A stretch of DNA of 64,000 nt from Gammaproteobacteria bacterium (GTDB taxonomy: Bacteria; Pseudomonadota; Gammaproteobacteria; HK1): NCBI GenBank assembly GCA_021773635.1, contig JAJFJV010000017.1, forward strand, positions 228,475 through 292,474. The letters run 5' to 3'. A model generated the notes under the pieces. The model worked only from the letters and a program-made list of their open reading frames with translations. It was not told the origin of the DNA and did no database searches. Each line of letters opens with the position of its first letter. Positions within the stretch are counted from its first letter, which is position 1. Shown piece after piece: positions 1 through 64,000 of the stretch. The position numbers were made by a program, and so were the translations under genes.

Positions 1-258
1 GTCACTCAACTTCAGACCAAAAACATTGGCCGACCAGGTGGTTCCCTTGAGGGCATCGAGATCCGTGGCCGGATCATCCGTGAAGGGTTCGGTCAGCCAC
101 TCCATGGCATCGTAAAGCTGTTGCTCCGCGGGCGCCAAAAGATCATAGGCGTGAGCCGCCCGGTAACTCTGATAAATACTGAGAAAAGGCAGCAGCACCA
201 GCATGGCAAAAATCAGGGTCAGGGTAACCAGGCGCAATTTGTTCAGATGACGCAACAT
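1..258 (-). CDS. napH: NapH-like membrane 4Fe-4S protein, N-terminal part (cut by window edge)
   Basis: Only the first 86 codons are present. The ATG at 258 is preceded by GAGG at a normal distance and lies 10 nt after the napG stop, so the gene is the last visible member of the nap operon. The product starts MLRHLNKLRL and has one strong membrane segment at about residues 10-28, then a soluble stretch. NapH/MauN proteins are membrane quinol-side partners of NapG, with several transmembrane helices and C-terminal ferredoxin motifs; those parts lie outside the window. The assignment rests mainly on position after napG and on the topology. Confidence 0.6.
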   Translation of the reverse strand, partial: MLRHLNKLRLVTLTLIFAMLVLLPFLSIYQSYRAAHAYDLLAPAEQQLYDAMEWLTEPFTDDPATDLDALKGTTWSANVFGLKLSD

Positions 259-268
259 GTGTCGCACC

Positions 269-880
269 TCAGGCAGAGCTCATCGGCGTGCCACGGCGAT
301 CGGGAATGATGCGGATGGCCTGTGGAATCTGAATGCAGGACCGCTCACAAATACCGCAGCCGACACACCCGTCCAACACGTGAGGCTGCTCCAACCGACC
401 CACACGAATAGCAATGTCTGGCAAAGGGCAGGCCCGGTAGCAAACGCCACAGGTTTTGCCCTGCCAGGACAGGCAGATGCGATGGTCCACCTGCGCGCGC
501 CCCATATGGACCCTCTCCAGGATTTCCTCCGCCTCGCGGGCCACCGGCTGGATGGCCCCGCTGGGACAGACGTCACCACACTTCATGCACAGGATGCAGG
601 CCTGTTCGCGAGGAATGATGTACGGGGTATCCGCCGAGGCGAGACCATTTTCCAGGCCAAAGTAGCGGATACAGCGATTGGGACACACCTCGGCACACTG
701 GCCGCAATGAATACATTGCGCGGTGAAATCATCCTCAGCCAAGGCCCCCGGGGGACGCAGATAACGCTGGGTGCCGGGTGCCGCTCCAACATTCGGAGCC
801 ACCGCCCCCAATGTCACAGCAGCGACTGCGCCCTGGATTAGATCACCAAGAAAGGCTCTGCGTTGCATGGCTAAAGGCAT
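269..880 (-). CDS. napG: NapG-type periplasmic ferredoxin (four 4Fe-4S clusters)
   Basis: A 203-residue protein with a Tat-like N-terminus (QRRAFLGDLI, then a hydrophobic stretch). Four cysteine clusters follow: CIHCGQCAEVCP, CILCMKCGDVCP, CGVCYRACP and CVGCGICERSC. This is the NapG/MauM pattern. NapG passes electrons from the NapH membrane protein toward the periplasmic nitrate reductase. It lies downstream of napA, separated by 264 nt that contain a hairpin-forming repeat. The start could be codon 1 or codon 5 (MQRRAF); neither has a clear Shine-Dalgarno. NapF is the alternative, but the Tat-type leader and the coupling to a NapH-like gene favour NapG. Confidence 0.85.
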   Translation of the reverse strand: MPLAMQRRAFLGDLIQGAVAAVTLGAVAPNVGAAPGTQRYLRPPGALAEDDFTAQCIHCGQCAEVCPNRCIRYFGLENGLASADTPYIIPREQACILCMKCGDVCPSGAIQPVAREAEEILERVHMGRAQVDHRICLSWQGKTCGVCYRACPLPDIAIRVGRLEQPHVLDGCVGCGICERSCIQIPQAIRIIPDRRGTPMSSA

Positions 881-990
881 CCACCCAAATTAAATTTACT
901 CCGGCTGGAGACCGTCCTCTCACCACCGCGCGCAAAAAGCACATCGGTAGTGAATCGAATGAAAATAATCTCCAAAGCCCGAAAAAAAGC

Positions 991-1116
991 CGTCATTACC
1001 CGCGGAAGCGGGTAATCCAGGGAACAACGGCAGTGCAATCAGCCCTCACAAGAACAACCATGCCCGCCTGGCCCCGCCTTCGCTTCCTGGACCCCGGGTC
1101 TCCGCCCGGGGTGACG
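991..1116. repeat. CGTCAT...GTGACG palindromic repeat, copy C
   Basis: This 126-bp element sits between napA and napG. It begins CGTCAT and ends GTGACG. It contains two strong hairpins: TTACCCGC/GCGGGTAA around GGAA at its left end, and CCCCGGG/CCCGGGG near its right end, with ATCCAG and CTGGAC as further matching arms. It is related to the elements at 34015-34149 and 46452-46536. In the nap transcript it would fold stably and could limit or process read-through from napA to napG; that role is inferred. Confidence 0.7.
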
Positions 1117-1144
1117 GTGGTGTTTTTAGGTATAGCTAAGACCC

Positions 1145-3841
1145 TTAGACCTTCTCGATACGGCAAGCAAGTTTCTTGAAGTCCACCTGCCCCGAGACCA
1201 CGTCCCAGACCCGGCTAGAGGTACTGTTTACCAGCCAGCGGTTCTTTTTCGGGTCCGCACTATCCGCTACCGAGAGATTCCAGGGGCTGAAGAAATAACC
1301 CTTGGGCACCGCATTACGCACCGGTTTTACCAAGCTATTCAAACCCACCTGGGCACGCGCCTCGAAGGAACCACGGCGGGTCACCAGGCGCACCTTATCG
1401 CGGTCCTTGATGCCCAAGGCCTTGGCATCCTCAGTATGCATTTCCACATACATCTCCGGTACCAGACGCCGGGTGGTGGGGCTGCGGATGGACTTGGCCG
1501 TATGGAAATGTTCGTACACCACCCCAAGGCCCAGCCAATAGGGATATTTATCCTTCGGCACCTTGTCCCAGCTTTTAGCACGCTGATCTTCATCGGGCAG
1601 ATCCGGGGTCAAACCCATATCCCGTGCCTTTTTGAGCAGCGGGATATGGTCGATGGTGAGCAAACCTGGCTTGTGGCCAAACTCCATGAGCTGTTTGGTC
1701 ACGGCCTCGCGCTCGCTGTAGTCCTGCTGCACGAACTTCATATGCACCTTGCCATCCTTGGTACGGAAGTAACCATAGGGACGATTTTTCCACTTTCCCT
1801 CCTGCATCATGAAGCGCCGGGTAGTGCCACCGTCCTTGGCAATGGCATAGGTCGGTGCCGGCCATTGCACGCCACGCAGACGTTTTATGTGCTCGTAGGG
1901 GCTAACACCGTCAAGCTTTTCTACCTCCAGCAGACCACTCAGATCCGTATCGGTACCCTCGGAGGCCTTGATCACATCACGAAAAACTTCCTCGGTCCGA
2001 TAAAAGCCCTTGTCATCCCGTTTCCAGGGGAAGATAGCCTCGGCGTCCAGCCCCAGCAGATGGGCAATCTCACGCCCCTTGTCGATCACCATATCCAAAT
2101 CCGGACGACATCCGGGTGGTGGCTCGGCGGCCTTCTCGACAATATTCAAGCGACGCTCGGAACTGATATAAATCCCGTCCACCTCACCCCAGGTTGCGGC
2201 GGGGAAGATCACGTCGGCATAAAGATTATTGGGGGCGTGGCGGTAGATCTCCTGCACCACATTGAAGGTCTTCATCAGTGCCGGACGCACCAGTTTGTCC
2301 TGATCCGGCAGATCAATGTGGGTGGCGTAGACCAGAAACATCGCCTTTACATCCCCCTTCAGCGCACGCTCCATCATACCCACCGCATAACCCGGGTTCT
2401 TCGAGTTCATGGCGGTGACCAGATTTTTCTCCGGCACTCCCCAGGCTTTGGCCATCTTCAGGCGATGGGTGGCGTTCTTTAGTGGCTGGTTAAAGGGCAG
2501 ACGGCCGGTCAGTCCACCGGTAAAGCGCTCACCCATGGCATTGGGTTGTCCGGTCATGGAGAAGGGTCCACAGCCGGGCTTGGCAAGATTGCCGGTCAGC
2601 GTCAGCAGGTTGATGATGGCGATGACGTTATGCTGGCCATGGATGTGCTGATTGTAGCCAATGCCCCACATGATGATGACACCACCGTAACCATCCCCGG
2701 CGTGGCTCTGGCGACTGCGCGCCAGGCGTTTGCGGGTAGCATCGGCAAACATTCCTGCGACGCGACGGATCAGCGCCGGGTCCACCTCGGCATTGCCCAT
2801 GCGATCCTGCACCTGCTCCGGGCTATAACTCTTCAGCACCCCCTCCGTATATTCCTTCCAGCCGGTGGTATGGGCCTTGAGAAAGTCCCAGTCCACCACA
2901 TCCTCGTGCTCTTTCAACAGGACATGGGCGATGGCGTTCAGAAAGCTGATATCACCATTGAGTACCGGCACGTGTACATGATTTTTCGGATTGATATCGG
3001 CATAACCCTGGCTGGAGCCGGTATAACGCGGGTCCACCACCACGGTGGGGATATCCTTTTTCCTTTTGTGGTCTGCGGCACGCCAGAAGATGATCGGATG
3101 GGCCTCCCGGGGGTTGTGCCCGAAATGCATGATCATGTCTGACAGCTCGATATCCTCATAAGCCAGCGGCGGCGTATCGGAACCCAGCGTGGCGAAGTAG
3201 CCGGTCACCGCGGAGGTCATGCACATACGCGCATTAGCCTCAATAGTATTGGAGCCCAGCACCCCCTTCATAAACAGGTTTTCGAGGTATTGGCCCTCCA
3301 TGGTGAGCTGGCCGGAACCGTAAAGCCCGATGGAATTGCCACTGTATTTCTTGGCAAAATGAACAATCTTGTGGGCTACCATCTCCGAGGCCTGTTCATA
3401 AGGCACCCGAGTGAAGTGTTCCTCATCAAAAGAACCCTTGGTGGCACTGATAAAGTCCAGATCACCGTGGCCTGGCTTCTGCCATTCCTGCCACACATCC
3501 TTGCGTACGTATGGCTCCCCTTCCATACGATCCACGTAGATAGGCTCCGCCGCAGTCAGGCCCTTGATGCACTGCAGACCGTAGTTGGTGGGGTGATCCT
3601 TGTCCGGACGCATGGAGACGATACGGCCATTCTCTGCCTGAATGATGGTGCCGCAGCCAACCCCGCAGTAGGGGCATTGGGCCACCGCCGTGGTACGTTT
3701 GACGCCTGGAGTGGGCGGTGCAGCGGGCGCCGCCTCCAGCTCCGGATTAGCCCCAACAAACAGCCCTGCGCCAGCCGCCGAAGCGGTAATGAAGGAACTG
3801 CCCTTGATGAAATTCCGCCGGTTTACTTTGATTCGTTTCAT
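1145..3841 (-). CDS. napA: Periplasmic nitrate reductase-type molybdopterin oxidoreductase
   Basis: An 898-residue Mo-bisMGD enzyme with a Tat signal (RRNFIK, residues 8-13). A [4Fe-4S] site is formed by C56-x2-C59-x3-C63 and C91, with the conserved Lys (K93) that follows. The candidate Mo-ligand cysteine is C207 in ANARMCMTSAV. NPREAHP follows, as in NapA. It would reduce nitrate to nitrite in the periplasm. The cluster motif CPYCGVGC is closer in style to assimilatory NarB/NasA than to classical NapA CRFCGTGC, and the protein is longer than the usual ~830 residues, so this may be a divergent Nap clade. GGAG precedes the ATG by about 10 nt. It lies 18 nt after the dihaem cytochrome gene. No napD or napB is visible. 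Confidence 0.85.
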   Translation of the reverse strand: MKRIKVNRRNFIKGSSFITASAAGAGLFVGANPELEAAPAAPPTPGVKRTTAVAQCPYCGVGCGTIIQAENGRIVSMRPDKDHPTNYGLQCIKGLTAAEPIYVDRMEGEPYVRKDVWQEWQKPGHGDLDFISATKGSFDEEHFTRVPYEQASEMVAHKIVHFAKKYSGNSIGLYGSGQLTMEGQYLENLFMKGVLGSNTIEANARMCMTSAVTGYFATLGSDTPPLAYEDIELSDMIMHFGHNPREAHPIIFWRAADHKRKKDIPTVVVDPRYTGSSQGYADINPKNHVHVPVLNGDISFLNAIAHVLLKEHEDVVDWDFLKAHTTGWKEYTEGVLKSYSPEQVQDRMGNAEVDPALIRRVAGMFADATRKRLARSRQSHAGDGYGGVIIMWGIGYNQHIHGQHNVIAIINLLTLTGNLAKPGCGPFSMTGQPNAMGERFTGGLTGRLPFNQPLKNATHRLKMAKAWGVPEKNLVTAMNSKNPGYAVGMMERALKGDVKAMFLVYATHIDLPDQDKLVRPALMKTFNVVQEIYRHAPNNLYADVIFPAATWGEVDGIYISSERRLNIVEKAAEPPPGCRPDLDMVIDKGREIAHLLGLDAEAIFPWKRDDKGFYRTEEVFRDVIKASEGTDTDLSGLLEVEKLDGVSPYEHIKRLRGVQWPAPTYAIAKDGGTTRRFMMQEGKWKNRPYGYFRTKDGKVHMKFVQQDYSEREAVTKQLMEFGHKPGLLTIDHIPLLKKARDMGLTPDLPDEDQRAKSWDKVPKDKYPYWLGLGVVYEHFHTAKSIRSPTTRRLVPEMYVEMHTEDAKALGIKDRDKVRLVTRRGSFEARAQVGLNSLVKPVRNAVPKGYFFSPWNLSVADSADPKKNRWLVNSTSSRVWDVVSGQVDFKKLACRIEKV

Positions 3842-3859
3842 TATCTGAATTCTCCAGAA

Positions 3860-4498
3860 CTAGCGGTTCATACTGCGCAGGTAAGTAATAATGTCGTCGA
3901 TCTCCCGATCCGAGAGATCCGCCAGGCCGGTGCCGCCCTGGAAACCCATCATGCGAGTCCCGGAACGTCCTTCCTTGATAGTAGTACGGATAAGACCGTC
4001 GCTGACCTTGTTGAGAAAGCCCGGCTTGCCGATGGCGGTGCCGGTGCCCCCGGCGGCATAACCATCCCCGGAAAAACCGTGGCAACCCGCGCAGACCTGC
4101 TCGAACCAGAGCTTGCCGAGACGGGCATCACCATGGGCCTCAGGCTCGGCATTAACCGCCGCGCTGCGATCCGGTAGCTGCTCGTGATCACGCAAATAGG
4201 CGACGATGGCCTTGACTCCGGAGCGACCCAGATGGGCAAAGGGCGGCATCCCGGTACCGCTACGACCATCGCGGATGGTGCCCATGATGAACTTGTCATC
4301 AGCAAGGCTAAGAAATTCCTTGTTGGTCAGCGAGGGTGCGACACCCGGCTTGCCGATGGCATCCGCCTGATGGCAGAAGCCGCAGTTCTGGTTATATAGC
4401 CGCTCGCCCTCAGCGACCATATTCTCTGCCGCCCACAATCCCGCAGGGGAGCCCACCAGTGAGCACAGCAATATGAGCATTTGCCTGTTTAGCACCAT
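3860..4498 (-). CDS. Dihaem class I cytochrome c, likely electron donor to NapA
   Basis: A 212-residue exported cytochrome with a signal peptide ending about LWA-AEN. There are two cytochrome c domains: CGFCH (first half) and CAGCH (second half), each followed by a candidate Met ligand region (GTGMPPF, GTRMMGF). The start is set at the ATG at 4498 because GGAGG lies 5 nt upstream; an in-frame ATG at 4519 would leave that Shine-Dalgarno inside the gene. It is the first gene of the FNR-box-preceded operon and sits 18 nt before napA, the position NapB often takes. NapB is a different fold, so this protein may replace it; that is inferred from position. Confidence 0.85.
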   Translation of the reverse strand: MVLNRQMLILLCSLVGSPAGLWAAENMVAEGERLYNQNCGFCHQADAIGKPGVAPSLTNKEFLSLADDKFIMGTIRDGRSGTGMPPFAHLGRSGVKAIVAYLRDHEQLPDRSAAVNAEPEAHGDARLGKLWFEQVCAGCHGFSGDGYAAGGTGTAIGKPGFLNKVSDGLIRTTIKEGRSGTRMMGFQGGTGLADLSDREIDDIITYLRSMNR

Positions 4499-4590
4499 CA
4501 CATCCTCCATCCACCACAAAAAAAATCAGCCACCCATCCGTATTTATCCGTCAATCGTCAAGATACTAAAATGTGCATCCCACATATACA

Positions 4591-4604
4591 TTGATCGAGA
4601 TCAA
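4591..4604 (-). promoter_or_regulatory. FNR box upstream of the cytochrome-napAGH operon
   Basis: TTGATCGAGATCAA is a perfect match to the FNR/Anr consensus TTGAT-N4-ATCAA. It lies 93 nt upstream of the cytochrome start at 4498 and just after the napC stop. The site suggests oxygen-responsive activation of the nap operon by the FNR encoded at 7337-8095. Confidence 0.85.
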
Positions 4605-4622
4605 ATCCATCCCAATTAGGCT

Positions 4623-5300
4623 TTACCAACCATCATTGCTGGCCGCACGTGCCATGTCAGCATGGCAATCCCCGCATGGCACCTTGTCACGCTCAAAGCG
4701 TGCATGCTCCTGTTCGAGAAATTCTTCGGGCAGGCTATGGGCAACGCCCTGGTGGCAATCAATACAGGTGCGCTGCTCGATAAAGGCTTGGCGATGCTTG
4801 TCATAGGCCCGGCGATGCTTGTCCGCCGCTGCCCCCTTCTGAGCCTTCAGATTCATATAGCTGAAGTCATGACAGTTGCGGCATTCCCGGGAATTATTGC
4901 CACGCATCGTGTCCCACACCTGGGTGGCCAAAGACAGGCGCTTCGCAACAAATTTCTCACGCGTATCAACGGTGCCAAGGAAATGTTGAAGTAATTCATT
5001 ACTGGCGTGAATCTTGCGCATCACCTTAAACGCCCATTCCTTGGGCACGTGGCAATCGGGACAGGTGGCGCGCACGCCGGCAGGATTCGAAAAATGGATG
5101 GTCTTGCGGTACTCGCGGTAGACATTGTCCTTCATCTCATGACAGGAGATACAGAAGGCCTCGGTGTTGGTGAGTTCCAGGGTCCAGTGAAAGCCGCCCC
5201 AAAACAAAATCCCGGCGAGAAAGCATACGCCCAAGGCGACTATTGGGGCACGCGCGACCAAGCGCCGTAAATTGCTCACGGAGAGACGCAAGTGCCTCAA
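4623..5300 (-). CDS. napC: NapC/NirT family multihaem quinol dehydrogenase with five CXXCH motifs
   Basis: A 225-residue membrane-anchored cytochrome with one N-terminal membrane helix (about residues 18-38). Haem motifs in order are CISCH, CPDCH, CRNCH and CIDCH, plus a fifth, CGDCH, near the C-terminus. NapC/NirT proteins oxidise membrane quinols and reduce periplasmic partners such as NapA; most have four haems. The first codon used here is TTG in a TTGA overlap with the hemN stop; a GTG seven codons on (5279) is an alternative. Overlap with hemN implies one transcript, linking haem synthesis to a haem-rich protein. Confidence 0.85.
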   Translation of the reverse strand: MRHLRLSVSNLRRLVARAPIVALGVCFLAGILFWGGFHWTLELTNTEAFCISCHEMKDNVYREYRKTIHFSNPAGVRATCPDCHVPKEWAFKVMRKIHASNELLQHFLGTVDTREKFVAKRLSLATQVWDTMRGNNSRECRNCHDFSYMNLKAQKGAAADKHRRAYDKHRQAFIEQRTCIDCHQGVAHSLPEEFLEQEHARFERDKVPCGDCHADMARAASNDGW

Positions 5301-6685
5301 ATCGCCCGGGAGTAAGCGCCACCGGCCGCATGGGCGGGTAGATGACGGTCAAAAACCATACAGATATTGCGCACCAGCAGTCGTCCCGGGGGCAGAACGT
5401 GAATGACGCCCTCGGTCAGGGACAACAGGCCGTCATCCATCATTTCCTGCAATGCCACCCGCTCCGCGGAAAAGTGTTCCCAAAAATCCAGCTTCCAGCG
5501 CGCCTCAAAGGCTGCCGGATCGAGCTCAAAGTGGCAGATAAGCTGAGTGATTACCTCACGCCGCAAACGGTCCTCCGGCTCCGGCGCCAGGCCCCGGAAA
5601 ACTGCCAGCCGTCCTTCTCCTATCGCTTGACTGTAGGCACCTGCCTCACGCTCGTTCTGGGCATAATTTCCGCCGATGGAGCCGATAGCACTCATACCCA
5701 TACCCACCAGATCACACTCGGCATGGGTTGAATAACCCTGGAAATTACGATGCAGGCTACCCCGTTGCTGGGCCTTGCAGAGCTCATCGTCCGGACGAGC
5801 AAAATGGTCCATGCCAATGAATACATAACCCGCCTCGCCGAGTCGCTCGATGGTGCCCTGAAGGATGCGCAGTTTTTCCTCCACCGAAGGCAATTCAGCG
5901 GTCTTAATCTGTTTTTGTGATTTAAAGCGTGTGGGCAGGTGCGCATAGTTGAAGACCGAAAGCCGGTCCGGCGCCATAGCGATCACCTTGTCGAGAGTCA
6001 CCATGAAACTCTCCAGAGTTTGCAGCGGCAATCCATAAATGAGATCCATGCTCACGGAATGGAAGTCGTTACTCCGCGCCGCCACCAGGATCTGCTCGGT
6101 CTGCTCTTCACTCTGCACCCGATTGACCGCACGTTGCACCTCAAGGTCGAAGTCCTGAACACCCAGGCTAATACGGTTGAATCCGAGCTCCCGCAACACC
6201 CCAACGGTAAACTCATTGGCCTCGCGCGGATCCACCTCGATGGAATACTCCCGGTTCTTTTCCTCGCTGAGATGGAAGTGTTCCGCCGTGGTGCGCATCA
6301 AATCGCGCATCTGTTCGGGATTGAAAAAAGTGGGCGTACCCCCACCCCAGTGCAGCTGCGTTACCTTGCGGTCCCGGTCAAACAAACGTCCCTGGAGCGC
6401 AATTTCCTGCTTCAGGTGGCCAAGATAAGGCACCGCGTGGGCACGGTTTGCAGTCACTATCTTGGTGCAGGCGCAGTAGTAACAGATGCGCGAACAGTAG
6501 GGCAGATGAAAATAAAGGGAGATGGGTCGCGGCAGGGGTTCCTCGTTGGAATCCTGAACCCATGCCTGATATTCCGCTTCATGTAACTCGGAAAACTGCA
6601 GGGCCGTAGGATAAGAGGTATAACGCGGCCCCGCCCGGTCATAACGGGTGATCAACTCCGGATCAAAAACCAATGCTTCGTTCAT
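5297..6685 (-). CDS. hemN: Oxygen-independent coproporphyrinogen III oxidase
   Basis: A 462-residue radical-SAM enzyme with the HemN cluster motif in YCSRICYYCACTK (CX3CX2CXC) and the GGGTPTF motif. It decarboxylates coproporphyrinogen III to protoporphyrinogen IX in haem synthesis without oxygen. The ATG at 6685 is chosen because AGGAAG precedes it and the protein then starts MNEALVFDPELI; the open frame extends 24 codons further upstream, through the region between the FNR box and the gene. An FNR box lies 72 nt upstream. It overlaps the downstream napC/nirT gene by 4 nt. Confidence 0.95.
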   Translation of the reverse strand: MNEALVFDPELITRYDRAGPRYTSYPTALQFSELHEAEYQAWVQDSNEEPLPRPISLYFHLPYCSRICYYCACTKIVTANRAHAVPYLGHLKQEIALQGRLFDRDRKVTQLHWGGGTPTFFNPEQMRDLMRTTAEHFHLSEEKNREYSIEVDPREANEFTVGVLRELGFNRISLGVQDFDLEVQRAVNRVQSEEQTEQILVAARSNDFHSVSMDLIYGLPLQTLESFMVTLDKVIAMAPDRLSVFNYAHLPTRFKSQKQIKTAELPSVEEKLRILQGTIERLGEAGYVFIGMDHFARPDDELCKAQQRGSLHRNFQGYSTHAECDLVGMGMSAIGSIGGNYAQNEREAGAYSQAIGEGRLAVFRGLAPEPEDRLRREVITQLICHFELDPAAFEARWKLDFWEHFSAERVALQEMMDDGLLSLTEGVIHVLPPGRLLVRNICMVFDRHLPAHAAGGAYSRAI

Positions 6686-6756
6686 GCTTCCCTGACGACC
6701 TGACTCAAAAAACTGTGTGCGTGAGCAATTTTTAGCGCTCAGATCGATGCAACACA

Positions 6757-6770
6757 ATGATCGAGATCAA
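6757..6770 (-). promoter_or_regulatory. FNR box upstream of hemN
   Basis: Read on the minus strand the site is TTGATCTCGATCAT, nine of ten matches to TTGAT-N4-ATCAA. It is 72 nt upstream of the hemN start, a distance compatible with a class II FNR-activated promoter. FNR/Anr control of hemN is established in other proteobacteria. Confidence 0.75.
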
Positions 6771-6792
6771 TAAAAACGGCATTAACCCGGCT

Positions 6793-7308
6793 TTAGCCAG
6801 TGCCGCCATCCCGATCCGTTACATTGACCCAGATTCCCATACTGCCAAGGGATGCAAAACACAGCAGCACCCAGCCCGGCATGCTCAGGCCAAGGAAACG
6901 CCACGCGACCTCGGCACATTCACCCGATGCAGTAAAAACCATTTTTATGGTCTCCATCAGGGGAAAGGCCTCCAGCATGTAATCGAGCCCGGGACCACAG
7001 GTGGGTGCCTCGCCCGGGGGCAAATGCTGAAGCCAGAGATGCCACGCTGATACACCGCCCCCCGCCAGTGCCGCCAATAGCAGCAAACCGGCATAAATCC
7101 GCGCCCCGGATATCCCCGGATGCTGAATTGCCGCGGCAAGAAAGACCAGCCCCAGAACCAACACCCCCAGGCGCTGAAAAATACACAATGGGCAGGGATC
7201 GAGACCCACAAAGAATTGAAACACGTAGGCACTGACCAGTAAGGCAACACAGGCCAATGCCCCCACGAGATTGAGTATCCGGCGGTTCGGCAGGGGAAAA
7301 TTTCTCAT
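6793..7308 (-). CDS. dsbB: Disulfide bond formation protein DsbB
   Basis: A 171-residue membrane protein with four hydrophobic helices. The first redox pair is C39-P-L-C42 after the first helix (DPCPLCIFQRL). The second pair lies in the long periplasmic loop (TCGPGLDYML and ASGEC). DsbB reoxidises DsbA using quinone. Periplasmic cytochromes need correct cysteine handling, so its place among respiratory genes makes sense. It is followed by hemN with about 100 nt between and preceded by fnr 29 nt upstream, all on the minus strand. Confidence 0.93.
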   Translation of the reverse strand: MRNFPLPNRRILNLVGALACVALLVSAYVFQFFVGLDPCPLCIFQRLGVLVLGLVFLAAAIQHPGISGARIYAGLLLLAALAGGGVSAWHLWLQHLPPGEAPTCGPGLDYMLEAFPLMETIKMVFTASGECAEVAWRFLGLSMPGWVLLCFASLGSMGIWVNVTDRDGGTG

Positions 7309-7336
7309 CTAAAAACTCGATACCGGTCGCCCATGC

Positions 7337-8095
7337 TCAGGCGATGTTATCAGCCTCCTCCTCCAAAGAATGGGCCACAAGTTTTTCCAGCGCATCCAGC
7401 TGATGGATGGAAATCTCACGCCGATCAACGCTGATCCATCCCGCCTCCTGGAAATGGGCAAACTGCCGGCTCACCGTCTCCAGGGCAAGTCCAAGATAAT
7501 TGCCAATATCGTGGCGCGACATGCTGAGATTAAAGTTCAGCGGGGAAAAACCACGCTCGCCATGACGCCGTGACAGATTGAGCAGAAAAGAGGCCAGCCG
7601 CTCCTCCGCCTTCTTGTTACCCAGCATCAACAGCATGGCCTGCTCGGCACCGATCGCCCGGCCCATGAGGCGATGAAACTCACGATTCAACCCCGGCACC
7701 AGCGTACAGATCGACTCCAGCCGGCGATAAGGTAGCTCGCAGATACTGGTGGTCTCCAGGGCGGTGGCAGTACAGGTGTAACTGTCGGTCCCGCATCCAT
7801 CCAGCCCCAGCAGGTTTCCCGGCAGGTGAAAGCCCAATATCTGCTCGCTGCCCCCGGGTGCCGATATATGGATCTTAATCGAGCCGGAATGGATGGCATA
7901 AAGGGCCCGCAGGGATTCGCCACGCCGATACAACACCTCGCCACGCTGCAACGGACGGCGATGACGAACGATGCCCTCAAGCTGCGTCAGCTCCGCCGGA
8001 TCAAGGCGACGCGGGAGGCAGAGCTCCATCAGACTGCATTCGGCACAAGAGACCTTGAGCAGACAAAGATTAAGGGGGGCGGCACTTTGAACCAT
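7337..8095 (-). CDS. fnr: FNR-type oxygen-sensing transcription regulator
   Basis: A 252-residue Crp/Fnr protein. The [4Fe-4S]-ligand cysteines are visible as C17-x2-C20-x5-C26 plus C119 (SICELP), matching C20, C23, C29 and C122 of E. coli FNR. The C-terminal helix-turn-helix MSRHDIGNYLGLALETVSRQ is FNR-like, with the recognition helix ETVSR expected to bind TTGAT half sites. Two such sites occur in this window, before hemN and before the nap operon. AGGA lies about 10 nt before the ATG. No FNR box was found in its own upstream region. Confidence 0.95.
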   Translation of the reverse strand: MVQSAAPLNLCLLKVSCAECSLMELCLPRRLDPAELTQLEGIVRHRRPLQRGEVLYRRGESLRALYAIHSGSIKIHISAPGGSEQILGFHLPGNLLGLDGCGTDSYTCTATALETTSICELPYRRLESICTLVPGLNREFHRLMGRAIGAEQAMLLMLGNKKAEERLASFLLNLSRRHGERGFSPLNFNLSMSRHDIGNYLGLALETVSRQFAHFQEAGWISVDRREISIHQLDALEKLVAHSLEEEADNIA

Positions 8096-8300
8096 TTAAT
8101 AGAGTTCCTGGAAACCAGGTGCATTGGACCAGTTCAACGGTCGCGAAGCAACCGTATCCGGGGGACGCTGATTCGGTGCATACAGAGCGAGCGTGCAGAT
8201 GATTTCCGCGCTATCATTCAGCTCATGGACCCGCGCTGGATACGGGCTCATGGACAGACTTGAACAAGGCCACGATACCGACGCATATTCAGAGGATTCC

Positions 8301-8888
8301 ATGTCTGAAGTCATCAAACGGCTAAACGCCGAACACCGCAATATCGTCAAGCTGCTCGACCTTCTGGACGAGGAACTCGCTACCTTTCATGCCGGCGATC
8401 AGCCCAACTTTGAGCTCATGCTCGATGTCATGGATTATTTAACCCACTACCCGGACACCTTCCACCACCCCAAAGAGGATCTGGTGTTTAACCGCCTGCG
8501 GCAACTGGATTCAGGCAGCCATCACGTGGTGGACAAACAACTGAAGGAGCATGAGTCTCTGGCACGGGAAGGAATCGAGTTCCGCAATGCCCTGCGCGGC
8601 ATGGTGAACGATGAGGCATTGATGTTGCGCGACACCCTTGAGCATTTGGGCACTCGCTATGCTGAATCCTTGCGCAACCACCTCTATACCGAAGAGGCCC
8701 AGGTCTTTCCCCGCGCCCTCAATGTTTTGCGGTCAGATGACTGGAACGAGATAGACGAACGTATTTCCCATCGGGATGATCCGCTGTTCGGAGAAGCCGT
8801 GGCAGTGGAGTTTCAGGACCTCTTCGAGGAAATCTTGCGGCTGGAAAAGGACATCAGCGAGCAGGATGCTACGGCTGACACCGCCTGA
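8301..8888 (+). CDS. Hemerythrin HHE-domain protein
   Basis: The product is 195 residues from the ATG at 8301, which is preceded by GAGG. The opening MSEVIKRLNAEHRNIVKLLDLL and the later motifs HYPDTFHHPKED, KEHESL and HLYTEEAQVFP supply the His/Glu ligands of a four-helix diiron hemerythrin fold. Such proteins bind O2 or NO or repair iron-sulfur centres. It is divergent from fnr with a 205-nt shared upstream region, which suggests a link to oxygen or nitric oxide physiology. The exact role cannot be read from sequence. Confidence 0.85.
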   Translation: MSEVIKRLNAEHRNIVKLLDLLDEELATFHAGDQPNFELMLDVMDYLTHYPDTFHHPKEDLVFNRLRQLDSGSHHVVDKQLKEHESLAREGIEFRNALRGMVNDEALMLRDTLEHLGTRYAESLRNHLYTEEAQVFPRALNVLRSDDWNEIDERISHRDDPLFGEAVAVEFQDLFEEILRLEKDISEQDATADTA

Positions 8889-8901
8889 GCCGTTGGTTGC
8901 C

Positions 8902-8920
8902 CCCCGCGTCGGGGAATTTT
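8902..8920. terminator. Rho-independent terminator between hemerythrin gene and moaC
   Basis: CCCCG-CGT-CGGGG forms a five-pair stem followed by AATTTT. It sits between the convergent stops at 8888 (plus) and 8921 (minus), with the T run reaching into the moaC stop codon. Confidence 0.7.
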
Positions 8921-9404
8921 AGCTCTCCCCGGACCAGTGCCAGTCACCTGAGCGACCGCCGCGTTTTTCCAGCACCCGAACCGCGGAGATACACATACCC
9001 CGGTCCACTGCCTTGCACATATCGTAAATCGTCAGCAAGGCATTCTGGACAGCACACAGAGCCTCCATTTCCACTCCGGTACGGGCCACCGTCTCTACCC
9101 GTGCTTCGCAGGTTACCGCACAGTCGGCTTCATCCAGCTGGAAATCCACCTCGACCCGGGTCAGCGGCAGGGGATGACACAGGGGAACAAGATCTGCCGT
9201 CTTCTTGGCCGCAGTAATACCGGCAATCCGCGCGATACCCAGCACATCCCCCTTTTTGTGACCCCCACTACTGAGTTTTTCCAGAGTATCCCGGTTCATG
9301 CTGATGCGACCACCCGCCACCGCAATGCGATGAGTCTCGGGCTTATCCGCCACGTCCACCATCCAGGCCGCTCCACCTTTGTTGAAATGGCTAAGTTCTT
9401 TCAT
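8919..9404 (-). CDS. moaC: Cyclic pyranopterin monophosphate synthase MoaC
   Basis: The product is 161 residues from the ATG at 9404, chosen because GGAGCGG precedes it; an ATG five codons upstream lacks this. Family motifs include [21 protein letters not shown] and [11 protein letters not shown]. MoaC acts in the second half of step one of molybdenum cofactor synthesis, rearranging the MoaA product to cPMP. It is divergent from moaD with 32 nt between starts. moaA is not in the window. Confidence 0.95.
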
Positions 9405-9436
9405 AATGTTCCGCTCCAAAAGCCGAAGAGAGCCTG

Positions 9437-9670
9437 ATGTCCATAACGGTAAAGTATTTTGCCCGCCTGCGTGAGCAACTGGGCCGCAGCGAGGAACAGC
9501 TTCCAGCCACCGCCGGCGATTCGGTAGGCGCCATCTGGAAAGCCGCCACCGGTACCGAGCAACTACCGGATAGCATCCTGGTGGCCGTCAACCTGAGCTA
9601 CGCCAAAGCTGACACCCCGGTACAGGACGGCGATGAGGTCGGCTTTTTCCCACCGGTAACCGGCGGCTAA
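9437..9670 (+). CDS. moaD: Molybdopterin synthase small (sulfur carrier) subunit MoaD
   Basis: A 77-residue ubiquitin-like protein ending in the required GG (PPVTGG), where the thiocarboxylate forms. It begins [16 protein letters not shown], typical of MoaD. It would donate sulfur to cPMP together with MoaE. moaE usually follows moaD, but here the next gene is the convergent glnD, so the large subunit must be elsewhere. Confidence 0.93.
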
Positions 9671-9692
9671 CCGACCCCGCCCGCCAGATTTA

Positions 9693-12359
9693 TCAAGCCG
9701 GGGTATCCAGTTCAGCCACCAGACACTCTCGCAAACGCACCTCAGTGGCCCCTCCCAACGGCTGCCCGGCATCGTCCATCAGCAGAAAATGGTCCTCGGC
9801 CCGCTCGCCCAGGGTTGCTATACGCGCGGTTGTCAGGTGCACCTGATTTTCCACCAGCACCCGCCCAATTCGGGAAAGTAGCCCCGGCCGATCGGCGCTC
9901 ACCACCTCCATGCGGGTAGCAGAAACCTCCTCCTCGGGGAAAAACTGGACCGTGGTAGGAATCAGGAAATGACGGTAGCGACGCTGGGGCATACGCATTT
10001 CTGCACAAGCCACCTCCTGTGGCCGCGCCAGAGCCTGGCGCAGACGACCCCGGATTTGGGCCTTGCGGTGAGCGTCAGACACGGGCGCACCTGAAGCAGC
10101 CTCAAGCACAATATAAGTATCTACACTCATGCCGTTAGGGGCGGTATGTATATTGGCCACCATCACATTCAGTTCCAAACCGTTAAATACGGCGGTGGTC
10201 GCGGCAAACAGATAATCCTGGTCGCGAGTATAGACAAAGACCTCTGTGCCACCGCGAATTTGGCGCACGTGAACCAACCGTGGTTCGGCCTCGCTATTTT
10301 TCAAAATAGCCTCAGTCTGCCAGACAATATCTTCCGGCACCGTGCGCAGGAAATAATCGTTCCCAAGACCCTGCCAAAGGTCTTTGATCGCAGCCTCATC
10401 CGTACCCTTTCCGAGCAATAATTCCTGTGCTCTCCGACGCGTGGAGGCAACCAGATCTGCAGGTTTTGGAAAGGCTTTGCTACCACACTCAAGATTTGAG
10501 GCAGTGGCCTCGTACAGGTCCTTGAGCAGGGTTTCCTTCCAACCATTCCAGAGGTCGGGATTGGTCGCACGTATATCGGCCACGGTGAGCAGATAAAGGT
10601 GATCCAAGCAGCTGCGGTTACCCATCTGGTCCGCAAAACGCTGTACCACCTCGGGGTCGCCAATATCCTGCTTCTGTGCGGTCATGGACATTAACAGGTG
10701 GTGGCGCACCAGCCAGCTGACTAAATCACGCTCATCATCGGGCAGACCGTGATGTTCGCAAAAGCGTCGTGCTTCCTCCGCCCCGAGCTGCGCGTGATGC
10801 CCGCCGCGCCCCTTGGCGATATCGTGTAGCAGACCGGCGAGATAGAGCAGTTCCGGCCGCTCTATCCTTTTGAATACCTCCATACAGTGGGGAAATTCCA
10901 GGTAACGGTGGGCTTGGGAAAACTCACGCAGATTACGTACCACGCCCAGGGTGTGATCATCCACGGTATAGGCATGAAACAAGTCGTACTGCATCTGACC
11001 AACGATGCGGGCGAACACGGGTAGATAGGCGGAAAGCACGCCATAGCGATGCATGCGCCGAAAACCGTGGGCCACCCCGCGTTTCTGGCGCACGATGCGC
11101 AGGAACAGGGCATGCGCCTTGGGGTCATCGCGAAAGTTGTCATCGATTAGATAGCAATGGTCTCGCGCCAGACGAATGGTCTCGGGATGCACTCCCTTCA
11201 TGCCGGGATGGCTTTGCAATACCAGAAACATCTCGAGTAACGCCAGGGGGCGGCGGCGAAACACGGTATCGTCGATGGCCTCGAGCAGCCTGTTACGCAC
11301 CTGAAAGCGCTTATTGATGGGAATGACTTCCGCTTCCTCACTACCGTGCAGAAAAAACTCCCGGAACAGGGCCAGCAGCACCTCATTCAGACAACGCAGC
11401 TCTCGCACGGAACGAAAGTAATCCTGCATGAACTGCTCCACCGCGAGACACTCGGTGCGATCGTGGTAACCCAGACGAGAGGCCAGCTCACGCTGGTAAT
11501 CGAAGAGCAATCGGTCTTCCCGTCGTCCTGCCACCAGGTGCAGGGCGAAGCGGATCCGCCAGAGAAAATTCTGCCCGGCCACCAGGCTGTCATATTCGGG
11601 CTCGGTGAGAAAACCCCGGCTCAGTAACTCGCTGTAACTGTCGGCGTAGAAATGGCGCTTCACCACCCAGCCGATCATCTGAATATCACGCAGGCCCCCA
11701 GGCCCCTCCTTGATATTGGGCTCCAGGTTATAGGCGGTATCGTGGAATTTATGGTGGCGTGCCACCTGCTCTTCGGACTTGGCGGAAAAAAAGGCCGCGC
11801 TGTCCCATATGGCGTTGCGCCCGGTGCAATGCCGCATCTCCTGGAACAGTCCTGCCGGCCCCGTGAGCAGGCGGGACTCCATCAGGCTGGTAGCCACGGT
11901 AATGTCGCGGGTTGACTCCTCCACGCAATCGGCCACGGTGCGCACGCTGTGACCAGGTTCCAGGCCAATATCCCAGAGAAAGGTCAGAAACTGCTGAATC
12001 TTTTGGCTCTGATCGGCACTCGGCACCTCCGTGAGGAGCACCATGAGGTCGATGTCGGAACCGGGATGAAGCTCTTTGCGACCGTAACCACCCACCGCTA
12101 TGAGGGCAAAATGGCCCTCCAGGGACAGTTTGAAATGCGCCCACAGGCTGACAAGCAACCGATCCACCAGCACCGCTCGCTCACCCACCAGGCGATGTGC
12201 GGAGATATCGGACCAAAACCGCTCGGCACGCGCCTGTTCCGCCGCCAGCAGGGCAGCGCGTATCTGTACCGGGGCATCGTCCGCCGCCAGCAGGCAGATG
12301 AAATCCAGGTCATCACAGACGTTTTCCGCTGTGGCAATTTCCCCCGGGTCGCCAGCCAC
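9693..12359 (-). CDS. glnD: Bifunctional PII uridylyltransferase/uridylyl-removing enzyme
   Basis: An 888-residue nitrogen sensor starting at a GTG 4 nt after the map stop, with AAAGG in front. The order is: nucleotidyltransferase domain with GGYGRKELHPGSDIDLM, a GlnD linker region, an HD domain with HDIAKGRGGHHAQLG, and two C-terminal ACT domains (about residues 700-880). It uridylylates PII on Tyr51 when glutamine is low and removes the group when it is high. Its likely substrate GlnK is encoded at 45701-46039 with Tyr51 intact. Confidence 0.96.
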   Translation of the reverse strand: MAGDPGEIATAENVCDDLDFICLLAADDAPVQIRAALLAAEQARAERFWSDISAHRLVGERAVLVDRLLVSLWAHFKLSLEGHFALIAVGGYGRKELHPGSDIDLMVLLTEVPSADQSQKIQQFLTFLWDIGLEPGHSVRTVADCVEESTRDITVATSLMESRLLTGPAGLFQEMRHCTGRNAIWDSAAFFSAKSEEQVARHHKFHDTAYNLEPNIKEGPGGLRDIQMIGWVVKRHFYADSYSELLSRGFLTEPEYDSLVAGQNFLWRIRFALHLVAGRREDRLLFDYQRELASRLGYHDRTECLAVEQFMQDYFRSVRELRCLNEVLLALFREFFLHGSEEAEVIPINKRFQVRNRLLEAIDDTVFRRRPLALLEMFLVLQSHPGMKGVHPETIRLARDHCYLIDDNFRDDPKAHALFLRIVRQKRGVAHGFRRMHRYGVLSAYLPVFARIVGQMQYDLFHAYTVDDHTLGVVRNLREFSQAHRYLEFPHCMEVFKRIERPELLYLAGLLHDIAKGRGGHHAQLGAEEARRFCEHHGLPDDERDLVSWLVRHHLLMSMTAQKQDIGDPEVVQRFADQMGNRSCLDHLYLLTVADIRATNPDLWNGWKETLLKDLYEATASNLECGSKAFPKPADLVASTRRRAQELLLGKGTDEAAIKDLWQGLGNDYFLRTVPEDIVWQTEAILKNSEAEPRLVHVRQIRGGTEVFVYTRDQDYLFAATTAVFNGLELNVMVANIHTAPNGMSVDTYIVLEAASGAPVSDAHRKAQIRGRLRQALARPQEVACAEMRMPQRRYRHFLIPTTVQFFPEEEVSATRMEVVSADRPGLLSRIGRVLVENQVHLTTARIATLGERAEDHFLLMDDAGQPLGGATEVRLRECLVAELDTPA

Positions 12360-12363
12360 TAAC

Positions 12364-13146
12364 TCAACCTTTGGCGTCGGGCAAACGGGTCAGCACCTCA
12401 AATCCGTCGTCGGTCACCAGTATGGTGTGTTCCCATTGGGCCGAAAGATCCCGGTCCCGGGTGACTACGGTCCAGCCATCAGACAGTACCTTCACATTGC
12501 GCTTGCCGACATTGATCATGGGCTCAATGGTAAAAATCATTCCCGCCGCCAGGGTCTCACCGGTGCCCGGCCGACCGTAATGCAACACTTGCGGGTTTTC
12601 ATGAAATTCGCGACCAATGCCATGGCCACAATATTCCCGCACGACCGAATAGCCTTCTCCCTCCGCCAGGGTCTGGATAGCATGGCCAATGTCACCAAGT
12701 TGTATGCCCGGGCGCACCATATTGATGCCCTTCCACATACAGTCCTCACTGATACGCATCAAACGGCGGGCGCGCACCGAGGCCTCACCGACGGCAAACA
12801 TACGACTGGTATCACCATGAAAGCCGTCCTTGATCACGGTGATATCGATATTCACGATGTCTCCCTTCTTGAGACGCTTTTCCCCGGGGATGCCGTGGCA
12901 GACCTGATGGTTCACCGAGGTGCAGATTGACTTTGGGAAACCGTGATAGTTAAGCGGTGCCGGAATAGTTTGCTGCACATCGACCATAAAATCGTGACAG
13001 ATACGATCCAGCTCACCGGTGGTGATACCGGGAACCACATGGGGCTCAATCATGCGTAGCACATCAGCCGCCAGCACGCCGGCGACCCGCATCTTCTCGA
13101 TCTCGGCGGCGGTCTTAATCGAGATGAGTGAATTTTTCATGTCCAT
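12364..13146 (-). CDS. map: Methionine aminopeptidase type I
   Basis: A 260-residue metalloprotease that removes initiator methionine. The dimetal site residues sit in VNIDITVIKDGFHGD (two Asp), GHGIGREFHENP (His), TIEPMINVG (Glu) and QWEHTILV (Glu). It lies next to rpsB in the conserved gammaproteobacterial arrangement and is divergent from it. The start may be codon 1 or the ATG at codon 3; AGGA lies about 11 nt before codon 1. Confidence 0.95.
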   Translation of the reverse strand: MDMKNSLISIKTAAEIEKMRVAGVLAADVLRMIEPHVVPGITTGELDRICHDFMVDVQQTIPAPLNYHGFPKSICTSVNHQVCHGIPGEKRLKKGDIVNIDITVIKDGFHGDTSRMFAVGEASVRARRLMRISEDCMWKGINMVRPGIQLGDIGHAIQTLAEGEGYSVVREYCGHGIGREFHENPQVLHYGRPGTGETLAAGMIFTIEPMINVGKRNVKVLSDGWTVVTRDRDLSAQWEHTILVTDDGFEVLTRLPDAKG

Positions 13147-13274
13147 TTATAAGTGATTCCTGGGTGCGCCCTTTGGCAGGCGCCTTGTCTGACGGCGTGA
13201 AGCAGACTCAAAAAGAGCGCGCCGGGCGATCTGGAGGAAGAAGATTTTCTCCTTTTGTTCCGCGTACTTGTCGA

Positions 13275-13303
13275 TTGTCGTATCGTGCCGTCTATGGTAT
13301 AAA
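13275..13303 (+). promoter_or_regulatory. Sigma-70 promoter for rpsB-tsf
   Basis: A -35 TTGTCG (13275-13280) and a -10 TATAAA (13298-13303) are separated by 17 nt. A GC-rich discriminator follows the -10, as in growth-rate-controlled promoters. This leaves an mRNA leader of about 155 nt before rpsB. Confidence 0.6.
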
Positions 13304-13309
13304 TTCGCG

Positions 13310-13467
13310 CCCCCGAAAGGCAACATGTCGGGGAATTTAGCCGGGGCCCTGCAGGGCCCCGAAATCCGCACACGCACCGTCACAGGGTTCCGGGTGCTCG
13401 CGCCAGCTAGCGCGGGTTGAGTTCTGGGGTGCGTGGAGGCCAAACCCACTATATCAGGAGTTATAAA
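13310..13467 (+). promoter_or_regulatory. Structured 5' leader of rpsB
   Basis: The leader holds an 18-bp perfect palindrome GGGGCCCTGCAGGGCCCC (13343-13360). Near the start codon lies a second G/C-rich segment, GGGGTGCGTGGAGGCC, with AAACCC after it. The ribosome binding site AGGAG is at 13456-13460. In other gammaproteobacteria S2 represses its own operon through a structured rpsB leader. That this leader does so is inferred from position and structure only. Confidence 0.45.
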
Positions 13468-14310
13468 ATGGCAGACGTTTCGATGCGCGACATGCTCGAA
13501 GTCGGGGTTCACTTCGGTCATCGGACCCGCTACTGGGACCCGCGCATGGCCCCCTATATTTTCGGTGAGCGGAAAAAAATCCACATCATCGATCTCGAGA
13601 AAAGCCTTCCCCTTTACCGCGACGCCGTACACTTTCTCGGCCGCATGGCCGCCAATCGCGGCGTCATCCTGTTCGTCGGCACCAAACGTGCTGCCCAGGA
13701 GGCCGTGCGTGAGGAAGCCGCTCGCTGTGGCATGCCCTATGTCGACCGACGCTGGCTCGGCGGCATGCTGACCAACTTCAAAACCGTGTCGGGCCGGGTC
13801 AAACGGCTGCTGGATCTGGAGAAAATGGAAGCTGAGGGTGGTTTCGATAAGCTCAGCAAAAAGGAAACCCTTTCGCGCCGGCGTGAGATGGAAAAGCTCG
13901 AACGCAGCCTGGGTGGCATCAAAAACATGAACGGCCTGCCCGATGTCCTCTTCATCGTCGATGTTGGACACGAAGACATCGCTGTTCAGGAGGCCGTGAA
14001 GCTGGGCATTCCGGTGGTCGGCGTGGTGGATACCAACAACAGCCCCGAGGGTGTGGATTACATCATTCCCGGCAACGATGACTCCATCGGTGCCATCCAG
14101 CTCTACGTAAAGGGTGTTGCCGACGGCATTCTTGATGCGCGCACGGTGAGTGAAGGTGCGGCCGCAATGGAGAAGATTGCCGCTGCCGTAACTGAGGAGA
14201 GTACTGCCACCGAAGCGGCAGAGTCACCCGCCCCAGCCGCGGAAACTGAAGCGGCTCCAGCGGCAGAAGCGCCTGCTTCAGAGACCGAGGCCGCCACGCC
14301 CTCTTCCTGA
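13468..14310 (+). CDS. rpsB: Small ribosomal subunit protein S2
   Basis: The product is 280 residues from the ATG at 13468 (AGGAG upstream), starting [25 protein letters not shown], the S2 hallmark. The core (residues 1-235) matches S2, including [15 protein letters not shown] and [20 protein letters not shown]. The last ~40 residues are an Ala/Glu/Pro-rich tail not found in the E. coli protein (241 residues) and probably disordered. It heads the rpsB-tsf-pyrH-frr run. Confidence 0.97.
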
Positions 14311-14335
14311 GCATTGCTCGAGCCAGCCCCACAGT

Positions 14336-14358
14336 ACCCCGGGCAAACACCCCGGGGT
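14336..14358 (+). terminator. Hairpin in the rpsB-tsf spacer (attenuator-like)
   Basis: ACCCCGGG and CCCGGGGT pair around a seven-base loop. No T run follows directly, so this is more likely a partial terminator or RNA stability element than a full terminator. A hairpin between rpsB and tsf is also known in E. coli. Confidence 0.5.
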
Positions 14359-14416
14359 CCAAACTTAAAAATATCGCCGTCAACTAGCGGTGGCGATCAG
14401 TCAGGTGATTAGGATC

Positions 14417-15298
14417 ATGCAGATCAGTGCAGCATTAGTTAAAGAATTACGCGGGCGCACCGGCGCCGGCATGATGGAATGCAAAAAGGCCCTGGTAGCG
14501 GCCGAGGGCGACGTTGAAAAGGCCCTGGATACCATGCGTCGTGATGGCCAGGCCAAGGCAGATAAAAAGGCCAGCCGAATTGCAGCCGAGGGCCTGGTGG
14601 CCTTTGCCGTTGATGGCGCCAGGGCTGCCATAGCCGAGGTCAACTGTGAAACTGACTTCGTCGCCAAGGAAAATGAGTTTCAGGATTTCCTCCAGGCAGT
14701 AACCGGACGCGTGCTGGCCAAGTCTCCAGCAGATGTCAGCGCCCTGGCTGAAGTCTCCATGGATGATGACGGTGGCCCCACGGTCGAGGAGCGGCGCCGG
14801 GAGCTGGTAGCAAAGATTGGCGAGAATATCTCGGTACGGCGTTTCGCCACCCTGGAAAGCAGCGACGGCACCCTCGGCAGTTATCTGCACGGTGGTCGTA
14901 TCGGCGTACTGGTCGAACTTGATGGTGGCAGCGAAGATATCGCTCGCGACATCGCCATGCACGTGGCCGCCAGCCGCCCCTTATGCGTTTCCGAAGCCGA
15001 AGTGCCCGCCGATGAGGTGGCACGGGAAAAGGCCATCCTGGTGGGTCAGGCCGCGGACAGCGGCAAGCCCGAGGCGATTATCGAGAAAATGGTTGCCGGA
15101 CGGATGAAGAAATACTTCGCCGAAATCACCCTGCTCGGCCAGGCCTTTGTAAAAGACCCTGACCTCTCGGTGGAGAAATACCTCAAGCAGAACGGCTGCA
15201 CGGTACGACGCTTTGTACGCTTTGAGGTCGGAGAGGGCATGGAAAAGCGCTCGGAAAACTTTGCCGAAGAAGTAAAGGCCCAGGTGCAAGCCAGCTAA
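14417..15298 (+). CDS. tsf: Translation elongation factor Ts
   Basis: The product is 293 residues from the ATG at 14417, chosen for the preceding TAGGAT and because the family start is MQISAALVKELRGRTGAGMM. It contains the EF-Tu contact motif (A)EVNCETDFVAKN-like sequence EVNCETDFVAKENEF and the C-terminal module NFAEEVKAQ. It catalyses GDP/GTP exchange on EF-Tu. It sits between rpsB and pyrH as usual. Confidence 0.97.
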   Translation: MQISAALVKELRGRTGAGMMECKKALVAAEGDVEKALDTMRRDGQAKADKKASRIAAEGLVAFAVDGARAAIAEVNCETDFVAKENEFQDFLQAVTGRVLAKSPADVSALAEVSMDDDGGPTVEERRRELVAKIGENISVRRFATLESSDGTLGSYLHGGRIGVLVELDGGSEDIARDIAMHVAASRPLCVSEAEVPADEVAREKAILVGQAADSGKPEAIIEKMVAGRMKKYFAEITLLGQAFVKDPDLSVEKYLKQNGCTVRRFVRFEVGEGMEKRSENFAEEVKAQVQAS

Positions 15299-15307
15299 AG
15301 CCTGCCC

Positions 15308-16036
15308 ATGCCCGCCCCCGAGCTCAAATATCGGCGTATCCTGCTCAAACTGAGCGGTGAAGCGCTTATGGGGTCAGGGGATTACGGCATAGACCCGGCG
15401 GTACTGGAACGCCTTGCCAGCGAGATCAAGGATCTGGTTGCCGCCGGCGTTGAACCCGGCATCGTCATCGGTGCCGGGAATATCTCCCGGGGAGCCAGCT
15501 TGGCGGATCAGGGTATGGCACGGGTGACGGGCGATCACATCGGTATGCTGGCAACCGTGATCAACAGCCTGGCGCTACAGGACATCCTGGAACGTCACGG
15601 GCTGTCCACGCGGGTGATGTCGGCGTTGCCGGTCAACACGGTCTGTGAGGACTACCAGCAACGGCGTGCCATTCGTCATCTCGAGAAGGGTCGTGTAGTC
15701 ATTTTTGCTGCCGGCACGGGCAATCCCTTCTTCACCACGGATTCTGCGGCCAGCCTGCGTGCCATCGAGATCGATGCCACGCTGATGATCAAGGCCACCA
15801 AGGTGGACGGTGTATATAGCGCCGACCCGATGCTTGATGCAGGCGCCGAACGCTACACTCACCTTGATTACGACCGGGTGCTGGCTGAACGACTCGGGGT
15901 CATGGACGCAACGGCAATCGTCCTGTGTCGTGATCACGGCATGCGCCTGCGGGTACTCGACATGAACCAGAAAGGAGGCCTGCTGGCAGCGGCACGCGGC
16001 GAAGCCGTAGGCACTCTCATCGATGGCAATCAATAA
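15308..16036 (+). CDS. pyrH: Uridylate kinase
   Basis: A 242-residue UMP kinase of the amino-acid kinase fold. Motifs include [16 protein letters not shown], the glycine-rich [29 protein letters not shown] and [11 protein letters not shown]. It makes UDP for pyrimidine synthesis. It follows tsf by 9 nt and precedes frr by 16 nt, so it is very likely co-transcribed. Confidence 0.97.
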
Positions 16037-16052
16037 AGTGAGGCCCTAAGCC

Positions 16053-16610
16053 ATGCTGGAAGATATTAAATCGGATGCGACTCAGCGCATGGGAAAAAGC
16101 GTCAAAGCGCTACAGGGTACGCTGACCAAACTGCGCACCGGCCGCGCCCACACCAGCCTGCTGGATCATATCCTCGTTCCTTACTATGGCAGCGATGTGC
16201 CCATAAACCAGGTGGCAAATATCGCCGTTGGCGATGCCCGCACGCTGACCGTGACGCCTTGGGAAAAGCCCATGATGCAGGTCGTGGAAAAGGCCATCCG
16301 CGACTCGGATCTTGGCCTTAACCCGGTCACCTCGGGGACGGTCATGCGGGTACCGCTGCCAGCACTGACCGAGGAACGCCGGCGCGATATGACACGTATT
16401 GTGCGTCAGGAAGCGGAAGGGACACGGGTGGCCATCCGCAATATCCGCCGTGATGCGAATCACACCCTCAAGGAGTTGCTCAAGGAAAAGGAAATCACCG
16501 AGGACGATGAGCGCCAGGGCGAGCAGGAGATGCAGCAACTCACGGATCGCTTTATCGCCGAGGTGGAACAGATACTCAAGGACAAAGAAACCGAGCTGAT
16601 GGAGGTTTGA
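16053..16610 (+). CDS. frr: Ribosome recycling factor
   Basis: A 185-residue protein of standard length. Typical segments are KTLRTGRAH-like [16 protein letters not shown], the region [16 protein letters not shown] and [28 protein letters not shown]. With EF-G it splits post-termination ribosomes. It lies in the conserved pyrH-frr-uppS order. Confidence 0.97.
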
Positions 16611-16658
16611 TTCCCCTCCCTCCGCCCTGTATCCCGGTCTTATTTGGCTTCCCTGACG

Positions 16659-17402
16659 ATGCCCGCTGAAACCCCCACACTGCCCAGACATATCGCCATC
16701 ATTATGGACGGTAACGGGCGCTGGGCACGACAACGCCACCTGCCGCGCTTTGCCGGACACAAGGCGGGGGTCGATACCGTCAGAAAACTGGTACGACATT
16801 GCGGCGAGATGGGCATTTCAGCCATGACTCTGTTTGCCTTCAGCAGTGAGAACTGGCGACGCCCCGAGAAGGAAGTCAGTCTGCTAATGGGGCTGTTTGT
16901 CACTGCCCTGGAGCAACAGCTTAAAAAACTGAACAAACACAATGTACGCCTGCGCATCATCGGTGACCGCAGCCCATTCAACGCCAAACTCAAGGCCTTG
17001 ATTGACGACGCCGAGGCCCGCACCAGCGATAATACCGGCCTGGAGCTTGTGATCGCGGCCAATTACGGCGGTCGCTGGGATATCTGTCAGGCAGCACGCA
17101 CACTGGCAAGGCTGGCCAGCCAGGGCGCACTTGATCCGGATGCAATCAGCCCGGAACTACTGCAGTCGCATCTGAGCCTGAACGATCTGCCAGAGCCGGA
17201 CCTCTTTATCCGCACCGGCGGTGAAAAACGGGTCAGCAACTATCTGTTGTGGCAACTGGCCTACACCGAGTTCTATTTCACCGACACCCTGTGGCCTGAT
17301 TTTGACCACATCGCCCTCGAAAAGGCCCTCAGTTCCTATCGCTCCCGTGAACGCCGCTTCGGCCGTACCAGCGAACAAATCTCCGCAGCTCAGGATGACT
17401 GA
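16659..17402 (+). CDS. uppS: Undecaprenyl diphosphate synthase
   Basis: The product is 247 residues from the ATG at 16659; a TTG five codons upstream is possible but no start has a clear Shine-Dalgarno. The cis-prenyltransferase motif HIAIIMDGNGRWARQR holds the catalytic Asp. Later motifs are FAFSSENWRRP and PDLFIRTGGEKRVSNYLLWQ. It makes the C55 lipid carrier for peptidoglycan and surface glycans from farnesyl diphosphate and IPP. cdsA follows after 6 nt. Confidence 0.95.
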   Translation: MPAETPTLPRHIAIIMDGNGRWARQRHLPRFAGHKAGVDTVRKLVRHCGEMGISAMTLFAFSSENWRRPEKEVSLLMGLFVTALEQQLKKLNKHNVRLRIIGDRSPFNAKLKALIDDAEARTSDNTGLELVIAANYGGRWDICQAARTLARLASQGALDPDAISPELLQSHLSLNDLPEPDLFIRTGGEKRVSNYLLWQLAYTEFYFTDTLWPDFDHIALEKALSSYRSRERRFGRTSEQISAAQDD

Positions 17403-17408
17403 AAGAGC

Positions 17409-18230
17409 ATGAGCGGTCTCGGCGCCCGCCTCGCCACCGCCGGGATTCTGGCCCCCCTGTTGCTTGCCGGGGTGCTTTACCTGCCAACGCTTTGGCTTGC
17501 CTTTGCGCTCGCCTTCTTTGTCCTGCTCGCCGCATGGGAGTGGAGTGGCCTCATGGGCTGGCAACGCCCTGCGGCACGGGCCGCCTATACCGTGCTTGTG
17601 ACCGCTGCGCTTGCCCTCGTCTATCTGGTGAATACCATTTCCCTGCCCCTGTGCATGCTTGCCCTTGGCTGGTGGCTCTACGCCTTCCGCTGGCTCATCC
17701 GCCAACAACTCGCGGCCCCGGATGCCAGCCCGCGTCTGTTTCTTCCCCTGCCGCTCACGGGCCTGCTGATCCTGTTGCCCGCCTGGAGTGGATTGGTTCA
17801 TCTGCATGGCCAGGGTGAAGAAGGTCGCCTCTTCATGGTGTTGCTGCTACTGCTCATATGGGGTGCAGATTCCGGAGCCTATTTTGCCGGTCGCACCTGG
17901 GGAAACCGGCGCCTGGCATCGCGTATCAGCCCCGGTAAAACGTGGGAAGGTGTAGGGGGCGCTCTGGTCGCCACCGCCGCACTGGCATCGGCAGCAGCAA
18001 TGTATCTGGAATTGGGATTATCTGCGGCACTTTTGCTGCTCTCCCTCTGTCTACTGACCACTCTGGTCTCCATTGGCGGCGACCTGGCAGAAAGCCTGTT
18101 CAAGCGCCGCGCCGGAGTCAAAGACAGCGGCAGTCTGCTGCCGGGGCATGGCGGTATACTGGACCGCATCGACAGCCTCACCGCGGCTGCCCCGTTCTTC
18201 GTCCTCGGACTCTACTTCACAGGGCTATAA
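17409..18230 (+). CDS. cdsA: Phosphatidate cytidylyltransferase (CDP-diglyceride synthase)
   Basis: A 273-residue integral membrane protein with about eight helices. It carries the CDS signature near the C-terminus (KDSGSLLPGHGGILDRIDSL) with its conserved acidic residues, and WGADSGAYFAGRTWG before it. It converts phosphatidate and CTP to CDP-diacylglycerol for phospholipid synthesis. It ends directly against the GTG start of dxr. Confidence 0.96.
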   Translation: MSGLGARLATAGILAPLLLAGVLYLPTLWLAFALAFFVLLAAWEWSGLMGWQRPAARAAYTVLVTAALALVYLVNTISLPLCMLALGWWLYAFRWLIRQQLAAPDASPRLFLPLPLTGLLILLPAWSGLVHLHGQGEEGRLFMVLLLLLIWGADSGAYFAGRTWGNRRLASRISPGKTWEGVGGALVATAALASAAAMYLELGLSAALLLLSLCLLTTLVSIGGDLAESLFKRRAGVKDSGSLLPGHGGILDRIDSLTAAAPFFVLGLYFTGL

Positions 18231-19409
18231 GTGATTGGCATCAGCATACTGGGATCCACCGGCAGTATCGGGCTCAACACCCTGGATGTCATCGCCCGGA
18301 ATCGGGGACGCTTCCGGGTGGTTGCCCTGACGGCCAACAGTAGCGACGAACGGCTGGCAGAACAGTGCATCGAGTGGCAACCGGAGTTTGCCGTGATGGC
18401 GGATGCGGATGCCGCGGAACGCCTGCAGCGACGCCTCCATAACACAGAGTCATCGACTATCGTCTTGGCCGGCACTGAAGGACTGGAACAAGTTGCCGCC
18501 CTGCCGCAGGTAGGCTATGTCATGGCCGCCATTGTGGGCGCTGCGGGATTGCTGCCAACACTGGCAGCGGCGCGGGCGGGGAAACGGGTCCTGCTCGCGA
18601 ACAAGGAAGCCCTGGTGATGTCCGGGCAACTATTGATAGACGCGGTCCACGAGCATGGTGGTGAACTGCTACCCATCGACAGCGAACACAACGCCATCTT
18701 TCAGGCCATGCCCCCGCCCGGTGCTGCCGGGCTGGACCAGGCGGGCGTACGACGCATCCTGCTTACTGGCTCGGGAGGTCCCTTCCGCACCCGCCCGCTG
18801 GAAAGTTTTCACGAAATTTCTCCCGCCGAGGCCTGTGCCCACCCGAACTGGAAGATGGGGCGCAAAATCTCGGTAGATTCGGCCACCATGATGAATAAGG
18901 GGCTGGAACTCATCGAGGCCTGCTGGCTGTTTGCCACCGGACCAGAACGCATCGAGGTATTGATTCACCCGCAGAGCGTTATCCACTCCATGGTGGAATA
19001 CAGCGACGGCTCGGTACTGGCGCAGCTGGGAAACCCGGACATGCGCACCCCCATTGCGCACGCCCTGGCCTGGCCAGAGCGGATCGACGCAGGCGTTGCG
19101 GCACTGGACCTGGTAAAGATTGCGGGTCTCAGCTTCGAGGCACCGGATACCGAGCGCTTTCCCTGCTTGCGCCTGGGCTTTGAAGCCGCACGGGCGGGCG
19201 GCACCGCCAGCGTTCATCTCAATGCCGCCAATGAGATCGCGGTAGACGCCTTCCTTAACGGGAAACTGTCCTTTACGGATATTCCGCGGGTTATTGAGCA
19301 CACGCTTGAAGCTCACACAATGGTGCCGGTGCAGGATCTCGACACCGTACTTGCCGCTGATCACGCGGCCCGCGCCACCGCCGCCACCTGTATCGCAGAG
19401 CTCTCCTGA
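18231..19409 (+). CDS. dxr: 1-deoxy-D-xylulose 5-phosphate reductoisomerase
   Basis: A 392-residue NADPH enzyme of the MEP isoprenoid pathway. It starts at a GTG immediately after the cdsA stop: [20 protein letters not shown], the nucleotide-binding motif. Active-site segments are [36 protein letters not shown] and [10 protein letters not shown]. It supplies precursors for UppS, encoded two genes upstream. rseP follows after 2 nt. Confidence 0.97.
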
Positions 19410-19411
19410 TT

Positions 19412-20776
19412 ATGGAATTTCTTTATTCCGTTCTCTCCTTCGTGGTGGTCGTTGGCATCCTCATAACGGTGCATGAATTTGGCCACTTCTGGGTTGCCCG
19501 CAAGCTGGGCGTCAAGGTGCTGCGCTTTTCTATTGGTTTCGGCCGCCCGCTGTGGAGTGGCCGGCGTGCCAATGATGACACCGAGTACGTGCTCGCCCTG
19601 ATCCCCTTGGGGGGATACGTGAAGATGCTCGATGAAAATGAGGCCCCGGTTGCCAGGGAAGAGCTATCCAGGGCCTTTAATCGCAAGCCCCTCGCCGTGC
19701 GTGCCGCGGTAGTGATTGCCGGCCCGCTCGCCAATTTCCTGTTTGCCATTTTTGCCTGCTGGGCCATGTACGTCAGCGGCATCGAGGGATTACGCGCTAC
19801 CGTTGGAACGGTCGAAACAGGCAGCGTCGCCATGACCGCCGGTCTTCATGACGGTCAGCAAATCCTGCGTGTGGGTGAGCGCGAGGCACGCACATGGGAC
19901 GCGGTTATCCAACGACTGATCGGCAGTGCCCTGGGGCAACAAAAGGTCGAGATCACTGTCCGGGAAACAGACGATCGACAGCGGACTCTGGAACTTCCAC
20001 TGGACGACATTTCCCTGGATGCGCTCGCCCGCGGCGGATTTTTCGACGAACTGGGCATCACCCCCCAACGCCCGAGCCTGCCAGCGGTTATCGGCCGGAT
20101 TGAGGCCGGCGGAGCTGCGGAAAAAGCAGGTCTTGAACCCGGGGACCGTATCGTACTCGCGGCGGGTAAGAGCATAGGAAACTGGGGGGCCTGGGTTGAG
20201 GCTATCCGTGCACGACCCGACCAGACCTTTCCCGTCACTATCGAACGCGAAGGCATCACCCACACCCTCGAACTCCGTCCCAAGGCGATCAAACGCGGCG
20301 GCAACGTGATTGGACGTATCGGCGCCGCTGCCAGGGTGCCGGAAGACTGGCGTGCCCGGCACTACGTCAGCCAACGCTATGGCCTGCTTGAAGCCATTCC
20401 CCGCAGCCTCGAAAAAACCTGGGATTTCACCACTTTGACCCTTGGTATGTTCTGGAAGATGCTGACCCTCGAGGTCTCCAGCGAAAATCTCAGTGGCCCC
20501 ATTAGTATCGCCCAGTACGCTGGCCACTCGGCTCAGGCCGGCCTGTCACGCTTTCTCGAATTCCTTGCCATCGTCAGCGTCAGCCTCGGTGTCCTCAATC
20601 TACTGCCTATACCAATACTGGATGGTGGACACCTGATGTATTATTTTATCGAGCTTTGCACCGGCCATCCCCCAGCGGAAGCGGTCCAACTACTCGCACA
20701 ACGCTTTGGCATTGCGGTGATTATTGGCTTGATGAGCCTGGCACTTTACAATGACCTCGCCCGGCTACTCGGCTGA
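19412..20776 (+). CDS. rseP: Inner-membrane zinc protease RseP
   Basis: A 454-residue site-2 protease. HEFGH in the first membrane helix (about residues 22-26) gives two zinc ligands and the catalytic Glu. The third ligand lies in LLPIPILDGGHLMYY near residue 400. Two PDZ domains lie between (about residues 115-300), as in E. coli RseP. It cleaves anti-sigma-E factor RseA and leftover signal peptides. Its place before bamA fits control of envelope stress. Confidence 0.96.
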   Translation: MEFLYSVLSFVVVVGILITVHEFGHFWVARKLGVKVLRFSIGFGRPLWSGRRANDDTEYVLALIPLGGYVKMLDENEAPVAREELSRAFNRKPLAVRAAVVIAGPLANFLFAIFACWAMYVSGIEGLRATVGTVETGSVAMTAGLHDGQQILRVGEREARTWDAVIQRLIGSALGQQKVEITVRETDDRQRTLELPLDDISLDALARGGFFDELGITPQRPSLPAVIGRIEAGGAAEKAGLEPGDRIVLAAGKSIGNWGAWVEAIRARPDQTFPVTIEREGITHTLELRPKAIKRGGNVIGRIGAAARVPEDWRARHYVSQRYGLLEAIPRSLEKTWDFTTLTLGMFWKMLTLEVSSENLSGPISIAQYAGHSAQAGLSRFLEFLAIVSVSLGVLNLLPIPILDGGHLMYYFIELCTGHPPAEAVQLLAQRFGIAVIIGLMSLALYNDLARLLG

Positions 20777-20793
20777 GCGCTGAATTCGTCGTA

Positions 20794-20956
20794 AAGAATC
20801 TGTCGGATTCAGGCGCTCGTAGCGAGGGGAAGGCATTTTGAGACAGATTTTTCGGTCATTTGAGGATAATAACCGAGCTATTAGACGAAAAGGACCGGAA
20901 AATATGGCCAAAATGGCTTTTCCGCAGTAGAGCAGTCCTAAGTCCGACAGACTCCC
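20794..20956. mobile_element. MITE-like element with 20-nt imperfect terminal inverted repeats
   Basis: A 163-bp non-coding element between rseP and bamA. The left end, AAGAATCTGTCGGATTCAGG (20794-20813), is an imperfect inverted copy of the right end, CCTAAGTCCGACAGACTCCC (20937-20956); the core TCTGTCGGA is perfect. No reading frame inside resembles a protein. The structure fits a miniature inverted-repeat element moved by a transposase encoded elsewhere. No clear target-site duplication was identified. Confidence 0.55.
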
Positions 20957-21077
20957 AGCTGGCATAATAATCCCGCCAGCGACCAGGGGCAGGGCCATAT
21001 CGCGGCTCCCTGGAAACCCCGTAGCGCCCACTACCTGCACTGCAGGAGAGCGTTACGCATAACAAGATTAAGGGTTC

Positions 21078-23369
21078 ATGCACCGACTACCGAAGCTTCT
21101 CGCCTTTGCCTTCCTCGCCCTGCTATTGCTGCCGCCCAGTGGTTTCGCTTTTGAGTCCTTTGTCGTCCAGGATATCCGCCTGGAGGGTTTGCAACGCATT
21201 TCCGCGGGCACCATCTTCAACTACCTGCCGATCAAGGTGGGCGACAAACTGGATGAGGGCCGTAATGCGGAGGCCATCCGTACCCTGTTCAAAACCGGTT
21301 TCTTCAAAGACGTCCGTCTGGAGCAGGAAAATAACACCCTGGTGGTCGTGGTCAGTGAACGCGCCTCCATTGCCGGCATCACCTTCTCTGGCAATAAATC
21401 CATCGAAACCGAGCAATTGCTCGACTCTCTCAAGCAGGTGGGATTTTCCAGCGGGCGCGTATTCAACCGCACGATCTTTGAAAAGGTCGAACAGGAATTA
21501 CAGCGCTCCTACTTCGGCCTGGGTAAATACGCGGTACAGATCGAAAGCACGATTACACCACTGGAACGTAACCGGGTATCGGTAAATTTTGATGTCACCG
21601 AAGGCAAGGCCGCACGGATCCGGCAGATCAATATCGTCGGTAATGACAGCTACGAAGAAGAGGACCTGCTGGACCTGTTCAAGCTGAGCACCACGAAAAT
21701 GCTGTCCGTGTTCACAAAATCCGACCAGTACTCCAAGCAAAAGCTGGGCGCCGATCTGGAGTCGCTGCGTTCTTTCTATCTTGATAATGGCTATATCAAT
21801 TTCAACATCGATTCCACCCAGGTCTCCATCACCCCGGACAAAAAAGACATCTATGTCACCGTGAACATTACCGAGGGGGATCAGTATCGGGTTTCCGATA
21901 TTCGCCTTGCCGGCAATTTTGATGTGCCCGAGGAGGAGCTGTTCAAGCTGATTCAGGTACGGCGTGGCAAGGTTTTTTCCCGCCAGAAAGTGGCCAGTAC
22001 ACGCAACCAGCTCGCAGATCGCCTAGGCAATGATGGCTATGCCTTTGCCAATGTGAATGCCGTCCCTGACATCGACGAAAAGAAAAAAGAGGTTGCCCTG
22101 AGCTTTTTCCTCGACCCGGGGAAACGGGTCTATGTACGGCGGATTAACTTTGAGGGCAATACCAAGACCAAGGACGACGTGTTGCGCCGGGAAATGCGCC
22201 AGATCGAGAGCGCCAGCGCCTCTACCAGCGCTATTGAACGTTCCCGGGTGCGCCTGGAACGTCTTGGTTATTTCAAGGAAGTGAACGTAGAAACACCGGC
22301 GGTACCTGGCACCGCAGATCAGGTGGACGTGAACTTCACCGTTGTCGAACAGCCCTCAGGCAACCTCTCCGCCGGTCTGGGTTTTTCCCAGTCCCAGGGT
22401 GTCGTGGTCCAAACCAGCATCAGCCAGGATAATTTTCTCGGCACCGGCAACAGCGTGACCGGGGTTTTCAATAACAGTACGGTCAACCGTAATTTCAGTC
22501 TGGGCTACCTCAATCCCTATTACACCGATGACGGTATAAGCCGGGGTTTTAACGGCTACTACCGCACTACGGATGCTGGCGAGGACAATGTTTCTGACTA
22601 CACCCTGGATGAAATAGGTGGCGGTGTCTCCTTTGGCCTGCCCATCAATGAAACGGAAACCGTGCGCGTGGGTTTCTCTGCCGAACGTACCGACTTCAAG
22701 GTCGGAGGCCTACCATCGGTGGAGGTATTGAACTTCAGAAAACGTAATGGTGACAGCTTCAATACCTTTCTGCTGGATGCCGGCTGGACCCACGATACCC
22801 GTAACCGGCGAATTTTCCCGGACCGCGGCGGGCTCACCCGTCTATCTGGCGAGATCGCGGTCCCGGGCAGTGACCTCACCTATTACAAGGCAACAGCACG
22901 TCACCAGCGGTTTTTTCCGTTAACCAAGCGGTTTACCCTGATCCTCAATGGCGAAGTCGGATACGGCGATGGCTATCTTGACACTGAACGCCTGCCGCTC
23001 ATCGATAACTTCTTTGTTGGTGGCATACGCACGGTGCGGGGTTTTGAAGCCAACACCCTCGGGCCGCGAGACAGTAACGGCGACCCTCTGGGTGGCGATC
23101 TCAAGATCGTCGGCAATGCGGAAATTATTCTTCCGGTCCCCTTTGCGCCCGACACGCGCTCGGTCCGGCTCACAGGGTTCGTCGATATGGGTAATGTCTA
23201 CGGGCCCAACCAGAATTTTGATCTGGGCGATCTGCGTAGCACAGTTGGTGTTTCCGCAGTGTGGCTCTCGCCGCTCGGTGCCATGACTGTCAGCGTTGCC
23301 GCGCCCTTGAAGAAAGAAACGACTGATGACACCCAGTCAATACAATTCACCTTTGGGACCAGTTTCTAG
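21078..23369 (+). CDS. bamA: Outer membrane protein assembly factor BamA
   Basis: A 763-residue Omp85 protein with a signal peptide ending about GFAFES. Five POTRA domains occupy roughly residues 25-425 and a C-terminal beta-barrel of 16 strands follows. The barrel contains the conserved VRGFEANTLGPRD of loop 6 and ends in Phe (FTFGTSF). It inserts beta-barrel proteins into the outer membrane. skp follows after 2 nt. Confidence 0.97.
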   Translation: MHRLPKLLAFAFLALLLLPPSGFAFESFVVQDIRLEGLQRISAGTIFNYLPIKVGDKLDEGRNAEAIRTLFKTGFFKDVRLEQENNTLVVVVSERASIAGITFSGNKSIETEQLLDSLKQVGFSSGRVFNRTIFEKVEQELQRSYFGLGKYAVQIESTITPLERNRVSVNFDVTEGKAARIRQINIVGNDSYEEEDLLDLFKLSTTKMLSVFTKSDQYSKQKLGADLESLRSFYLDNGYINFNIDSTQVSITPDKKDIYVTVNITEGDQYRVSDIRLAGNFDVPEEELFKLIQVRRGKVFSRQKVASTRNQLADRLGNDGYAFANVNAVPDIDEKKKEVALSFFLDPGKRVYVRRINFEGNTKTKDDVLRREMRQIESASASTSAIERSRVRLERLGYFKEVNVETPAVPGTADQVDVNFTVVEQPSGNLSAGLGFSQSQGVVVQTSISQDNFLGTGNSVTGVFNNSTVNRNFSLGYLNPYYTDDGISRGFNGYYRTTDAGEDNVSDYTLDEIGGGVSFGLPINETETVRVGFSAERTDFKVGGLPSVEVLNFRKRNGDSFNTFLLDAGWTHDTRNRRIFPDRGGLTRLSGEIAVPGSDLTYYKATARHQRFFPLTKRFTLILNGEVGYGDGYLDTERLPLIDNFFVGGIRTVRGFEANTLGPRDSNGDPLGGDLKIVGNAEIILPVPFAPDTRSVRLTGFVDMGNVYGPNQNFDLGDLRSTVGVSAVWLSPLGAMTVSVAAPLKKETTDDTQSIQFTFGTSF

Positions 23370-23371
23370 CC

Positions 23372-23932
23372 ATGATTCATAAATTTAAAATTCAGTCTGT
23401 GTATACCGTTCTGGCCCTTGCCTTGAGCATCGCATTTGCCGCTCCCGTTAGTGCCGCGGAAGCTGCCAAGGTAGGCTACGTTAACGCCGCCCGGGCCCTG
23501 AATGACTCACCCCAGAAAGAGGCGGCCAAGAAACGTATCGAGGCCGAGTTTGCACCGCGGGATCGCAAACTCATTGCCCAACAGAAGGAATTGCGCAAGC
23601 TGGAAGACAAGCTGGTACGTGATGGCTCGGTCATGACCCAGGCAGCCAAACAACGCGCCACCCAGGAGCTGCGCGGCAAGAAACGTAATCTTCAGCGTGA
23701 ATTTGATGAGTTCCGTGAAGACAGCAACCTGCGCCAGAACCAGGAGCGGGTCAAGCTGCAGAAAGTGGTCTTGAAGGCCATCGACGCAGTCGCAAGGGCC
23801 AACGGCTACGATATTATCGTCGGTGAGGGTGTACTGTTTGCGGCGGACCGCGTCAACGTGACCAACAAGGTCATTGCCCAGCTACGCGCAGAATTCGAAC
23901 GAAACAGGACTCCCCAGAAGAGCCCGAAATAG
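23372..23932 (+). CDS. skp: Periplasmic chaperone Skp/OmpH
   Basis: A 186-residue protein with a signal peptide (about residues 1-28, cleavage near VSAAEA) and a long, charged, coiled-coil middle rich in Lys, Arg and Glu. This matches the tentacle helices of Skp. YVNAARALNDSP and the C-terminal VLKAIDAVARANGYDIIVGEGVLFA are family segments. It carries unfolded outer membrane proteins to BAM. It lies between bamA and lpxD as in E. coli. Confidence 0.94.
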   Translation: MIHKFKIQSVYTVLALALSIAFAAPVSAAEAAKVGYVNAARALNDSPQKEAAKKRIEAEFAPRDRKLIAQQKELRKLEDKLVRDGSVMTQAAKQRATQELRGKKRNLQREFDEFREDSNLRQNQERVKLQKVVLKAIDAVARANGYDIIVGEGVLFAADRVNVTNKVIAQLRAEFERNRTPQKSPK

Positions 23933-23946
23933 CAAGAGCGCCACCT

Positions 23947-24960
23947 GTGAGCCTGACTCTTGAAGAACTTTCCGTTGCCCTGAAGGCCACCCTGCACGGC
24001 GACCCCGCGACCCTGATTGAAGGCGTTGCAACCCTTGGCAACGCAGGTCCGGGCAGCCTCGGTTTTTTCTCTAACCGGCGCTACCACCAGTTCCTCAGGG
24101 AAACCCGGGCCAGTGCGGTCATTCTCGCTGAAGCCGATCGGGAGGAATGCCCGGTGGCAACGCTGGTCATGGACAATCCCTATCTTGGCTACGCCCAGGC
24201 TGCGACCCTGCTAAACCCGGAACCCGTGGCCAGTCCCGGGGTTCACGCCTCGGCCAGCGTCCACGGCAGTGCCCATGTGGATAGCAGCGCCCATATCGGT
24301 GCCAATGCGGTCGTAGCCGAAGGAAGCCGCATCGGGGCCGGCTGTTATGTGGGTCCCGGCAGCGTCATTCTGGAACAGGCCTCTGTTGGAGAACAGTGCT
24401 GGTTAGGCGCCAATGTCACCCTGTGCCGTGGAGTCCAGATTGGCAAGCGGGTCCGGTTACATCCCGGTGTTGTGATCGGCGCCGACGGCTTTGGCATCGC
24501 CAATAATGGAGAGGCCTGGATCAAGGTGCCGCAGCTGGGCAGCGTGATTATTGGTGATGATGTAGAGATTGGCGCCAACACCACTATCGACCGTGGCGCA
24601 CTGGAAGATACGGTGCTTGAAGAGGGCGTCAAGCTGGACAACCTGGTCCAGGTTGGACATAACGTCCACATCGGAGCCCATACCGCGGTTGCCGGTTGTG
24701 CCGCTATTGCCGGCAGTGCCCATATTGGCAAGCGCTGCACCATTGGTGGCGCCGCCGCCATCGGCGGTCACCTGGAAATTGCCGACGATGTCCACCTCAC
24801 CGCCACCTCCGGTGTCCCCAATTCCATTACCAAGCCCGGGGTCTACTCCTCGGGCGTACCCATCCAGGAAAACAAGATCTGGCGACGCAATGTGATACGC
24901 ATGCTGCATCTCGAGGATATGGCGAAACGCATCAAGGCCCTTGAAAGAAAACTAAAGTAA
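23947..24960 (+). CDS. lpxD: UDP-3-O-acylglucosamine N-acyltransferase
   Basis: A 337-residue trimeric left-handed beta-helix enzyme starting at GTG (MSLTLEELSVALKATLHGD). The hexapeptide repeats run from about residue 100 to 300 (for example IGANAVVAEGSRIGAG). The catalytic His is expected in LDNLVQVGHNVHIG. It adds the second acyl chain in lipid A synthesis. fabZ follows. Confidence 0.96.
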   Translation: MSLTLEELSVALKATLHGDPATLIEGVATLGNAGPGSLGFFSNRRYHQFLRETRASAVILAEADREECPVATLVMDNPYLGYAQAATLLNPEPVASPGVHASASVHGSAHVDSSAHIGANAVVAEGSRIGAGCYVGPGSVILEQASVGEQCWLGANVTLCRGVQIGKRVRLHPGVVIGADGFGIANNGEAWIKVPQLGSVIIGDDVEIGANTTIDRGALEDTVLEEGVKLDNLVQVGHNVHIGAHTAVAGCAAIAGSAHIGKRCTIGGAAAIGGHLEIADDVHLTATSGVPNSITKPGVYSSGVPIQENKIWRRNVIRMLHLEDMAKRIKALERKLK

Positions 24961-25032
24961 CCCGCTACAGCCAGCGATTGAACTTTTGTCACACCCATAA
25001 TGGTATTAGCAGAAAAACACAGAGACCCCGCA

Positions 25033-25473
25033 ATGGATATCAATGAGATCCTCCAGTACCTGCCTCACCGCTACCCCTTCTTGCTCCTCGACCGGGTGCT
25101 GGAGATCGAGCCGAAAAAATCACTCACAGCGATAAAAAATGTGAGCTACAACGAACCCTTCTTTCAGGGCCATTTTCCCCGCCAACCGGTGATGCCCGCG
25201 GTGCTGACCCTTGAAGCAATGGCCCAGGCCACTGGCATTCTGGCGATGGTCTCCCTGGGGCTGTCGCCCTCGGATTCGGTGCTCTATTACTTCGTAGGAG
25301 CCGACAAGGCACGCTTTCGCCGGCCGGTAGTGCCGGGCGACCAGTTGCGCATCGAGGTAGAAGTCATGCGCCTCACCCGCAGCATGTGCAAGGTCAAGGC
25401 AAAGGCTACTGTGGAGGGAGACCTCGCTGCCAGCGCTGAATTGATGGGGGCCCTGAAGGATCTCGATTCTTGA
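25033..25473 (+). CDS. fabZ: 3-hydroxyacyl-ACP dehydratase FabZ
   Basis: The product is 146 residues from the ATG at 25033, starting [24 protein letters not shown]. The hot-dog fold motif [23 protein letters not shown] holds the catalytic His and Glu. It dehydrates hydroxyacyl-ACPs in fatty acid elongation and balances flux with lipid A synthesis. The 72-nt gap after lpxD has TTGAAC and TGGTAT spaced by 17, a possible weak internal promoter. The stop overlaps the lpxA start (TTGA). Confidence 0.95.
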
Positions 25474-26240
25474 TTCACCCCAGCGCCATCATCGATGAGG
25501 GGGCCCGTCTTGCTCCTGGAGTCAGTGTCGGCCCATGGTCAATCATCGGCGCCGACGTAGAGATTGGAGAGAACACTCGAATCGACGCACATGTGGTCAT
25601 CAACGGCCCGACCCGCATTGGCCGCGACAACCACATCTATCCCTTCAACGCCCTGGGTGACGCCCCCCAGGACAAAAAATATGCCGGCGAGAAATCACGT
25701 CTGGAAATTGGTGATGGCAACACCATCCGCGAGTTTTGCACCTTTAACCGCGGCACCGATGATGGCGGTGGCCTTACCCGTATCGGTGATGACAACTGGA
25801 TCATGGCCTATGTACACATCGCCCACGACTGTGAACTGGGGAACCACACCATACTCGCCAACGGCAGCACGCTGGCCGGGCATGTGCGGGTAGAGGACCA
25901 CGTTATCCTCGGTGCCTTCACCGTGGTACACCAATTCTGTGCCATCGGTGCCCACAGCTTTTCCGCCATGAGCACGGTGATTCTGAAAGACGTCCCCCCC
26001 TATGTCACCGTCTCCGGTAACAGCGCCTCACCCCACGGCCTAAATGGCGAGGGGCTGAAACGTCGCGGCTTCACTACCCATAGCCTTCTGCAATTGAAGC
26101 GCGCCTATAAAGTTCTCTACAAACAACGGCTTACCGTTGAACAAGCGCTGCGGGAACTGCGTGTCATGGCTTCTGAGTGTGATGAGATCGTACCGCTGGT
26201 CGCCTTTCTGGAAAACTCCAGCCGCGGCATCGTGCGTTAG
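25470..26240 (+). CDS. lpxA: UDP-N-acetylglucosamine acyltransferase
   Basis: A 256-residue beta-helix acyltransferase. The start is TTG at 25470, overlapping the fabZ stop, giving the standard N-terminus [17 protein letters not shown]. Hexapeptide repeats fill residues 1-190. The catalytic His lies in the region [14 protein letters not shown]. It adds the first 3-hydroxyacyl chain in lipid A synthesis. Confidence 0.96.
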
Positions 26241-26257
26241 TCGCGGGGGAGAAAAGC

Positions 26258-27397
26258 TTGTCATTGCGCATCGCCATCGTTGCGGGAGAGGCCTCCGGCG
26301 ACCTGCTGGCCAGTGCGCTTATCCGGGCCCTGCAGGTCCGCCGACCCGATCTTCACTTTGAAGGCATCGCTGGCCCCCAGATGATTGCCGCGGGCTGTGA
26401 GTGCCTCTATCCGCTGGAACGCCTGTCGGTCATGGGGCTGACCGAGGCACTGGGGCGCTACCTCGAATTGTTACCGGTACGGGCACGTCTGAAAAAACGC
26501 TGGCTCGCGGAGCCACCCGCCCTGTTCATCGGTGTCGATGCCCCGGACTTCAACCTCTCCCTTGAGGAGGGCCTGCGCAAGGCGGGCATCACTACGGCCC
26601 ACTATGTCAGCCCCTCGGTATGGGCCTGGCGCCGCTATCGAATCCGCAAAATTGCCCGCGCAGTGGACCGCATGCTCACCCTGTTTCCCTTTGAGGCGGA
26701 CTTCTACCGTGAACACGATGTCCCGGTAAGCTTTGTCGGCCATCCCCTCACCGACATCATTCCGGTTGATACCAACCAGGATGCGGTACGACGTGCGCTG
26801 AATCTGCCTGCCGAGGGGGAATATATAGCCCTCCTCCCGGGCAGTCGGAGTCACGAACTCGACTATCTTGCCGGCCCCATGGTGGGCACCGCGCGCTGGC
26901 TTACCGAACATCGTCCGGGTATCGCCTTTATCGCCCCCATGATCAACACTGACATGCGGGCACGCTTTCAGCGCGTGCTGGAGCAGCACGGCCAGGGACT
27001 CGATATCCGGCTCATCGATGGCCAGTCGCGCGAGGCCATGACCGCCGCCGATGGCGTGTTGTTGGCGTCGGGCACCGCCACCCTGGAGGCGATGCTGCTC
27101 AACCGCCCCATGGTAGTGGCCTACCGCCTGCATCCCCTGAGTTTCCAGATCATGAAGGCGCTGTTTTCGGTCCGTCATATCGCCCTGCCCAACCTGCTCG
27201 CGGGCAAACAATTGATTCCCGAACTGCTCCAGTCGGAGGCCACTCCAGAGCGCCTTGGCGCTGCATTGCTCGAACTACTGGAAAATGACGAACAACGGCT
27301 AAAACTGTCGGACGAGTTTTCCGGTATACGAGCCAGCCTCGGCAATGACGCCGCTGCCCGGGCCGCCGATGCCATCCTGGAACTCCTGCCATCGTGA
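26258..27397 (+). CDS. lpxB: Lipid A disaccharide synthase
   Basis: A 379-residue GT19 glycosyltransferase starting at TTG ([21 protein letters not shown]) after a purine-rich GGGGGAGAAAAG. Motifs include [21 protein letters not shown] and [23 protein letters not shown]. It joins UDP-diacylglucosamine to lipid X. Its stop overlaps the rnhB start (GTGA). Confidence 0.96.
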
Positions 27398-27987
27398 CCA
27401 GCCTGATGCTGCCCACACCCGGGCTGGCCGGTGTCGATGAGGTAGGCAGGGGCCCACTGGCAGGCCCGGTAGTTGCCGCCGCGGTTGTCCTCGATCCTGC
27501 ACGGCCTATAGAGGGGCTACGGGACTCGAAACGATTGAGCCCCAAACGTCGCACCGTCCTTGCCGAAATCATCCGCGAGCAAGCCCTCGCCTGGGCCATC
27601 GGACGCGCCGAGTGCACCGAGATTGATGACATCAACATCCTCCAGGCCAGCCTGCTGGCCATGCGCCGCGCAGTGCTCGGCCTACCCTTTGTTCCTGAAC
27701 ACGCCCAGGTGGATGGTAACCACTGCCCGCAGCTTCCCTGCCCGGTAGAGGCGATAATCAAGGGCGACGATCGGGTCGCGGAGATCAGCGCCGCCTCGAT
27801 CCTTGCCAAGGTGCTTCGGGATGCAGAGATGGAGGCCATGGAGACACGATATCCGGGTTACGGTTTTGCCCGTCACAAGGGGTATCCTACGCGGGAGCAT
27901 CTTGCCGGCCTCGCGCGCCTTGGCCCCTGTGCCGAGCACCGACGCTCCTTCCGACCGGTACGCAAAATATTAGAAAACCTTGAATGA
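27394..27987 (+). CDS. rnhB: Ribonuclease HII
   Basis: A 197-residue enzyme starting at GTG. The RNase HII signature is [20 protein letters not shown], with catalytic Asp and Glu. DGNHCP and [21 protein letters not shown] carry the other acidic residues. It removes ribonucleotides from DNA. It is coupled to lpxB upstream and dnaE downstream by 4-nt overlaps. Confidence 0.96.
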
Positions 27988-30900
27988 CGGCTAACTTCAT
28001 CCACCTCAGCCTGCACAGCGAGTTTTCCCTCGTGGATGGCATCGTGCGCATACCGCAGCTGGTGCAGACGGCACATGCGGCGGACATGCCGGCGGTGGCC
28101 ATTACCGAACGCTGCAACCTGTTCTCTTTAGTGAAGTTTTATCGTGCGGCCCTGGGTGCCGGCATCAAACCGATCATTGGCGCCGATATACTGGTGCAGG
28201 ATCCCGGAGAGGATGGCGACCCCTTTCGCCTCATACTGCTGTGCCGGGATGCCGCGGGCTATCAGGGCCTCGCTCGTCTCATTTCCCGCAGCTATACCGA
28301 GGGCTCTGGCAGCGTTCCGCTGATTCAGCGACAGTGGATTGCGGAGGAATCCGACGGCCTTATTGCGCTCTCCGGTGGCCGCAACGGCGATGTGGGCAGC
28401 GCCTTGCTGGGCGGACGCACAGACCTGGCAACCCAACGACTTGAATTCTGGGCCCAACTGTTTCCGGACCGTTTTTATATTGAACTGACCCGCACGGGCC
28501 GCGAGGGCGAGGAACACTATATCCAGCAGGCCCTGAACCTCGCCGTGGAACATACGTTACCGGTGGTGGCCACCAATGATGTGTGCTTCCTGCAGGCCGA
28601 TGACTTCGAGGCTCACGAGGCCCGAGTCTGTATACAGGACGGCCGCACCCTCGATGATCCGCGGCGCATACGGCGTTATAGCGAACAGCAATACCTGCGC
28701 AGCCCTGCGGAAATGGCGGAGCTGTTTGCCGATATTCCCGAGGCCCTGGAAAACTCGGTAGAGATCGCCCGGCGCTGCAATATAGAGCTGAAACTGGGCC
28801 ACAGCGTATTGCCTGACTTCCCCATTCCAGAGGGATTCACGGAAGAGGAATGGTTCGCCCAGGAATCGCGCGACGGCCTCAAGCAGCGCCTCATCCAACT
28901 GGGTGATCGGGTGCCTGAAGACCGCTATCCTGAATACGACGAACGACTACAGATCGAGCTCGACGTGATCTGCCGCATGGGCTTTCCCGGTTACTTCCTC
29001 ATCGTCGCCGACTTTATCCACTGGTCTCGGGAAAACGAGATCCCCGTGGGTCCGGGTCGCGGCTCCGGTGCCGGCTCGCTGGTGGCCTATGCACTGGGCA
29101 TCACCGATCTCGATCCCATCGGCTACGAACTGCTGTTCGAGCGCTTCCTCAATCCCGAGCGGGTATCGCTGCCGGATTTCGACATCGATTTCTGCATGGA
29201 AGGGCGGGACCGAGTCATTGAATATGTCTCTGAGCGTTATGGTGCCGAGCGGGTCTCCCAGATCATCACCTTCGGCACCATGGCGGCGCGCGCCGTGGTA
29301 CGGGACGTGGGCCGGGTACTCGGTCATCCCTACGGCTTCGTCGATCAGATAGCCAAGCTCATTCCCTTTGAAATCGGCATGACCCTGGACAAGGCCCTGC
29401 AGCAGGAGGAAGCCCTGCTGGAGCGTTACAAAAATGATGAGGAAGTGCATACCCTCATGGAGCTGGCGATGGCCCTTGAAGGTATCGCCCGCAATGCCGG
29501 GAAACATGCCGGCGGCGTGGTCATCGCCCCCACCCGGCTAACGGACTTTTCACCCCTTTATTGTGAGCTGGGGGGCGCCAGCGTCGTCACCCAACTGGAC
29601 AAGGACGATGTCGAGGCCATGGGCCTGGTGAAGTTCGACTTCCTGGGCCTGCGCACTCTTACCATCATCGACCGCGCAGTACGCACCATCAATGCAGAAC
29701 GGGACAAGAACGGCGAAGCCGCGCTCGATATCACCGCCCTGCCCACCGACGATCCGCTGACCTTCGAGCTCATTCAGCGCGCCGCCACCACTGGCGTCTT
29801 CCAGCTGGAATCCCGTGGCATGAAGGAGCTGATCAGCCGCCTCCAGCCCGACTGCTTTGAAGAGATTATCGCCCTGGTGGCGCTGTTTCGTCCTGGCCCG
29901 CTGCAATCGGGCATGGTGGATGATTTCATCGATCGCAAACACGGCAAAGCAGCAGTGAGCTTCCCGCACCCCAGCCTGGAAGCAACCCTGAAGCCCACCT
30001 ATGGCGTCATCCTCTACCAGGAACAGGTGATGCAGATCGCCCAGGTGCTCTCTGGCTTTAGCCTCGGCGGTGCCGACCTGCTACGCCGCGCCATGGGCAA
30101 GAAAAAGGCCGAGGCCATGGCCGAGCAGCGGGATTTCTTCGTCAATGGCGCGGTGGAAAACGGCGTGGATGGCAAGCTGGCCAGCTCCATCTTCGACCTC
30201 ATGGAGAAATTTGCCGGCTATGGCTTTAACCGTTCCCACTCGGCGGCCTACGCCCTCGTGGCCTACCAGACCGCCTGGCTCAAAGCCCACTATCCCGCCG
30301 CCTTCATGGCCGCGGTACTGTCCTCGGATATGGACAATACCGACAAGGTCGTGGTGCTCATCGAGGAATGCCGGGCCCTTGGCCTCGACGTCGTACCGCC
30401 ACAGGTTCAGCACTGTGACTATCATTTCACCGTCGCCGATGCCAAAACCGTGCGCTACGGTCTGGGAGCCATCAAGGGGGTGGGCCAGGGTGCTATCGAA
30501 GGGATAGTCGCAGCCCGTCAGGCCGGTGAGCCCTTCCAGGATCTGTTTGAATTCTGCCAGCGCATCAACGGCGGCAAGATTACCCGCCGCACCATCGAGG
30601 CGCTGATTCGCACCGGAGCCCTCGATGATCTGGGGCCGGGGCGGGCGGTAATGATGGCCAGCCTCACCCATGCCCAGCAGGCCGCGGAGCAGGCCTCACG
30701 CAACGCCTCCAGCGGTCAGAACGATCTCTTTGGCGGTGGTGGCACGCCCGAGCTCCCGCCCCACCAGTTTGCGGACGTACCGGAATGGTCCGACGAGGAG
30801 CGCCTGAGTGGTGAAAAGGAAACCCTGGGCCTCTACCTCACCGGCCACCCCATCGCCCGTCACGAGGCTGAATTACAACATTTTGTCAGCGCCCACCTGG

Positions 30901-31427
30901 GAGAACTGCAACCCCGTCCGGGCAAGACCATGGTGGCAGCAGGGCTGGTGATTCAGATCCGGGTCATCAATACCCGGCGCGGGCGTATGGCCGTCATCAC
31001 CCTAGACGATCGCAGCGGCCGTATGGAGGCAGTGCTCTACTCCGAGGCCTACCAACATTACCAAGACCTGCTGAGCAAGGACCGCCTGCTGGTGGTGGTC
31101 GGCGAGGTCACTGAAGATGAGTTCTCTGGCGGCTGTAATATGGGCGTGCAGGAAGTCTACGATCTGTGCGGCGCACGCGAGCACTTTGGCAAGGCGCTAA
31201 TCATCGATGTCGACGAAGAACGCGCAGGTAATGGCCTCATTCCGGAACTCACCCAAGTGCTCGAGCCCTTCCGCGAGGGAAAAATTCCTGTCTGTCTGAA
31301 CTACCGCCGCGACGATGCCCAGGCACTGTTACAACTGGGCGACCAGTGGCGAGTACGACCGAGCGAGGAATTACTCCACCGGCTGCGCCAAATCGATACC
31401 GGCGGCGAAATCGAACTGCGTTATTAA
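27984..31427 (+). CDS. dnaE: DNA polymerase III alpha subunit
   Basis: An 1147-residue replicative C-family polymerase. It has an N-terminal PHP domain ([19 protein letters not shown]), the palm with [21 protein letters not shown] and [19 protein letters not shown] (catalytic Asp residues), then thumb/fingers, HhH ([17 protein letters not shown]) and a C-terminal OB domain. Length and DnaE1-type features mark it as the housekeeping enzyme and not DnaE2. The start is an ATGA overlap with rnhB. Confidence 0.97.
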
Positions 31428-31442
31428 AGAAGGCAAAACACC

Positions 31443-31856
31443 ATGAGCGAAAACCCTCACACCACTGGCTACCGTCTGCTGCACAGCATGATTCGGACCC
31501 GCAACCTGGATAACTCCGTCGCCTTCTACACCCAACAACTGGGGATGAAGCTGTTGCGCCAAAGCGAACACCCCTCCGGAGAATTCACCCTTGCCTTCCT
31601 CGGCTACGGTGACGAGGCCAACCACACCGTTATTGAGCTTACCTATAACTGGGGCCACGACGAACCTTACGAACACGGCGCGGCCTTCGGCCATATCGCC
31701 ATCAGTGTTCCCGACATCCATGCCGCCTGCAAACGCATGGATGCCGATGGCGTCAAAATCAACCTGCAACCCGTCGCCCTGAAAGACGGCGGCACCGTCA
31801 TCGCCTTCGTGGAAGACCCCGACGGCTACGCAGTGGAACTCATCGAACAGGCCTGA
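31443..31856 (+). CDS. gloA: Lactoylglutathione lyase (glyoxalase I)
   Basis: A 137-residue metalloenzyme of standard gammaproteobacterial length. Metal ligands are expected at H14 (YRLLHSMIRT), Glu in HTVIELTYNWG, His in AFGHIAISV and Glu in YAVELIEQ. It converts the methylglyoxal-glutathione adduct to S-lactoylglutathione. AAGAAGG precedes the ATG; the gene follows dnaE by 15 nt. Confidence 0.95.
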   Translation: MSENPHTTGYRLLHSMIRTRNLDNSVAFYTQQLGMKLLRQSEHPSGEFTLAFLGYGDEANHTVIELTYNWGHDEPYEHGAAFGHIAISVPDIHAACKRMDADGVKINLQPVALKDGGTVIAFVEDPDGYAVELIEQA

Positions 31857-31888
31857 GAACGCCTCGTGCCATCTCATCTCAACAATTG

Positions 31889-32452
31889 ATGGATACCACC
31901 AGCGACCGACCCCTCGTCGGCGTCAGCGCCTGTCTCCTTGGCCAGCCCGTACGCTATGACGGTAGGCACAAATACAACACCTGGATAGTCGAAGAACTTG
32001 CCCTGAGCTGCCGCCTGCTCCCCCTCTGCCCGGAAACCGCCATCGGGCTTTCCGTGCCGCGAGAGCCCATACACCTCATCGGCAATCCATCTCATCCCGA
32101 CGCAGTGCGGGTATCAGACGGCCAGGGAAACGTCGGCCAGGCACTGGCGGACTATGGCAAGACCATCGCGGCCGAATACCCTGATCTGTGTGGCTACATC
32201 TTCAAGGCCCGTTCACCGAGCTGTGGCATCAGCGGTATCCCGGTCCACAATGCGCAGGGCGAAGCTATCGGGGTGGGTATGGGACTCTACGCTCGCGCTC
32301 TGTGCCAAGCCGTACCGGAGCTACCAGTGGTGGAAGAGGGGGGGCTCACAGATGCAGACAAACGAGTCCATTTTCTTAGCCGGGTACATGCTTATTACCG
32401 TCGGGCAAAAAGGCGTGACCTGACCAGGAATACTCTGCGGGTTCTGCCATGA
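31889..32452 (+). CDS. DUF523 family protein
   Basis: A 187-residue protein starting at the ATG at 31889. It has the DUF523 cysteine pattern: VSACLLGQPVRYDG at the N-terminus, LLPLCPETAIGLSVPREP, and KARSPSCGISGIPV. The conserved cysteines suggest a metal or cluster site, but the family has no firm biochemical role that the sequence reveals. Its stop overlaps the start of the ggt-like gene (ATGA), so the two are probably translated together. Confidence 0.85.
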   Translation: MDTTSDRPLVGVSACLLGQPVRYDGRHKYNTWIVEELALSCRLLPLCPETAIGLSVPREPIHLIGNPSHPDAVRVSDGQGNVGQALADYGKTIAAEYPDLCGYIFKARSPSCGISGIPVHNAQGEAIGVGMGLYARALCQAVPELPVVEEGGLTDADKRVHFLSRVHAYYRRAKRRDLTRNTLRVLP

Positions 32453-33981
32453 CCCGCGGAGCCATCGCCGCCGGACACAAACTCACCGCTCGTGCCGGAG
32501 AAGAAGTTCTGCGTGCCGGAGGCAATGTCTATGACGCTGCCCTCGCGGCACTCGCTGCTGCCTGCGTAGTGGAGCCGGTGCTCGCTTCCCTCGGCGGCGG
32601 TGGTTTTTTGCTGGCGGCACCGGTGGGTGGGGCGCCCCGAGTTTACGACTTCTTTGTCCAGACCCCGGCCTGTTCACGGCCGATGGAGGAGCTGGATTTC
32701 CACCCCCTGCATGCAGATTTCGGCACCACCACCCAGGAGTTTCACATTGGCCGGGGAGCAGCTGCGGTGCCGGGTATCGTGGCAGGGCTGTTTGCGGTGC
32801 ACCGTGATCTGGGCAGTCTGCCCATAACCGAGGTGCTGGCACCCGCAGTGGAATACGCCAAACAGGGCTTCGCCATAAATGCGCTGCAAGGCTATATCTT
32901 TGGCGTTGTGGAGGATCTCTATACCGCCACCGCAGACACCCGGACCCTCTACGCCAGTCCGGAGCATTGCGATGCGCTATTGGGCGAGGGGGAAACCCTG
33001 CATCAGCCCGAGCTTGCTGATGTGCTGGAAAATCTCGCCATTGAGGGAGAAAGCCTCTTCTACCGTGGCGAGATTGCCGCCAGCATCGCACAAGATATGC
33101 AGCAGGGAGGGCAGCTAACCCGTGCGGATCTGGAAAACTACCGGGTGGCAAGAAGCCACCCCCTGATCGCGGACTATCGCGGTGCCCGCCTGCTCACCAA
33201 TCCACCGCCGTCTTCCGGCGGACTGCTCATCGCCTTTGCCCTGGGCCTGCTCGAAGCGGAGAAGATTGCTGCGATGGGCTTCCGTTCGCCCGCCCATCTG
33301 CAAACGCTGGCACGGGCCATGGAATTAAGTGATGAGGCGCGTCTTGAAGCGGGTAACGGAGAAACGGATCGGCTACTGGATCCGGAATTCCTTCGACTCT
33401 ATCGGCAACGGATTAAGGGCCAGCCCCGGGCGCGACGCGGCACCACCCACATCAGTATCCTCGATGCCGAGGGCAATGCGGCCAGCCTCAGCCTCTCCAA
33501 TGGTGAGGGCTGCGGTTATGTGGCGCCGGGCACCGGCATTCTGCTAAACAATATGCTTGGCGAGGCGGATCTCAACCCGGGCGGCTTCCAACGCTGGGCA
33601 CCAAGCCAGCGCCTGACCTCCATGATGGCACCCAGCCTGCTATCCGGTCGGGACGGTTCGCTTACCATTACCGGCTCCGGCGGCTCCAACCGTATCCGCT
33701 CGGCCATCCTGCAAGTGTTGACCAATCGGGTGGACTTTGAAATGGACGTGGAAAGCGCTGTAGCCGCGCCACGCATTCACCATGAAGAAGGCCTGCTCAG
33801 CGTTGAGCTGGATAATGATGAATTCCGCCTGGATGACCTGCTCACCGACTTCCCCAAATATCACCTGTGGCCGGAGCGCAACATCTTCTTTGGCGGCACC
33901 CACACCGTGGCCCTCAACAAGGGCCAGTTCCAGGGTGCCGGCGACCCGCGACGGGGCGGGGTCTATATCAAAGTTAGATAG
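32449..33981 (+). CDS. Gamma-glutamyltranspeptidase family protein without a signal peptide
   Basis: A 510-residue Ntn-hydrolase of the GGT family. The autoprocessing Thr is in RRGTTHISILDAEGNAASLS (about residue 331), followed by GEGCGYV, and GSGGSNRI matches the oxyanion-loop region. Classical GGTs are exported and ~580 residues long. This one starts MTRGAIAAGHKLTARAGEE with no signal peptide, so it is probably cytoplasmic and may act on a different gamma-glutamyl or acyl substrate. It is coupled to the DUF523 gene. The annotated start is well placed by the 4-nt overlap. Confidence 0.8.
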   Translation: MTRGAIAAGHKLTARAGEEVLRAGGNVYDAALAALAAACVVEPVLASLGGGGFLLAAPVGGAPRVYDFFVQTPACSRPMEELDFHPLHADFGTTTQEFHIGRGAAAVPGIVAGLFAVHRDLGSLPITEVLAPAVEYAKQGFAINALQGYIFGVVEDLYTATADTRTLYASPEHCDALLGEGETLHQPELADVLENLAIEGESLFYRGEIAASIAQDMQQGGQLTRADLENYRVARSHPLIADYRGARLLTNPPPSSGGLLIAFALGLLEAEKIAAMGFRSPAHLQTLARAMELSDEARLEAGNGETDRLLDPEFLRLYRQRIKGQPRARRGTTHISILDAEGNAASLSLSNGEGCGYVAPGTGILLNNMLGEADLNPGGFQRWAPSQRLTSMMAPSLLSGRDGSLTITGSGGSNRIRSAILQVLTNRVDFEMDVESAVAAPRIHHEEGLLSVELDNDEFRLDDLLTDFPKYHLWPERNIFFGGTHTVALNKGQFQGAGDPRRGGVYIKVR

Positions 33982-34014
33982 CCTGCACTCACTACTGGCC
34001 CACCAACGCAAATC

Positions 34015-34149
34015 CGTCATACCGGGCTTGAACTTTGGCCATGGATGGCCTTATGGCGCGAAGCACAGGACGTGTGAGAGCGACCGGTATCCAGTCAGCG
34101 ATTGAAAAACTGGATTCCGGCTCAGCAAAAAACACTGTCCGGAATGACG
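34015..34149. repeat. CGTCAT...ATGACG palindromic repeat, copy A
   Basis: A 135-bp element downstream of the ggt-like gene. Its ends CGTCATACCGGGCTTGA and TGTCCGGAATGACG match copy B (46452-46536) in the opposite orientation. Relative to copy B it carries about 50 extra bases in the middle. The 34119-34133 arm GGCTCAGCAAAAAAC pairs perfectly with GTTTTTTGCTGAGCC at 34152-34166, giving a 15-bp stem that can act as a terminator for the plus-strand genes. The rest of 33982-34283 shows no gene. Confidence 0.75.
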
Positions 34150-34283
34150 GGGTTTTTTGCTGAGCCACTGGGAAAGGTGAAGCCAAAAAGAATCACACCC
34201 AATACCAAAAGATGACCCGTCGTCTGCTCGATGCCTATACCAAGGCGTATCAGTAGCTACGGGAAAGACTTAACGAAGGACAT

Positions 34284-34592
34284 TCACACCAACTCTCGAC
34301 CACAACGCCAGCACGTGCTGAATTGCGGCTCCAGGCGCTCGCCACAGCCCGGGCAGGTACGGGCCTCACGGGCCGGTGGAGTTTCCAGCAGTGTGGTAAC
34401 CAGCTTTCTGGCCTCGGCGTAGCGCTCCTCGTCCACCACCCACAGCTCCGGCCAGCAGTCCGTGGGTGGCAGTTCGCCGGCACCACCAGAGAGGTATTCG
34501 TTACGAATAATACAGGCGATCCCCTGCTCCTCCAGGGCAGCCTTCAGATAGGCCGGCAAGCTGATGTTCTGGGCACTGTAAAGCTTTTTCAT
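34284..34592 (-). CDS. DUF2007 domain protein with C-terminal zinc ribbon
   Basis: A 102-residue protein. Residues 1-70 (MKKLYSAQNISLPAYLKAAL onward, with LWVVDEERYAEARKLV) match the DUF2007 fold, thought to be a PII-like signalling module. The C-terminus has a zinc-ribbon pattern CPGCG...CWRCG. Its start overlaps the imuB stop in a TGATG, so it is the fourth gene of the lexA-imuA-imuB operon and is presumably SOS-induced. No known link of DUF2007 to mutagenesis is assumed. Confidence 0.75.
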   Translation of the reverse strand: MKKLYSAQNISLPAYLKAALEEQGIACIIRNEYLSGGAGELPPTDCWPELWVVDEERYAEARKLVTTLLETPPAREARTCPGCGERLEPQFSTCWRCGRELV

Positions 34593-36088
34593 CAGGCGAA
34601 GTATCCATGAATAAACCAGCGCTGCTCACCCCGGAGCTCGCGGAAAACCCAGAGTTGTACACCCTCGGAGGTGCGGGCAGTGTAATAGTCACGGACAATA
34701 TCCTCACCATCCCACCAGCCGCTTTGAATACGCTCCGGCCCACTCTCGATCCGGGGCATATGCTGCAAGATCCTGGGGCAGGCTAACAGCCACAACGGAC
34801 GTGGCGCAGTCATCTCCGACTTCGCGGCAGGGCTTTTTGTTCCGGGAGCGCAATAACGCCAGACCCGCTCCGGGCGATGTCCGGGGAGCCTCTCAAGTCC
34901 CTGCACTGCATCAACGCCAAGCCGTGCCTGCAGGCATTCCACCAATAATTGCTGCTCCTCTTCCCGCTGCTCGACACTGCCAAACAGGTCCGTTGCTGAT
35001 GGCGCGGAAACCAATACCTTGTCCACCCGCAACCATAATCCTGTCACGGGCGCGGGCAACTGGATACCTTCCAGGCGTTGCCGCAACAGGGCAAGCAGAT
35101 GGCGGGCATTTCGGCCCGGAACCAACAAGCGGATGGCAATGCAGGTATCCGCCTGCCGGCGATGCCGAAGACCCAGTTCCAGATTCCCGACGGCGCCATC
35201 ACGGGCAATGAGAAATCCCTCCAGTTCCAGTAACAAACGGCGGGCAGCAAAGCGCAGGGCATCCAGCGCGGAGGTTTCGGCCAGCAGCTCAAGTTCCTGC
35301 ATAAATACCGCCGGCGTTACATAAGCTGGCCGTGGATCGGCAGCTCGCCCAAGGGCACGATCCAGATAGTGCACCAGCTCTGGCCCGAGACGCCGCGCCG
35401 CGCCGCCACGGGAGAGTCGCTGGCAATCTCCAAAGGAGCGAACCCCCATATTTCCCAAGGCCTTATAGGTGTTTTTTTCCAACCCCAGGAAAAATAACGG
35501 TACCGGGGCCAGACGACCGGCCAGCGTCTCGCATTGCCGCACCGGGCGTCTATCGTTGATACGGGCCAACAGCCAGGCCGCAAGCGGTGTCGGTGCGACC
35601 CCCAGACGTGCCCGGTAGCCCAGTTCCTCCACCCCGGCACGGATCCTTGTGGTCAGTTCCTCCAGATCACCAAACAGGCGCAGGCTCCCCCCCACCTCCA
35701 GCAACAATCCGTAGGGTCTGTCTTCCACCAGGCTCACCAACGAACTCCACTGCCCGGCCCAGGCGGCAATCCCACGCAGGGCCGCCGCTTCTACAGCAGT
35801 ATTTTGGCTAACGGTTTGCAGCCCCGTCGCCACGGCCCAGGCCGCACTGAGCGGCATGCCAATGCTGACACCTGCCTTCCGGGCTGCCTGATTACAGGCA
35901 AGAATGCGGGCGCGAGTACCCTGCCCCTCCACCACCGCCACTGGCTCATGGCCGGCAACTCCCCGGCAACCGGTTTCCAGGGGGAAATGAGGGAAGACCA
36001 GAGCCAGCCACAGACGCTGCCGGGTATTTCTGCCTTGTTGCCCATCCGATTTTGGCGAGGGCGGAGCATAGGCCCGCGCGGCCTCCAT
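34592..36088 (-). CDS. imuB: ImuB, inactive Y-family polymerase-like mutagenesis protein
   Basis: The product is 498 residues from the ATG at 36088, which has GGAGG upstream and a TGATG overlap with imuA. The N-terminus LWLALVFPHFPLE replaces the catalytic Asp of active Y-family polymerases, and LVEDRPYGLLLEVGGSLRLFG replaces the second acidic motif; both are usual for ImuB. ImuB bridges ImuA, DnaE2 and the beta clamp in SOS mutagenesis. No dnaE2 lies in the window. The C-terminal ~60 residues (IQSGWWDGEDIVRDYY) are the typical ImuB tail. Confidence 0.9.
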   Translation of the reverse strand: MEAARAYAPPSPKSDGQQGRNTRQRLWLALVFPHFPLETGCRGVAGHEPVAVVEGQGTRARILACNQAARKAGVSIGMPLSAAWAVATGLQTVSQNTAVEAAALRGIAAWAGQWSSLVSLVEDRPYGLLLEVGGSLRLFGDLEELTTRIRAGVEELGYRARLGVAPTPLAAWLLARINDRRPVRQCETLAGRLAPVPLFFLGLEKNTYKALGNMGVRSFGDCQRLSRGGAARRLGPELVHYLDRALGRAADPRPAYVTPAVFMQELELLAETSALDALRFAARRLLLELEGFLIARDGAVGNLELGLRHRRQADTCIAIRLLVPGRNARHLLALLRQRLEGIQLPAPVTGLWLRVDKVLVSAPSATDLFGSVEQREEEQQLLVECLQARLGVDAVQGLERLPGHRPERVWRYCAPGTKSPAAKSEMTAPRPLWLLACPRILQHMPRIESGPERIQSGWWDGEDIVRDYYTARTSEGVQLWVFRELRGEQRWFIHGYFA

Positions 36089-36699
36089 CAGACCTCCACG
36101 ATGACCGGCGCTGTGGGCACCGAACCCCGGCATTTGAGGATCTGCACAGCGAGCCGGCCATCCATCACCTCAAGAGCTAGACGCAGGGCCGCCGGTGATG
36201 AGTACCTGGAAAAATCCTTGCTTCGGCATAACACCGCCCAACTCCGGCTCTCCTCCGCCGCCAATTGCAGGCGCCGCAGAGGCCGCACATCGCTCACCGT
36301 GGACCAGAGCAAAACGGCGGAGCAAACACCACCATGCAGGGCTTGCTCCGCCGCCCACAGAGCTTCGGTCTCATCGGCCGTATTCACCACCAGCATATGC
36401 GCCAGGTTGAGCTCCGCGGCGCCAAGCGCCGGGGCATAGGGAATATAAGGCGGTGCAATCCAGACCATCCAGCGTCCCTCTCCGGCCAGGTGGACAAGGG
36501 CCGGGAGCAACAATTGCAACTCACCTATACCCGGCCGTGTCACCAGACACTCGCTCAGGGCCCCCCGGGGCCAGCCGTTTCCCGGCAGTTGTTCATCCAG
36601 CGCCGTAAAACCCGTGGACACATAGGCATGCCGGTCGTGGCGGGCCTTACCCTGCCACAGGCCGGGATGGCGCAGCAGTGCCTCGGGGAGCGCATTCAT
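36088..36699 (-). CDS. imuA: ImuA, RecA-like mutagenesis accessory protein
   Basis: A 203-residue protein starting in an ATGA overlap with lexA. It has the ImuA N-terminus (HPGLWQGKA, then [21 protein letters not shown]) and the RecA-like core ([28 protein letters not shown]). ImuA proteins are related to RecA/SulA and assist translesion synthesis. It is clearly co-transcribed between lexA and imuB. Confidence 0.9.
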
Positions 36700-37307
36700 C
36701 GCGGCACACGGTTGCGGATCACCCCCACCCCAAGGCCCTCGATCACCAGCGTCTGCTGCCGAAGATCCACCACGATGGGGCTAAATTCGGGATTCTCCGG
36801 CATCAGGCGCACGATATTGCCGCGCCGCCGAAAACGCTTTACCGTCACCTCATCATCCACCCGGGCCACAACAATCGCCCCGCTAGTGGCCTCGGGGGTA
36901 CGATGCACCGCCAGCAGATCCCCGTTCAGAATACCCACGTCCCGCATGCTCATACCCTGAACCTGGAGCAAGTAATCCGCCCGGGGATGGAACAAGCGCG
37001 GCTCCACCTGGTAGTGCTCCTGGATATGCTCCTCCGCGAGTATCGGTGCGCCCGCCGCTACCCGCCCAACCACCGGCAGCCCTTCCTCTGCAGTCTCCTG
37101 GATACGAATGCCACGAGAGGCACCGGCACGAATGCTAATCGCCCCCTTGCGCACCAGCGCCTTGAGATGGTCCTCGGCTGCGTTGATAGAGCGAAAGCCC
37201 AGTCCACGGGCAATCTCCGCCCGTGTCGGCGGCATCTCTTCACGGCGGATAAAATCGCGAATGAAATCCAGTACCTGGCGCTGGCGGGTGGTCAGTTTGG
37301 CAAACAT
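36696..37307 (-). CDS. lexA: SOS repressor LexA
   Basis: The product is 203 residues from the ATG at 37307. It starts [20 protein letters not shown] with the winged helix [20 protein letters not shown]. The self-cleavage Ala-Gly is in [12 protein letters not shown]. The catalytic Ser lies in [11 protein letters not shown] and the Lys in [10 protein letters not shown] perfect LexA box overlaps the promoter region 20 nt upstream, so it is autoregulated. It heads the operon with imuA, imuB and a DUF2007 gene. Confidence 0.97.
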
Positions 37308-37326
37308 GACGGGCAACCTCGAATAA

Positions 37327-37342
37327 CTGTAAATATAAACAG
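37327..37342 (-). promoter_or_regulatory. LexA (SOS) box of the lexA-imuAB operon
   Basis: CTGTAAATATAAACAG is an exact CTGT-N8-ACAG match with an AT-rich centre. It lies 20 nt before the lexA start. A similar box is present before intI (53198-53213). Confidence 0.92.
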
Positions 37343-37427
37343 CATTCTGGCACGGCCACCTGCAATGCGCAAAACACGGTAGCAAGCCGCCTTTGCTATA
37401 CTCTCGCGCCTCCACCCGAGGCCCGCC

Positions 37428-38192
37428 ATGCCCCCAACATCACCACCCTTGCTCGAAATCTGTGACCTGGAACTTTCCCTTGGCGGGCGCAAGATCCTTC
37501 AGGACATCAACCTCAGCCTGCATGCGGGTGAAATTGTTTCCCTGATTGGCCCCAACGGTGCTGGCAAAACCTCACTGCTGCGCGTCATTCTGGGGCTGGT
37601 CCCCGCGAGCCATGGCGAGGTCAAGCTGCGCCCTGATCTGCGTATTGGCTTCATGCCCCAGCGCCTGGTGGTGGATGATGTCCTGCCCCTCACCGTTGCA
37701 CGCTTCATCACCCTGGGGCGACGCGCACCAGGCCCGCGCCTGCACGAGGTATTGCGCACCACCGGCATCGACGCACTGGCCAACAGCCCGGTACAACGCA
37801 TTTCCGGCGGCGAAATGCAGCGGGCAATCCTCGCCCGCGCCCTGCTCCACGATCCCCATCTGCTGATTCTCGACGAGCCGGCCCAAGGGGTAGACGTGGT
37901 AGGGCAAGCGGAAATCTATAACCTGCTTGGCAAACTGCGGAATGAGCACGGCTGCGGCATCCTGCTGGTCTCCCACGATCTGCACATGGTGATGGCAAAG
38001 ACGGATCGGGTGATCTGCCTTAATCACCACATCTGCTGCTCGGGCCACCCCGAGACCGTCACCCGGGACCCGGCCTATCACACCCTGTTCGGAGGCGAGC
38101 TACCCGCGGGACTCGCCCTCTATCACCATCACCACGACCACAGCCACAATCTGCACGGCGAAATTGTGGCTCCGCCACACGAGGCGGACTGA
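37428..38192 (+). CDS. znuC: Zinc ABC transporter ATP-binding protein
   Basis: A 254-residue ABC ATPase: Walker [12 protein letters not shown], signature [16 protein letters not shown], Walker [13 protein letters not shown], and switch His in [10 protein letters not shown]. The C-terminus is His-rich ([13 protein letters not shown]), typical of ZnuC. With ZnuB and a periplasmic ZnuA it imports zinc. znuB follows by 4 nt; no znuA or zur is nearby. It is divergent from lexA. Confidence 0.92.
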
Positions 38193-38196
38193 GCCC

Positions 38197-39012
38197 ATGT
38201 TCGACAGCTTCATCCTCTACGCGCTCTTTGCCGGCCTTGGCATCGCCCTGGTCACCGGTCCACTGGGCTCCTTTATCGTCTGGCGGCGCATGGCCTATTT
38301 CGGCGATACCCTGGCCCACGCCGCGCTCCTCGGTATTGCCTTCGGCGTCGTCCTCGGCATCGATCACACCATCGGCATCGTCCTCGTGGGCATTATTCTG
38401 GCCTTCATCCTGGGCACCTTGCGCGGCCAGGGACAACTGGCCTACGACACCCTGCTGGGCATCCTCGCCCACTTCACCCTCTCCGCCGGGCTTATCGTCC
38501 TGGCCCTGATGGACACCCCGCAGGTGACCCTCACCGGCCTGCTCTTCGGCGACATCCTGGCCACCACCATCACTGATCTCTATTGGATCTATATCGGTGG
38601 AGGTGGCGTCTTGTTGATGCTGATACTGCTCTGGCGCCCACTGCTCGCGGTCACCGTCAACGAGGAACTGGCTCAGGTGGAAGGCACCCCGGTGGCTGCT
38701 GTACGCATCGCCTTCATCCTGATGCTGAGCCTGGTCATCGCCCTGGCCATGAAGGTCGTCGGCGTGCTGCTTACCACTGCACTGCTGATCATCCCCGCCG
38801 CCGCGGCTCGCCACTTTGCCCACACCCCGGAACAAATGGCCCTGTACGCGGCCATCATCGGCTGTCTCTCGGTAGCCGGCGGCCTCGGCGTCTCACTGCA
38901 ATGGGACACCCCGGTAGGCCCCTCCACGGTCTGCATCGCCACCGCCCTGTTCGCCATCGCCTACGCCCTTCCCGGCCACCTTAAAACCTGGGCTTCAAGC
39001 AAGGGCGCCTGA
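38197..39012 (+). CDS. znuB: Zinc ABC transporter permease
   Basis: The product is 271 residues from the ATG at 38197, with about eight membrane helices of the ABC-3 family. The N-terminus MFDSFILYALFAGLGIALVTGPLGSF and WRRMAYFGDTLAHAALLG are typical. The last ATP-subunit contact region is around KVVGVLLTTALLIIPAAAAR. It forms the membrane channel with ZnuC. Manganese transporters share the fold, but the His-rich ZnuC partner favours zinc. Confidence 0.92.
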   Translation: MFDSFILYALFAGLGIALVTGPLGSFIVWRRMAYFGDTLAHAALLGIAFGVVLGIDHTIGIVLVGIILAFILGTLRGQGQLAYDTLLGILAHFTLSAGLIVLALMDTPQVTLTGLLFGDILATTITDLYWIYIGGGGVLLMLILLWRPLLAVTVNEELAQVEGTPVAAVRIAFILMLSLVIALAMKVVGVLLTTALLIIPAAAARHFAHTPEQMALYAAIIGCLSVAGGLGVSLQWDTPVGPSTVCIATALFAIAYALPGHLKTWASSKGA

Positions 39013-39039
39013 TCTCCCTTTTCACACAGGAAACATCCC

Positions 39040-39537
39040 ATGCTGGAACGTCTTGTCGAACAACTCCTTTATGCCAGTCGCTGGTTATTGGCACCCATCT
39101 ATTTAGGGCTCAGCTTTGCGTTGCTGGCGCTGGGCATTAAATTTTTTGAAGAGGTGTGGCACCTGTTCGCCCATATTCAGGGGGTTAGCGAAGCCGAACT
39201 GGTGCTGGTGATCCTGGCCTTCATCGACCTCGCTCTGGTGGGTGGCTTGATCGTCATGGTGATGTTTTCAGGCTATGAAAATTTTGTCTCCCAGATCGAC
39301 ATGGATGATGAAAGTAACAAGCTGTCCTGGCTGGGAAAACTCGATGCTGGCTCACTGAAGCTGAAGGTGGCGGCATCCATCGTGGCTATTTCTTCCATCC
39401 ACCTGCTGCGCGCCTTCATGAACGCCACCGAAATCGCCAACGACAAATTGATGTGGTACGTCATCATCCACCTCACCTTCGTCATCTCGGCTGTCATGAT
39501 GGGCGTGATGGACCGTTTGCAGAGTCACCGACACTAA
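39040..39537 (+). CDS. UPF0114 (YqhA) family membrane protein
   Basis: A 165-residue protein with four hydrophobic helices. The family-typical segments are [17 protein letters not shown] near the N-terminus and [25 protein letters not shown] and the C-terminal [12 protein letters not shown]. The function of UPF0114 proteins is not established. It follows znuB by 27 nt with AGGAAA before the ATG, so it may share the transcript. Confidence 0.85.
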
Positions 39538-39581
39538 AGGCCATACCTTCATGTCCACGATAATCTGAAGATGGATTAGAT

Positions 39582-40331
39582 ATGAGTGACTACGACTCAC
39601 CAAATCACGGCAAGGATAGTCGCGCCCTGCTGCTGGAATTGTATAGCCGACTGGCGGACGAGCCGGCCTCTGAGTTTGGCTGGGGAAAAGGCAAGGAAAA
39701 TGCCCGCACGCTGGGTTATCGGGAGGAGTGGCTAAGCCGCCTGCCGGACGTTGTTTGGGAATCTGCCGCGGCAGTGGGCAATCCTTTCAGCCTGGGCCCC
39801 ATCCAGCGCGGTGAAACCGTCGTTGATATTGGCTGTGGTGCGGGTGCCGATGCCTGTGTTGCCGCACTCCTGGTCGGGGAACAGGGCAAGGTTTTTGGTA
39901 TCGACTGCACCCCGGCAATGATTGCGAAGGCCACCGCCAATGCATGCGCCTCAGGCCTCGACCAGATTATCTTTTACGAAGCGGAGATGAAGGCACTCCC
40001 CCTGCCGGATGCCTGTGCCGATGTCCTTATCTCCAACGGCGCCATTAACCTCGCCGAGGATAAAGACACCGTGCTGGGGGAAATGCTCCGGGTGCTGCGG
40101 CCCGGTGGCCGCCTGCAAATCGCCGACATGGTCCGAATCCCGTCAGCGGATGCCCTGGTTTGCCCCGGTGGAGAAGAATCCTGGGCCGACTGTGTCTCCG
40201 GAACCCTGACTCCCGAGGCCTTCCTGTCGATACTGGAAACCACCGGCTTTCGCAATGCGGAATTAACCGGTTTCACGGGGTACAAGACCGCCGCCAGCAC
40301 GGTCGGGGCACTCTTTAGTGCGGTCAAATAA
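39582..40331 (+). CDS. SAM-dependent methyltransferase related to arsenite methyltransferase (ArsM)
   Basis: A 249-residue class I methyltransferase. The SAM motif VVDIGCGAGADACVAAL lies at residues 80-96, the acidic motif in VFGIDCTPAMI, and LRPGGRLQIADMV follows. Layout and motifs resemble ArsM, including EESWADCVSGTL with C204. The other diagnostic ArsM cysteine, in the SNC-x-x-NL motif, is replaced by Gly (S151-N152-G153-AINL). It may therefore methylate something other than arsenite. No arsR or other ars gene is nearby. Confidence 0.7.
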   Translation: MSDYDSPNHGKDSRALLLELYSRLADEPASEFGWGKGKENARTLGYREEWLSRLPDVVWESAAAVGNPFSLGPIQRGETVVDIGCGAGADACVAALLVGEQGKVFGIDCTPAMIAKATANACASGLDQIIFYEAEMKALPLPDACADVLISNGAINLAEDKDTVLGEMLRVLRPGGRLQIADMVRIPSADALVCPGGEESWADCVSGTLTPEAFLSILETTGFRNAELTGFTGYKTAASTVGALFSAVK

Positions 40332-40358
40332 ATACAGCGCCCCGGCGCGTTGGCAAAC

Positions 40359-41780
40359 TCACACCACCTTGCCTGGATTGAGAATGCCGCGCGGGTCCAG
40401 GCTTTGCTTTAGCCTGGCCATGAGATCGACCTCTACCGCCGGGCGGTAGCGGCGCAGTTCCTCTCGCTTTAGCCGTCCCACACCGTGCTCGGCGGCGAAG
40501 CTGCCCTCCATTTCCACCGCGATATCGTAGACCAGACGGTGGATCTCCGGGCCGCGGGCGCGGAAACTTTTTTCATCCATGCCGTGGGGTTGATTAAGAT
40601 TGAAGTGCAGGTTGCCGTCACCCAGATGGCCAAAGGCGACGATAAGCGCCTCGGGGAAGGCCTCACCGACCGCCTTGCGAGCACACTGCAGAAACTCCGG
40701 CAGGCGCGAGAGCGGCACCGACACATCCTGCTTGAGTCCGGCACCATCCTTGCGCTGGGCCTCGGGTATACCCTCGCGAATATCCCAGAAATCCCGTGCC
40801 TGGCGACCGTTCTGGGCAATCACCGCATCCACAACCCGGCCCTCACTCAAACCCTGCTCCAGTACCGTCTCCAGACCGCGAGCAAGTGCCTCCCCCCCGT
40901 GACTGGCGGTGAGTTCCAGCAGCACATAATGGCCATGAATTTCGGCAAAGGGATTGCGGATATCCGGGATCTGGCGCAACACCAGCTCCAGACTGCTGCG
41001 ATCCATGTATTCAAAACGGGTCACCGCCTCCCCTACCTCGGCACGACAGGCCCGCAGCAGCGCCATTGCCGCCCCCGCATCCGGCACTACCACCAGCGCG
41101 GTCTCAGTGTGGTTGGGGCGGGGAAACAGCTTAAGTACCGCGGCAGTGATCACCCCCAGGGTGCCTTCGCTGCCGAGAAAGAGTTGCTTGAGGTCGTAGC
41201 CCGCGTTGTCCTTGCGTAAAGCGCGCAGGCCATGCCAGATCTCGCCATTGGCAAACACCACTTCCAGTCCGAGCACCAGGTCGCGGGCATTGCCGTAGCG
41301 CAGCACCTGGGTGCCGCCGGCATTGGTGGAGAGATTCCCGCCAATCTGGCAGGAGCCTTCCGCCGCGAGACTCAGGGGAAACAGCAGGTTTTCCGCCTCG
41401 GCCGCATCCTGCAGGGTCGCGAGGATACAGCCGGCTTCGGCGGTGAGGGTGAAGTCCGCGGTACTGAGCCCGCGAATACGGTTCATACGCGAGAGCGACA
41501 GCAATACCTGCCCCCCCGCCTCATCGGGCACCGAGCCACCCACCAGACTGGTATTACCACCCTGGGGCACCACCGCGATGTGGGCCTGATGGCAGATGGC
41601 AAGCACCTTTGCCACCTCATCGGTGCAGGCCGGGCGGAGCAAAATCGGCGTAGCGCCGTGATAACGTCCACGCTGATCTACCAGCAGCGGCGCCAATTCA
41701 TCTGCATCACAGCTCCACCCCTCCGGACCCACGGCCGCTTGCAGTTGCTGTATTCGCCCAGCCGAAATTTTCTTGCTCAT
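40359..41780 (-). CDS. FAD-linked D-2-hydroxyacid dehydrogenase (GlcD/D-2-hydroxyglutarate dehydrogenase type)
   Basis: The product is 473 residues from the ATG at 41780, preceded by GGAGCGGGAT. The FAD-binding PCMH domain fills residues ~30-210 (VVPQGGNTSLVGGSVP, GGNLSTNAGGTQVLRYG, LFLGSEGTLGVITAA). The C-terminal domain has the metal/substrate motif AFGHLGDGNLHFN and AEHGVGRLKR. Such enzymes oxidise D-2-hydroxyglutarate, D-lactate or glycolate; substrate cannot be told. It is divergent from mobA with 71 nt between starts. Confidence 0.85.
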   Translation of the reverse strand: MSKKISAGRIQQLQAAVGPEGWSCDADELAPLLVDQRGRYHGATPILLRPACTDEVAKVLAICHQAHIAVVPQGGNTSLVGGSVPDEAGGQVLLSLSRMNRIRGLSTADFTLTAEAGCILATLQDAAEAENLLFPLSLAAEGSCQIGGNLSTNAGGTQVLRYGNARDLVLGLEVVFANGEIWHGLRALRKDNAGYDLKQLFLGSEGTLGVITAAVLKLFPRPNHTETALVVVPDAGAAMALLRACRAEVGEAVTRFEYMDRSSLELVLRQIPDIRNPFAEIHGHYVLLELTASHGGEALARGLETVLEQGLSEGRVVDAVIAQNGRQARDFWDIREGIPEAQRKDGAGLKQDVSVPLSRLPEFLQCARKAVGEAFPEALIVAFGHLGDGNLHFNLNQPHGMDEKSFRARGPEIHRLVYDIAVEMEGSFAAEHGVGRLKREELRRYRPAVEVDLMARLKQSLDPRGILNPGKVV

Positions 41781-41851
41781 ATCCCGCTCCATTGCATCGG
41801 GGCTATGGTACTGTTTCCGCTCGCTTGGGGCATACCAATACGAACCAGAAT

Positions 41852-42472
41852 ATGTCTGCTCAGCCCAAAGACAGCCACAACAATGGACTCACCGGGGTTA
41901 TTCTCGCTGGTGGGCTTGGGCGCCGCATGGGGGGACAGGACAAGGGGCTGGTCAAACTCCGGGATCGACCGATGATCGAGCATGTCATTGCCGCCCTGCA
42001 GCCCCAGGTGGATGAACTGCTGATCAACGCAAACCGCAATCAGGACGCCTACCGCGCCTTTGGTTCTCCGGTGATTGCGGATCGCATTCCCGACTATGCC
42101 GGACCTCTCTCGGGCATGGCCACGGCGCTGGAGGCAATGACCGGGGCCTTTTTGCTCACCGCCCCCTGTGACTGCCCCTTCCCGCCGGCCGACCTGGCGC
42201 AACGTCTGATGGCAGACCTTGAGCTAAACAAGGCCGAGATTGCCGTGGCCCACGATGGAGTCCGCCTGCAACCGGTATTTGCCCTGATAAAACGCGATCT
42301 CCTCCCTAGCTTACAGACATTCCTGGCCGCTGGAGGACGACGCATTGATGAGTGGTACGCCGGGCATCGTTTTGTCACGGTGGATTTCTCTGATCAGCCG
42401 GAGGCCTTTCTGAATCTCAACCGTCTCGAGGACAAAGCTGCACTGGAGGCCCCCGCCAACGCGGCGCACTAA
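41852..42472 (+). CDS. mobA: Molybdenum cofactor guanylyltransferase MobA
   Basis: The product is 206 residues from the ATG at 41852. The GTP-binding motif is GVILAGGLGRRMGGQDKGLVKL. Later motifs are DYAGPLSGMATAL and APCDCPFPP. It attaches GMP to molybdopterin to make the MGD form that NapA needs, so it connects to the napA gene in this window. mobB follows by 4 nt and moeA overlaps mobB. Confidence 0.95.
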   Translation: MSAQPKDSHNNGLTGVILAGGLGRRMGGQDKGLVKLRDRPMIEHVIAALQPQVDELLINANRNQDAYRAFGSPVIADRIPDYAGPLSGMATALEAMTGAFLLTAPCDCPFPPADLAQRLMADLELNKAEIAVAHDGVRLQPVFALIKRDLLPSLQTFLAAGGRRIDEWYAGHRFVTVDFSDQPEAFLNLNRLEDKAALEAPANAAH

Positions 42473-42476
42473 ACCC

Positions 42477-43025
42477 ATGACAAGTCCTGAATCCCCACTA
42501 CCACTGCTTGGCTTCGCCGCCTTTAGCGGCACCGGAAAAACTACACTGCTGGTACAACTGCTCGCCCTGTTTCAGAAACAGGGGGTCCGTATCGGCGTCA
42601 TCAAGCATGCCCACCATACTTTCGATATCGATCACCCGGGCAAGGATAGCTACCGGCTGCGCAAGGCGGGTGCCCAGCAAACGCTCATCGCTTCCAAAAA
42701 CCGCTGGGCGCTAATCCATGAAAATAACAGGCCCGACGAGCCACAGCTTGGAGAACTGATCGCGCGGCTGAATCCGGGCACTCTGGATCTGATACTGGTG
42801 GAAGGCTTCAAGGACGAGTCCTATCCCAAGATCGAACTACATCGCCCAAGCCTGGGACAACGATTGCTGTTCCCCACGGACGACTCCATTATGGCCGTGG
42901 CAACCGACGAATCGGCTGCTATTAACACGCGCTTGCCTATCCTCGACCTTAACGATCCGCCCGCCATTGCCCAATTCATCCTCCAGCGCTTCGGCGGAGA
43001 TATCCAGTTTGGAGAAAACCCATGA
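42477..43025 (+). CDS. mobB: Molybdopterin-guanine dinucleotide adapter protein MobB
   Basis: A 182-residue P-loop GTPase: FAAFSGTGKTTLLVQL. KHAHHTFDIDHPGKDSYRLRKAG and LVEGFKDESYPKIE are family motifs. It assists MobA in forming bis-MGD. It sits in the mobA-mobB-moeA operon and its stop overlaps the moeA start by 4 nt. Confidence 0.94.
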   Translation: MTSPESPLPLLGFAAFSGTGKTTLLVQLLALFQKQGVRIGVIKHAHHTFDIDHPGKDSYRLRKAGAQQTLIASKNRWALIHENNRPDEPQLGELIARLNPGTLDLILVEGFKDESYPKIELHRPSLGQRLLFPTDDSIMAVATDESAAINTRLPILDLNDPPAIAQFILQRFGGDIQFGENP

Positions 43026-44278
43026 ACGATCAGGCCGAAACCGCTTCCTGTGCCGATAACCACAATCCGGGGCTGCTTACCATGGACGATGCGCGAACGC
43101 GGATCGTTTCCAGCATCGAGCCGATTAGCGAGCAAGAAGAGGTCGGACTGTGGGGTGCGCTCGGCCGGGTACTTGCCGAGGATATCCACTCGCCCATCGA
43201 TGTGCCGCCCTACACCAACTCAGCCATGGACGGTTATGCCCTTAACAGTCACGGCGTTGAACAAGGCGCAACCCTCCAGGTCATCGGTACCTCCTGGGCC
43301 GGCAAGCCCTTTGCCGGGCGCGTGGAGACAGGGGAATGCGCACGCATCATGACCGGCGGGGTCATCCCGGACGGTGCGGATGCGGTGGTCATGCAGGAAG
43401 TGGTGCAACGCGAGGCGGATACGATTTGCCTGCAACGCCCGGTACGTGCCGCGGAGAACGTTCGCCCGGCGGGAGAGGATCTGGCCGCCGGTGCCCGGGT
43501 GCTCGGCAAGGGGCAACGCATCCGGCCCGCAGACCTGGGTCTGCTCGCCTCCATTGGCGTCGCCGAAGTGACCGTCACACGACGTCCGCGGGTGACCATT
43601 TTTTGCACTGGAGATGAACTGCGAGCCGTTGGTCAGCCCCTGAAAAAGGGAGAAATCTACGACAGCAATCGCTATACCCTCTACAGCATGCTGGAGCGCC
43701 TGGGGGTGGAGATCATTGATCTCGGCGTCATTCCGGATCAACCAGCAGCACTGGAAAAGGCATTTGGTGAGGCCATGAAGGGTAGCGACGCCGTAATCAC
43801 CACCGGCGGTGTTTCGGTGGGGGATGCCGATTACGTCACCGGGATGCTGGAAAAACTGGGGCAAATAGATTTCTGGAAGATCGCCATCAAACCGGGCCGC
43901 CCCCTGGCCTTTGGCCGGCTCGGAGAGGGCCGGTTCTTCGGCCTGCCCGGTAACCCGGTCTCCGTGATGGTCACCTTCTACCAGTTCGTGCAACCCGCAT
44001 TACGGCGCATGATGGGAGAGACTCCGCCACCACGCATATTGCTGCAGATACCCTCCGCCACGCCTCTCAGAAAGCGCCCCGGACGCGCCGAGTTCCAGCG
44101 CGGCATACTGGAAACCGGGGAGGATGGAACACTGGTGGTGCGCAGCACCGGCCATCAGGGCTCCGGCATCCTCCGCTCCATGAGCGAGGCCAACTGCTTC
44201 ATTATTCTCACTGAGGAAAGCAGTGGTGTGGAGGCTGGAGAATTAGTCAGCGTAGAGCCCTTTCAGGGGTTGGTTTAG
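43022..44278 (+). CDS. moeA: Molybdopterin molybdenumtransferase MoeA
   Basis: A 418-residue enzyme. Motifs include PPYTNSAMDGYAL, GECARIMTGGVIPDGADAVVMQE, FCTGDEL, GEIYDSNRYTL, TTGGVSVGDADYV and KIAIKPGRPLAFG. It inserts molybdate into adenylylated molybdopterin. A short N-terminal extension of about 15 residues precedes the usual start. It is the last gene of the mob operon; a strong inverted repeat follows. Confidence 0.95.
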   Translation: MNDQAETASCADNHNPGLLTMDDARTRIVSSIEPISEQEEVGLWGALGRVLAEDIHSPIDVPPYTNSAMDGYALNSHGVEQGATLQVIGTSWAGKPFAGRVETGECARIMTGGVIPDGADAVVMQEVVQREADTICLQRPVRAAENVRPAGEDLAAGARVLGKGQRIRPADLGLLASIGVAEVTVTRRPRVTIFCTGDELRAVGQPLKKGEIYDSNRYTLYSMLERLGVEIIDLGVIPDQPAALEKAFGEAMKGSDAVITTGGVSVGDADYVTGMLEKLGQIDFWKIAIKPGRPLAFGRLGEGRFFGLPGNPVSVMVTFYQFVQPALRRMMGETPPPRILLQIPSATPLRKRPGRAEFQRGILETGEDGTLVVRSTGHQGSGILRSMSEANCFIILTEESSGVEAGELVSVEPFQGLV

Positions 44279-44286
44279 CTCCGGAT

Positions 44287-44364
44287 GGCGGCCACGGGCC
44301 GCCCTACACACACCAAATACCAGTCGTGGGCCTTCCAACATGCGTAGGGCGGCCCGTGGCCGCC
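44287..44364. repeat. 21-nt perfect inverted repeat between convergent moeA and amt
   Basis: The left arm (44287-44307, GGCGGCCACGGGCCGCC then CTAC) and the right arm (44344-44364) are perfect inverted copies separated by 36 nt. The arms are themselves partly palindromic (GGCGGCC...GGCCGCC). Position between two convergent stops suggests a bidirectional terminator or a REP-type element. No long T run follows either arm. Confidence 0.75.
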
Positions 44365-44371
44365 GTCCAAG

Positions 44372-45682
44372 CTAGAGGATATAACCCCGCTCATCATGTA
44401 GCGCGGTATCAAGACCCTCGACCTCCTGCTCCTCACTCACCCGCAGGCCAATCAAATTATCCAGGATTTTCAGGATCCCGTAGCTGAGAATACCGGTATA
44501 AATGGCGGTGGCCACCACCCCCACGAACTGGGCCACCAGCTGGGCACCAATTCCCTCATTACCCTCACCCAGTCCCGTGCCCCCAAAGACGGTGGCGGAA
44601 AACACCCCGGTCAGCATGGCGCCGATGATGCCACCCGCCGCATGCACCCCGAAGACATCCAGCGAATCGTCATAACCAAAGGCACGCTTCATCCGTGTGG
44701 CGGTAAAAAAGCAGCCCACTCCAGAGGCAAAGCCAATCGCCAGGGCCCCCATAGGTCCTACAGAGCCACAGGCGGGGGTAATGGCCACAAGGCCGGCCAC
44801 AACACCGGAGGCAATGCCAAGCACACTGGGCTTACCGTGGGATATCCACTCGCTAAACATCCAGGCCAGAGCGGCGGCACCCGTGGCAATCTGGGTAACC
44901 AGCATGGCCATACCGGCAGTACCGTCGGCAGCCAGTTCACTACCGGCATTGAAGCCGAACCAGCCCACCCACAACATGGCGGCGCCAATCACCGTCAGCG
45001 TCAGGTTATGCGGCGGCATGGCGGTGATGGGAAAGCCCTTGCGCTTGCCAAGCACTAACGCCGCCACCAGGCCCGCAACCCCGGCATTGATATGCACCAC
45101 AGTGCCACCGGCAAAGTCCAGCACCCCCCAGCTTCCCAACCAGCCACCACCCCATACCCAGTGACAAACGGGCAAGTACACCAGGGTGAACCACAAGCCC
45201 ATGAACCACAGCATGGCGGAAAACTTCATGCGCTCGGCGAAGGCACCGACTATCAGCGCCGGAGTAATAATCGCAAAGGTCATCTGGAAGGTAACGAACA
45301 CGGTTTCAGGAATGGTGCCACTCATGGCATCCAGATCCACCCCCGCAAGAAATGCCTTCCCCAGCCCGCCTATCATGGCGTTCATGCCGCCGCCAGGCTC
45401 AAAGGCGAGGCTGTAGCCATAGGCGATCCAAAGCACCGTCATCAGTGAGCTGATGGCAAAACACTGCATCATGACTGACAACACATTCTTGCTACGCACC
45501 ATGCCGGCGTAGAACAGCGCAAGACCAGGAACGGTCATGAACAACACCAGCGCAGTGGCCGTAAGCATCCACGCCGTATCTCCCGAATCAATGCCTTCGG
45601 CTGCCCGGGTAGTCAGAGGCACGGTGCCAAGAAGCAGGCCGCCAACATTAAGAATCAAAAATTTTCTGATGGAATTTCTCAT
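44372..45682 (-). CDS. amt: Ammonium transporter
   Basis: A 436-residue Amt/Rh protein with a probable signal sequence (residues 1-28, ending TRA-AEG) and 11 membrane helices. Signature segments are DTAWMLTATALVLFMTVPGLALFYAGMVRSKNV near the start (split here by family motif), the first pore His in TVVHINAGVAG and the second in DVFGVHAAGGIIG. It takes up ammonium and is normally blocked by GlnK. It follows glnK by 18 nt on one transcript. Confidence 0.95.
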   Translation of the reverse strand: MRNSIRKFLILNVGGLLLGTVPLTTRAAEGIDSGDTAWMLTATALVLFMTVPGLALFYAGMVRSKNVLSVMMQCFAISSLMTVLWIAYGYSLAFEPGGGMNAMIGGLGKAFLAGVDLDAMSGTIPETVFVTFQMTFAIITPALIVGAFAERMKFSAMLWFMGLWFTLVYLPVCHWVWGGGWLGSWGVLDFAGGTVVHINAGVAGLVAALVLGKRKGFPITAMPPHNLTLTVIGAAMLWVGWFGFNAGSELAADGTAGMAMLVTQIATGAAALAWMFSEWISHGKPSVLGIASGVVAGLVAITPACGSVGPMGALAIGFASGVGCFFTATRMKRAFGYDDSLDVFGVHAAGGIIGAMLTGVFSATVFGGTGLGEGNEGIGAQLVAQFVGVVATAIYTGILSYGILKILDNLIGLRVSEEQEVEGLDTALHDERGYIL

Positions 45683-45700
45683 TTTTTTCCTCCCTAAATC

Positions 45701-46042
<342 letters not shown>

Positions 46043-46072
46043 TTATCTCCTGACTAGTTCTACAGAACACAT

Positions 46073-46088
46073 TGCACAAGCCATGCCA
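46073..46088 (-). promoter_or_regulatory. Sigma-54 promoter of glnK-amt
   Basis: On the minus strand TGGCATGGCTTGTGCA has the invariant GG (-24) and GC (-12) with exactly ten bases between them. The predicted transcript start is about 23 nt before glnK. This implies NtrC-dependent expression under nitrogen limitation; no clear NtrC site was recognised upstream. Confidence 0.75.
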
Positions 46089-46307
46089 TCCATAAACACC
46101 ATGTTTATACAACGGCTTAGCTCTATTCACACAGATTTGAAACAGGCCGGAACGACCCGAAATGGTGCGTGAGCACGCCGCATGCCCAAAAAGAGTGCGT
46201 GTCACAAGTCAGGATAATGTTGTGGCAGGCGCTACCATGATTGCCTCACTCATCGGAGTGAGCGGTAGCGATAGGGGAAGCCTGGGCGCCGTGAATAGCT
46301 CTTGCCC
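46089..46307. other. Intergenic stretch without recognised gene
   Basis: Between the glnK promoter and the left edge of the integron array. It holds short GTGC/GCAC motifs near 46164-46200 that could be activator sites, but no protein-coding frame or RNA gene was recognised. Confidence 0.5.
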
Positions 46308-46397
46308 TCTAACGCTTGAAACCCCAAACAAAATGGCATGTGGAGATCACTGCTGTCCCGCTAACTTTCGGTGAATTCGGCCATATGCCTTGTTAGA
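46308..46397 (-). repeat. attC-like site at the distal end of the integron
   Basis: TCTAACGCTTGA at the left and CCTTGTTAGA at the right are the simple R'/R'' sites of an attC, and the left part resembles classical 59-base elements. The internal symmetry is weak. It is the leftmost attC signal and probably marks the old end of the array. Confidence 0.6.
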
Positions 46398-46451
46398 AAA
46401 AGCCAGACGGATGCATAGTCGCCTGGAAGACATGAAAATAAAAAAAAGCCC

Positions 46452-46536
46452 CGTCATTCCGGACAGCGTTTTTTGCTGAGCCGGAACCCAGGTTTTTCAA
46501 CCACTTACTGGATACCGGGTCAAGCCCGGCATGACG
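46452..46536. repeat. CGTCAT...ATGACG palindromic repeat, copy B
   Basis: An 85-bp element, the inverted counterpart of copy A (34015-34149). Shared segments include CGTCATTCCGGACAG, GTTTTTTGCTGAGCCGGA, GGTTTTTCAACCACT and CCGGGTCAAGCCCGGCATGA (minus-strand reading in copy A). It lies within the ORF-less 236-bp terminal cassette remnant (46313-46548). Confidence 0.75.
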
Positions 46537-46544
46537 AGTCTTAG

Positions 46545-46621
46545 TTAACGAGACAGCAGTGTGTGGAGATGAAGGCGTACAGGCGGTCTTTTTCCGCACG
46601 AACTACATTGTCAGGTTTCGC
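46545..46621 (-). repeat. Degenerate attC candidate after hxlR
   Basis: Left core TTAACG (46545-46550) and right TTGTCAGGTTTC (46610-46621). The right part matches the expected partner of the 5' end of the next cassette (GTTATGTTTC, minus strand from 47889) at most positions, but with substitutions in the core. The central palindrome is poor. This would make 46549-47888 a 1340-bp cassette holding hxlR and the SDR gene. Confidence 0.35.
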
Positions 46622-46958
46622 TCGAAATCTCGCTTTGGAGTTTCTCCAACTCATCGAGAATGCGGATGAATTTGCTGCCGAATCGGGTGACTTTATATTC
46701 AACCCGGGGTGGTACTTCATCGTAGGAGACTCGTTCCAGAATGCCAAAACTTGTGTTCCTGCGCAGGCATTCATTGAGCACCTTGGTGGTTAAGCCCTCA
46801 ACACTGCGCACCATTTTTCCCGGCCGGTTGATACCATTTGCGAGAAGCTGGTACACGGTGAGCGACCACTTGCAGCCATAAATGGTTTCAACCATACGCG
46901 CGCTTCGCTCAGGCGCTGATTTTCTCGAAAATACTTTTTCCTGACTTTTCATCAACAT
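46611..46958 (-). CDS. HxlR family transcription regulator
   Basis: A 115-residue winged-helix protein. The HxlR core is visible: [48 protein letters not shown] (broken here by family landmarks), with [21 protein letters not shown] as the wing. C29 (YGCKWS) sits where redox-sensing HxlR proteins carry a Cys. It is divergent from an SDR gene, the usual partner arrangement, and a GTAC-N6-GTAC palindrome lies at its start. Start could be codon 1 or the ATG at codon 3. It lies in the degenerate end of the integron array. Confidence 0.85.
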
Positions 46959-46972
46959 GTACCAATAAGTAC
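46959..46972. promoter_or_regulatory. Candidate HxlR operator
   Basis: GTACCAATAAGTAC, an inverted repeat GTAC-N6-GTAC, lies immediately upstream of the hxlR start and 92 nt before the SDR start. HxlR proteins often bind TAC/GTA-type palindromes between divergent genes. Confidence 0.45.
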
Positions 46973-47063
46973 CTACTGCACCAGATTGTGCTTACTTTTC
47001 AGCAGGCTACAGAGTTTCATAAGCTCCGTCCACACCTTGATAACCACCAGCGGAGATAATCTT

Positions 47064-47831
47064 ATGAACAACACAAACCAACCTTTAGCCTTGATAGTGG
47101 GTGGCTCCAGCGGGATGGGCCTCGCTACCGCAAAGCAGTTGCTTGCACGTGGCATTGATACCGTCCTTGTTGGCAGCACCCCTGCAAAACTGGAAAGCGC
47201 AAGGAATCAGCTTTCCGGAAAGGGACACGTTGAAACCATCCAGGCAAATCTGTCCGAGCCTGATGATGTCAAACGCGTGATCGATTTTTCCGAAGATCAC
47301 AACCGTCACATCAAATATCTTGTCAATGCGGCGGGATATTTCAAACCAACCCCATTCCTTGAGCATGAGCACAAAGACTTCGACACCTACATGGACCTGA
47401 ACCGCGCAGCGTTCTTCATTTCCCAGGCCGTCTCGAAAAATATGGCGGCAAATGGTGGCGGCTCTATTGTGCATATTGGCTCAATGTGGGCAAAACAGGC
47501 GATCAAGGCCACACCCTCCTCGGCTTATTCCATGGCCAAGGCCGGATTACACGCGCTCACTCAACACATGGCAATGGAATTGGCTGATGAGAATATCCGC
47601 GTTAATGCAGTTTCCCCGGCCGTTGTGAAAACCCCTATTTACGAGTCATTCATTGAACCGGAACAAATCGATGAAACGCTTGCCACATTCGATGCATTTC
47701 ATCCCGTTGGACGGATTGGCACACCGGAGGATGTCGCCAATACGATTAGCTTTCTGCTCAGTGACGAATCCAGCTGGGTAACGGGCGCCATCTGGGATGT
47801 TGATGGCGGGGTAATCGCGGGTAGAAACTAG
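47064..47831 (+). CDS. Short-chain dehydrogenase/reductase
   Basis: The product is 255 residues from the ATG at 47064, preceded by GGAG at 8 nt. The NAD(P)-binding motif is [21 protein letters not shown] is the second motif, and the catalytic Ser, Tyr and Lys lie in [10 protein letters not shown] and [14 protein letters not shown]. The C-terminal [11 protein letters not shown] is typical of classical SDRs. Substrate unknown. It is divergent from hxlR and runs opposite to the other cassette genes, so it must have its own promoter. Confidence 0.88.
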
Positions 47832-47884
47832 AACACCCTCCGGGTGGATGGCTGGATGCCTCCACCCGGGGGCGCTTGTGAAAC

Positions 47885-47972
47885 ATAACGTTGGAGCCAA
47901 GCCGCGCTGCCACCGGAACACCCGAGAAACACCACAGAACTTTCAAGCGTCGGCTTGGGCGATTTGTTAGAT
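47885..47972 (-). repeat. attC of cassette 9
   Basis: R' is ATAACG (47885-47890) and R'' is TTTGTTAGATT (right end). Inner arms GCCAAGCCG and CGGCTTGGGC pair. The R'' reads, on the minus strand, as the complement of the first bases of cassette 9 (TTAGATTGAC at 48296 downward). Confidence 0.8.
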
Positions 47973-48001
47973 TGCAGTCTCAATTCAATCTCCAAATCAT
48001 C

Positions 48002-48277
48002 CTAAGAAGAGCCAGAAGCTCCTCCTAAGACAGACAATCCGAACATACTCGATACTGCAACAATCAATGATACAGTTCCCTTAGCCAGATGCTTTTCACC
48101 AACTTCAGTGTATGAACCTGGCAGGAACGGTACAACAAACGGTAGCCAATTAGCCCAACGCCTTGCAGAAGGCCTCATATCCCCAAACATTTTCGAAAAA
48201 TGATAGATCATCGAAATTATTGAGGCGGCCGCCATAATAAAGACAACAACATTTAGGATCGCGTAGATTTTTTCCAT
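48002..48277 (-). CDS. Integron cassette 9: small two-helix membrane protein
   Basis: A 91-residue protein of unknown function. Two hydrophobic helices are seen: about residues 6-25 (ILNVVVFIMAAASIISMIY) and 68-86 (VSLIVAVSSMFGLSVLGG). Between them lies a basic, aromatic loop with WLPFVVPFLPGSY. The gene starts 19 nt inside a 408-bp cassette (47889-48296). No known family was recognised. Confidence 0.7.
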   Translation of the reverse strand: MEKIYAILNVVVFIMAAASIISMIYHFSKMFGDMRPSARRWANWLPFVVPFLPGSYTEVGEKHLAKGTVSLIVAVSSMFGLSVLGGASGSS

Positions 48278-48291
48278 ATTATTTTCGTCAA

Positions 48292-48350
48292 TCTAACGTC
48301 TCGCCTCAGTCGCGCGGCGAAGACGCGTCGGTCTGGAGGAGTTTGTTAGA
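48292..48350 (-). repeat. attC of cassette 8
   Basis: A 59-nt site with R' TCTAACG (48292-48298) and R'' TTTGTTAGA (48342-48350), with internal arms CGCGCGGCG and GACGCGTCGG. R'' is complementary to the first bases of cassette 8 (TTAGAGGACT). It encodes the last residues and stop of the cassette 8 gene. Confidence 0.85.
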
Positions 48351-48878
48351 GGATTTCTCCTCCAAACCAAATTCTTTGAATCGATGCAGCAACCGAACCC
48401 AGAATCGCACACCGAGGACTAGCAAAATTCCAAAAAGGACTTTTAATCCTGAAGCCAGAAAATTTGCTACAGAATTTACATTAAATGTTCTTTGCCCCTC
48501 AAACTCATAAGCCCCTCCAAATGTTTGGATCAGCAGACTGATAAAACCCGGAAGCGAAACAAAGACTATTACAAGGCCCGCCGTTGATATAGCTACGGCC
48601 TGTAATTGACCTATAGAGGTGCCAGACTCTTCCCCGCCATTTTTTTCACCGACTATCCACTTCGATAAAGCTGGAGTAACCATCCAAAGCACTATTCCTA
48701 CTACAAGGGGTCCAAATACTGCTGCAATAATTGCGACAATTCCAGCAGTATCAATCCCGGAACGACCATCGTTATAGAGCAATACTGTATAGATTGAAGG
48801 CAGGTACATTATCCCTCGCGCTATTACATAAATCGCAACAACTCGTACCGCTATTCTGGCTAGGATGTTTGGTTCCAT
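48306..48878 (-). CDS. Integron cassette 8: membrane protein of unknown function
   Basis: A 190-residue protein with four predicted membrane segments (about residues 8-28, 45-68, 92-120 and 140-160). AGGA precedes the ATG. Its C-terminus, SSNKLLQTDASSPRD, is encoded by the attC itself, so the tail is a cassette-derived extension and not part of the original fold. No known family was recognised. Cassette limits are 48297-48901. Confidence 0.7.
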   Translation of the reverse strand: MEPNILARIAVRVVAIYVIARGIMYLPSIYTVLLYNDGRSGIDTAGIVAIIAAVFGPLVVGIVLWMVTPALSKWIVGEKNGGEESGTSIGQLQAVAISTAGLVIVFVSLPGFISLLIQTFGGAYEFEGQRTFNVNSVANFLASGLKVLFGILLVLGVRFWVRLLHRFKEFGLEEKSSNKLLQTDASSPRD

Positions 48879-48896
48879 TTTCTATTTCCTAAGTCC

Positions 48897-48977
48897 TCTA
48901 ACGTTTAAATTGAGGGGCGAGCCGCTGTAAGGCGAGTCCCGAACTGAGCGCAGCGAAGGCTCAAATGCCTTGTTAGA
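48897..48977 (-). repeat. attC of cassette 7
   Basis: R' TCTAACG (48897-48903) and R'' CTTGTTAGA (48969-48977). Arms TTGAGGGGCGAGCC and GGCTCAAATG pair imperfectly. R'' complements the first bases of cassette 7 (TTAGAGGTTA). Confidence 0.85.
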
Positions 48978-48980
48978 GGT

Positions 48981-49442
48981 TTAATTTGCAAGATATGCAA
49001 TTTGTGATGAAACATATTCAATTTTCACATACCTTGCAGATTGTAGTGATAATTCAGGAATATATACGTTAAACCCCGTGCTGTTGCCTGAAGATATTTT
49101 ATTAATAGTAAACTCTTTGGATGCTTCTCCTACTGATAGAGTAAATTCTATATTTAAGTGGTCTACTGCTTGTGAATTAATTATACGGCCTGAAAATTTT
49201 ACACCTGTTAAGTGTTTCTCTTGTGTGGCACCAGTAAGCATGAAGACATTGTCTATTTGTTGAGTATTAGAAACAGAGAAGTCAACTGTATGCTTAGATG
49301 TGATTACTTCTACTAGAGAATTAATGCGCTGACTTTGTTCGCTTTGGTTTACTAGAACAAATAAACCAATTAAGAGAATAAGTATGAAATTTATAACTGG
49401 CAGCTTACTACTAGATTTATTATTTTCTGCGCTATCTGTCAT
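48981..49442 (-). CDS. Integron cassette 7: membrane-anchored protein of unknown function
   Basis: A 153-residue AT-rich gene product. It has one N-terminal membrane segment (about residues 15-32, VINFILILLIGLFVLVN) and a predicted periplasmic beta-rich domain with Ser/Thr/Asn-rich composition (FSVSNTQQIDNVFMLTGATQ). This is a type II anchored topology. No known family was recognised. Cassette limits are 48902-49464. Confidence 0.7.
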   Translation of the reverse strand: MTDSAENNKSSSKLPVINFILILLIGLFVLVNQSEQSQRINSLVEVITSKHTVDFSVSNTQQIDNVFMLTGATQEKHLTGVKFSGRIINSQAVDHLNIEFTLSVGEASKEFTINKISSGNSTGFNVYIPELSLQSARYVKIEYVSSQIAYLAN

Positions 49443-49459
49443 AGTAGTTTCTTTTAACC

Positions 49460-49548
49460 TCTAACGTTGTGATAACGTGCCACCATGAGTGGAGGCCCGT
49501 AGTTTGGGCCGTAGCTTATGGTGGTCACAGTTGATGACCTTGTTATGC
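49460..49548 (-). repeat. attC of cassette 6
   Basis: R' TCTAACG (49460-49466) and R'' TTGTTATGC (49540-49548). Arms GTGCCACCAT and ATGGTGGTCAC, and GGCCC/GGGCC in the centre, form a clear stem. R'' complements the first bases of cassette 6 (TTATGCATAC). Confidence 0.85.
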
Positions 49549-49551
49549 AAT

Positions 49552-49959
49552 TTAATGACTAACATATGCATCATTTTCAATAAAATCACAAAAGTCCTTT
49601 TTTAAATATGTTGAAGACTTTTCCATCATTTCACGAGTTACTTTGTCTGTCTTTTTGTCATCCTTAGAACGAATGGAGCGTACCAACATGGTTTTCAACA
49701 TATAACCTTTTATCATCATAAAATGATTTCGCATTTCCCCCAATTCTTCAGGGTATGGGGCTTCCTTATTATTGGTGGTATTAGCATTTATAAGTTTTTG
49801 GAGCTCCGAAGCTGCTTTATTGGCGCGCTCTAAAGTAAATGCACTTTCATCCACTGGCCAATGGCCTTCACCTTGGCTTTTTACCTTTTTACAAAATTCG
49901 ACTCCATGTGCAGTAATTGAAAAGAAGGAAAAAGCCAAGATTAAAATAGTTTGTTTCAT
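49552..49959 (-). CDS. Integron cassette 6: small secreted protein of unknown function
   Basis: A 135-residue protein with a signal peptide (MKQTILILAFSFFSITAHG, cleavage about residue 19). The mature part is helical and charged, with two Cys (FCKKVK and DFCDFI) that could form a disulfide. AAGGA precedes the ATG by a normal distance. No known family was recognised. Cassette limits are 49465-49980. Confidence 0.7.
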   Translation of the reverse strand: MKQTILILAFSFFSITAHGVEFCKKVKSQGEGHWPVDESAFTLERANKAASELQKLINANTTNNKEAPYPEELGEMRNHFMMIKGYMLKTMLVRSIRSKDDKKTDKVTREMMEKSSTYLKKDFCDFIENDAYVSH

Positions 49960-49974
49960 ATGATTCCTTTGTAT

Positions 49975-50029
49975 GCATAACGCCCAGAGCTGCGGTGCGA
50001 AGCATCCGCCAGCCTTTGCTTGTTATGGC
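49975..50029 (-). repeat. attC of cassette 5
   Basis: A 55-nt site with R' GCATAACG (49975-49982) and R'' TTGTTATGGC (50020-50029), and arms CTGCGGTGC/GCATCCGCCAG. R'' complements the first bases of cassette 5 (TTATGGCTTT). It contains the stop codon of the cassette 5 gene. Confidence 0.85.
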
Positions 50030-50496
50030 CATACTCCGGTAAATTTCAAACTTTCAATTTCGCTTATTGCAAAATGTTCGGTAACTTGGGCTAAATGCCC
50101 GCTCAACGATATCATCACAAATTGACCGTAAGCCGCCATGTCGGCAAAGTGCGCTGTTAGCCTAAAGAAAGATCTTGATCGTTCTTCCACGTTCACATAG
50201 AACTCAATGTTTCCCGCCGCCCAGTTACCGTTATTGGATATGGCAAACTTATAACTACCCTCCGGAAGTTCATAGACCATATAACTTCCGTTTCGTATCC
50301 CCAACGATGGTTCACCATCAATAGTGAGGGTAGGAATCGCAAGGCCCATTACAAAGCTTGACGGTCTATAGATGTAGACTTGGCCAGTACCAGGTTGGAA
50401 TTCGACTAGCCCACTATAGGGAACTCCCTTAGCTCCGCCCAAACTCGTGCAAGCTGCCAAGAACAAAACACAGATCAGTAACAAACATCTAATCAT
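50023..50496 (-). CDS. Integron cassette 5: lipoprotein, DUF2846-like
   Basis: The product is 157 residues from the ATG at 50496 (GGAG upstream). The lipobox LAAC is at the end of MIRCLLLICVLFLAACTSLGG. The domain has the DUF2846 pattern: GQVYIYRPSSFVMG, LTIDGEPSLGIRNGSYMVYELPEG and SYKFAI. DUF2846 lipoproteins have no settled function. The open frame extends 41 codons upstream across an attC, but the lipobox fixes this start. Cassette limits are 49981-50519. Confidence 0.78.
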   Translation of the reverse strand: MIRCLLLICVLFLAACTSLGGAKGVPYSGLVEFQPGTGQVYIYRPSSFVMGLAIPTLTIDGEPSLGIRNGSYMVYELPEGSYKFAISNNGNWAAGNIEFYVNVEERSRSFFRLTAHFADMAAYGQFVMISLSGHLAQVTEHFAISEIESLKFTGVWP

Positions 50497-50513
50497 TGTG
50501 GGAGCTCCGAAAG

Positions 50514-50608
50514 CCATAACGCCTGCATATGCGGCTTGCGTGGAGCGCAGCGGAACGCAAGTCCGAGCCGGCGCATTTTGCTGGCGACATAATGCACTTG
50601 TTATAAGG
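50514..50608 (-). repeat. attC of cassette 4
   Basis: R' CCATAACG (50514-50521) and R'' TTGTTATAAGG (50598-50608), with stem arms CGGCTTGCGT and ACGCAAGTCCG, and GCCGGC in the loop region. R'' complements the first bases of cassette 4 (TTATAAGGCA). Confidence 0.85.
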
Positions 50609-51005
50609 CATTTTTCCACGTCCTACCTGTTAGCTTTACGCTCACTATGCATGAAATTACACACGGTAATAAAAAAAAGAGTAATAGGAATATTAAGGTG
50701 TAAGTATGATCATTGCCAAAAGGAAAACGTACCAATAGAGAGTAAGCTATAAAGCCTAGTAGTGGTGTAACTATACCGAGAACAACTCCTTTCGATTTAT
50801 AAATTAAACCTGACACAAACCCTGCTGCGATAGAACTTAAAACGTATATGTAAAAAAAGTTTCGGCACGCCCAAATTTCGTGTGCTTCGTGAACATCAAT
50901 GTTGCCGCAATTTGACCAAAATACCTCTTCGGAAACGAACATCCCCAAATAGACAATAATACTTCCCGCAATAGAGCCTAATACGAATTTTTGAGTTTTA
51001 CTCAT
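50601..51005 (-). CDS. Integron cassette 4: membrane protein of unknown function
   Basis: A 134-residue protein with four hydrophobic segments (about residues 8-26, 52-72, 75-95 and 102-124). C33 and C47 in the first loop could be paired. The ATG lies only 9 nt inside the cassette, so translation must depend on the cassette leader or upstream coupling. The stop lies in the attC. No known family was recognised. Cassette limits are 50520-51014. Confidence 0.7.
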   Translation of the reverse strand: MSKTQKFVLGSIAGSIIVYLGMFVSEEVFWSNCGNIDVHEAHEIWACRNFFYIYVLSSIAAGFVSGLIYKSKGVVLGIVTPLLGFIAYSLLVRFPFGNDHTYTLIFLLLFFLLPCVISCIVSVKLTGRTWKNAL

Positions 51006-51008
51006 GCC

Positions 51009-51120
51009 TTATAACGCCGCGGTAAATTGCAGCTTTGTAGTTGATTGTGTTGTGGCAGCGTAGCGACCGCCACATAAACAAGCGACGGAAAAGCTGTCAA
51101 TTTGACCGCTTTGTTAACTG
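51009..51120 (-). repeat. attC of cassette 3
   Basis: The longest site of the array (112 nt), with R' TTATAACG (51009-51016) and R'' TTGTTAACTG (51111-51120). Arms GCGGTAAATTG/CAATTTGACCGC and TTGCAGCTTT/AAGCTGTCAA pair. R'' complements the first bases of cassette 3 (TTAACTGTAC). Confidence 0.85.
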
Positions 51121-51510
51121 TGCGATGGTGGAGCTGCGGTACAAAATTAAAAACCACAAACCGTACCAAACAAAGCAAGCCAGGTAAGAATATAAAATAA
51201 TATTACTTGATGGCTTGCCACCGGCCCAACCCCACGCCATTGCATTACCACTATAAAAGAACGCTAATGCCAAAGCTACAAGACCAACTTTACGAGCCCA
51301 TAGCTTTAGCTTAAGCAGACCAATACCACTTACCAAAAGCGCTACCGAGATAAAAAACTCTCCCGAATACGAACCCAATTTATACGCTAACGACTGAACC
51401 TCAAACTCTTGATGGTTTGGGCCAAGATTCAGCAGGGGCCAAATAGTGCCGATAAATCCAGAAATAATTAGATAAAAGGCTGTAATTCGAAGTGCTTTAG
51501 TCATATTCAT
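51097..51510 (-). CDS. Integron cassette 3: membrane protein of unknown function
   Basis: A 137-residue protein with four predicted membrane helices (about residues 8-28, 48-66, 72-92 and 102-124), DoxX-like in size but without convincing motifs. The ATG is 12 nt inside the cassette and has no Shine-Dalgarno; a second ATG follows at codon 3. The stop lies in the attC. Cassette limits are 51015-51522. Confidence 0.7.
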   Translation of the reverse strand: MNMTKALRITAFYLIISGFIGTIWPLLNLGPNHQEFEVQSLAYKLGSYSGEFFISVALLVSGIGLLKLKLWARKVGLVALALAFFYSGNAMAWGWAGGKPSSNIILYSYLACFVWYGLWFLILYRSSTIAQLTKRSN

Positions 51511-51515
51511 GTGTA

Positions 51516-51613
51516 CAGTTAACGTTTGAGTTAAGCGGCTGCCTTGCCCAGAGCGAAGCGGCGGGTAAGGCAGTCCGGCCCCGCAGGGGCGAACTTCAAC
51601 GACTTGTTATGCG
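51516..51613 (-). repeat. attC of cassette 2
   Basis: R' CAGTTAACG (51516-51524) and R'' TTGTTATGCG (51604-51613), with arms GTTTGAGTT/AACTTCAAC and CTGCCTTGCC/GGTAAGGCAG, and a CCCCGCAGGGG inner hairpin. R'' complements the first bases of cassette 2 (TTATGCGTCA). Confidence 0.88.
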
Positions 51614-51616
51614 TAA

Positions 51617-51961
51617 CTAGATAGAGCGCCAACATAGATCTCCTCTGCAACTAGCCTGAACTACGATTTGTTTAGAGGTATTTACTTCGATGTATATAGT
51701 CGCTTTTTGCGTTGAGTTAAATGGGAATTTATAAGTTCGAGAAACATTAAATACCCAGATTACATTATTATTTTCAAGTTTTAGAATCGAATCTGGAATT
51801 GCATCTCGTAAATAGCCCACTCTCGCCAAATACGCTTGTTGTATGGGTTTGCCAGATAAGCTTTCTAAGTTTTTATTGAATTCGTCGTATGCCATACCCT
51901 TGGTAGCGCACCCAGATAAAGCAATGCAAATTACTAAGAGTATGAGGAAATTGTTACGCAT
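51617..51961 (-). CDS. Integron cassette 2: lipoprotein of unknown function
   Basis: The product is 114 residues from the ATG at 51961, chosen because GGGAG lies 9 nt upstream. The lipobox LSGC ends the signal sequence MRNNFLILLVICIALSGC. The mature part has YDEFNKNLESL and a beta-rich C-terminal half with two Cys (ASCRGDLCWRSI). It has the look of small SmpA/BamE-like lipoproteins, but no motif proves it. In-frame ATGs at 51970 and 52030 are less likely. Cassette limits are 51523-52040. Confidence 0.72.
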   Translation of the reverse strand: MRNNFLILLVICIALSGCATKGMAYDEFNKNLESLSGKPIQQAYLARVGYLRDAIPDSILKLENNNVIWVFNVSRTYKFPFNSTQKATIYIEVNTSKQIVVQASCRGDLCWRSI

Positions 51962-52033
51962 CGATGCCATCTCCCGCTTGAATTGTGGGCTTTGAATGTA
52001 GAACCCTTCATTTATTCTCGCTAATTCCATTGA

Positions 52034-52131
52034 CGCATAACGCCTTGCTCAGAGGCATTTTAAAGTGGCGCATTTTTGCGTATGCAAAATAAGCGCCGCT
52101 TTAAAATGTCCACTGGAGCTATTTGTTATGT
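52034..52131 (-). repeat. attC of cassette 1
   Basis: R' CGCATAACG (52034-52042) and R'' TTTGTTATGT (right end). Arms CATTTTAAAG/CTTTAAAATG and GGCGC/GCGCC give a long stem. R'' complements the first bases of cassette 1 (TTATGTGAGT at 52962 downward). It contains the stop of the cassette 1 gene. Confidence 0.88.
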
Positions 52132-52938
52132 GATGTTTATTAATTTTTCTGGCAACCATCTTGATTGATCTTCATATCCTTTAGGTAGAAGTTTTTCTCG
52201 ATATTCCTTTCCTTGTAGAATTTTTTCAATTATTGGGTGCTCTGGATTATTTCTACCAAGAGTGTTTTCTCCATAAAAATAACCAAAGCCTCCTTCATGC
52301 TCTGCATTAAAACGTGAATTTATTGTTTCTATAATTTGAGCTGATTCATCAAAGAAAAAATCACCAAAATGAACATTTGTGCTCCATAGGACACCATAGC
52401 CTTTTATGTTTTTGTCAAATAGCGCCTTAACATTAGCTGTACATCTTTGGATCCAGTAAGCCCAATTAACTACTTCAATTCCTGTTTCATCTTCAACTAT
52501 TTTTTTCTTTCTAAAAGGTCCATGCTTTGGAGGCCCATACCTTGAAATAGCAAAATGTGATGGACCATCAAACTCTACAAAAACAGAATGACCTTCATAG
52601 GTTATTTTAAAATCCATTTTGAATCTTTTAATTCTAATTTGTCTTTCTATATTACAGTTTGGTAAGGCCTCTTTAATAATTGAAATTAAAAGAAATTCAT
52701 CTAGACTTGAGTATTCAACTGGTGGCGCATTATTTATTTCACCACCATACCAAGCTTTTTGAATTTTACGTTCATCAATTACTTCTACGCCTTCCATAAC
52801 TTTAAATTTTAGAAAGCTAATATCATCATCATTAACACCTAGGAATTCTTTAATATCGCTTTTAGTGAGAAAAGAACCAATTGACATATCACTATTCTTT
52901 AAATCAAAAATTCCTTGCGGTCTTCCTAGTATTGCCAT
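52126..52938 (-). CDS. Integron cassette 1: putative PD-(D/E)XK/RAP-like nuclease-fold protein
   Basis: A 270-residue, very AT-rich gene directly next to attI. The central region has a strand-strand pattern like Vsr/DUF559/RAP-type nuclease folds: D109 in RFKMDFKITYEG, E122-F-D124-G in VFVEFDGPSHF, H128, then basic KKKI (144-147) and a final strand EVVNWAYWIQ. It may be a restriction or repair endonuclease. No methyltransferase gene is adjacent. The N-terminal third (FLTKSDIKEFLGVNDDD) looks like a helical DNA-binding or recognition region. The start codon overlaps the stop of a short attI ORF (TAATG). Confidence 0.6.
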   Translation of the reverse strand: MAILGRPQGIFDLKNSDMSIGSFLTKSDIKEFLGVNDDDISFLKFKVMEGVEVIDERKIQKAWYGGEINNAPPVEYSSLDEFLLISIIKEALPNCNIERQIRIKRFKMDFKITYEGHSVFVEFDGPSHFAISRYGPPKHGPFRKKKIVEDETGIEVVNWAYWIQRCTANVKALFDKNIKGYGVLWSTNVHFGDFFFDESAQIIETINSRFNAEHEGGFGYFYGENTLGRNNPEHPIIEKILQGKEYREKLLPKGYEDQSRWLPEKLINIT

Positions 52939-53048
52939 TATTTATTCTCTTGACTCACATAACAGGATTTATGTGGAAAGCTGGCTCGTGTAATGATTAA
53001 TGCCGATTCGGCAATAAACGGATCAGTGAATACGCTCCGAGGGCTCAT
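52938..53048 (-). CDS. Short ORF spanning attI, coupled to the first cassette
   Basis: A 36-codon frame begins at the ATG at 53048 with GGAG six bases upstream and starts MSPRSVFTDPFIAESALI. It crosses the attI recombination point inside a TGT codon and ends TAA, overlapping the ATG of the cassette 1 gene as TAATG. The peptide has no recognisable domain. It resembles in arrangement the short ORF-11 of attI1 in class 1 integrons, which aids cassette translation. Coding is inferred from ribosome binding site, length and overlap. Confidence 0.55.
   Translation of the reverse strand: MSPRSVFTDPFIAESALIITRASFPHKSCYVSQENK
52956..52963 (-). other. attI recombination core
   Basis: On the minus strand the junction is G|TTATGTG, where the G (52963) belongs to attI and TTATGTG opens cassette 1. 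Upstream in attI lies CCACATAAATCCTG, containing a partial inverted copy (CACATAA). It sits 278 nt from the intI start, between divergent intI and cassettes. The exact outer limits of attI are not defined. Confidence 0.75.
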
Positions 53049-53063
53049 GCTTTTCTCCATAAC

Positions 53064-53172
53064 ACTAATACATTTTATTTATCAACATGTTACAACCTCA
53101 CCGGCCTTCCTTTTCAGTGACCGGTATTTTGGTCTCTCCCGCATTATGTCGCCATCTTTCCACATAATCCGA
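53064..53172. other. intI-attI intergenic region
   Basis: An AT-rich stretch (around 53070-53110 on the minus strand: TTGTAACATGTTGATAAATA) that could hold the cassette promoter Pc, with candidate boxes TTGTAA and TGTATT. No candidate is close enough to consensus to be called. No protein-coding frame was recognised apart from the short ORF ending at 53048. Confidence 0.35.
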
Positions 53173-53201
53173 TTGACATAGCCAGCGCCCGCATCTACTG
53201 T
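53173..53201 (+). promoter_or_regulatory. intI promoter
   Basis: A consensus -35 TTGACA (53173-53178) and a -10 TACTGT (53196-53201) are separated by 17 nt. The -10 lies inside a LexA box, so bound LexA would block RNA polymerase. Confidence 0.75.
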
Positions 53202-53215
53202 ATTTATAATCAGTA
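53196..53215 (+). promoter_or_regulatory. LexA (SOS) box overlapping the intI promoter
   Basis: TACTGTATTTATAATCAGTA is one base away from the core CTGT-N8-ACAG (TCAG in the right half) and otherwise follows the extended consensus. It lies 26 nt before the intI start. LexA control of intI is established for several integrons. Confidence 0.8.
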
Positions 53216-53240
53216 TTCGTAAAGGACCAGGGAGGGTTCC

Positions 53241-54251
53241 ATGAGTCACTCACCTTTTCTCAACAAAGTTCGTGAGGCAGTTCGGGTTCGCCATTATGCC
53301 CTGGCGACGGAAAAGACTTATGTGCACTGGGTGAAGCGCTTCATTTTGTTCCACGGCAAGCGCCACCCCGAACAGATGGGTGAAGCCGAGGTCAGACGCT
53401 TTCTCTCGGATCTGGCGGTTCGTCGGCGGGTTGCACCCGCCACTCAAAACCAGGCGCTGTGCGCGCTCGTCTTTCTCTACAAATCGGTGCTCGATCGACC
53501 ACTTGGCGAGATGCAAGGCTTGGTCTGGGCCAAATCCCGGCAACATATTCCAGTGGTTCTGAGTACTGGGGAGGTGGCCACTATTCTTTCCCGTTTGCGA
53601 GATATGTACTGGCTCATCGCCGGCTTGCAATATGGCTCGGGGTTGCGTCTGCGTGAGAGCATTCGGCTGCGAGTCCAGGATCTCGATTTTTCGCGCCATG
53701 CGATAGTGGTTCGCCACGGCAAGGGAGGCAAAGACCGGGTGGTGACCCTGGCGGAGCAGCTTGTTGCACCACTTCAGCATCACCTCGCACGACGGCAGAA
53801 TTTGTTTGACTCCGACCGCACCGCCGGATTTGATACTGTCTCGCTGCCGTGGGCTCTGGCGCGGAAATATCCGCATGCGGAAAGCGAATGGGGCTGGCAG
53901 TTCGTATTTCCCGCCTCGCGGATCGGGGCTGATCCGATTTCCGGCACCCGTCGGCGGCATCATATTCATGCTTCGGCGGTGCAAAAGGCGCTCAAGGCAG
54001 CGGTTCGCCGAGCTGGCATTCAAAAGCGCGCGACCTGCCATACGCTGAGACATTCTTTCGCGACCCATTTGCTGGAAAGCGGGGCGGATATCCGCACGGT
54101 GCAGGAGCAGTTGGGGCATGCCAGCGTGGAAACCACGCAAATTTATACCCATGTGCTCAATCGTGGCGGGCGGGCTGTGGCGAGTCCTCTGGATCGATTG
54201 GCTGGGCAGGATACCGCTAGCAAAGCAGCGGGTTTGAGGAATAGTTACTGA
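53241..54251 (+). CDS. intI: Integron integrase IntI
   Basis: A 336-residue tyrosine recombinase, full length and with no frameshift. Catalytic residues are R136 (GSGLRLRES), H267 and R270 (CHTLRHSF), H293 (LGHAS) and Y302 (TTQIYTHV). The IntI-specific extra domain is present between about residues 205 and 250 (SEWGWQFVFPASRIGADP and RRRHHIHASAVQKALKAA), which separates it from XerC/D. GGGAGGG lies 5-6 nt before the ATG. It is divergent from nine cassettes across attI, the standard integron layout, and is preceded by an SOS-regulated promoter. Confidence 0.96.
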   Translation: MSHSPFLNKVREAVRVRHYALATEKTYVHWVKRFILFHGKRHPEQMGEAEVRRFLSDLAVRRRVAPATQNQALCALVFLYKSVLDRPLGEMQGLVWAKSRQHIPVVLSTGEVATILSRLRDMYWLIAGLQYGSGLRLRESIRLRVQDLDFSRHAIVVRHGKGGKDRVVTLAEQLVAPLQHHLARRQNLFDSDRTAGFDTVSLPWALARKYPHAESEWGWQFVFPASRIGADPISGTRRRHHIHASAVQKALKAAVRRAGIQKRATCHTLRHSFATHLLESGADIRTVQEQLGHASVETTQIYTHVLNRGGRAVASPLDRLAGQDTASKAAGLRNSY

Positions 54252-54793
54252 CGCACGCGAAGGCGATTCCAGATTTCCATTCCGATCGTCGGGACCTTTC
54301 CGAGCCTTTCCCTCTCTTAGCCTCACGATCATGCTGGCGTCTCCATGACAACATTCATTCCACTTCCCGCACACTTTCGGGACAGGCTGGCTGGGCTCAT
54401 CCGAAGCTTGGCAGCTATTTCCTGATGGAAAACTTAAACCCTGAAAGGCGGTGTTTCAAGGATTTTTTGTGATGGCAGCTCAATTGCTTAGCTTCTTGAG
54501 ACTATCCCTCTGCCCACTGCGTAGCTTTGCAATAGCTTGGTGTCTGACATCCTTGTCGTTGTGATAAACATCGGCGGACATGGTCCGCCCTGCTTCTGAT
54601 ACCCGTTGCTGCGGCTGATGACGTTGCGCTGCTGCGCACCGACAGGTGTCACATGCATGTCGGTTTGTCGTTGAGCATGCCTTCAGGCTCAAACCTGGAT
54701 TCAAGGCCTTTCCGGGGAAACATTGGCTTGAGGGAAAAGCTTTCCGGCGGTAGGCTCCGCCCCAGATTACTTATCGACGGGAGAGCTGGACTC
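54252..54793. other. Intergenic stretch between intI and ialB
   Basis: A 542-nt region with no convincing gene. On the minus strand a 33-residue frame (54480-54581, MSADVYHNDKDVRHQAIAKL...) could be the end of a decayed gene. On the plus strand a 26-residue frame begins MTTFIPLPAHFRDRLAG near 54343 and stops at once. No attC, terminal inverted repeat or tRNA was recognised. Confidence 0.4.
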
Positions 54794-55330
54794 ATGGAAT
54801 CAAAGTATTGGAAGAAGACCAAGCCGGGAATGGCCCTGATTGGGCTACTCGTCAGCTTGCTAACAGTCCCCACCCTGGCTACTGCCCAGGAGAAGACACC
54901 ACCCGAGCCGAAACGCTTTGAGGACTGGATGCTGCGCTGCGAGCAGCCACCCGCTGGCGGGGCCGAACAATGCTTTGTATTTCAAAACCTGGTTATGCGA
55001 GAGGGCAAGGGGCGGGTGCTATTGTTCGCGGTGACCTATCCACCGCAGCGGGCAGAGCCGGTGGCGATACTCACCCTGCCCCTCGGAATCTCGCTGCCAC
55101 CGGGGGTATCCATGCAGGTGGCTGAGGATGAGCCGCTGCGGCTGGCCATCGAGCACTGCATCCCGGCAGGCTGCCGCGTGGTGCTACCGCTGGAGAAAGG
55201 CCTGCTGGATAAACTCAAGGCGGAAGGGAAGACGCAGGTAACCTTCCACGATGCCCGCCGTCGGCCGGTCAAGCTCACGGTTTCCCTGAAGGGCTTCACC
55301 GCGGCTCTCAAGGAGCTAAAAAAACCCTGA
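54794..55330 (+). CDS. Invasion-associated locus B (IalB) family protein
   Basis: The product is 178 residues from the ATG at 54794. A signal peptide runs to about TLATAQ-EKT. The IalB pattern is seen: FEDWMLRCEQPP, GGAEQCFVFQNLV, ISLPPGVSMQV, and HCIPAGCRVVLPLEKGLLDKLKAEG, with two Cys pairs. IalB-family proteins are periplasmic; in most bacteria the role is unknown despite the name. It is convergent with the DUF192 gene, with almost no space between stops. Confidence 0.85.
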   Translation: MESKYWKKTKPGMALIGLLVSLLTVPTLATAQEKTPPEPKRFEDWMLRCEQPPAGGAEQCFVFQNLVMREGKGRVLLFAVTYPPQRAEPVAILTLPLGISLPPGVSMQVAEDEPLRLAIEHCIPAGCRVVLPLEKGLLDKLKAEGKTQVTFHDARRRPVKLTVSLKGFTAALKELKKP

Positions 55331-55331
55331 A

Positions 55332-55859
55332 TCAAGGTCCGGGAGGGAGTTTGAACAAGGGATGTGTGACCCGGTCACCCGCCCCTATACCCAGCCGGGC
55401 CACAGTCCCCGCCAGCACCTCCAGCACGCCTCGCACTGGCCCGGGAGACGGAATGTAGCGGGTGGAGAAAGGGGTGGCCCGGGGGTGGATGGCCAGAATC
55501 CGGCCATCGTCCGCGACAAACAACATATCAAGGGATAGCGGCGTATCCTTCATCCACATGCTGACCGGCCGCGACGGATTCAGATAGAACAACATCCCCT
55601 GGTCAGGAAGCAGGTTTTGCCGGCCCATGAGGCCCTGCATCTGTTGCCGTGGCGTACGTGCCACCTCAACACTAAAGCGATGCCGGGCACCATCTTGTCC
55701 CTCAATCAGTAACAACTCCCCGGCATGGAGTGCCTGGGAGCCCATTAGCAGGCTGATTAGGGCAAGCCACGCCAGTGGAACCGGGTGGCGCTGAAGCCTG
55801 TCCCGAAAAAAACCGCCCAGCCAGCGCTCAGGAAGTCCGCGCGTCCAGCTGTGGGACAT
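55332..55859 (-). CDS. DUF192 family exported protein
   Basis: A 175-residue protein with an N-terminal membrane/signal region (about residues 27-46, PLAWLALISLLMGSQALHAG). The DUF192 core is VEVARTPRQQMQGLMGR, GMLFYLNPSRPVSMWMKDTPLSLDMLFVADDG and VLEVLAGTVARLGIGAGDRV. Function unknown. The start used overlaps the end of alr by 32 nt; the long basic N-terminus makes a later start possible, but no better-placed ATG precedes the signal segment. Confidence 0.82.
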   Translation of the reverse strand: MSHSWTRGLPERWLGGFFRDRLQRHPVPLAWLALISLLMGSQALHAGELLLIEGQDGARHRFSVEVARTPRQQMQGLMGRQNLLPDQGMLFYLNPSRPVSMWMKDTPLSLDMLFVADDGRILAIHPRATPFSTRYIPSPGPVRGVLEVLAGTVARLGIGAGDRVTHPLFKLPPGP

Positions 55860-56976
55860 CGGCCATTCCTTCCTCGATGCGCTCTACCCGGGTGGTGAGC
55901 TTGCAGGTCAGCTCGTAGGGGATGGTCTGCGCAGCGCGGGCCACCACCTCTACCGGCAACTCTGACCCCCAAAGTAACACCGGATCGCCTACCCGGGCCC
56001 CCGGCTGGGTACGCAGGTCCACACTGATCATGTCCATGGAAACCCGCCCGATTAAAGGCACTTTCACACCATTTACCAATACCGGCGTCCCTGAAGCTGC
56101 GTGGCGCGGATAACCATCACCATATCCCACCGCGGCCACACCCACGGGCATGTCTTCGGGACAAATCCAGCGGCCACCATAGCCAACGGCATCACCTCTG
56201 GAAAACTGATTAACCGCTATCAGGCGGGTACTGAGCGTCATCACCGGACGCAAACCATGGTCGCTGCCCACCGCGTCGGAAAAGGGTGAAATACCGTAGA
56301 GCATGATGCCCGGGCGCAACCAGTCTGCATGAGTGTGTTCCCACGCCAGTATGCCGGCAGAGTTGGCAATACTGAGCTCTCCCGGATGTTGCCGCGAAAT
56401 GGCCCGAAAACATTCGAGCTGCTTCGCCGTCTGAGGATTCTCCGGCTCGTCCGCGCTGGCAAGGTGAGTCATCAGGCGCACTGGCGTAGTAACGGCCGCA
56501 CAGCCCGAAAGACGGGCCATGATCTCGCCGTAGGCCGCGGGAGGAAAGCCCAGCCGGTGCATGCCGGTATCGATCTTCAACCAAACCGGAATTTCCTCAC
56601 CAGCGGGCGAGCACTCCAGCATGTCCAGCTGGGAGGGATGATGGAGTACGCTTTCAAACCGGTGTTCGCGCACCAGCGCAAGCTCCTCAGGGGAGGAAAA
56701 CCCCTCCAGCACCACGATGCGCTGATGGATTCCGCCATCGCGCAGGGCCATCGCCTCGGCCACCCGGGCTACGCCAAAGGCATCGACCCCGGCCAAAGCT
56801 TGCGCGACCCGTAAAGCACCGTGACCGTAACCATCTGCCTTGACCACCGCCATAACCCGCGATGCTGGCGCCAACTCGCGAATCCGTTGCAGGTTGTGAC
56901 CAAGGGCAGCGAGATCAATAACGGCACGTGTGCGGCTGAACGCATCATCGCAGCGCCATGGGCGCTCTATGCTCAC
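55828..56976 (-). CDS. alr: Alanine racemase
   Basis: A 382-residue PLP enzyme. The PLP-binding Lys is in SRVMAVVKADGYGHGAL, and the second catalytic Tyr lies in AVGYGDGYPRH. It makes D-alanine for peptidoglycan. It starts at a GTG that overlaps the dnaB stop (GTGA), the common dnaB-alr order of gammaproteobacteria. Confidence 0.95.
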   Translation of the reverse strand: MSIERPWRCDDAFSRTRAVIDLAALGHNLQRIRELAPASRVMAVVKADGYGHGALRVAQALAGVDAFGVARVAEAMALRDGGIHQRIVVLEGFSSPEELALVREHRFESVLHHPSQLDMLECSPAGEEIPVWLKIDTGMHRLGFPPAAYGEIMARLSGCAAVTTPVRLMTHLASADEPENPQTAKQLECFRAISRQHPGELSIANSAGILAWEHTHADWLRPGIMLYGISPFSDAVGSDHGLRPVMTLSTRLIAVNQFSRGDAVGYGGRWICPEDMPVGVAAVGYGDGYPRHAASGTPVLVNGVKVPLIGRVSMDMISVDLRTQPGARVGDPVLLWGSELPVEVVARAAQTIPYELTCKLTTRVERIEEGMADVPQLDARTS

Positions 56977-58358
56977 GCCTCGAAGCCGCCGGGATAATTT
57001 GCCGGACTAAAATTCTCAAAGCGGGTAAATTTGCCCAGGAAAGTCAGCTCTACCTTGCCAATGGGGCCGTTTCGCTGCTTGCCGATAATGATTTCGGCCA
57101 TGCCCTTGTGCGGGCTGTCCTCGTCGTAGACCTCGTCACGGTAGATAAAGAGGATCAGATCCGCATCCTGCTCGATGGCTCCAGATTCGCGAAGATCCGA
57201 CATCACCGGGCGTTTGTTGGGACGGTTCTCCAGACTACGATTGAGCTGAGAGAGGGCCACGATGGGCACATTGAGCTCTTTGGCGAGCGCTTTCAGGGAG
57301 CGGGATATCTCGGAGATCTCTGTGGCCCGGTTTTCCTTGCTGCCCGGCACCTGCATGAGCTGCATATAGTCCACCACGACAATCCCGAGCTGGTGCTCAC
57401 GCTTCAGACGGCGGCAACGGGCACGGAGCTCCGTAGGGGTCAGCGCCGGCGTGTCGTCAATATATATATTGGCCACATCGAGCATACTCACCGCAGAGGT
57501 AAGGCGTGGCCAGTCGTCATCGTGCAGCTTGCCGGTACGTACCGAGTGGGCATCGATCCGCCCGAGGGAAGAAACCATACGCATGACCAGCTGCGGCGCC
57601 GACATTTCCATGCTGAACACCGCTGCCGCACGCTGCTCGCCGATGGCGGCATGCTCGATAAGGTTCATTGCGAAGGCAGTCTTGCCCATGGAGGGCCGAC
57701 CCGCCACGATGATCAGATCCGAGGGCTGCAGCCCCGAAGTCTTGCCATCGAGATCCGTGAAACCGGTACTGACTCCGGTAATCGCACTGTCCTGATGATA
57801 GAGCTCATCGATGCGGTCCATCACCGCCGGCAGGATGTCCTTCATGGCCGTGAAGCCCTGGCCCTGACGCCCGCCCTTCTCTGCCAGCCGGAAAACCAGC
57901 TGTTCGGCGTGATCGAGTAATTCGGCGGCATCCCGACCTTCGGGATTGAAGGCATTGGCGGAGATCTCTCCCCCCGCATGAATCAATCCGCGCAGCACCG
58001 CACGTTCACGCACGATATTGGCGTAGGCGAGAATATTGGAAGCACTGGGCGTGTTGCGTGCCAGTTCACCCAGATAAACCAGGCCACCCGCCTCTTCCAG
58101 GCGCTCATTGCCCTCAAGCCATTCGCTTACAGTAACAACATCAAAGGGGGTGTTTTTTTCTGACAGCGCGCGGACGGCGCCAAAGATGACCTTATGGTCG
58201 TGGCGGTAAAAATCTTCCTCGGTAACCCGATCCGCCACCCGGTCCCAACCGCTATTGTCCAGCAGCAACCCGCCGATCACCGACTGCTCCGCCTCAATAG
58301 AGTGAGGCGGAATCTTTAGCGCGGAGGTCTCGCGGTCGTTTGCAGCGGTGAATTGCAT
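56973..58358 (-). CDS. dnaB: Replicative DNA helicase
   Basis: A 461-residue helicase: an N-terminal helical domain (PPHSIEAEQSVIGGLLLDN), a linker, and a RecA-like domain with Walker A AGRPSMGKTAFA and Walker B IVVVDYMQLM. NRSLENRPNKRPVMSDLRESG is the DnaB motif near the arginine finger. No intein interrupts it. It lies downstream of rplI and upstream of alr. Confidence 0.97.
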   Translation of the reverse strand: MQFTAANDRETSALKIPPHSIEAEQSVIGGLLLDNSGWDRVADRVTEEDFYRHDHKVIFGAVRALSEKNTPFDVVTVSEWLEGNERLEEAGGLVYLGELARNTPSASNILAYANIVRERAVLRGLIHAGGEISANAFNPEGRDAAELLDHAEQLVFRLAEKGGRQGQGFTAMKDILPAVMDRIDELYHQDSAITGVSTGFTDLDGKTSGLQPSDLIIVAGRPSMGKTAFAMNLIEHAAIGEQRAAAVFSMEMSAPQLVMRMVSSLGRIDAHSVRTGKLHDDDWPRLTSAVSMLDVANIYIDDTPALTPTELRARCRRLKREHQLGIVVVDYMQLMQVPGSKENRATEISEISRSLKALAKELNVPIVALSQLNRSLENRPNKRPVMSDLRESGAIEQDADLILFIYRDEVYDEDSPHKGMAEIIIGKQRNGPIGKVELTFLGKFTRFENFSPANYPGGFEA

Positions 58359-58459
58359 AAGCCTGAGTCACCCACCAGAAGATTGAAACCGCACCCCGCA
58401 AAGTCCACGGTGGTGCAGGAGGAGGATCCTACACCAGCGGGGGTACTGCAAATAAGTTG

Positions 58460-58909
58460 CTACTCGGCAACAACCTCAAGATCGATAGTGGCTTCCACAC
58501 CAACCTGCAAGTGGATCACCACCTGATACTCACCAAGCTCGCGAATAGGCCCCGTGGGCATCCGCACTTCCTGTTTGCTCAGTTCTGCCCCGGCCGCGGT
58601 GATTGCCTCGGCGATATCCTGCGGGCCGACCGATCCAAACAGCTTGCCTTGCTCACCGGCAATGCGTGCAAGCTGTAACGGCGGCAATGCATTAATGGCA
58701 TCGAGACGAGTCTGGGATACCGCCAATTCACCGGCACGCTGCTTTTCAAGTTCCGCACGGCGCGCCTCGAAATCGGCCAGATTTTTTGGAGTCGCCAGCA
58801 CGGCCTTGGCCTTGGGCAATAAAAAGTTACGCGCGTATCCCGCCTTAACCTTGACCTTTGCGCCCAGTTCTCCGAGCTTCTCTACCCCATCCAGCAATAT
58901 CACTTCCAT
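58460..58909 (-). CDS. rplI: Large ribosomal subunit protein L9
   Basis: The product is 149 residues from the ATG at 58909 (MEVILLDGVEKLGELGAKVKVKAGYARNFLLP, standard L9; split by motif). AGGTGA precedes it; a GTG one codon upstream is possible. It has the usual N-terminal domain, long connecting helix and C-terminal domain. It is last in the rpsF-rpsR-(DUF2232)-rplI run. Confidence 0.96.
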   Translation of the reverse strand: MEVILLDGVEKLGELGAKVKVKAGYARNFLLPKAKAVLATPKNLADFEARRAELEKQRAGELAVSQTRLDAINALPPLQLARIAGEQGKLFGSVGPQDIAEAITAAGAELSKQEVRMPTGPIRELGEYQVVIHLQVGVEATIDLEVVAE

Positions 58910-58961
58910 CACGTCACCTTTGTCATCTTGTTGCCACTAACCCGCCGCGGGCAGGAACCAT

Positions 58962-59870
58962 CTAGGACTCTCGCTTCCGCAGCTTGAGCCAGGTCTCTGA
59001 AAATCCAGCCAAAGCCAGCATCAGCATCACCTGGGGGAATACCGAAATCACCACATAAAAACAGAAGATCCAGGCCCTGGAAATATTCCGCTTGTCCGCC
59101 AGCCAGTGTGCCAGCGCGAGACCCTGGAGCATGTAAATCACAACCGCTGACCATAACACGTCGGTCGCCAGCGCACGAACCTCAGCCAGCGGTACAAACG
59201 CCGCCAGGCTTATCCCCGTCACCGCATAAGCTATCCGCGGCCCAAGGCTCAATTCCCGGAATTCACGCGCGAAGCCGCCGGGATTATCCAACAACGAGTG
59301 CCACCAACGCGCCAGATAGACGCTCAGCACCATACTCAACAACAGTGTCGCCACCACCAGCCCGGTCATCAACGGCGCAATGGTCGCGACGAAGTGGGCG
59401 ACACTTTCCGCCTGAGCCGCATCCAGCTTTAAGTGACCTTCGGTAATAGCGCTATGGAGCACGCTGTTTAACACCGCGCTCCACCACTCCGTGGGTACGC
59501 CCACCAGCAGATGCACGATGGAAATGGCCACAACCGCAAACACGAAGGCTATGCCCAGCATCAAGCCCTGATCCGCGACCCGCCGCAACGAGGCCGCAAG
59601 CAGACACACCGGAACCCAGGTAAGAACCGCAAAGGTCAGCACCGGCAGCGCATTGCCGAGCAGCAGCAGTGAAAACACCCCCGCCAGAGCCATGGAGCCG
59701 GCAATGACTACCGCGCCCTGACGCAGACCAACCCGCAGGCTGACCAGTCCTACCACCGCGCCGCTGACATAAATCAGCACCGGCAACATCAGGGACAGGA
59801 TCGCGAAAACGGTGGTTACCGTGATCGCCTGCAACGGTCCCTTGTTTATATATCCGAGAAGTGCGCGCAT
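58962..59870 (-). CDS. DUF2232 family membrane protein
   Basis: A 302-residue protein with about eight membrane helices, starting MRALLGYINKGPLQAITVTT. It lies between rpsR and rplI, where DUF2232 (YybS-like) genes are often found. Function is not established. Spacing of 50 nt on both sides suggests co-transcription with the ribosomal genes. Confidence 0.82.
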   Translation of the reverse strand: MRALLGYINKGPLQAITVTTVFAILSLMLPVLIYVSGAVVGLVSLRVGLRQGAVVIAGSMALAGVFSLLLLGNALPVLTFAVLTWVPVCLLAASLRRVADQGLMLGIAFVFAVVAISIVHLLVGVPTEWWSAVLNSVLHSAITEGHLKLDAAQAESVAHFVATIAPLMTGLVVATLLLSMVLSVYLARWWHSLLDNPGGFAREFRELSLGPRIAYAVTGISLAAFVPLAEVRALATDVLWSAVVIYMLQGLALAHWLADKRNISRAWIFCFYVVISVFPQVMLMLALAGFSETWLKLRKRES

Positions 59871-59920
59871 GGCCTAGCCCGCATCCCCGCTTTCAACAGC
59901 GGACGGATCCGCCACAATCT

Positions 59921-60145
59921 CTAATGGGCGTCGCTATAAGGCAGCAGCGCCAGGAAACGGGCCCGCTTGATAGCAGTGGCCAACTGACGCTGATAGCGTG
60001 CCTTGGTGCCCGTGATCCGGCTGGGAACAATCTTGCCGGTCTCAGTAACATAAGCCTTCAGAGTGGCGAGATCCTTGTAATCGATCTCCTTAACGCCCTC
60101 TACCGTGAATCTGCAATACCGCCGACGACGAAAAAACCGTGCCAT
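59921..60145 (-). CDS. rpsR: Small ribosomal subunit protein S18
   Basis: A 74-residue basic protein: [26 protein letters not shown], then [29 protein letters not shown], the full S18 pattern. It forms a heterodimer with S6 on the 30S platform. It follows rpsF. Confidence 0.97.
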
Positions 60146-60212
60146 GACTAACCCCTATACGCTAAATATTTTTCAGAAAGAATCCGGATAACTCCGACCT
60201 GGAACAAAAAGT

Positions 60213-60695
60213 TCAGGCCTCGGTTGCCGGCTCGGCCTCTACTTCCGGCTTTTCGGCCTCAGAAGTTTCCGCCTCTTCGCTGCTATCGGCACTGTCATCC
60301 TTCACCGGTTCCGTTCGGGCGGGTTCCGGTCGGGCGGGTTCCGGTCGGGCGGGCCGACGATCACCGCGTGAGTCTTCCTGGCTCTTTGCCAGCATAGAGG
60401 ATTCGGTAACGGCTTCGTCACGGGCGATAATGAGGTTGCGGATAACCGCGTCATTGAAACGGAAGGCACTGCCCAGCTCGTCGAGCACTTCCTGACCACA
60501 TTCCACATTCATCAGAACGTAGTGGGCCTTGTGCACCTTGTTGATGGGATAGGCCAACTGACGCCGGCCCCAGTCCTCAAAGCGATGGATAGCACCACCA
60601 CTTTCTTCAATCATGCTGCGGTAGCGATCCACCATCCCCGATACCTGTTCACTCTGATCGGGGTGGACCAGAAATACGATTTCGTAATGTCTCAT
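60213..60695 (-). CDS. rpsF: Small ribosomal subunit protein S6 with long acidic tail
   Basis: A 160-residue protein, longer than the usual ~130. The S6 fold covers residues 1-95 ([40 protein letters not shown]). The tail contains [17 protein letters not shown] and then a Glu-rich end ([19 protein letters not shown]). E. coli S6 also has C-terminal glutamates, added and extended by RimK. GGAG stands before the ATG. Confidence 0.95.
60307..60351. repeat. Three tandem 15-nt repeats in rpsF
   Basis: GGTTCCGGTCGGGCG is present three times in a row (60307-60321 with one change, 60322-60336, 60337-60351). It encodes the repeated PARPE/PART units of the S6 tail. Such repeats expand or contract by slippage in frame. 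Confidence 0.9.
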
Positions 60696-60832
60696 TAGAG
60701 AGCTCCTTACGGGTTATGCCCCGGAGGGCGGTCGGCCACGCATCTATATGCTGTGGCAAGGAGTAAATTGGTCTTGGAAGTCCTAAGAAATTGTTTCTAC
60801 GAGACTTTCGAAGAGCGGCGGATTGTACGCCA

Positions 60833-61624
60833 TCACCCGGGGGGGCGCAACGCAAGCGCCAGACGCTGCCGCTGCGATTCGAACAGGCAGATTCCGGTGG
60901 CCACTGACACATTCAGGCTCTCCACCGCGCCACCCATAGGTATGGATACGAGCTGATCGCATTGCTCCCGGGTCAGGCGGCGCAAACCATGTTGTTCAGC
61001 ACCCAGCACCCATGCCAGCGGCCCGGTTAATTCAGCCTCATACAGGCTCTCTGTTGCCTCGCCGGCCGCACCCACCACCTGAATAAAACGTTCCTTGAGG
61101 GCTCGGAGCGTACGGGCCAGATTACTGACCTGCACGACCGCCACCGACTCCGCAGCACCACAGGCCACCCGGCGTACCACTGGCGAGAGCGGTGCACTGC
61201 GTGCCTTTGGAATAATCACCGCATGCACCCCAACGGCTCCGGCGCTGCGCAGACAGGCGCCAAAATTATGCGGGTCCTGAACCCCGTCCAACACCAATAG
61301 AAAGGGGGGTTCCTCCAGCGCATCCAATCGCGCCTCCAGTTCATGCCAATCAATGGCGGTCGCCTCACGACAGCGGATCACGATGCCCTGATGATTGGCA
61401 CCCGCCACCATACGATCGAGATCCTTGCGACTACGCTGATGAACAGCGATCCCCGCAGCGGCTATCGGGCCAATGATTTCCTGGCTACGCGCATCATTTT
61501 CCCGTCTGCAGGTCCACACCCCGCTGATTCCTCGCGGCCGGTTTCCCCATACCGCGGCTACCGCATGCCAACCGTAGACCAGGGTTTCCTGCTCACCCTT
61601 TTGTTGTTTTGGCTCCCTCGCCAT
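60833..61624 (-). CDS. rlmB: 23S rRNA (guanosine-2'-O-)-methyltransferase RlmB
   Basis: The product is 263 residues from the ATG at 61624, which overlaps the rnr stop (TGATG). An N-terminal RNA-binding domain precedes the SPOUT domain with LVLDGVQDPHNFGACLRSA, WVLGAEQHGLRRLTREQCD and SIPMGGAVESLNVSVATGI. It methylates G2251 of 23S rRNA in E. coli. It sits in the common rnr-rlmB pair. Confidence 0.96.
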   Translation of the reverse strand: MAREPKQQKGEQETLVYGWHAVAAVWGNRPRGISGVWTCRRENDARSQEIIGPIAAAGIAVHQRSRKDLDRMVAGANHQGIVIRCREATAIDWHELEARLDALEEPPFLLVLDGVQDPHNFGACLRSAGAVGVHAVIIPKARSAPLSPVVRRVACGAAESVAVVQVSNLARTLRALKERFIQVVGAAGEATESLYEAELTGPLAWVLGAEQHGLRRLTREQCDQLVSIPMGGAVESLNVSVATGICLFESQRQRLALALRPPG

Positions 61625-63864
61625 CAACGCCGACGCCTGCGTCGACTACGACCCTTGGACTTCGATTTCGATTTTGCCTTGGGTTTGTCCTCCACCAGCT
61701 CAAAATCAATCTTGCGATCATCCAGGCTGACCCGGATCACTCGCACCTTGAGGCGATCCGCCAGCCGATAGGTGCGCCCGGTACGCTCACCACTGAGACG
61801 ATGGTGAGGGGCATCGAAATGGAAATAATCGCTACCCAGTGAGCTGACGTGCACCAGGCCCTCCACATAAATATCGTCCAGCTCGATAAACAGTCCGAAG
61901 GAGGTCACCCCACCCACGGTGCCGGTGTATTCCTCACCTACCTTGTCGCTCATGTACTCACATTTAAGCCAGGAGGTCGCCTCACGAGTGGCCTCATCGG
62001 CACGCCGCTCGGTGCTGGAGCAATGCTCACCCATCGCCACCATATCCGGGGCCTTGGCACGAAATTCCGCCACCTTGCCACCAGACACCGCATGACGGAT
62101 GGCGCGATGCACCAGCAGGTCGGGATAGCGTCGAATGGGTGAGGTGAAATGGGCATAGCATTCCAGCCCCAGGCCGAAATGGCCGGAATTCTCGGGGGTG
62201 TAGACCGCCTGAGAAAGTGAACGTAGCAACACGGTCTGGATCAGGTGGGCGTCATCACGGCCCGTTACCTGTTGTAACAGCGCGGCATAGTGATGACCTT
62301 CGGGGCTCTCGCCACCACCCAGCCCCAGGCCAAGCTCACCCAGAAATTCTCTCAAGGCAGTGAGTTTCTCCAGGCTTGGCCCTTCATGCACCCGGTACAG
62401 GGCGGGCAATCGCCGGCGCTGTAAAAACTCGGCAGCCGCTACGTTTGCCGCCACCATGCACTCCTCGATCATGCGATGGGCATCATTACGCTCGGTAGGT
62501 TCTATACGATCAATCTTGCCCGCATCATCGAAAACGATACGGGTCTCGGTGGTCTCAAAATCGATGGCACCGCGTTGCTGGCGCGCACCATGCAGCGCTG
62601 TATACAGGCGATGAAGTTCCTCCAGGTGCGGCACGAGGGCAGCATAATGTTTACGGGGCCCGGCCTTTTTCGCCACCACCATAGCCGCCACCTCGGTATA
62701 GGTGAGGCGTGCGTGGGAGCGCATCAGGCCCTCGAAGAAACGACTGCGTGTGACCTTGCCCCCGGCACTGACCGTCATTTCACAAACCATGCACAGGCGA
62801 TCGACCTTGGGGTTCAGGGAGCACAGCCCATTGGAAAGGACCTCTGGCAACATGGGAATCACCCGGCCCGGAAAATATACCGAGGTACCCCGCTCCACCG
62901 CCGAGGCATCCAGAAATCCCCTTTCCTGTACGTAGGCGGAGACATCGGCAATGGCCACCAGCAAACGCCAGCCGCGACCCTTCTTTTCGCAATAAACGGC
63001 GTCATCGAAATCCCGCGCATCCTCGCCATCGATGGTGACCAGCGGCACATCCCGAAGATCCACGCGGCCCTGTTTGGATGCCTCCGGCACCTCCAGCGAG
63101 AACTCTGCGGCCTCTTCCAGGGCCGCCTGCGGCCATTCCCACGGCAGATCATGGGTGCGTACCGCGAGTTCCACCTCCATGCCAGGCGCCATGCGATCCC
63201 CCAACACCTCGGTCACCCGGGCGATGGCCTGGGAGTGTTTGCTTGGCGGTTCAAGTATCCGTGCGGCGACGATCTGGCCATTTTCCGCCCCGCCGAACTC
63301 CTCCGGTGGCACCAGCACATTGCGTGGCAGGTGACGGCTATCGGGGGTGATAAAAGCTACGCCACGTTCGATAAAGAAGCGCCCGACCAACTGCTGGGTA
63401 CCGCGCTCCAGCACCTCTACCAGGGCGGCCTCCTTGCGCCCGCGCATGCCGATTCCGGTTATACGAACCAGGGCTCGGTCACCGTGCATCAGGCCACGCA
63501 TCTGGCGCGAGGGTAAATACAAATCCTCACCACCGCCCTCGGGGCGCAAAAAGCCGAAACCATCCTTGTGGGCCAGCACCTGGCCACGGACCAAATCCAT
63601 TTTTTCCGGCAGCCCGTAACCGGCGCTCCGATTACAAAACACTTGCCCCTCACGCTCCATCGCCCGTAGCCGGCGCCGCAACCCTTCGCGTGCATCCGCA
63701 TCCTCGACGCCTAATTCGGAGACGATCTGCTTATAGCTAAGGGGAACGCCACTCTTGGCGAGAAACTCTAGGAGATATTTTCGACTTGCGACGGGGCGCT
63801 CATATTTCTTCGCCTCCTGCGCAGACCAGGGATCCTGGCCGGAACGCCATTTCTTTTTCGACAT
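61624..63864 (-). CDS. rnr: Ribonuclease R
   Basis: A 746-residue 3'-5' exoribonuclease of the RNB family. Order: N-terminal winged helix (SRKYLLEFLAKSGVPLSYKQIV), cold-shock domains, the RNB catalytic centre with DGEDARDFDDAVYC, an S1 domain (GTVGGVTSFGLFIELDDIYVEGLVHVSSL, split) and a Lys/Ser/Arg-rich tail ending in a poly-Arg run. It degrades structured RNA. It is slightly shorter than E. coli RNase R (813). Confidence 0.96.
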   Translation of the reverse strand: MSKKKWRSGQDPWSAQEAKKYERPVASRKYLLEFLAKSGVPLSYKQIVSELGVEDADAREGLRRRLRAMEREGQVFCNRSAGYGLPEKMDLVRGQVLAHKDGFGFLRPEGGGEDLYLPSRQMRGLMHGDRALVRITGIGMRGRKEAALVEVLERGTQQLVGRFFIERGVAFITPDSRHLPRNVLVPPEEFGGAENGQIVAARILEPPSKHSQAIARVTEVLGDRMAPGMEVELAVRTHDLPWEWPQAALEEAAEFSLEVPEASKQGRVDLRDVPLVTIDGEDARDFDDAVYCEKKGRGWRLLVAIADVSAYVQERGFLDASAVERGTSVYFPGRVIPMLPEVLSNGLCSLNPKVDRLCMVCEMTVSAGGKVTRSRFFEGLMRSHARLTYTEVAAMVVAKKAGPRKHYAALVPHLEELHRLYTALHGARQQRGAIDFETTETRIVFDDAGKIDRIEPTERNDAHRMIEECMVAANVAAAEFLQRRRLPALYRVHEGPSLEKLTALREFLGELGLGLGGGESPEGHHYAALLQQVTGRDDAHLIQTVLLRSLSQAVYTPENSGHFGLGLECYAHFTSPIRRYPDLLVHRAIRHAVSGGKVAEFRAKAPDMVAMGEHCSSTERRADEATREATSWLKCEYMSDKVGEEYTGTVGGVTSFGLFIELDDIYVEGLVHVSSLGSDYFHFDAPHHRLSGERTGRTYRLADRLKVRVIRVSLDDRKIDFELVEDKPKAKSKSKSKGRSRRRRRR

Positions 63865-63873
63865 GCAGACTCG

Positions 63874-63902
63874 TTGACAATAAAACAGGTGGTGGGTAGA
63901 GT
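63874..63902 (+). promoter_or_regulatory. Promoter of tRNA-Leu
   Basis: TTGACA (63874-63879) and TAGAGT (63897-63902) are separated by 17 nt. A GC-rich discriminator follows (GCGCGGC), as in stringently controlled stable-RNA promoters. The predicted start is about 47 nt before the tRNA. Confidence 0.65.
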
Positions 63903-63955
63903 GCGCGGCTTCCCGTTCAGGTTAGCACTTCTTCAAGTGGCAACCAGTCCTCAAT

Positions 63956-64000
63956 GCCGAGGTGGCGGAATTGGTAGACGCGCTAGCTTCAGGTGCTAGT
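63956..64000 (+). tRNA. tRNA-Leu(CAG), 5' part, cut by the window edge
   Basis: GCCGAGGTGGCGGAATTGGT opens a class II tRNA with the D-loop GGTAGACGCGC. The anticodon stem-loop CTAGC-TTCAGGT-GCTAG gives anticodon CAG (codon CUG). The variable arm, T-arm and 3' end lie beyond the window. Confidence 0.92.

Follow-up and report, generated by a model that had tools for sequence, protein, structure and literature searches.

A sedentary chromosomal integron whose one integrase probably acts in trans, loading cassettes into attI modules without a complete intI at other sites of its own genome and of its genus, was identified in a 64,000-nucleotide stretch of Gammaproteobacteria DNA (the window; positions refer to the whole stretch); we assign this reading a probability of about 0.6. 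The locus itself is probably live and an ordinary sedentary integron, as indicated by exact cassette boundaries, an attC covariance model, a full-length IntI and a LexA-type box. Judged from alignments, what is not ordinary is the recurrence of the attI module without a complete intI elsewhere in the genus. The genomes compared were the own genome (G000) and two congeners (G001 and G002), all three draft assemblies.

The integron platform and its nine cassettes

The locus combines an integrase gene, attC-bounded cassettes, ends of the circular-intermediate type and an attI beside intI. The intI gene (53241-54251, plus strand) encodes a full-length integron integrase of 336 aa (TIGR02249, 452 bits versus a cut-off of 265; Pfam Phage_integrase and SAM_4) that retains the tyrosine of the TTQIY region, which we take to be the catalytic residue. 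It reads away from the minus-strand cassettes, as described previously. A search of the own genome revealed one full-length IntI match only, with six other matches representing pieces of tyrosine recombinases (32-53% identity); G002 contained six matches, one of them full length, and the G001 IntI has lost its catalytic end. The intI promoter carries a LexA-type SOS box (53196-53215, plus strand) matching 17/20 positions of the consensus; the congener boxes matched 17/20 and 18/20. When both half-site cores were required, the only other plus-strand site in the window with at least 14/20 matches was at 37325, adjoining lexA, and this box served as an internal check. The attI module (52960-53184, minus strand) has its crossover between 52963 and 52962, the point at which homology to the intI-less copies starts, and contains an inverted repeat (52969-52985/53151-53167). 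The crossover region next to intI is conserved in the three congeners and the sequence diverges after the crossover, consistent with an attI at this position. No sigma-70-like promoter (Pc) was found in the module by consensus scan (0.9 matches expected by chance). The tail that follows intI (54252-54464) is common to G002, partly to G001, and to four relic loci (L148, L167, L170 and L171).

The nine cassette coordinates given in the preliminary description proved exact to the base, every boundary splitting a GTTRnnn core after its G (G/TT). Comparison of each cassette start with the R'' of its own attC confirmed complementarity in 9/9, with runs of 9, 9, 9, 12, 8, 8, 10, 9 and 9 nt when the preceding G is counted; runs against the R'' of the other eight cassettes were 4-8 nt, reaching 8 in cassettes 7/8 only. 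The attC sizes, put earlier at 55-112 nt, measured 54-111 nt from the R'' 7-mer to R'. We also searched the window, with filters off, using a covariance model (R1) trained on 24 attCs, all of other genomes. Failure of attC covariance models on most of the nine sites had been named earlier as grounds for refutation and did not occur; R1 listed 13 matches at E<=5, of which the ten best by bits were the nine attCs and one further site at 46307-46398. Four of these ten were weak (18.0, 16.5, 15.5 and 14.4 bits; E 0.07-0.5), with the best non-array match in the window close to them at 12.8 bits. A regex-and-duplex scan, whose R'' pattern proved too strict, recovered only 2/10 attCs, and it also called three false sites within the array region. 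A perfect-run chain finder recovered the array only in part, as chains of 3+2+1+1, one of which ended at a wrong position, and the opposite strand yielded mirror-image chains of length 2; no chain of length 2 or more was found in six mononucleotide shuffles. Taken together, these data support the earlier interpretation of genuine cassettes with a complete integrase.

Only one of the nine cassette ORFs searched passed a Pfam cut-off and none passed an NCBIfam cut-off. The exception is cassette 5 (49981-50519; ORF to 50023; attC 49975-50028), which encodes a DUF2846 protein (PF11008, 38.7 bits versus a cut-off of 34.3). Cassette 2 (51523-52040; ORF 51617-52030; attC 51517-51612) encodes a predicted lipoprotein of 137 aa, the lipobox having been recognised by eye. 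Membrane-like proteins are encoded by cassette 3 (51015-51522; 137 aa, assigned by eye; ORF 51097-51510; attC 51009-51119, 18.0 bits), cassette 4 (50520-51014; 134 aa, profile matches below cut-offs; ORF 50601-51005; attC 50514-50606) and cassette 8 (48297-48901; 190 aa, assigned by eye; ORF 48306-48878, running into attC 48291-48351). The products of cassette 7 (48902-49464; ORF 48981-49442; attC 48896-48978) and cassette 9 (47889-48296; ORF 48002-48277; attC 47883-47972, the top R1 score at 38.6 bits) comprise 153 and 91 aa, respectively. The 135-aa protein of cassette 6 (49465-49980; ORF 49552-49959; attC 49459-49548, weak, 14.4 bits) had no relative but itself among 5.8 billion proteins at the sensitivity of that search, and among 38 relatives' genomes it was found in its own only. 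In 117 loci (including L117 and L118), where 125 matches to intI served as a positive control, no window cassette was detected at E<=1e-3; the attC cluster described below and loci L146-L149 likewise gave no match.

Cassette 1 (52041-52962; ORF 52126-52938; attC 52035-52131, weak, 15.5 bits) encodes a 270-aa predicted PD-(D/E)XK nuclease. In an alignment of the window protein with 35 relatives hand-picked from the 120 listed, E80, D108, E121 and H127 were invariant, and some of the 36 members weakly matched MTES_1575 (12/36, best E 0.0095) or DUF559 (7/36, best E 0.0018); the window protein itself had no Pfam match at E<=1. The core fold of these endonucleases is tentatively predicted for cassette 1, which differs from them in its long extra N- and C-terminal parts. 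A large protein collection contained 268 relatives, while among 369 sampled genomes of the class the cassette occurred in its own genome and in none of the other 368, which makes it a new candidate for testing in defence assays. Plasmids and viral contigs gave no match.

The mixed origin proposed for the array was borne out by base composition (GC of 32-45% in cassette ORFs, 58% in intI and 59% in the rest of the window) and by the mutual dissimilarity of the nine attCs (mean pairwise identity 0.50 versus 0.47 shuffled). Similar attCs within an array are a general, not strict, trait of sedentary chromosomal integrons according to the available text of PMC8352920; in contrast, the attCs here are not highly similar. 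The preliminary description therefore stood for cassettes, integrase and mixed origin, but was incomplete: attI recurrence and an old scar at the distal end were absent from it.

Satellite attI modules

The attI module, about 225 bp long and without a complete intI, was found in 12 copies (satellites) across the three genomes of the genus. The satellites are 64-90% identical to one another and to the main attI over this length. In all 12, homology ends no more than 7 bases from the crossover (alignments stop at 52956-52963); in 8/12 the opposite module end lies at 53182-53184, which leaves 12 bases up to the LexA box. This count leaves out G002:C11:2071 and G001:C4:189308, where the intI-side end alone is matched (34-48 nt), as well as loci that match intI or its tail but not attI. 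Of 17 genomes of the family, three contained the module, all of them from this genus. A genome of another family (G031) contains a partial copy (64 nt, 94%, C40:172397) with no attC above 10 bits within 1.5 kb, which is only suggestive as evidence outside the family.

To score cassette ends at the satellites, we used an own-start match of at least 8 of 9 nt plus an attC-like continuation, for which 11 copies were testable. This analysis revealed the signature in 7/11 satellites compared with 43/1288 random GTTR background positions, and in an exact-run test of at least 8 nt the figures were 5/11 and 31/837, both comparisons being conservative in that the backgrounds may include real cassette boundaries. 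The start match alone, with no continuation required, occurred at 275/1288 background positions. A cassette-like unit lies directly at the crossover in 7 satellites, and in 5 the own-start match has its first base in common with an attC called by the model. The signature was absent in 4 of the 11 testable satellites (C24, C29, C11b and C4). Before the continuation was required there were extra 8-of-9 matches that were not counted, one at C24 (which has no GTT core) and a second each at C17 and G000_C11. The own-genome satellite G000_C29, which failed the start test, is followed by a Shedu gene.

Three orthologous pairs were identified (G000_C11 and G002_C19, G001_C28b and G002_C24, G001_C4 and G002_C20). 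An assembly artefact is unlikely, given three sites shared between species with homologous flanks. One pair adjoins an L-serine dehydratase-like gene; there the chromosomal sequence aligns on either side and the DNA in between differs. Within G002, one C17 cassette and one C20 cassette are homologous over about 495 bp, counted from both cassette starts. When 14 attI copies were placed in a tree, none of the three orthologous pairs grouped together, so either exchange or conversion of modules has taken place, or the alignment is too short to be reliable.

Proposed origin and activity of the satellites

These data suggest that one IntI feeds several attI sites, acting in trans. DNA damage would induce IntI through the LexA box, and the enzyme would join folded bottom-strand attCs to the main attI and to the satellites; many of the genes captured may function in the envelope or as nucleases and in defence. 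Satellites would then offer one way for integrase-less attC clusters (CALINs) to form and to go on receiving cassettes. A broader form of this model, to which we give about even odds, is a distributed integron: one SOS-controlled integrase serving integrase-free attI pads genome-wide, some at species-shared loci, with arrays changing independently. CALINs would in that case be working outposts, not ruins.

The satellites could instead be dead leftovers of duplicated whole integrons that once had their own intI, were loaded then, lost the gene and are no longer targets. Relics of intI or its tail at C30, C24 and C28b, and the LexA side of the module still present at C14, indicate that some satellites are plainly decayed platforms, a copy of the intI tail alone exists at G000:C9:212119, and C4, one of two G001 satellites, has no attC call and failed the start test. 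Independent intI deletions are, however, unlikely to leave 8/12 copies ending in the same 3-base stretch, and several G002 copies have cassette-type starts and attCs; we regard this explanation as possible but rather unlikely. Much less probable is a MITE-like transposable unit of about 225 bp that ends in attI by chance and was spread by a transposase. The module ends are sharp and common to copies, and the 17-nt inverted repeat near both ends is 94% complementary, but within the family the module was found in this genus only, and target-site duplications are unreadable owing to other DNA at one module end.

The tail beyond cassette 9 (46308-47888) does not form a clean cassette: when its first bases (GTTATGTTT) are compared with the reverse complement of the terminal attC's R'', nothing but the GTTA core (4 nt) agrees. 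The R'' of this terminal attC (46307-46398, minus strand, 16.5 bits) agrees with the cassette starts of the array over 6 nt at most. Two non-cassette genes occupy the tail, encoding an HxlR regulator (46611-46958, minus strand; PF01638, 57.7 bits) and an SDR oxidoreductase (47064-47831, plus strand; PF13561, 181 bits). Segment 46345-46555 was also found adjoining glnK in G002, and by this alignment an old scar, common to that genome, marks the distal end. The locus is fixed, both sides of the platform aligning to one G001 contig, where the same site holds four different cassettes; in G002 only the glnK side was seen and the intI side differs. Identical gene order in relatives, proposed earlier as the sign of a fossil array, was thus not observed, both congeners having other cassettes next to attI. 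A fossil array of nine frozen cassettes without exchange, to which the shared scar would lend support, was rejected as scarcely credible in view of these differing cassettes, the full-length IntI, the intact cassette ends and the LexA box.

Relation to known integrons and CALINs

The Xanthomonas sedentary integron, as presented in the available text of PMC12444791, has an ancestral platform at ilvD with variable cassettes mostly of unknown function, lineage-specific intI inactivation and CALINs at other conserved loci. The locus described here resembles it in its fixed position, in cassettes that vary and are mostly of unknown function, and in an intI inactivated in one lineage. It differs in that an intI-less attI heads several arrays; the accessible portion of PMC12444791 does not mention attI copies at CALIN loci. 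A survey with IntegronFinder 2.0 counted integrase-less attC clusters and complete integrons in similar numbers (2961 versus 2760) and, in the portion available, proposed that CALINs are degraded integrons, attI outside class 1 not being detected (PMC9024848). In contrast to CALINs as described there, several of the intI-less arrays here begin with an attI that can still be recognised. Such an attI at the head of integrase-less attC clusters offers a simple, testable source for them; if one integrase serves the satellites, many sites, not one, would be diversified by a single enzyme. No description of multiple or duplicated attI copies was found in the portions of the literature searched, mostly open-access papers.

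Loot et al. in 2024 reportedly described attG as an integrase target outside the integron. attG is mentioned in the accessible parts of PMC12444791 and PMC12901181, and attI-like sites are reported in that of PMC10127599 to be frequent across genomes. Such sites resemble the satellites in being integrase targets outside the integron, but as characterised in these partial sources they are short degenerate cores or diverge from attI, whereas the satellites keep their similarity over the whole module.

A cluster at 355-364 kb of G000 contig C11 fits the description of a CALIN, an attC array away from intI with at least two attCs. It comprises seven of eight minus-strand model matches (12.4-39 bits; one of 10.5 bits was left out). 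No IntI match in the own-genome search and no detectable attI copy fell within it. Own-start runs were 9, 8, 8 and 13 nt at four consecutive junctions and 5 and 5 nt at the next two. A plus-strand match of 16.6 bits also lies inside the cluster (L132:10769-10837).

Integrase and cassette array of the window

The recombinase encoded at 53241..54251 (+ strand) scored 452 bits (cut-off 265) and keeps the motifs seen in related integrases, including the final tyrosine. The IntI described earlier as complete is thus complete and, judged by its sequence, a clear integron integrase. Full-length IntI was present once in the 2.55-Mb draft of the source genome (G000, in which the window spans 228475-292474 of contig C9) and likewise once in G002, one of two draft genomes from the same genus; by IntI, the closest named relative, at 90% identity, was the MAG Gammaproteobacteria bacterium OFTM50. 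The intI promoter carries a LexA-type box matching 17/20 bases of the consensus, and the congener boxes upstream of intI matched at 17/20 and 18/20. The sole other plus-strand LexA-type site in the window with at least 14/20 matches and both half-site cores lies at 37325-37344, some 18 bases ahead of where a minus-strand ORF (36696-37415), read as lexA, probably starts. Because this other strong box adjoins a LexA-like ORF, SOS control of intI is likely, and the box provides an internal check for SOS boxes of this organism.

The nine cassette boundaries proposed in the preliminary description (47889..52962, minus strand) were exact, all cutting between G and TT. The reported complementarity also held in 9/9 cassettes, with the first 8-12 nt (preceding G counted) being the reverse complement of the R'' box of the cassette's own attC; comparison of each start with the R'' of the other eight cassettes, used as a control, gave runs of 4-8 nt. 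A covariance model built from 24 attCs, all of other genomes, ranked the nine attCs and a tenth at 46307-46398 above all other window matches (13 in total), with 4 of these 10 sites scoring weakly (14.4-18.0 bits). The GC content of the cassette ORFs was 32-45% compared with 59% in the remaining window. The adjoining tail with HxlR and SDR genes has a GC content of 49-51% and does not begin with a sequence fitting the terminal attC (complementary run of 4 nt). The distal scar (46345-46555) is common to the window and G002, where it adjoins glnK, as does a hairpin-like palindromic repeat in the tail (46440-46540). No relative of the cassette 6 protein (49465-49980) was found in a collection of 5.8 billion proteins. 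The integron as first described is right and ordinary, another case of a known kind. Elsewhere in the window, the sole Rfam match at the gathering threshold was a t44 RNA (RF00127; 13349-13445).

Turnover at the locus in the congeners

The second congener, G001, shares the chromosomal site, with window segments 40002-46199 and 54705-59998 aligning at about 80% on either side of it on one contig. Between these flanks lie four cassettes (attC called by the model in 4/4), and no match to the window cassette proteins was detected at this site. The G001 IntI (L117:9184-10227) follows its family up to about residue 285 and then departs from it, its C-terminal end being replaced. Since its catalytic tyrosine is absent, the G001 platform is probably dead, and this IntI represents a natural inactive comparison. 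The G002 platform (attI, intI and tail) was 86% identical to the window and had a different other flank; no matches to the window cassette proteins were found at this G002 locus. One G002 cassette (L118:1005-4637) carries a STAND-type NTPase ORF, a stop and then a second large ORF; the scan covered the first ORF piece.

Satellite copies of the attI module

Searches of G000, G001 and G002 with the attI-intI stretch repeatedly recovered the attI module alone (52960-53184, minus strand). Beyond the three main copies, 12 were identified: seven in G002, three in G000 (one of 43 bp) and two in G001. The crossover-side homology ended at 52956-52963 in 12/12 copies, at most 7 bases from the crossover (between 52963 and 52962), and the intI-side homology ended at 53182-53184 in 8/12, stopping 12 bases before the LexA box. 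The DNA beyond each crossover differs, and an ORF starts within 40 bases in the six copies inspected.

We also examined whether the DNA beyond each copy begins as a cassette does, complementary to the R'' of its own attC. A match of at least 8/9 nt with attC-like continuation was found in 7/11 copies with enough sequence (G002 C30, C17, C20, C15 and C14; G000 C11; G001 C28b), compared with 43/1288 random GTTR positions of the satellite loci (275/1288 without the continuation). Copies C24, C29, C11b and C4 failed; C19, cut by a contig end, was left out. Five of these seven copies (C30, C20, C15, C14, C28b) had a match sharing its first base with a model-called attC, and exact runs of at least 8 nt occurred in 5/11 copies versus 31/837 background positions. 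The left flanks of G002 C17, C20 and C15 and G001 C4 hold another common repeat of 55-125 bp, separated from the module by about 20-165 bp; searching the window with 26 bases of this repeat gave no match.

In the G000 C29 satellite (L169:7846-9319), attI is followed by a Shedu SduA gene (573 bits; Pfam SduA_C) and a weak attC call (17.4 bits). Separate from the satellites, an integrase-less attC cluster at G000 C11:355-364 kb (L132:4049-14845) had no detectable attI, with TIR, DUF6615, NOV_C and weak HNH genes within or adjoining it.

Origin of the satellites

Several satellites are clearly decayed platforms: C30, C24 and C28b still carry remnants of intI or the tail, and C14 retains the LexA side. 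Most of the remainder share one sharp end, which argues for an attI-only unit behind them. The simplest account covering all observations is one integrase serving several attI sites, on which it would act in trans; the satellites make this integron a variant that merits testing. One attI per integron is taken as the rule in the available text of two sources (PMC3607928; PMC9024848), the latter regarding CALINs as proposed degraded integrons. Xanthomonas CALINs occupy conserved loci away from ilvD, with attI unmentioned there in the accessible portion of the report (PMC12444791). Sites resembling attI are described as frequent across genomes, but as short degenerate cores, unlike the long attI copies here (PMC10127599, in part). 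A search for repeated or additional attI found no description of such satellites in the portions of the literature available.

Orthologous satellite sites in pairs of species numbered three. The G001 C4/G002 C20 site adjoins an L-serine dehydratase-like ORF and its flanks align on both sides; its inserts (approximately 2.1 and 1.8 kb) had no mutual similarity at E<=1e-6. A later cassette of the G002 C17 array was 78% identical to the leading cassette of the C20 array in that genome, over about 495 bp from the cassette start. Pairwise identity among attI copies was 64-90%, and orthologous pairs did not group in a quick tree; either the individual modules were not simply inherited vertically, or the short alignment misleads. 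Beyond the genus, the module was not found in any of the family's remaining 14 genomes (17 in total). A genome of another family (G031) carries on C40 (L182:1501-1720) a partial, intI-less copy of the attI of its own, different integron.
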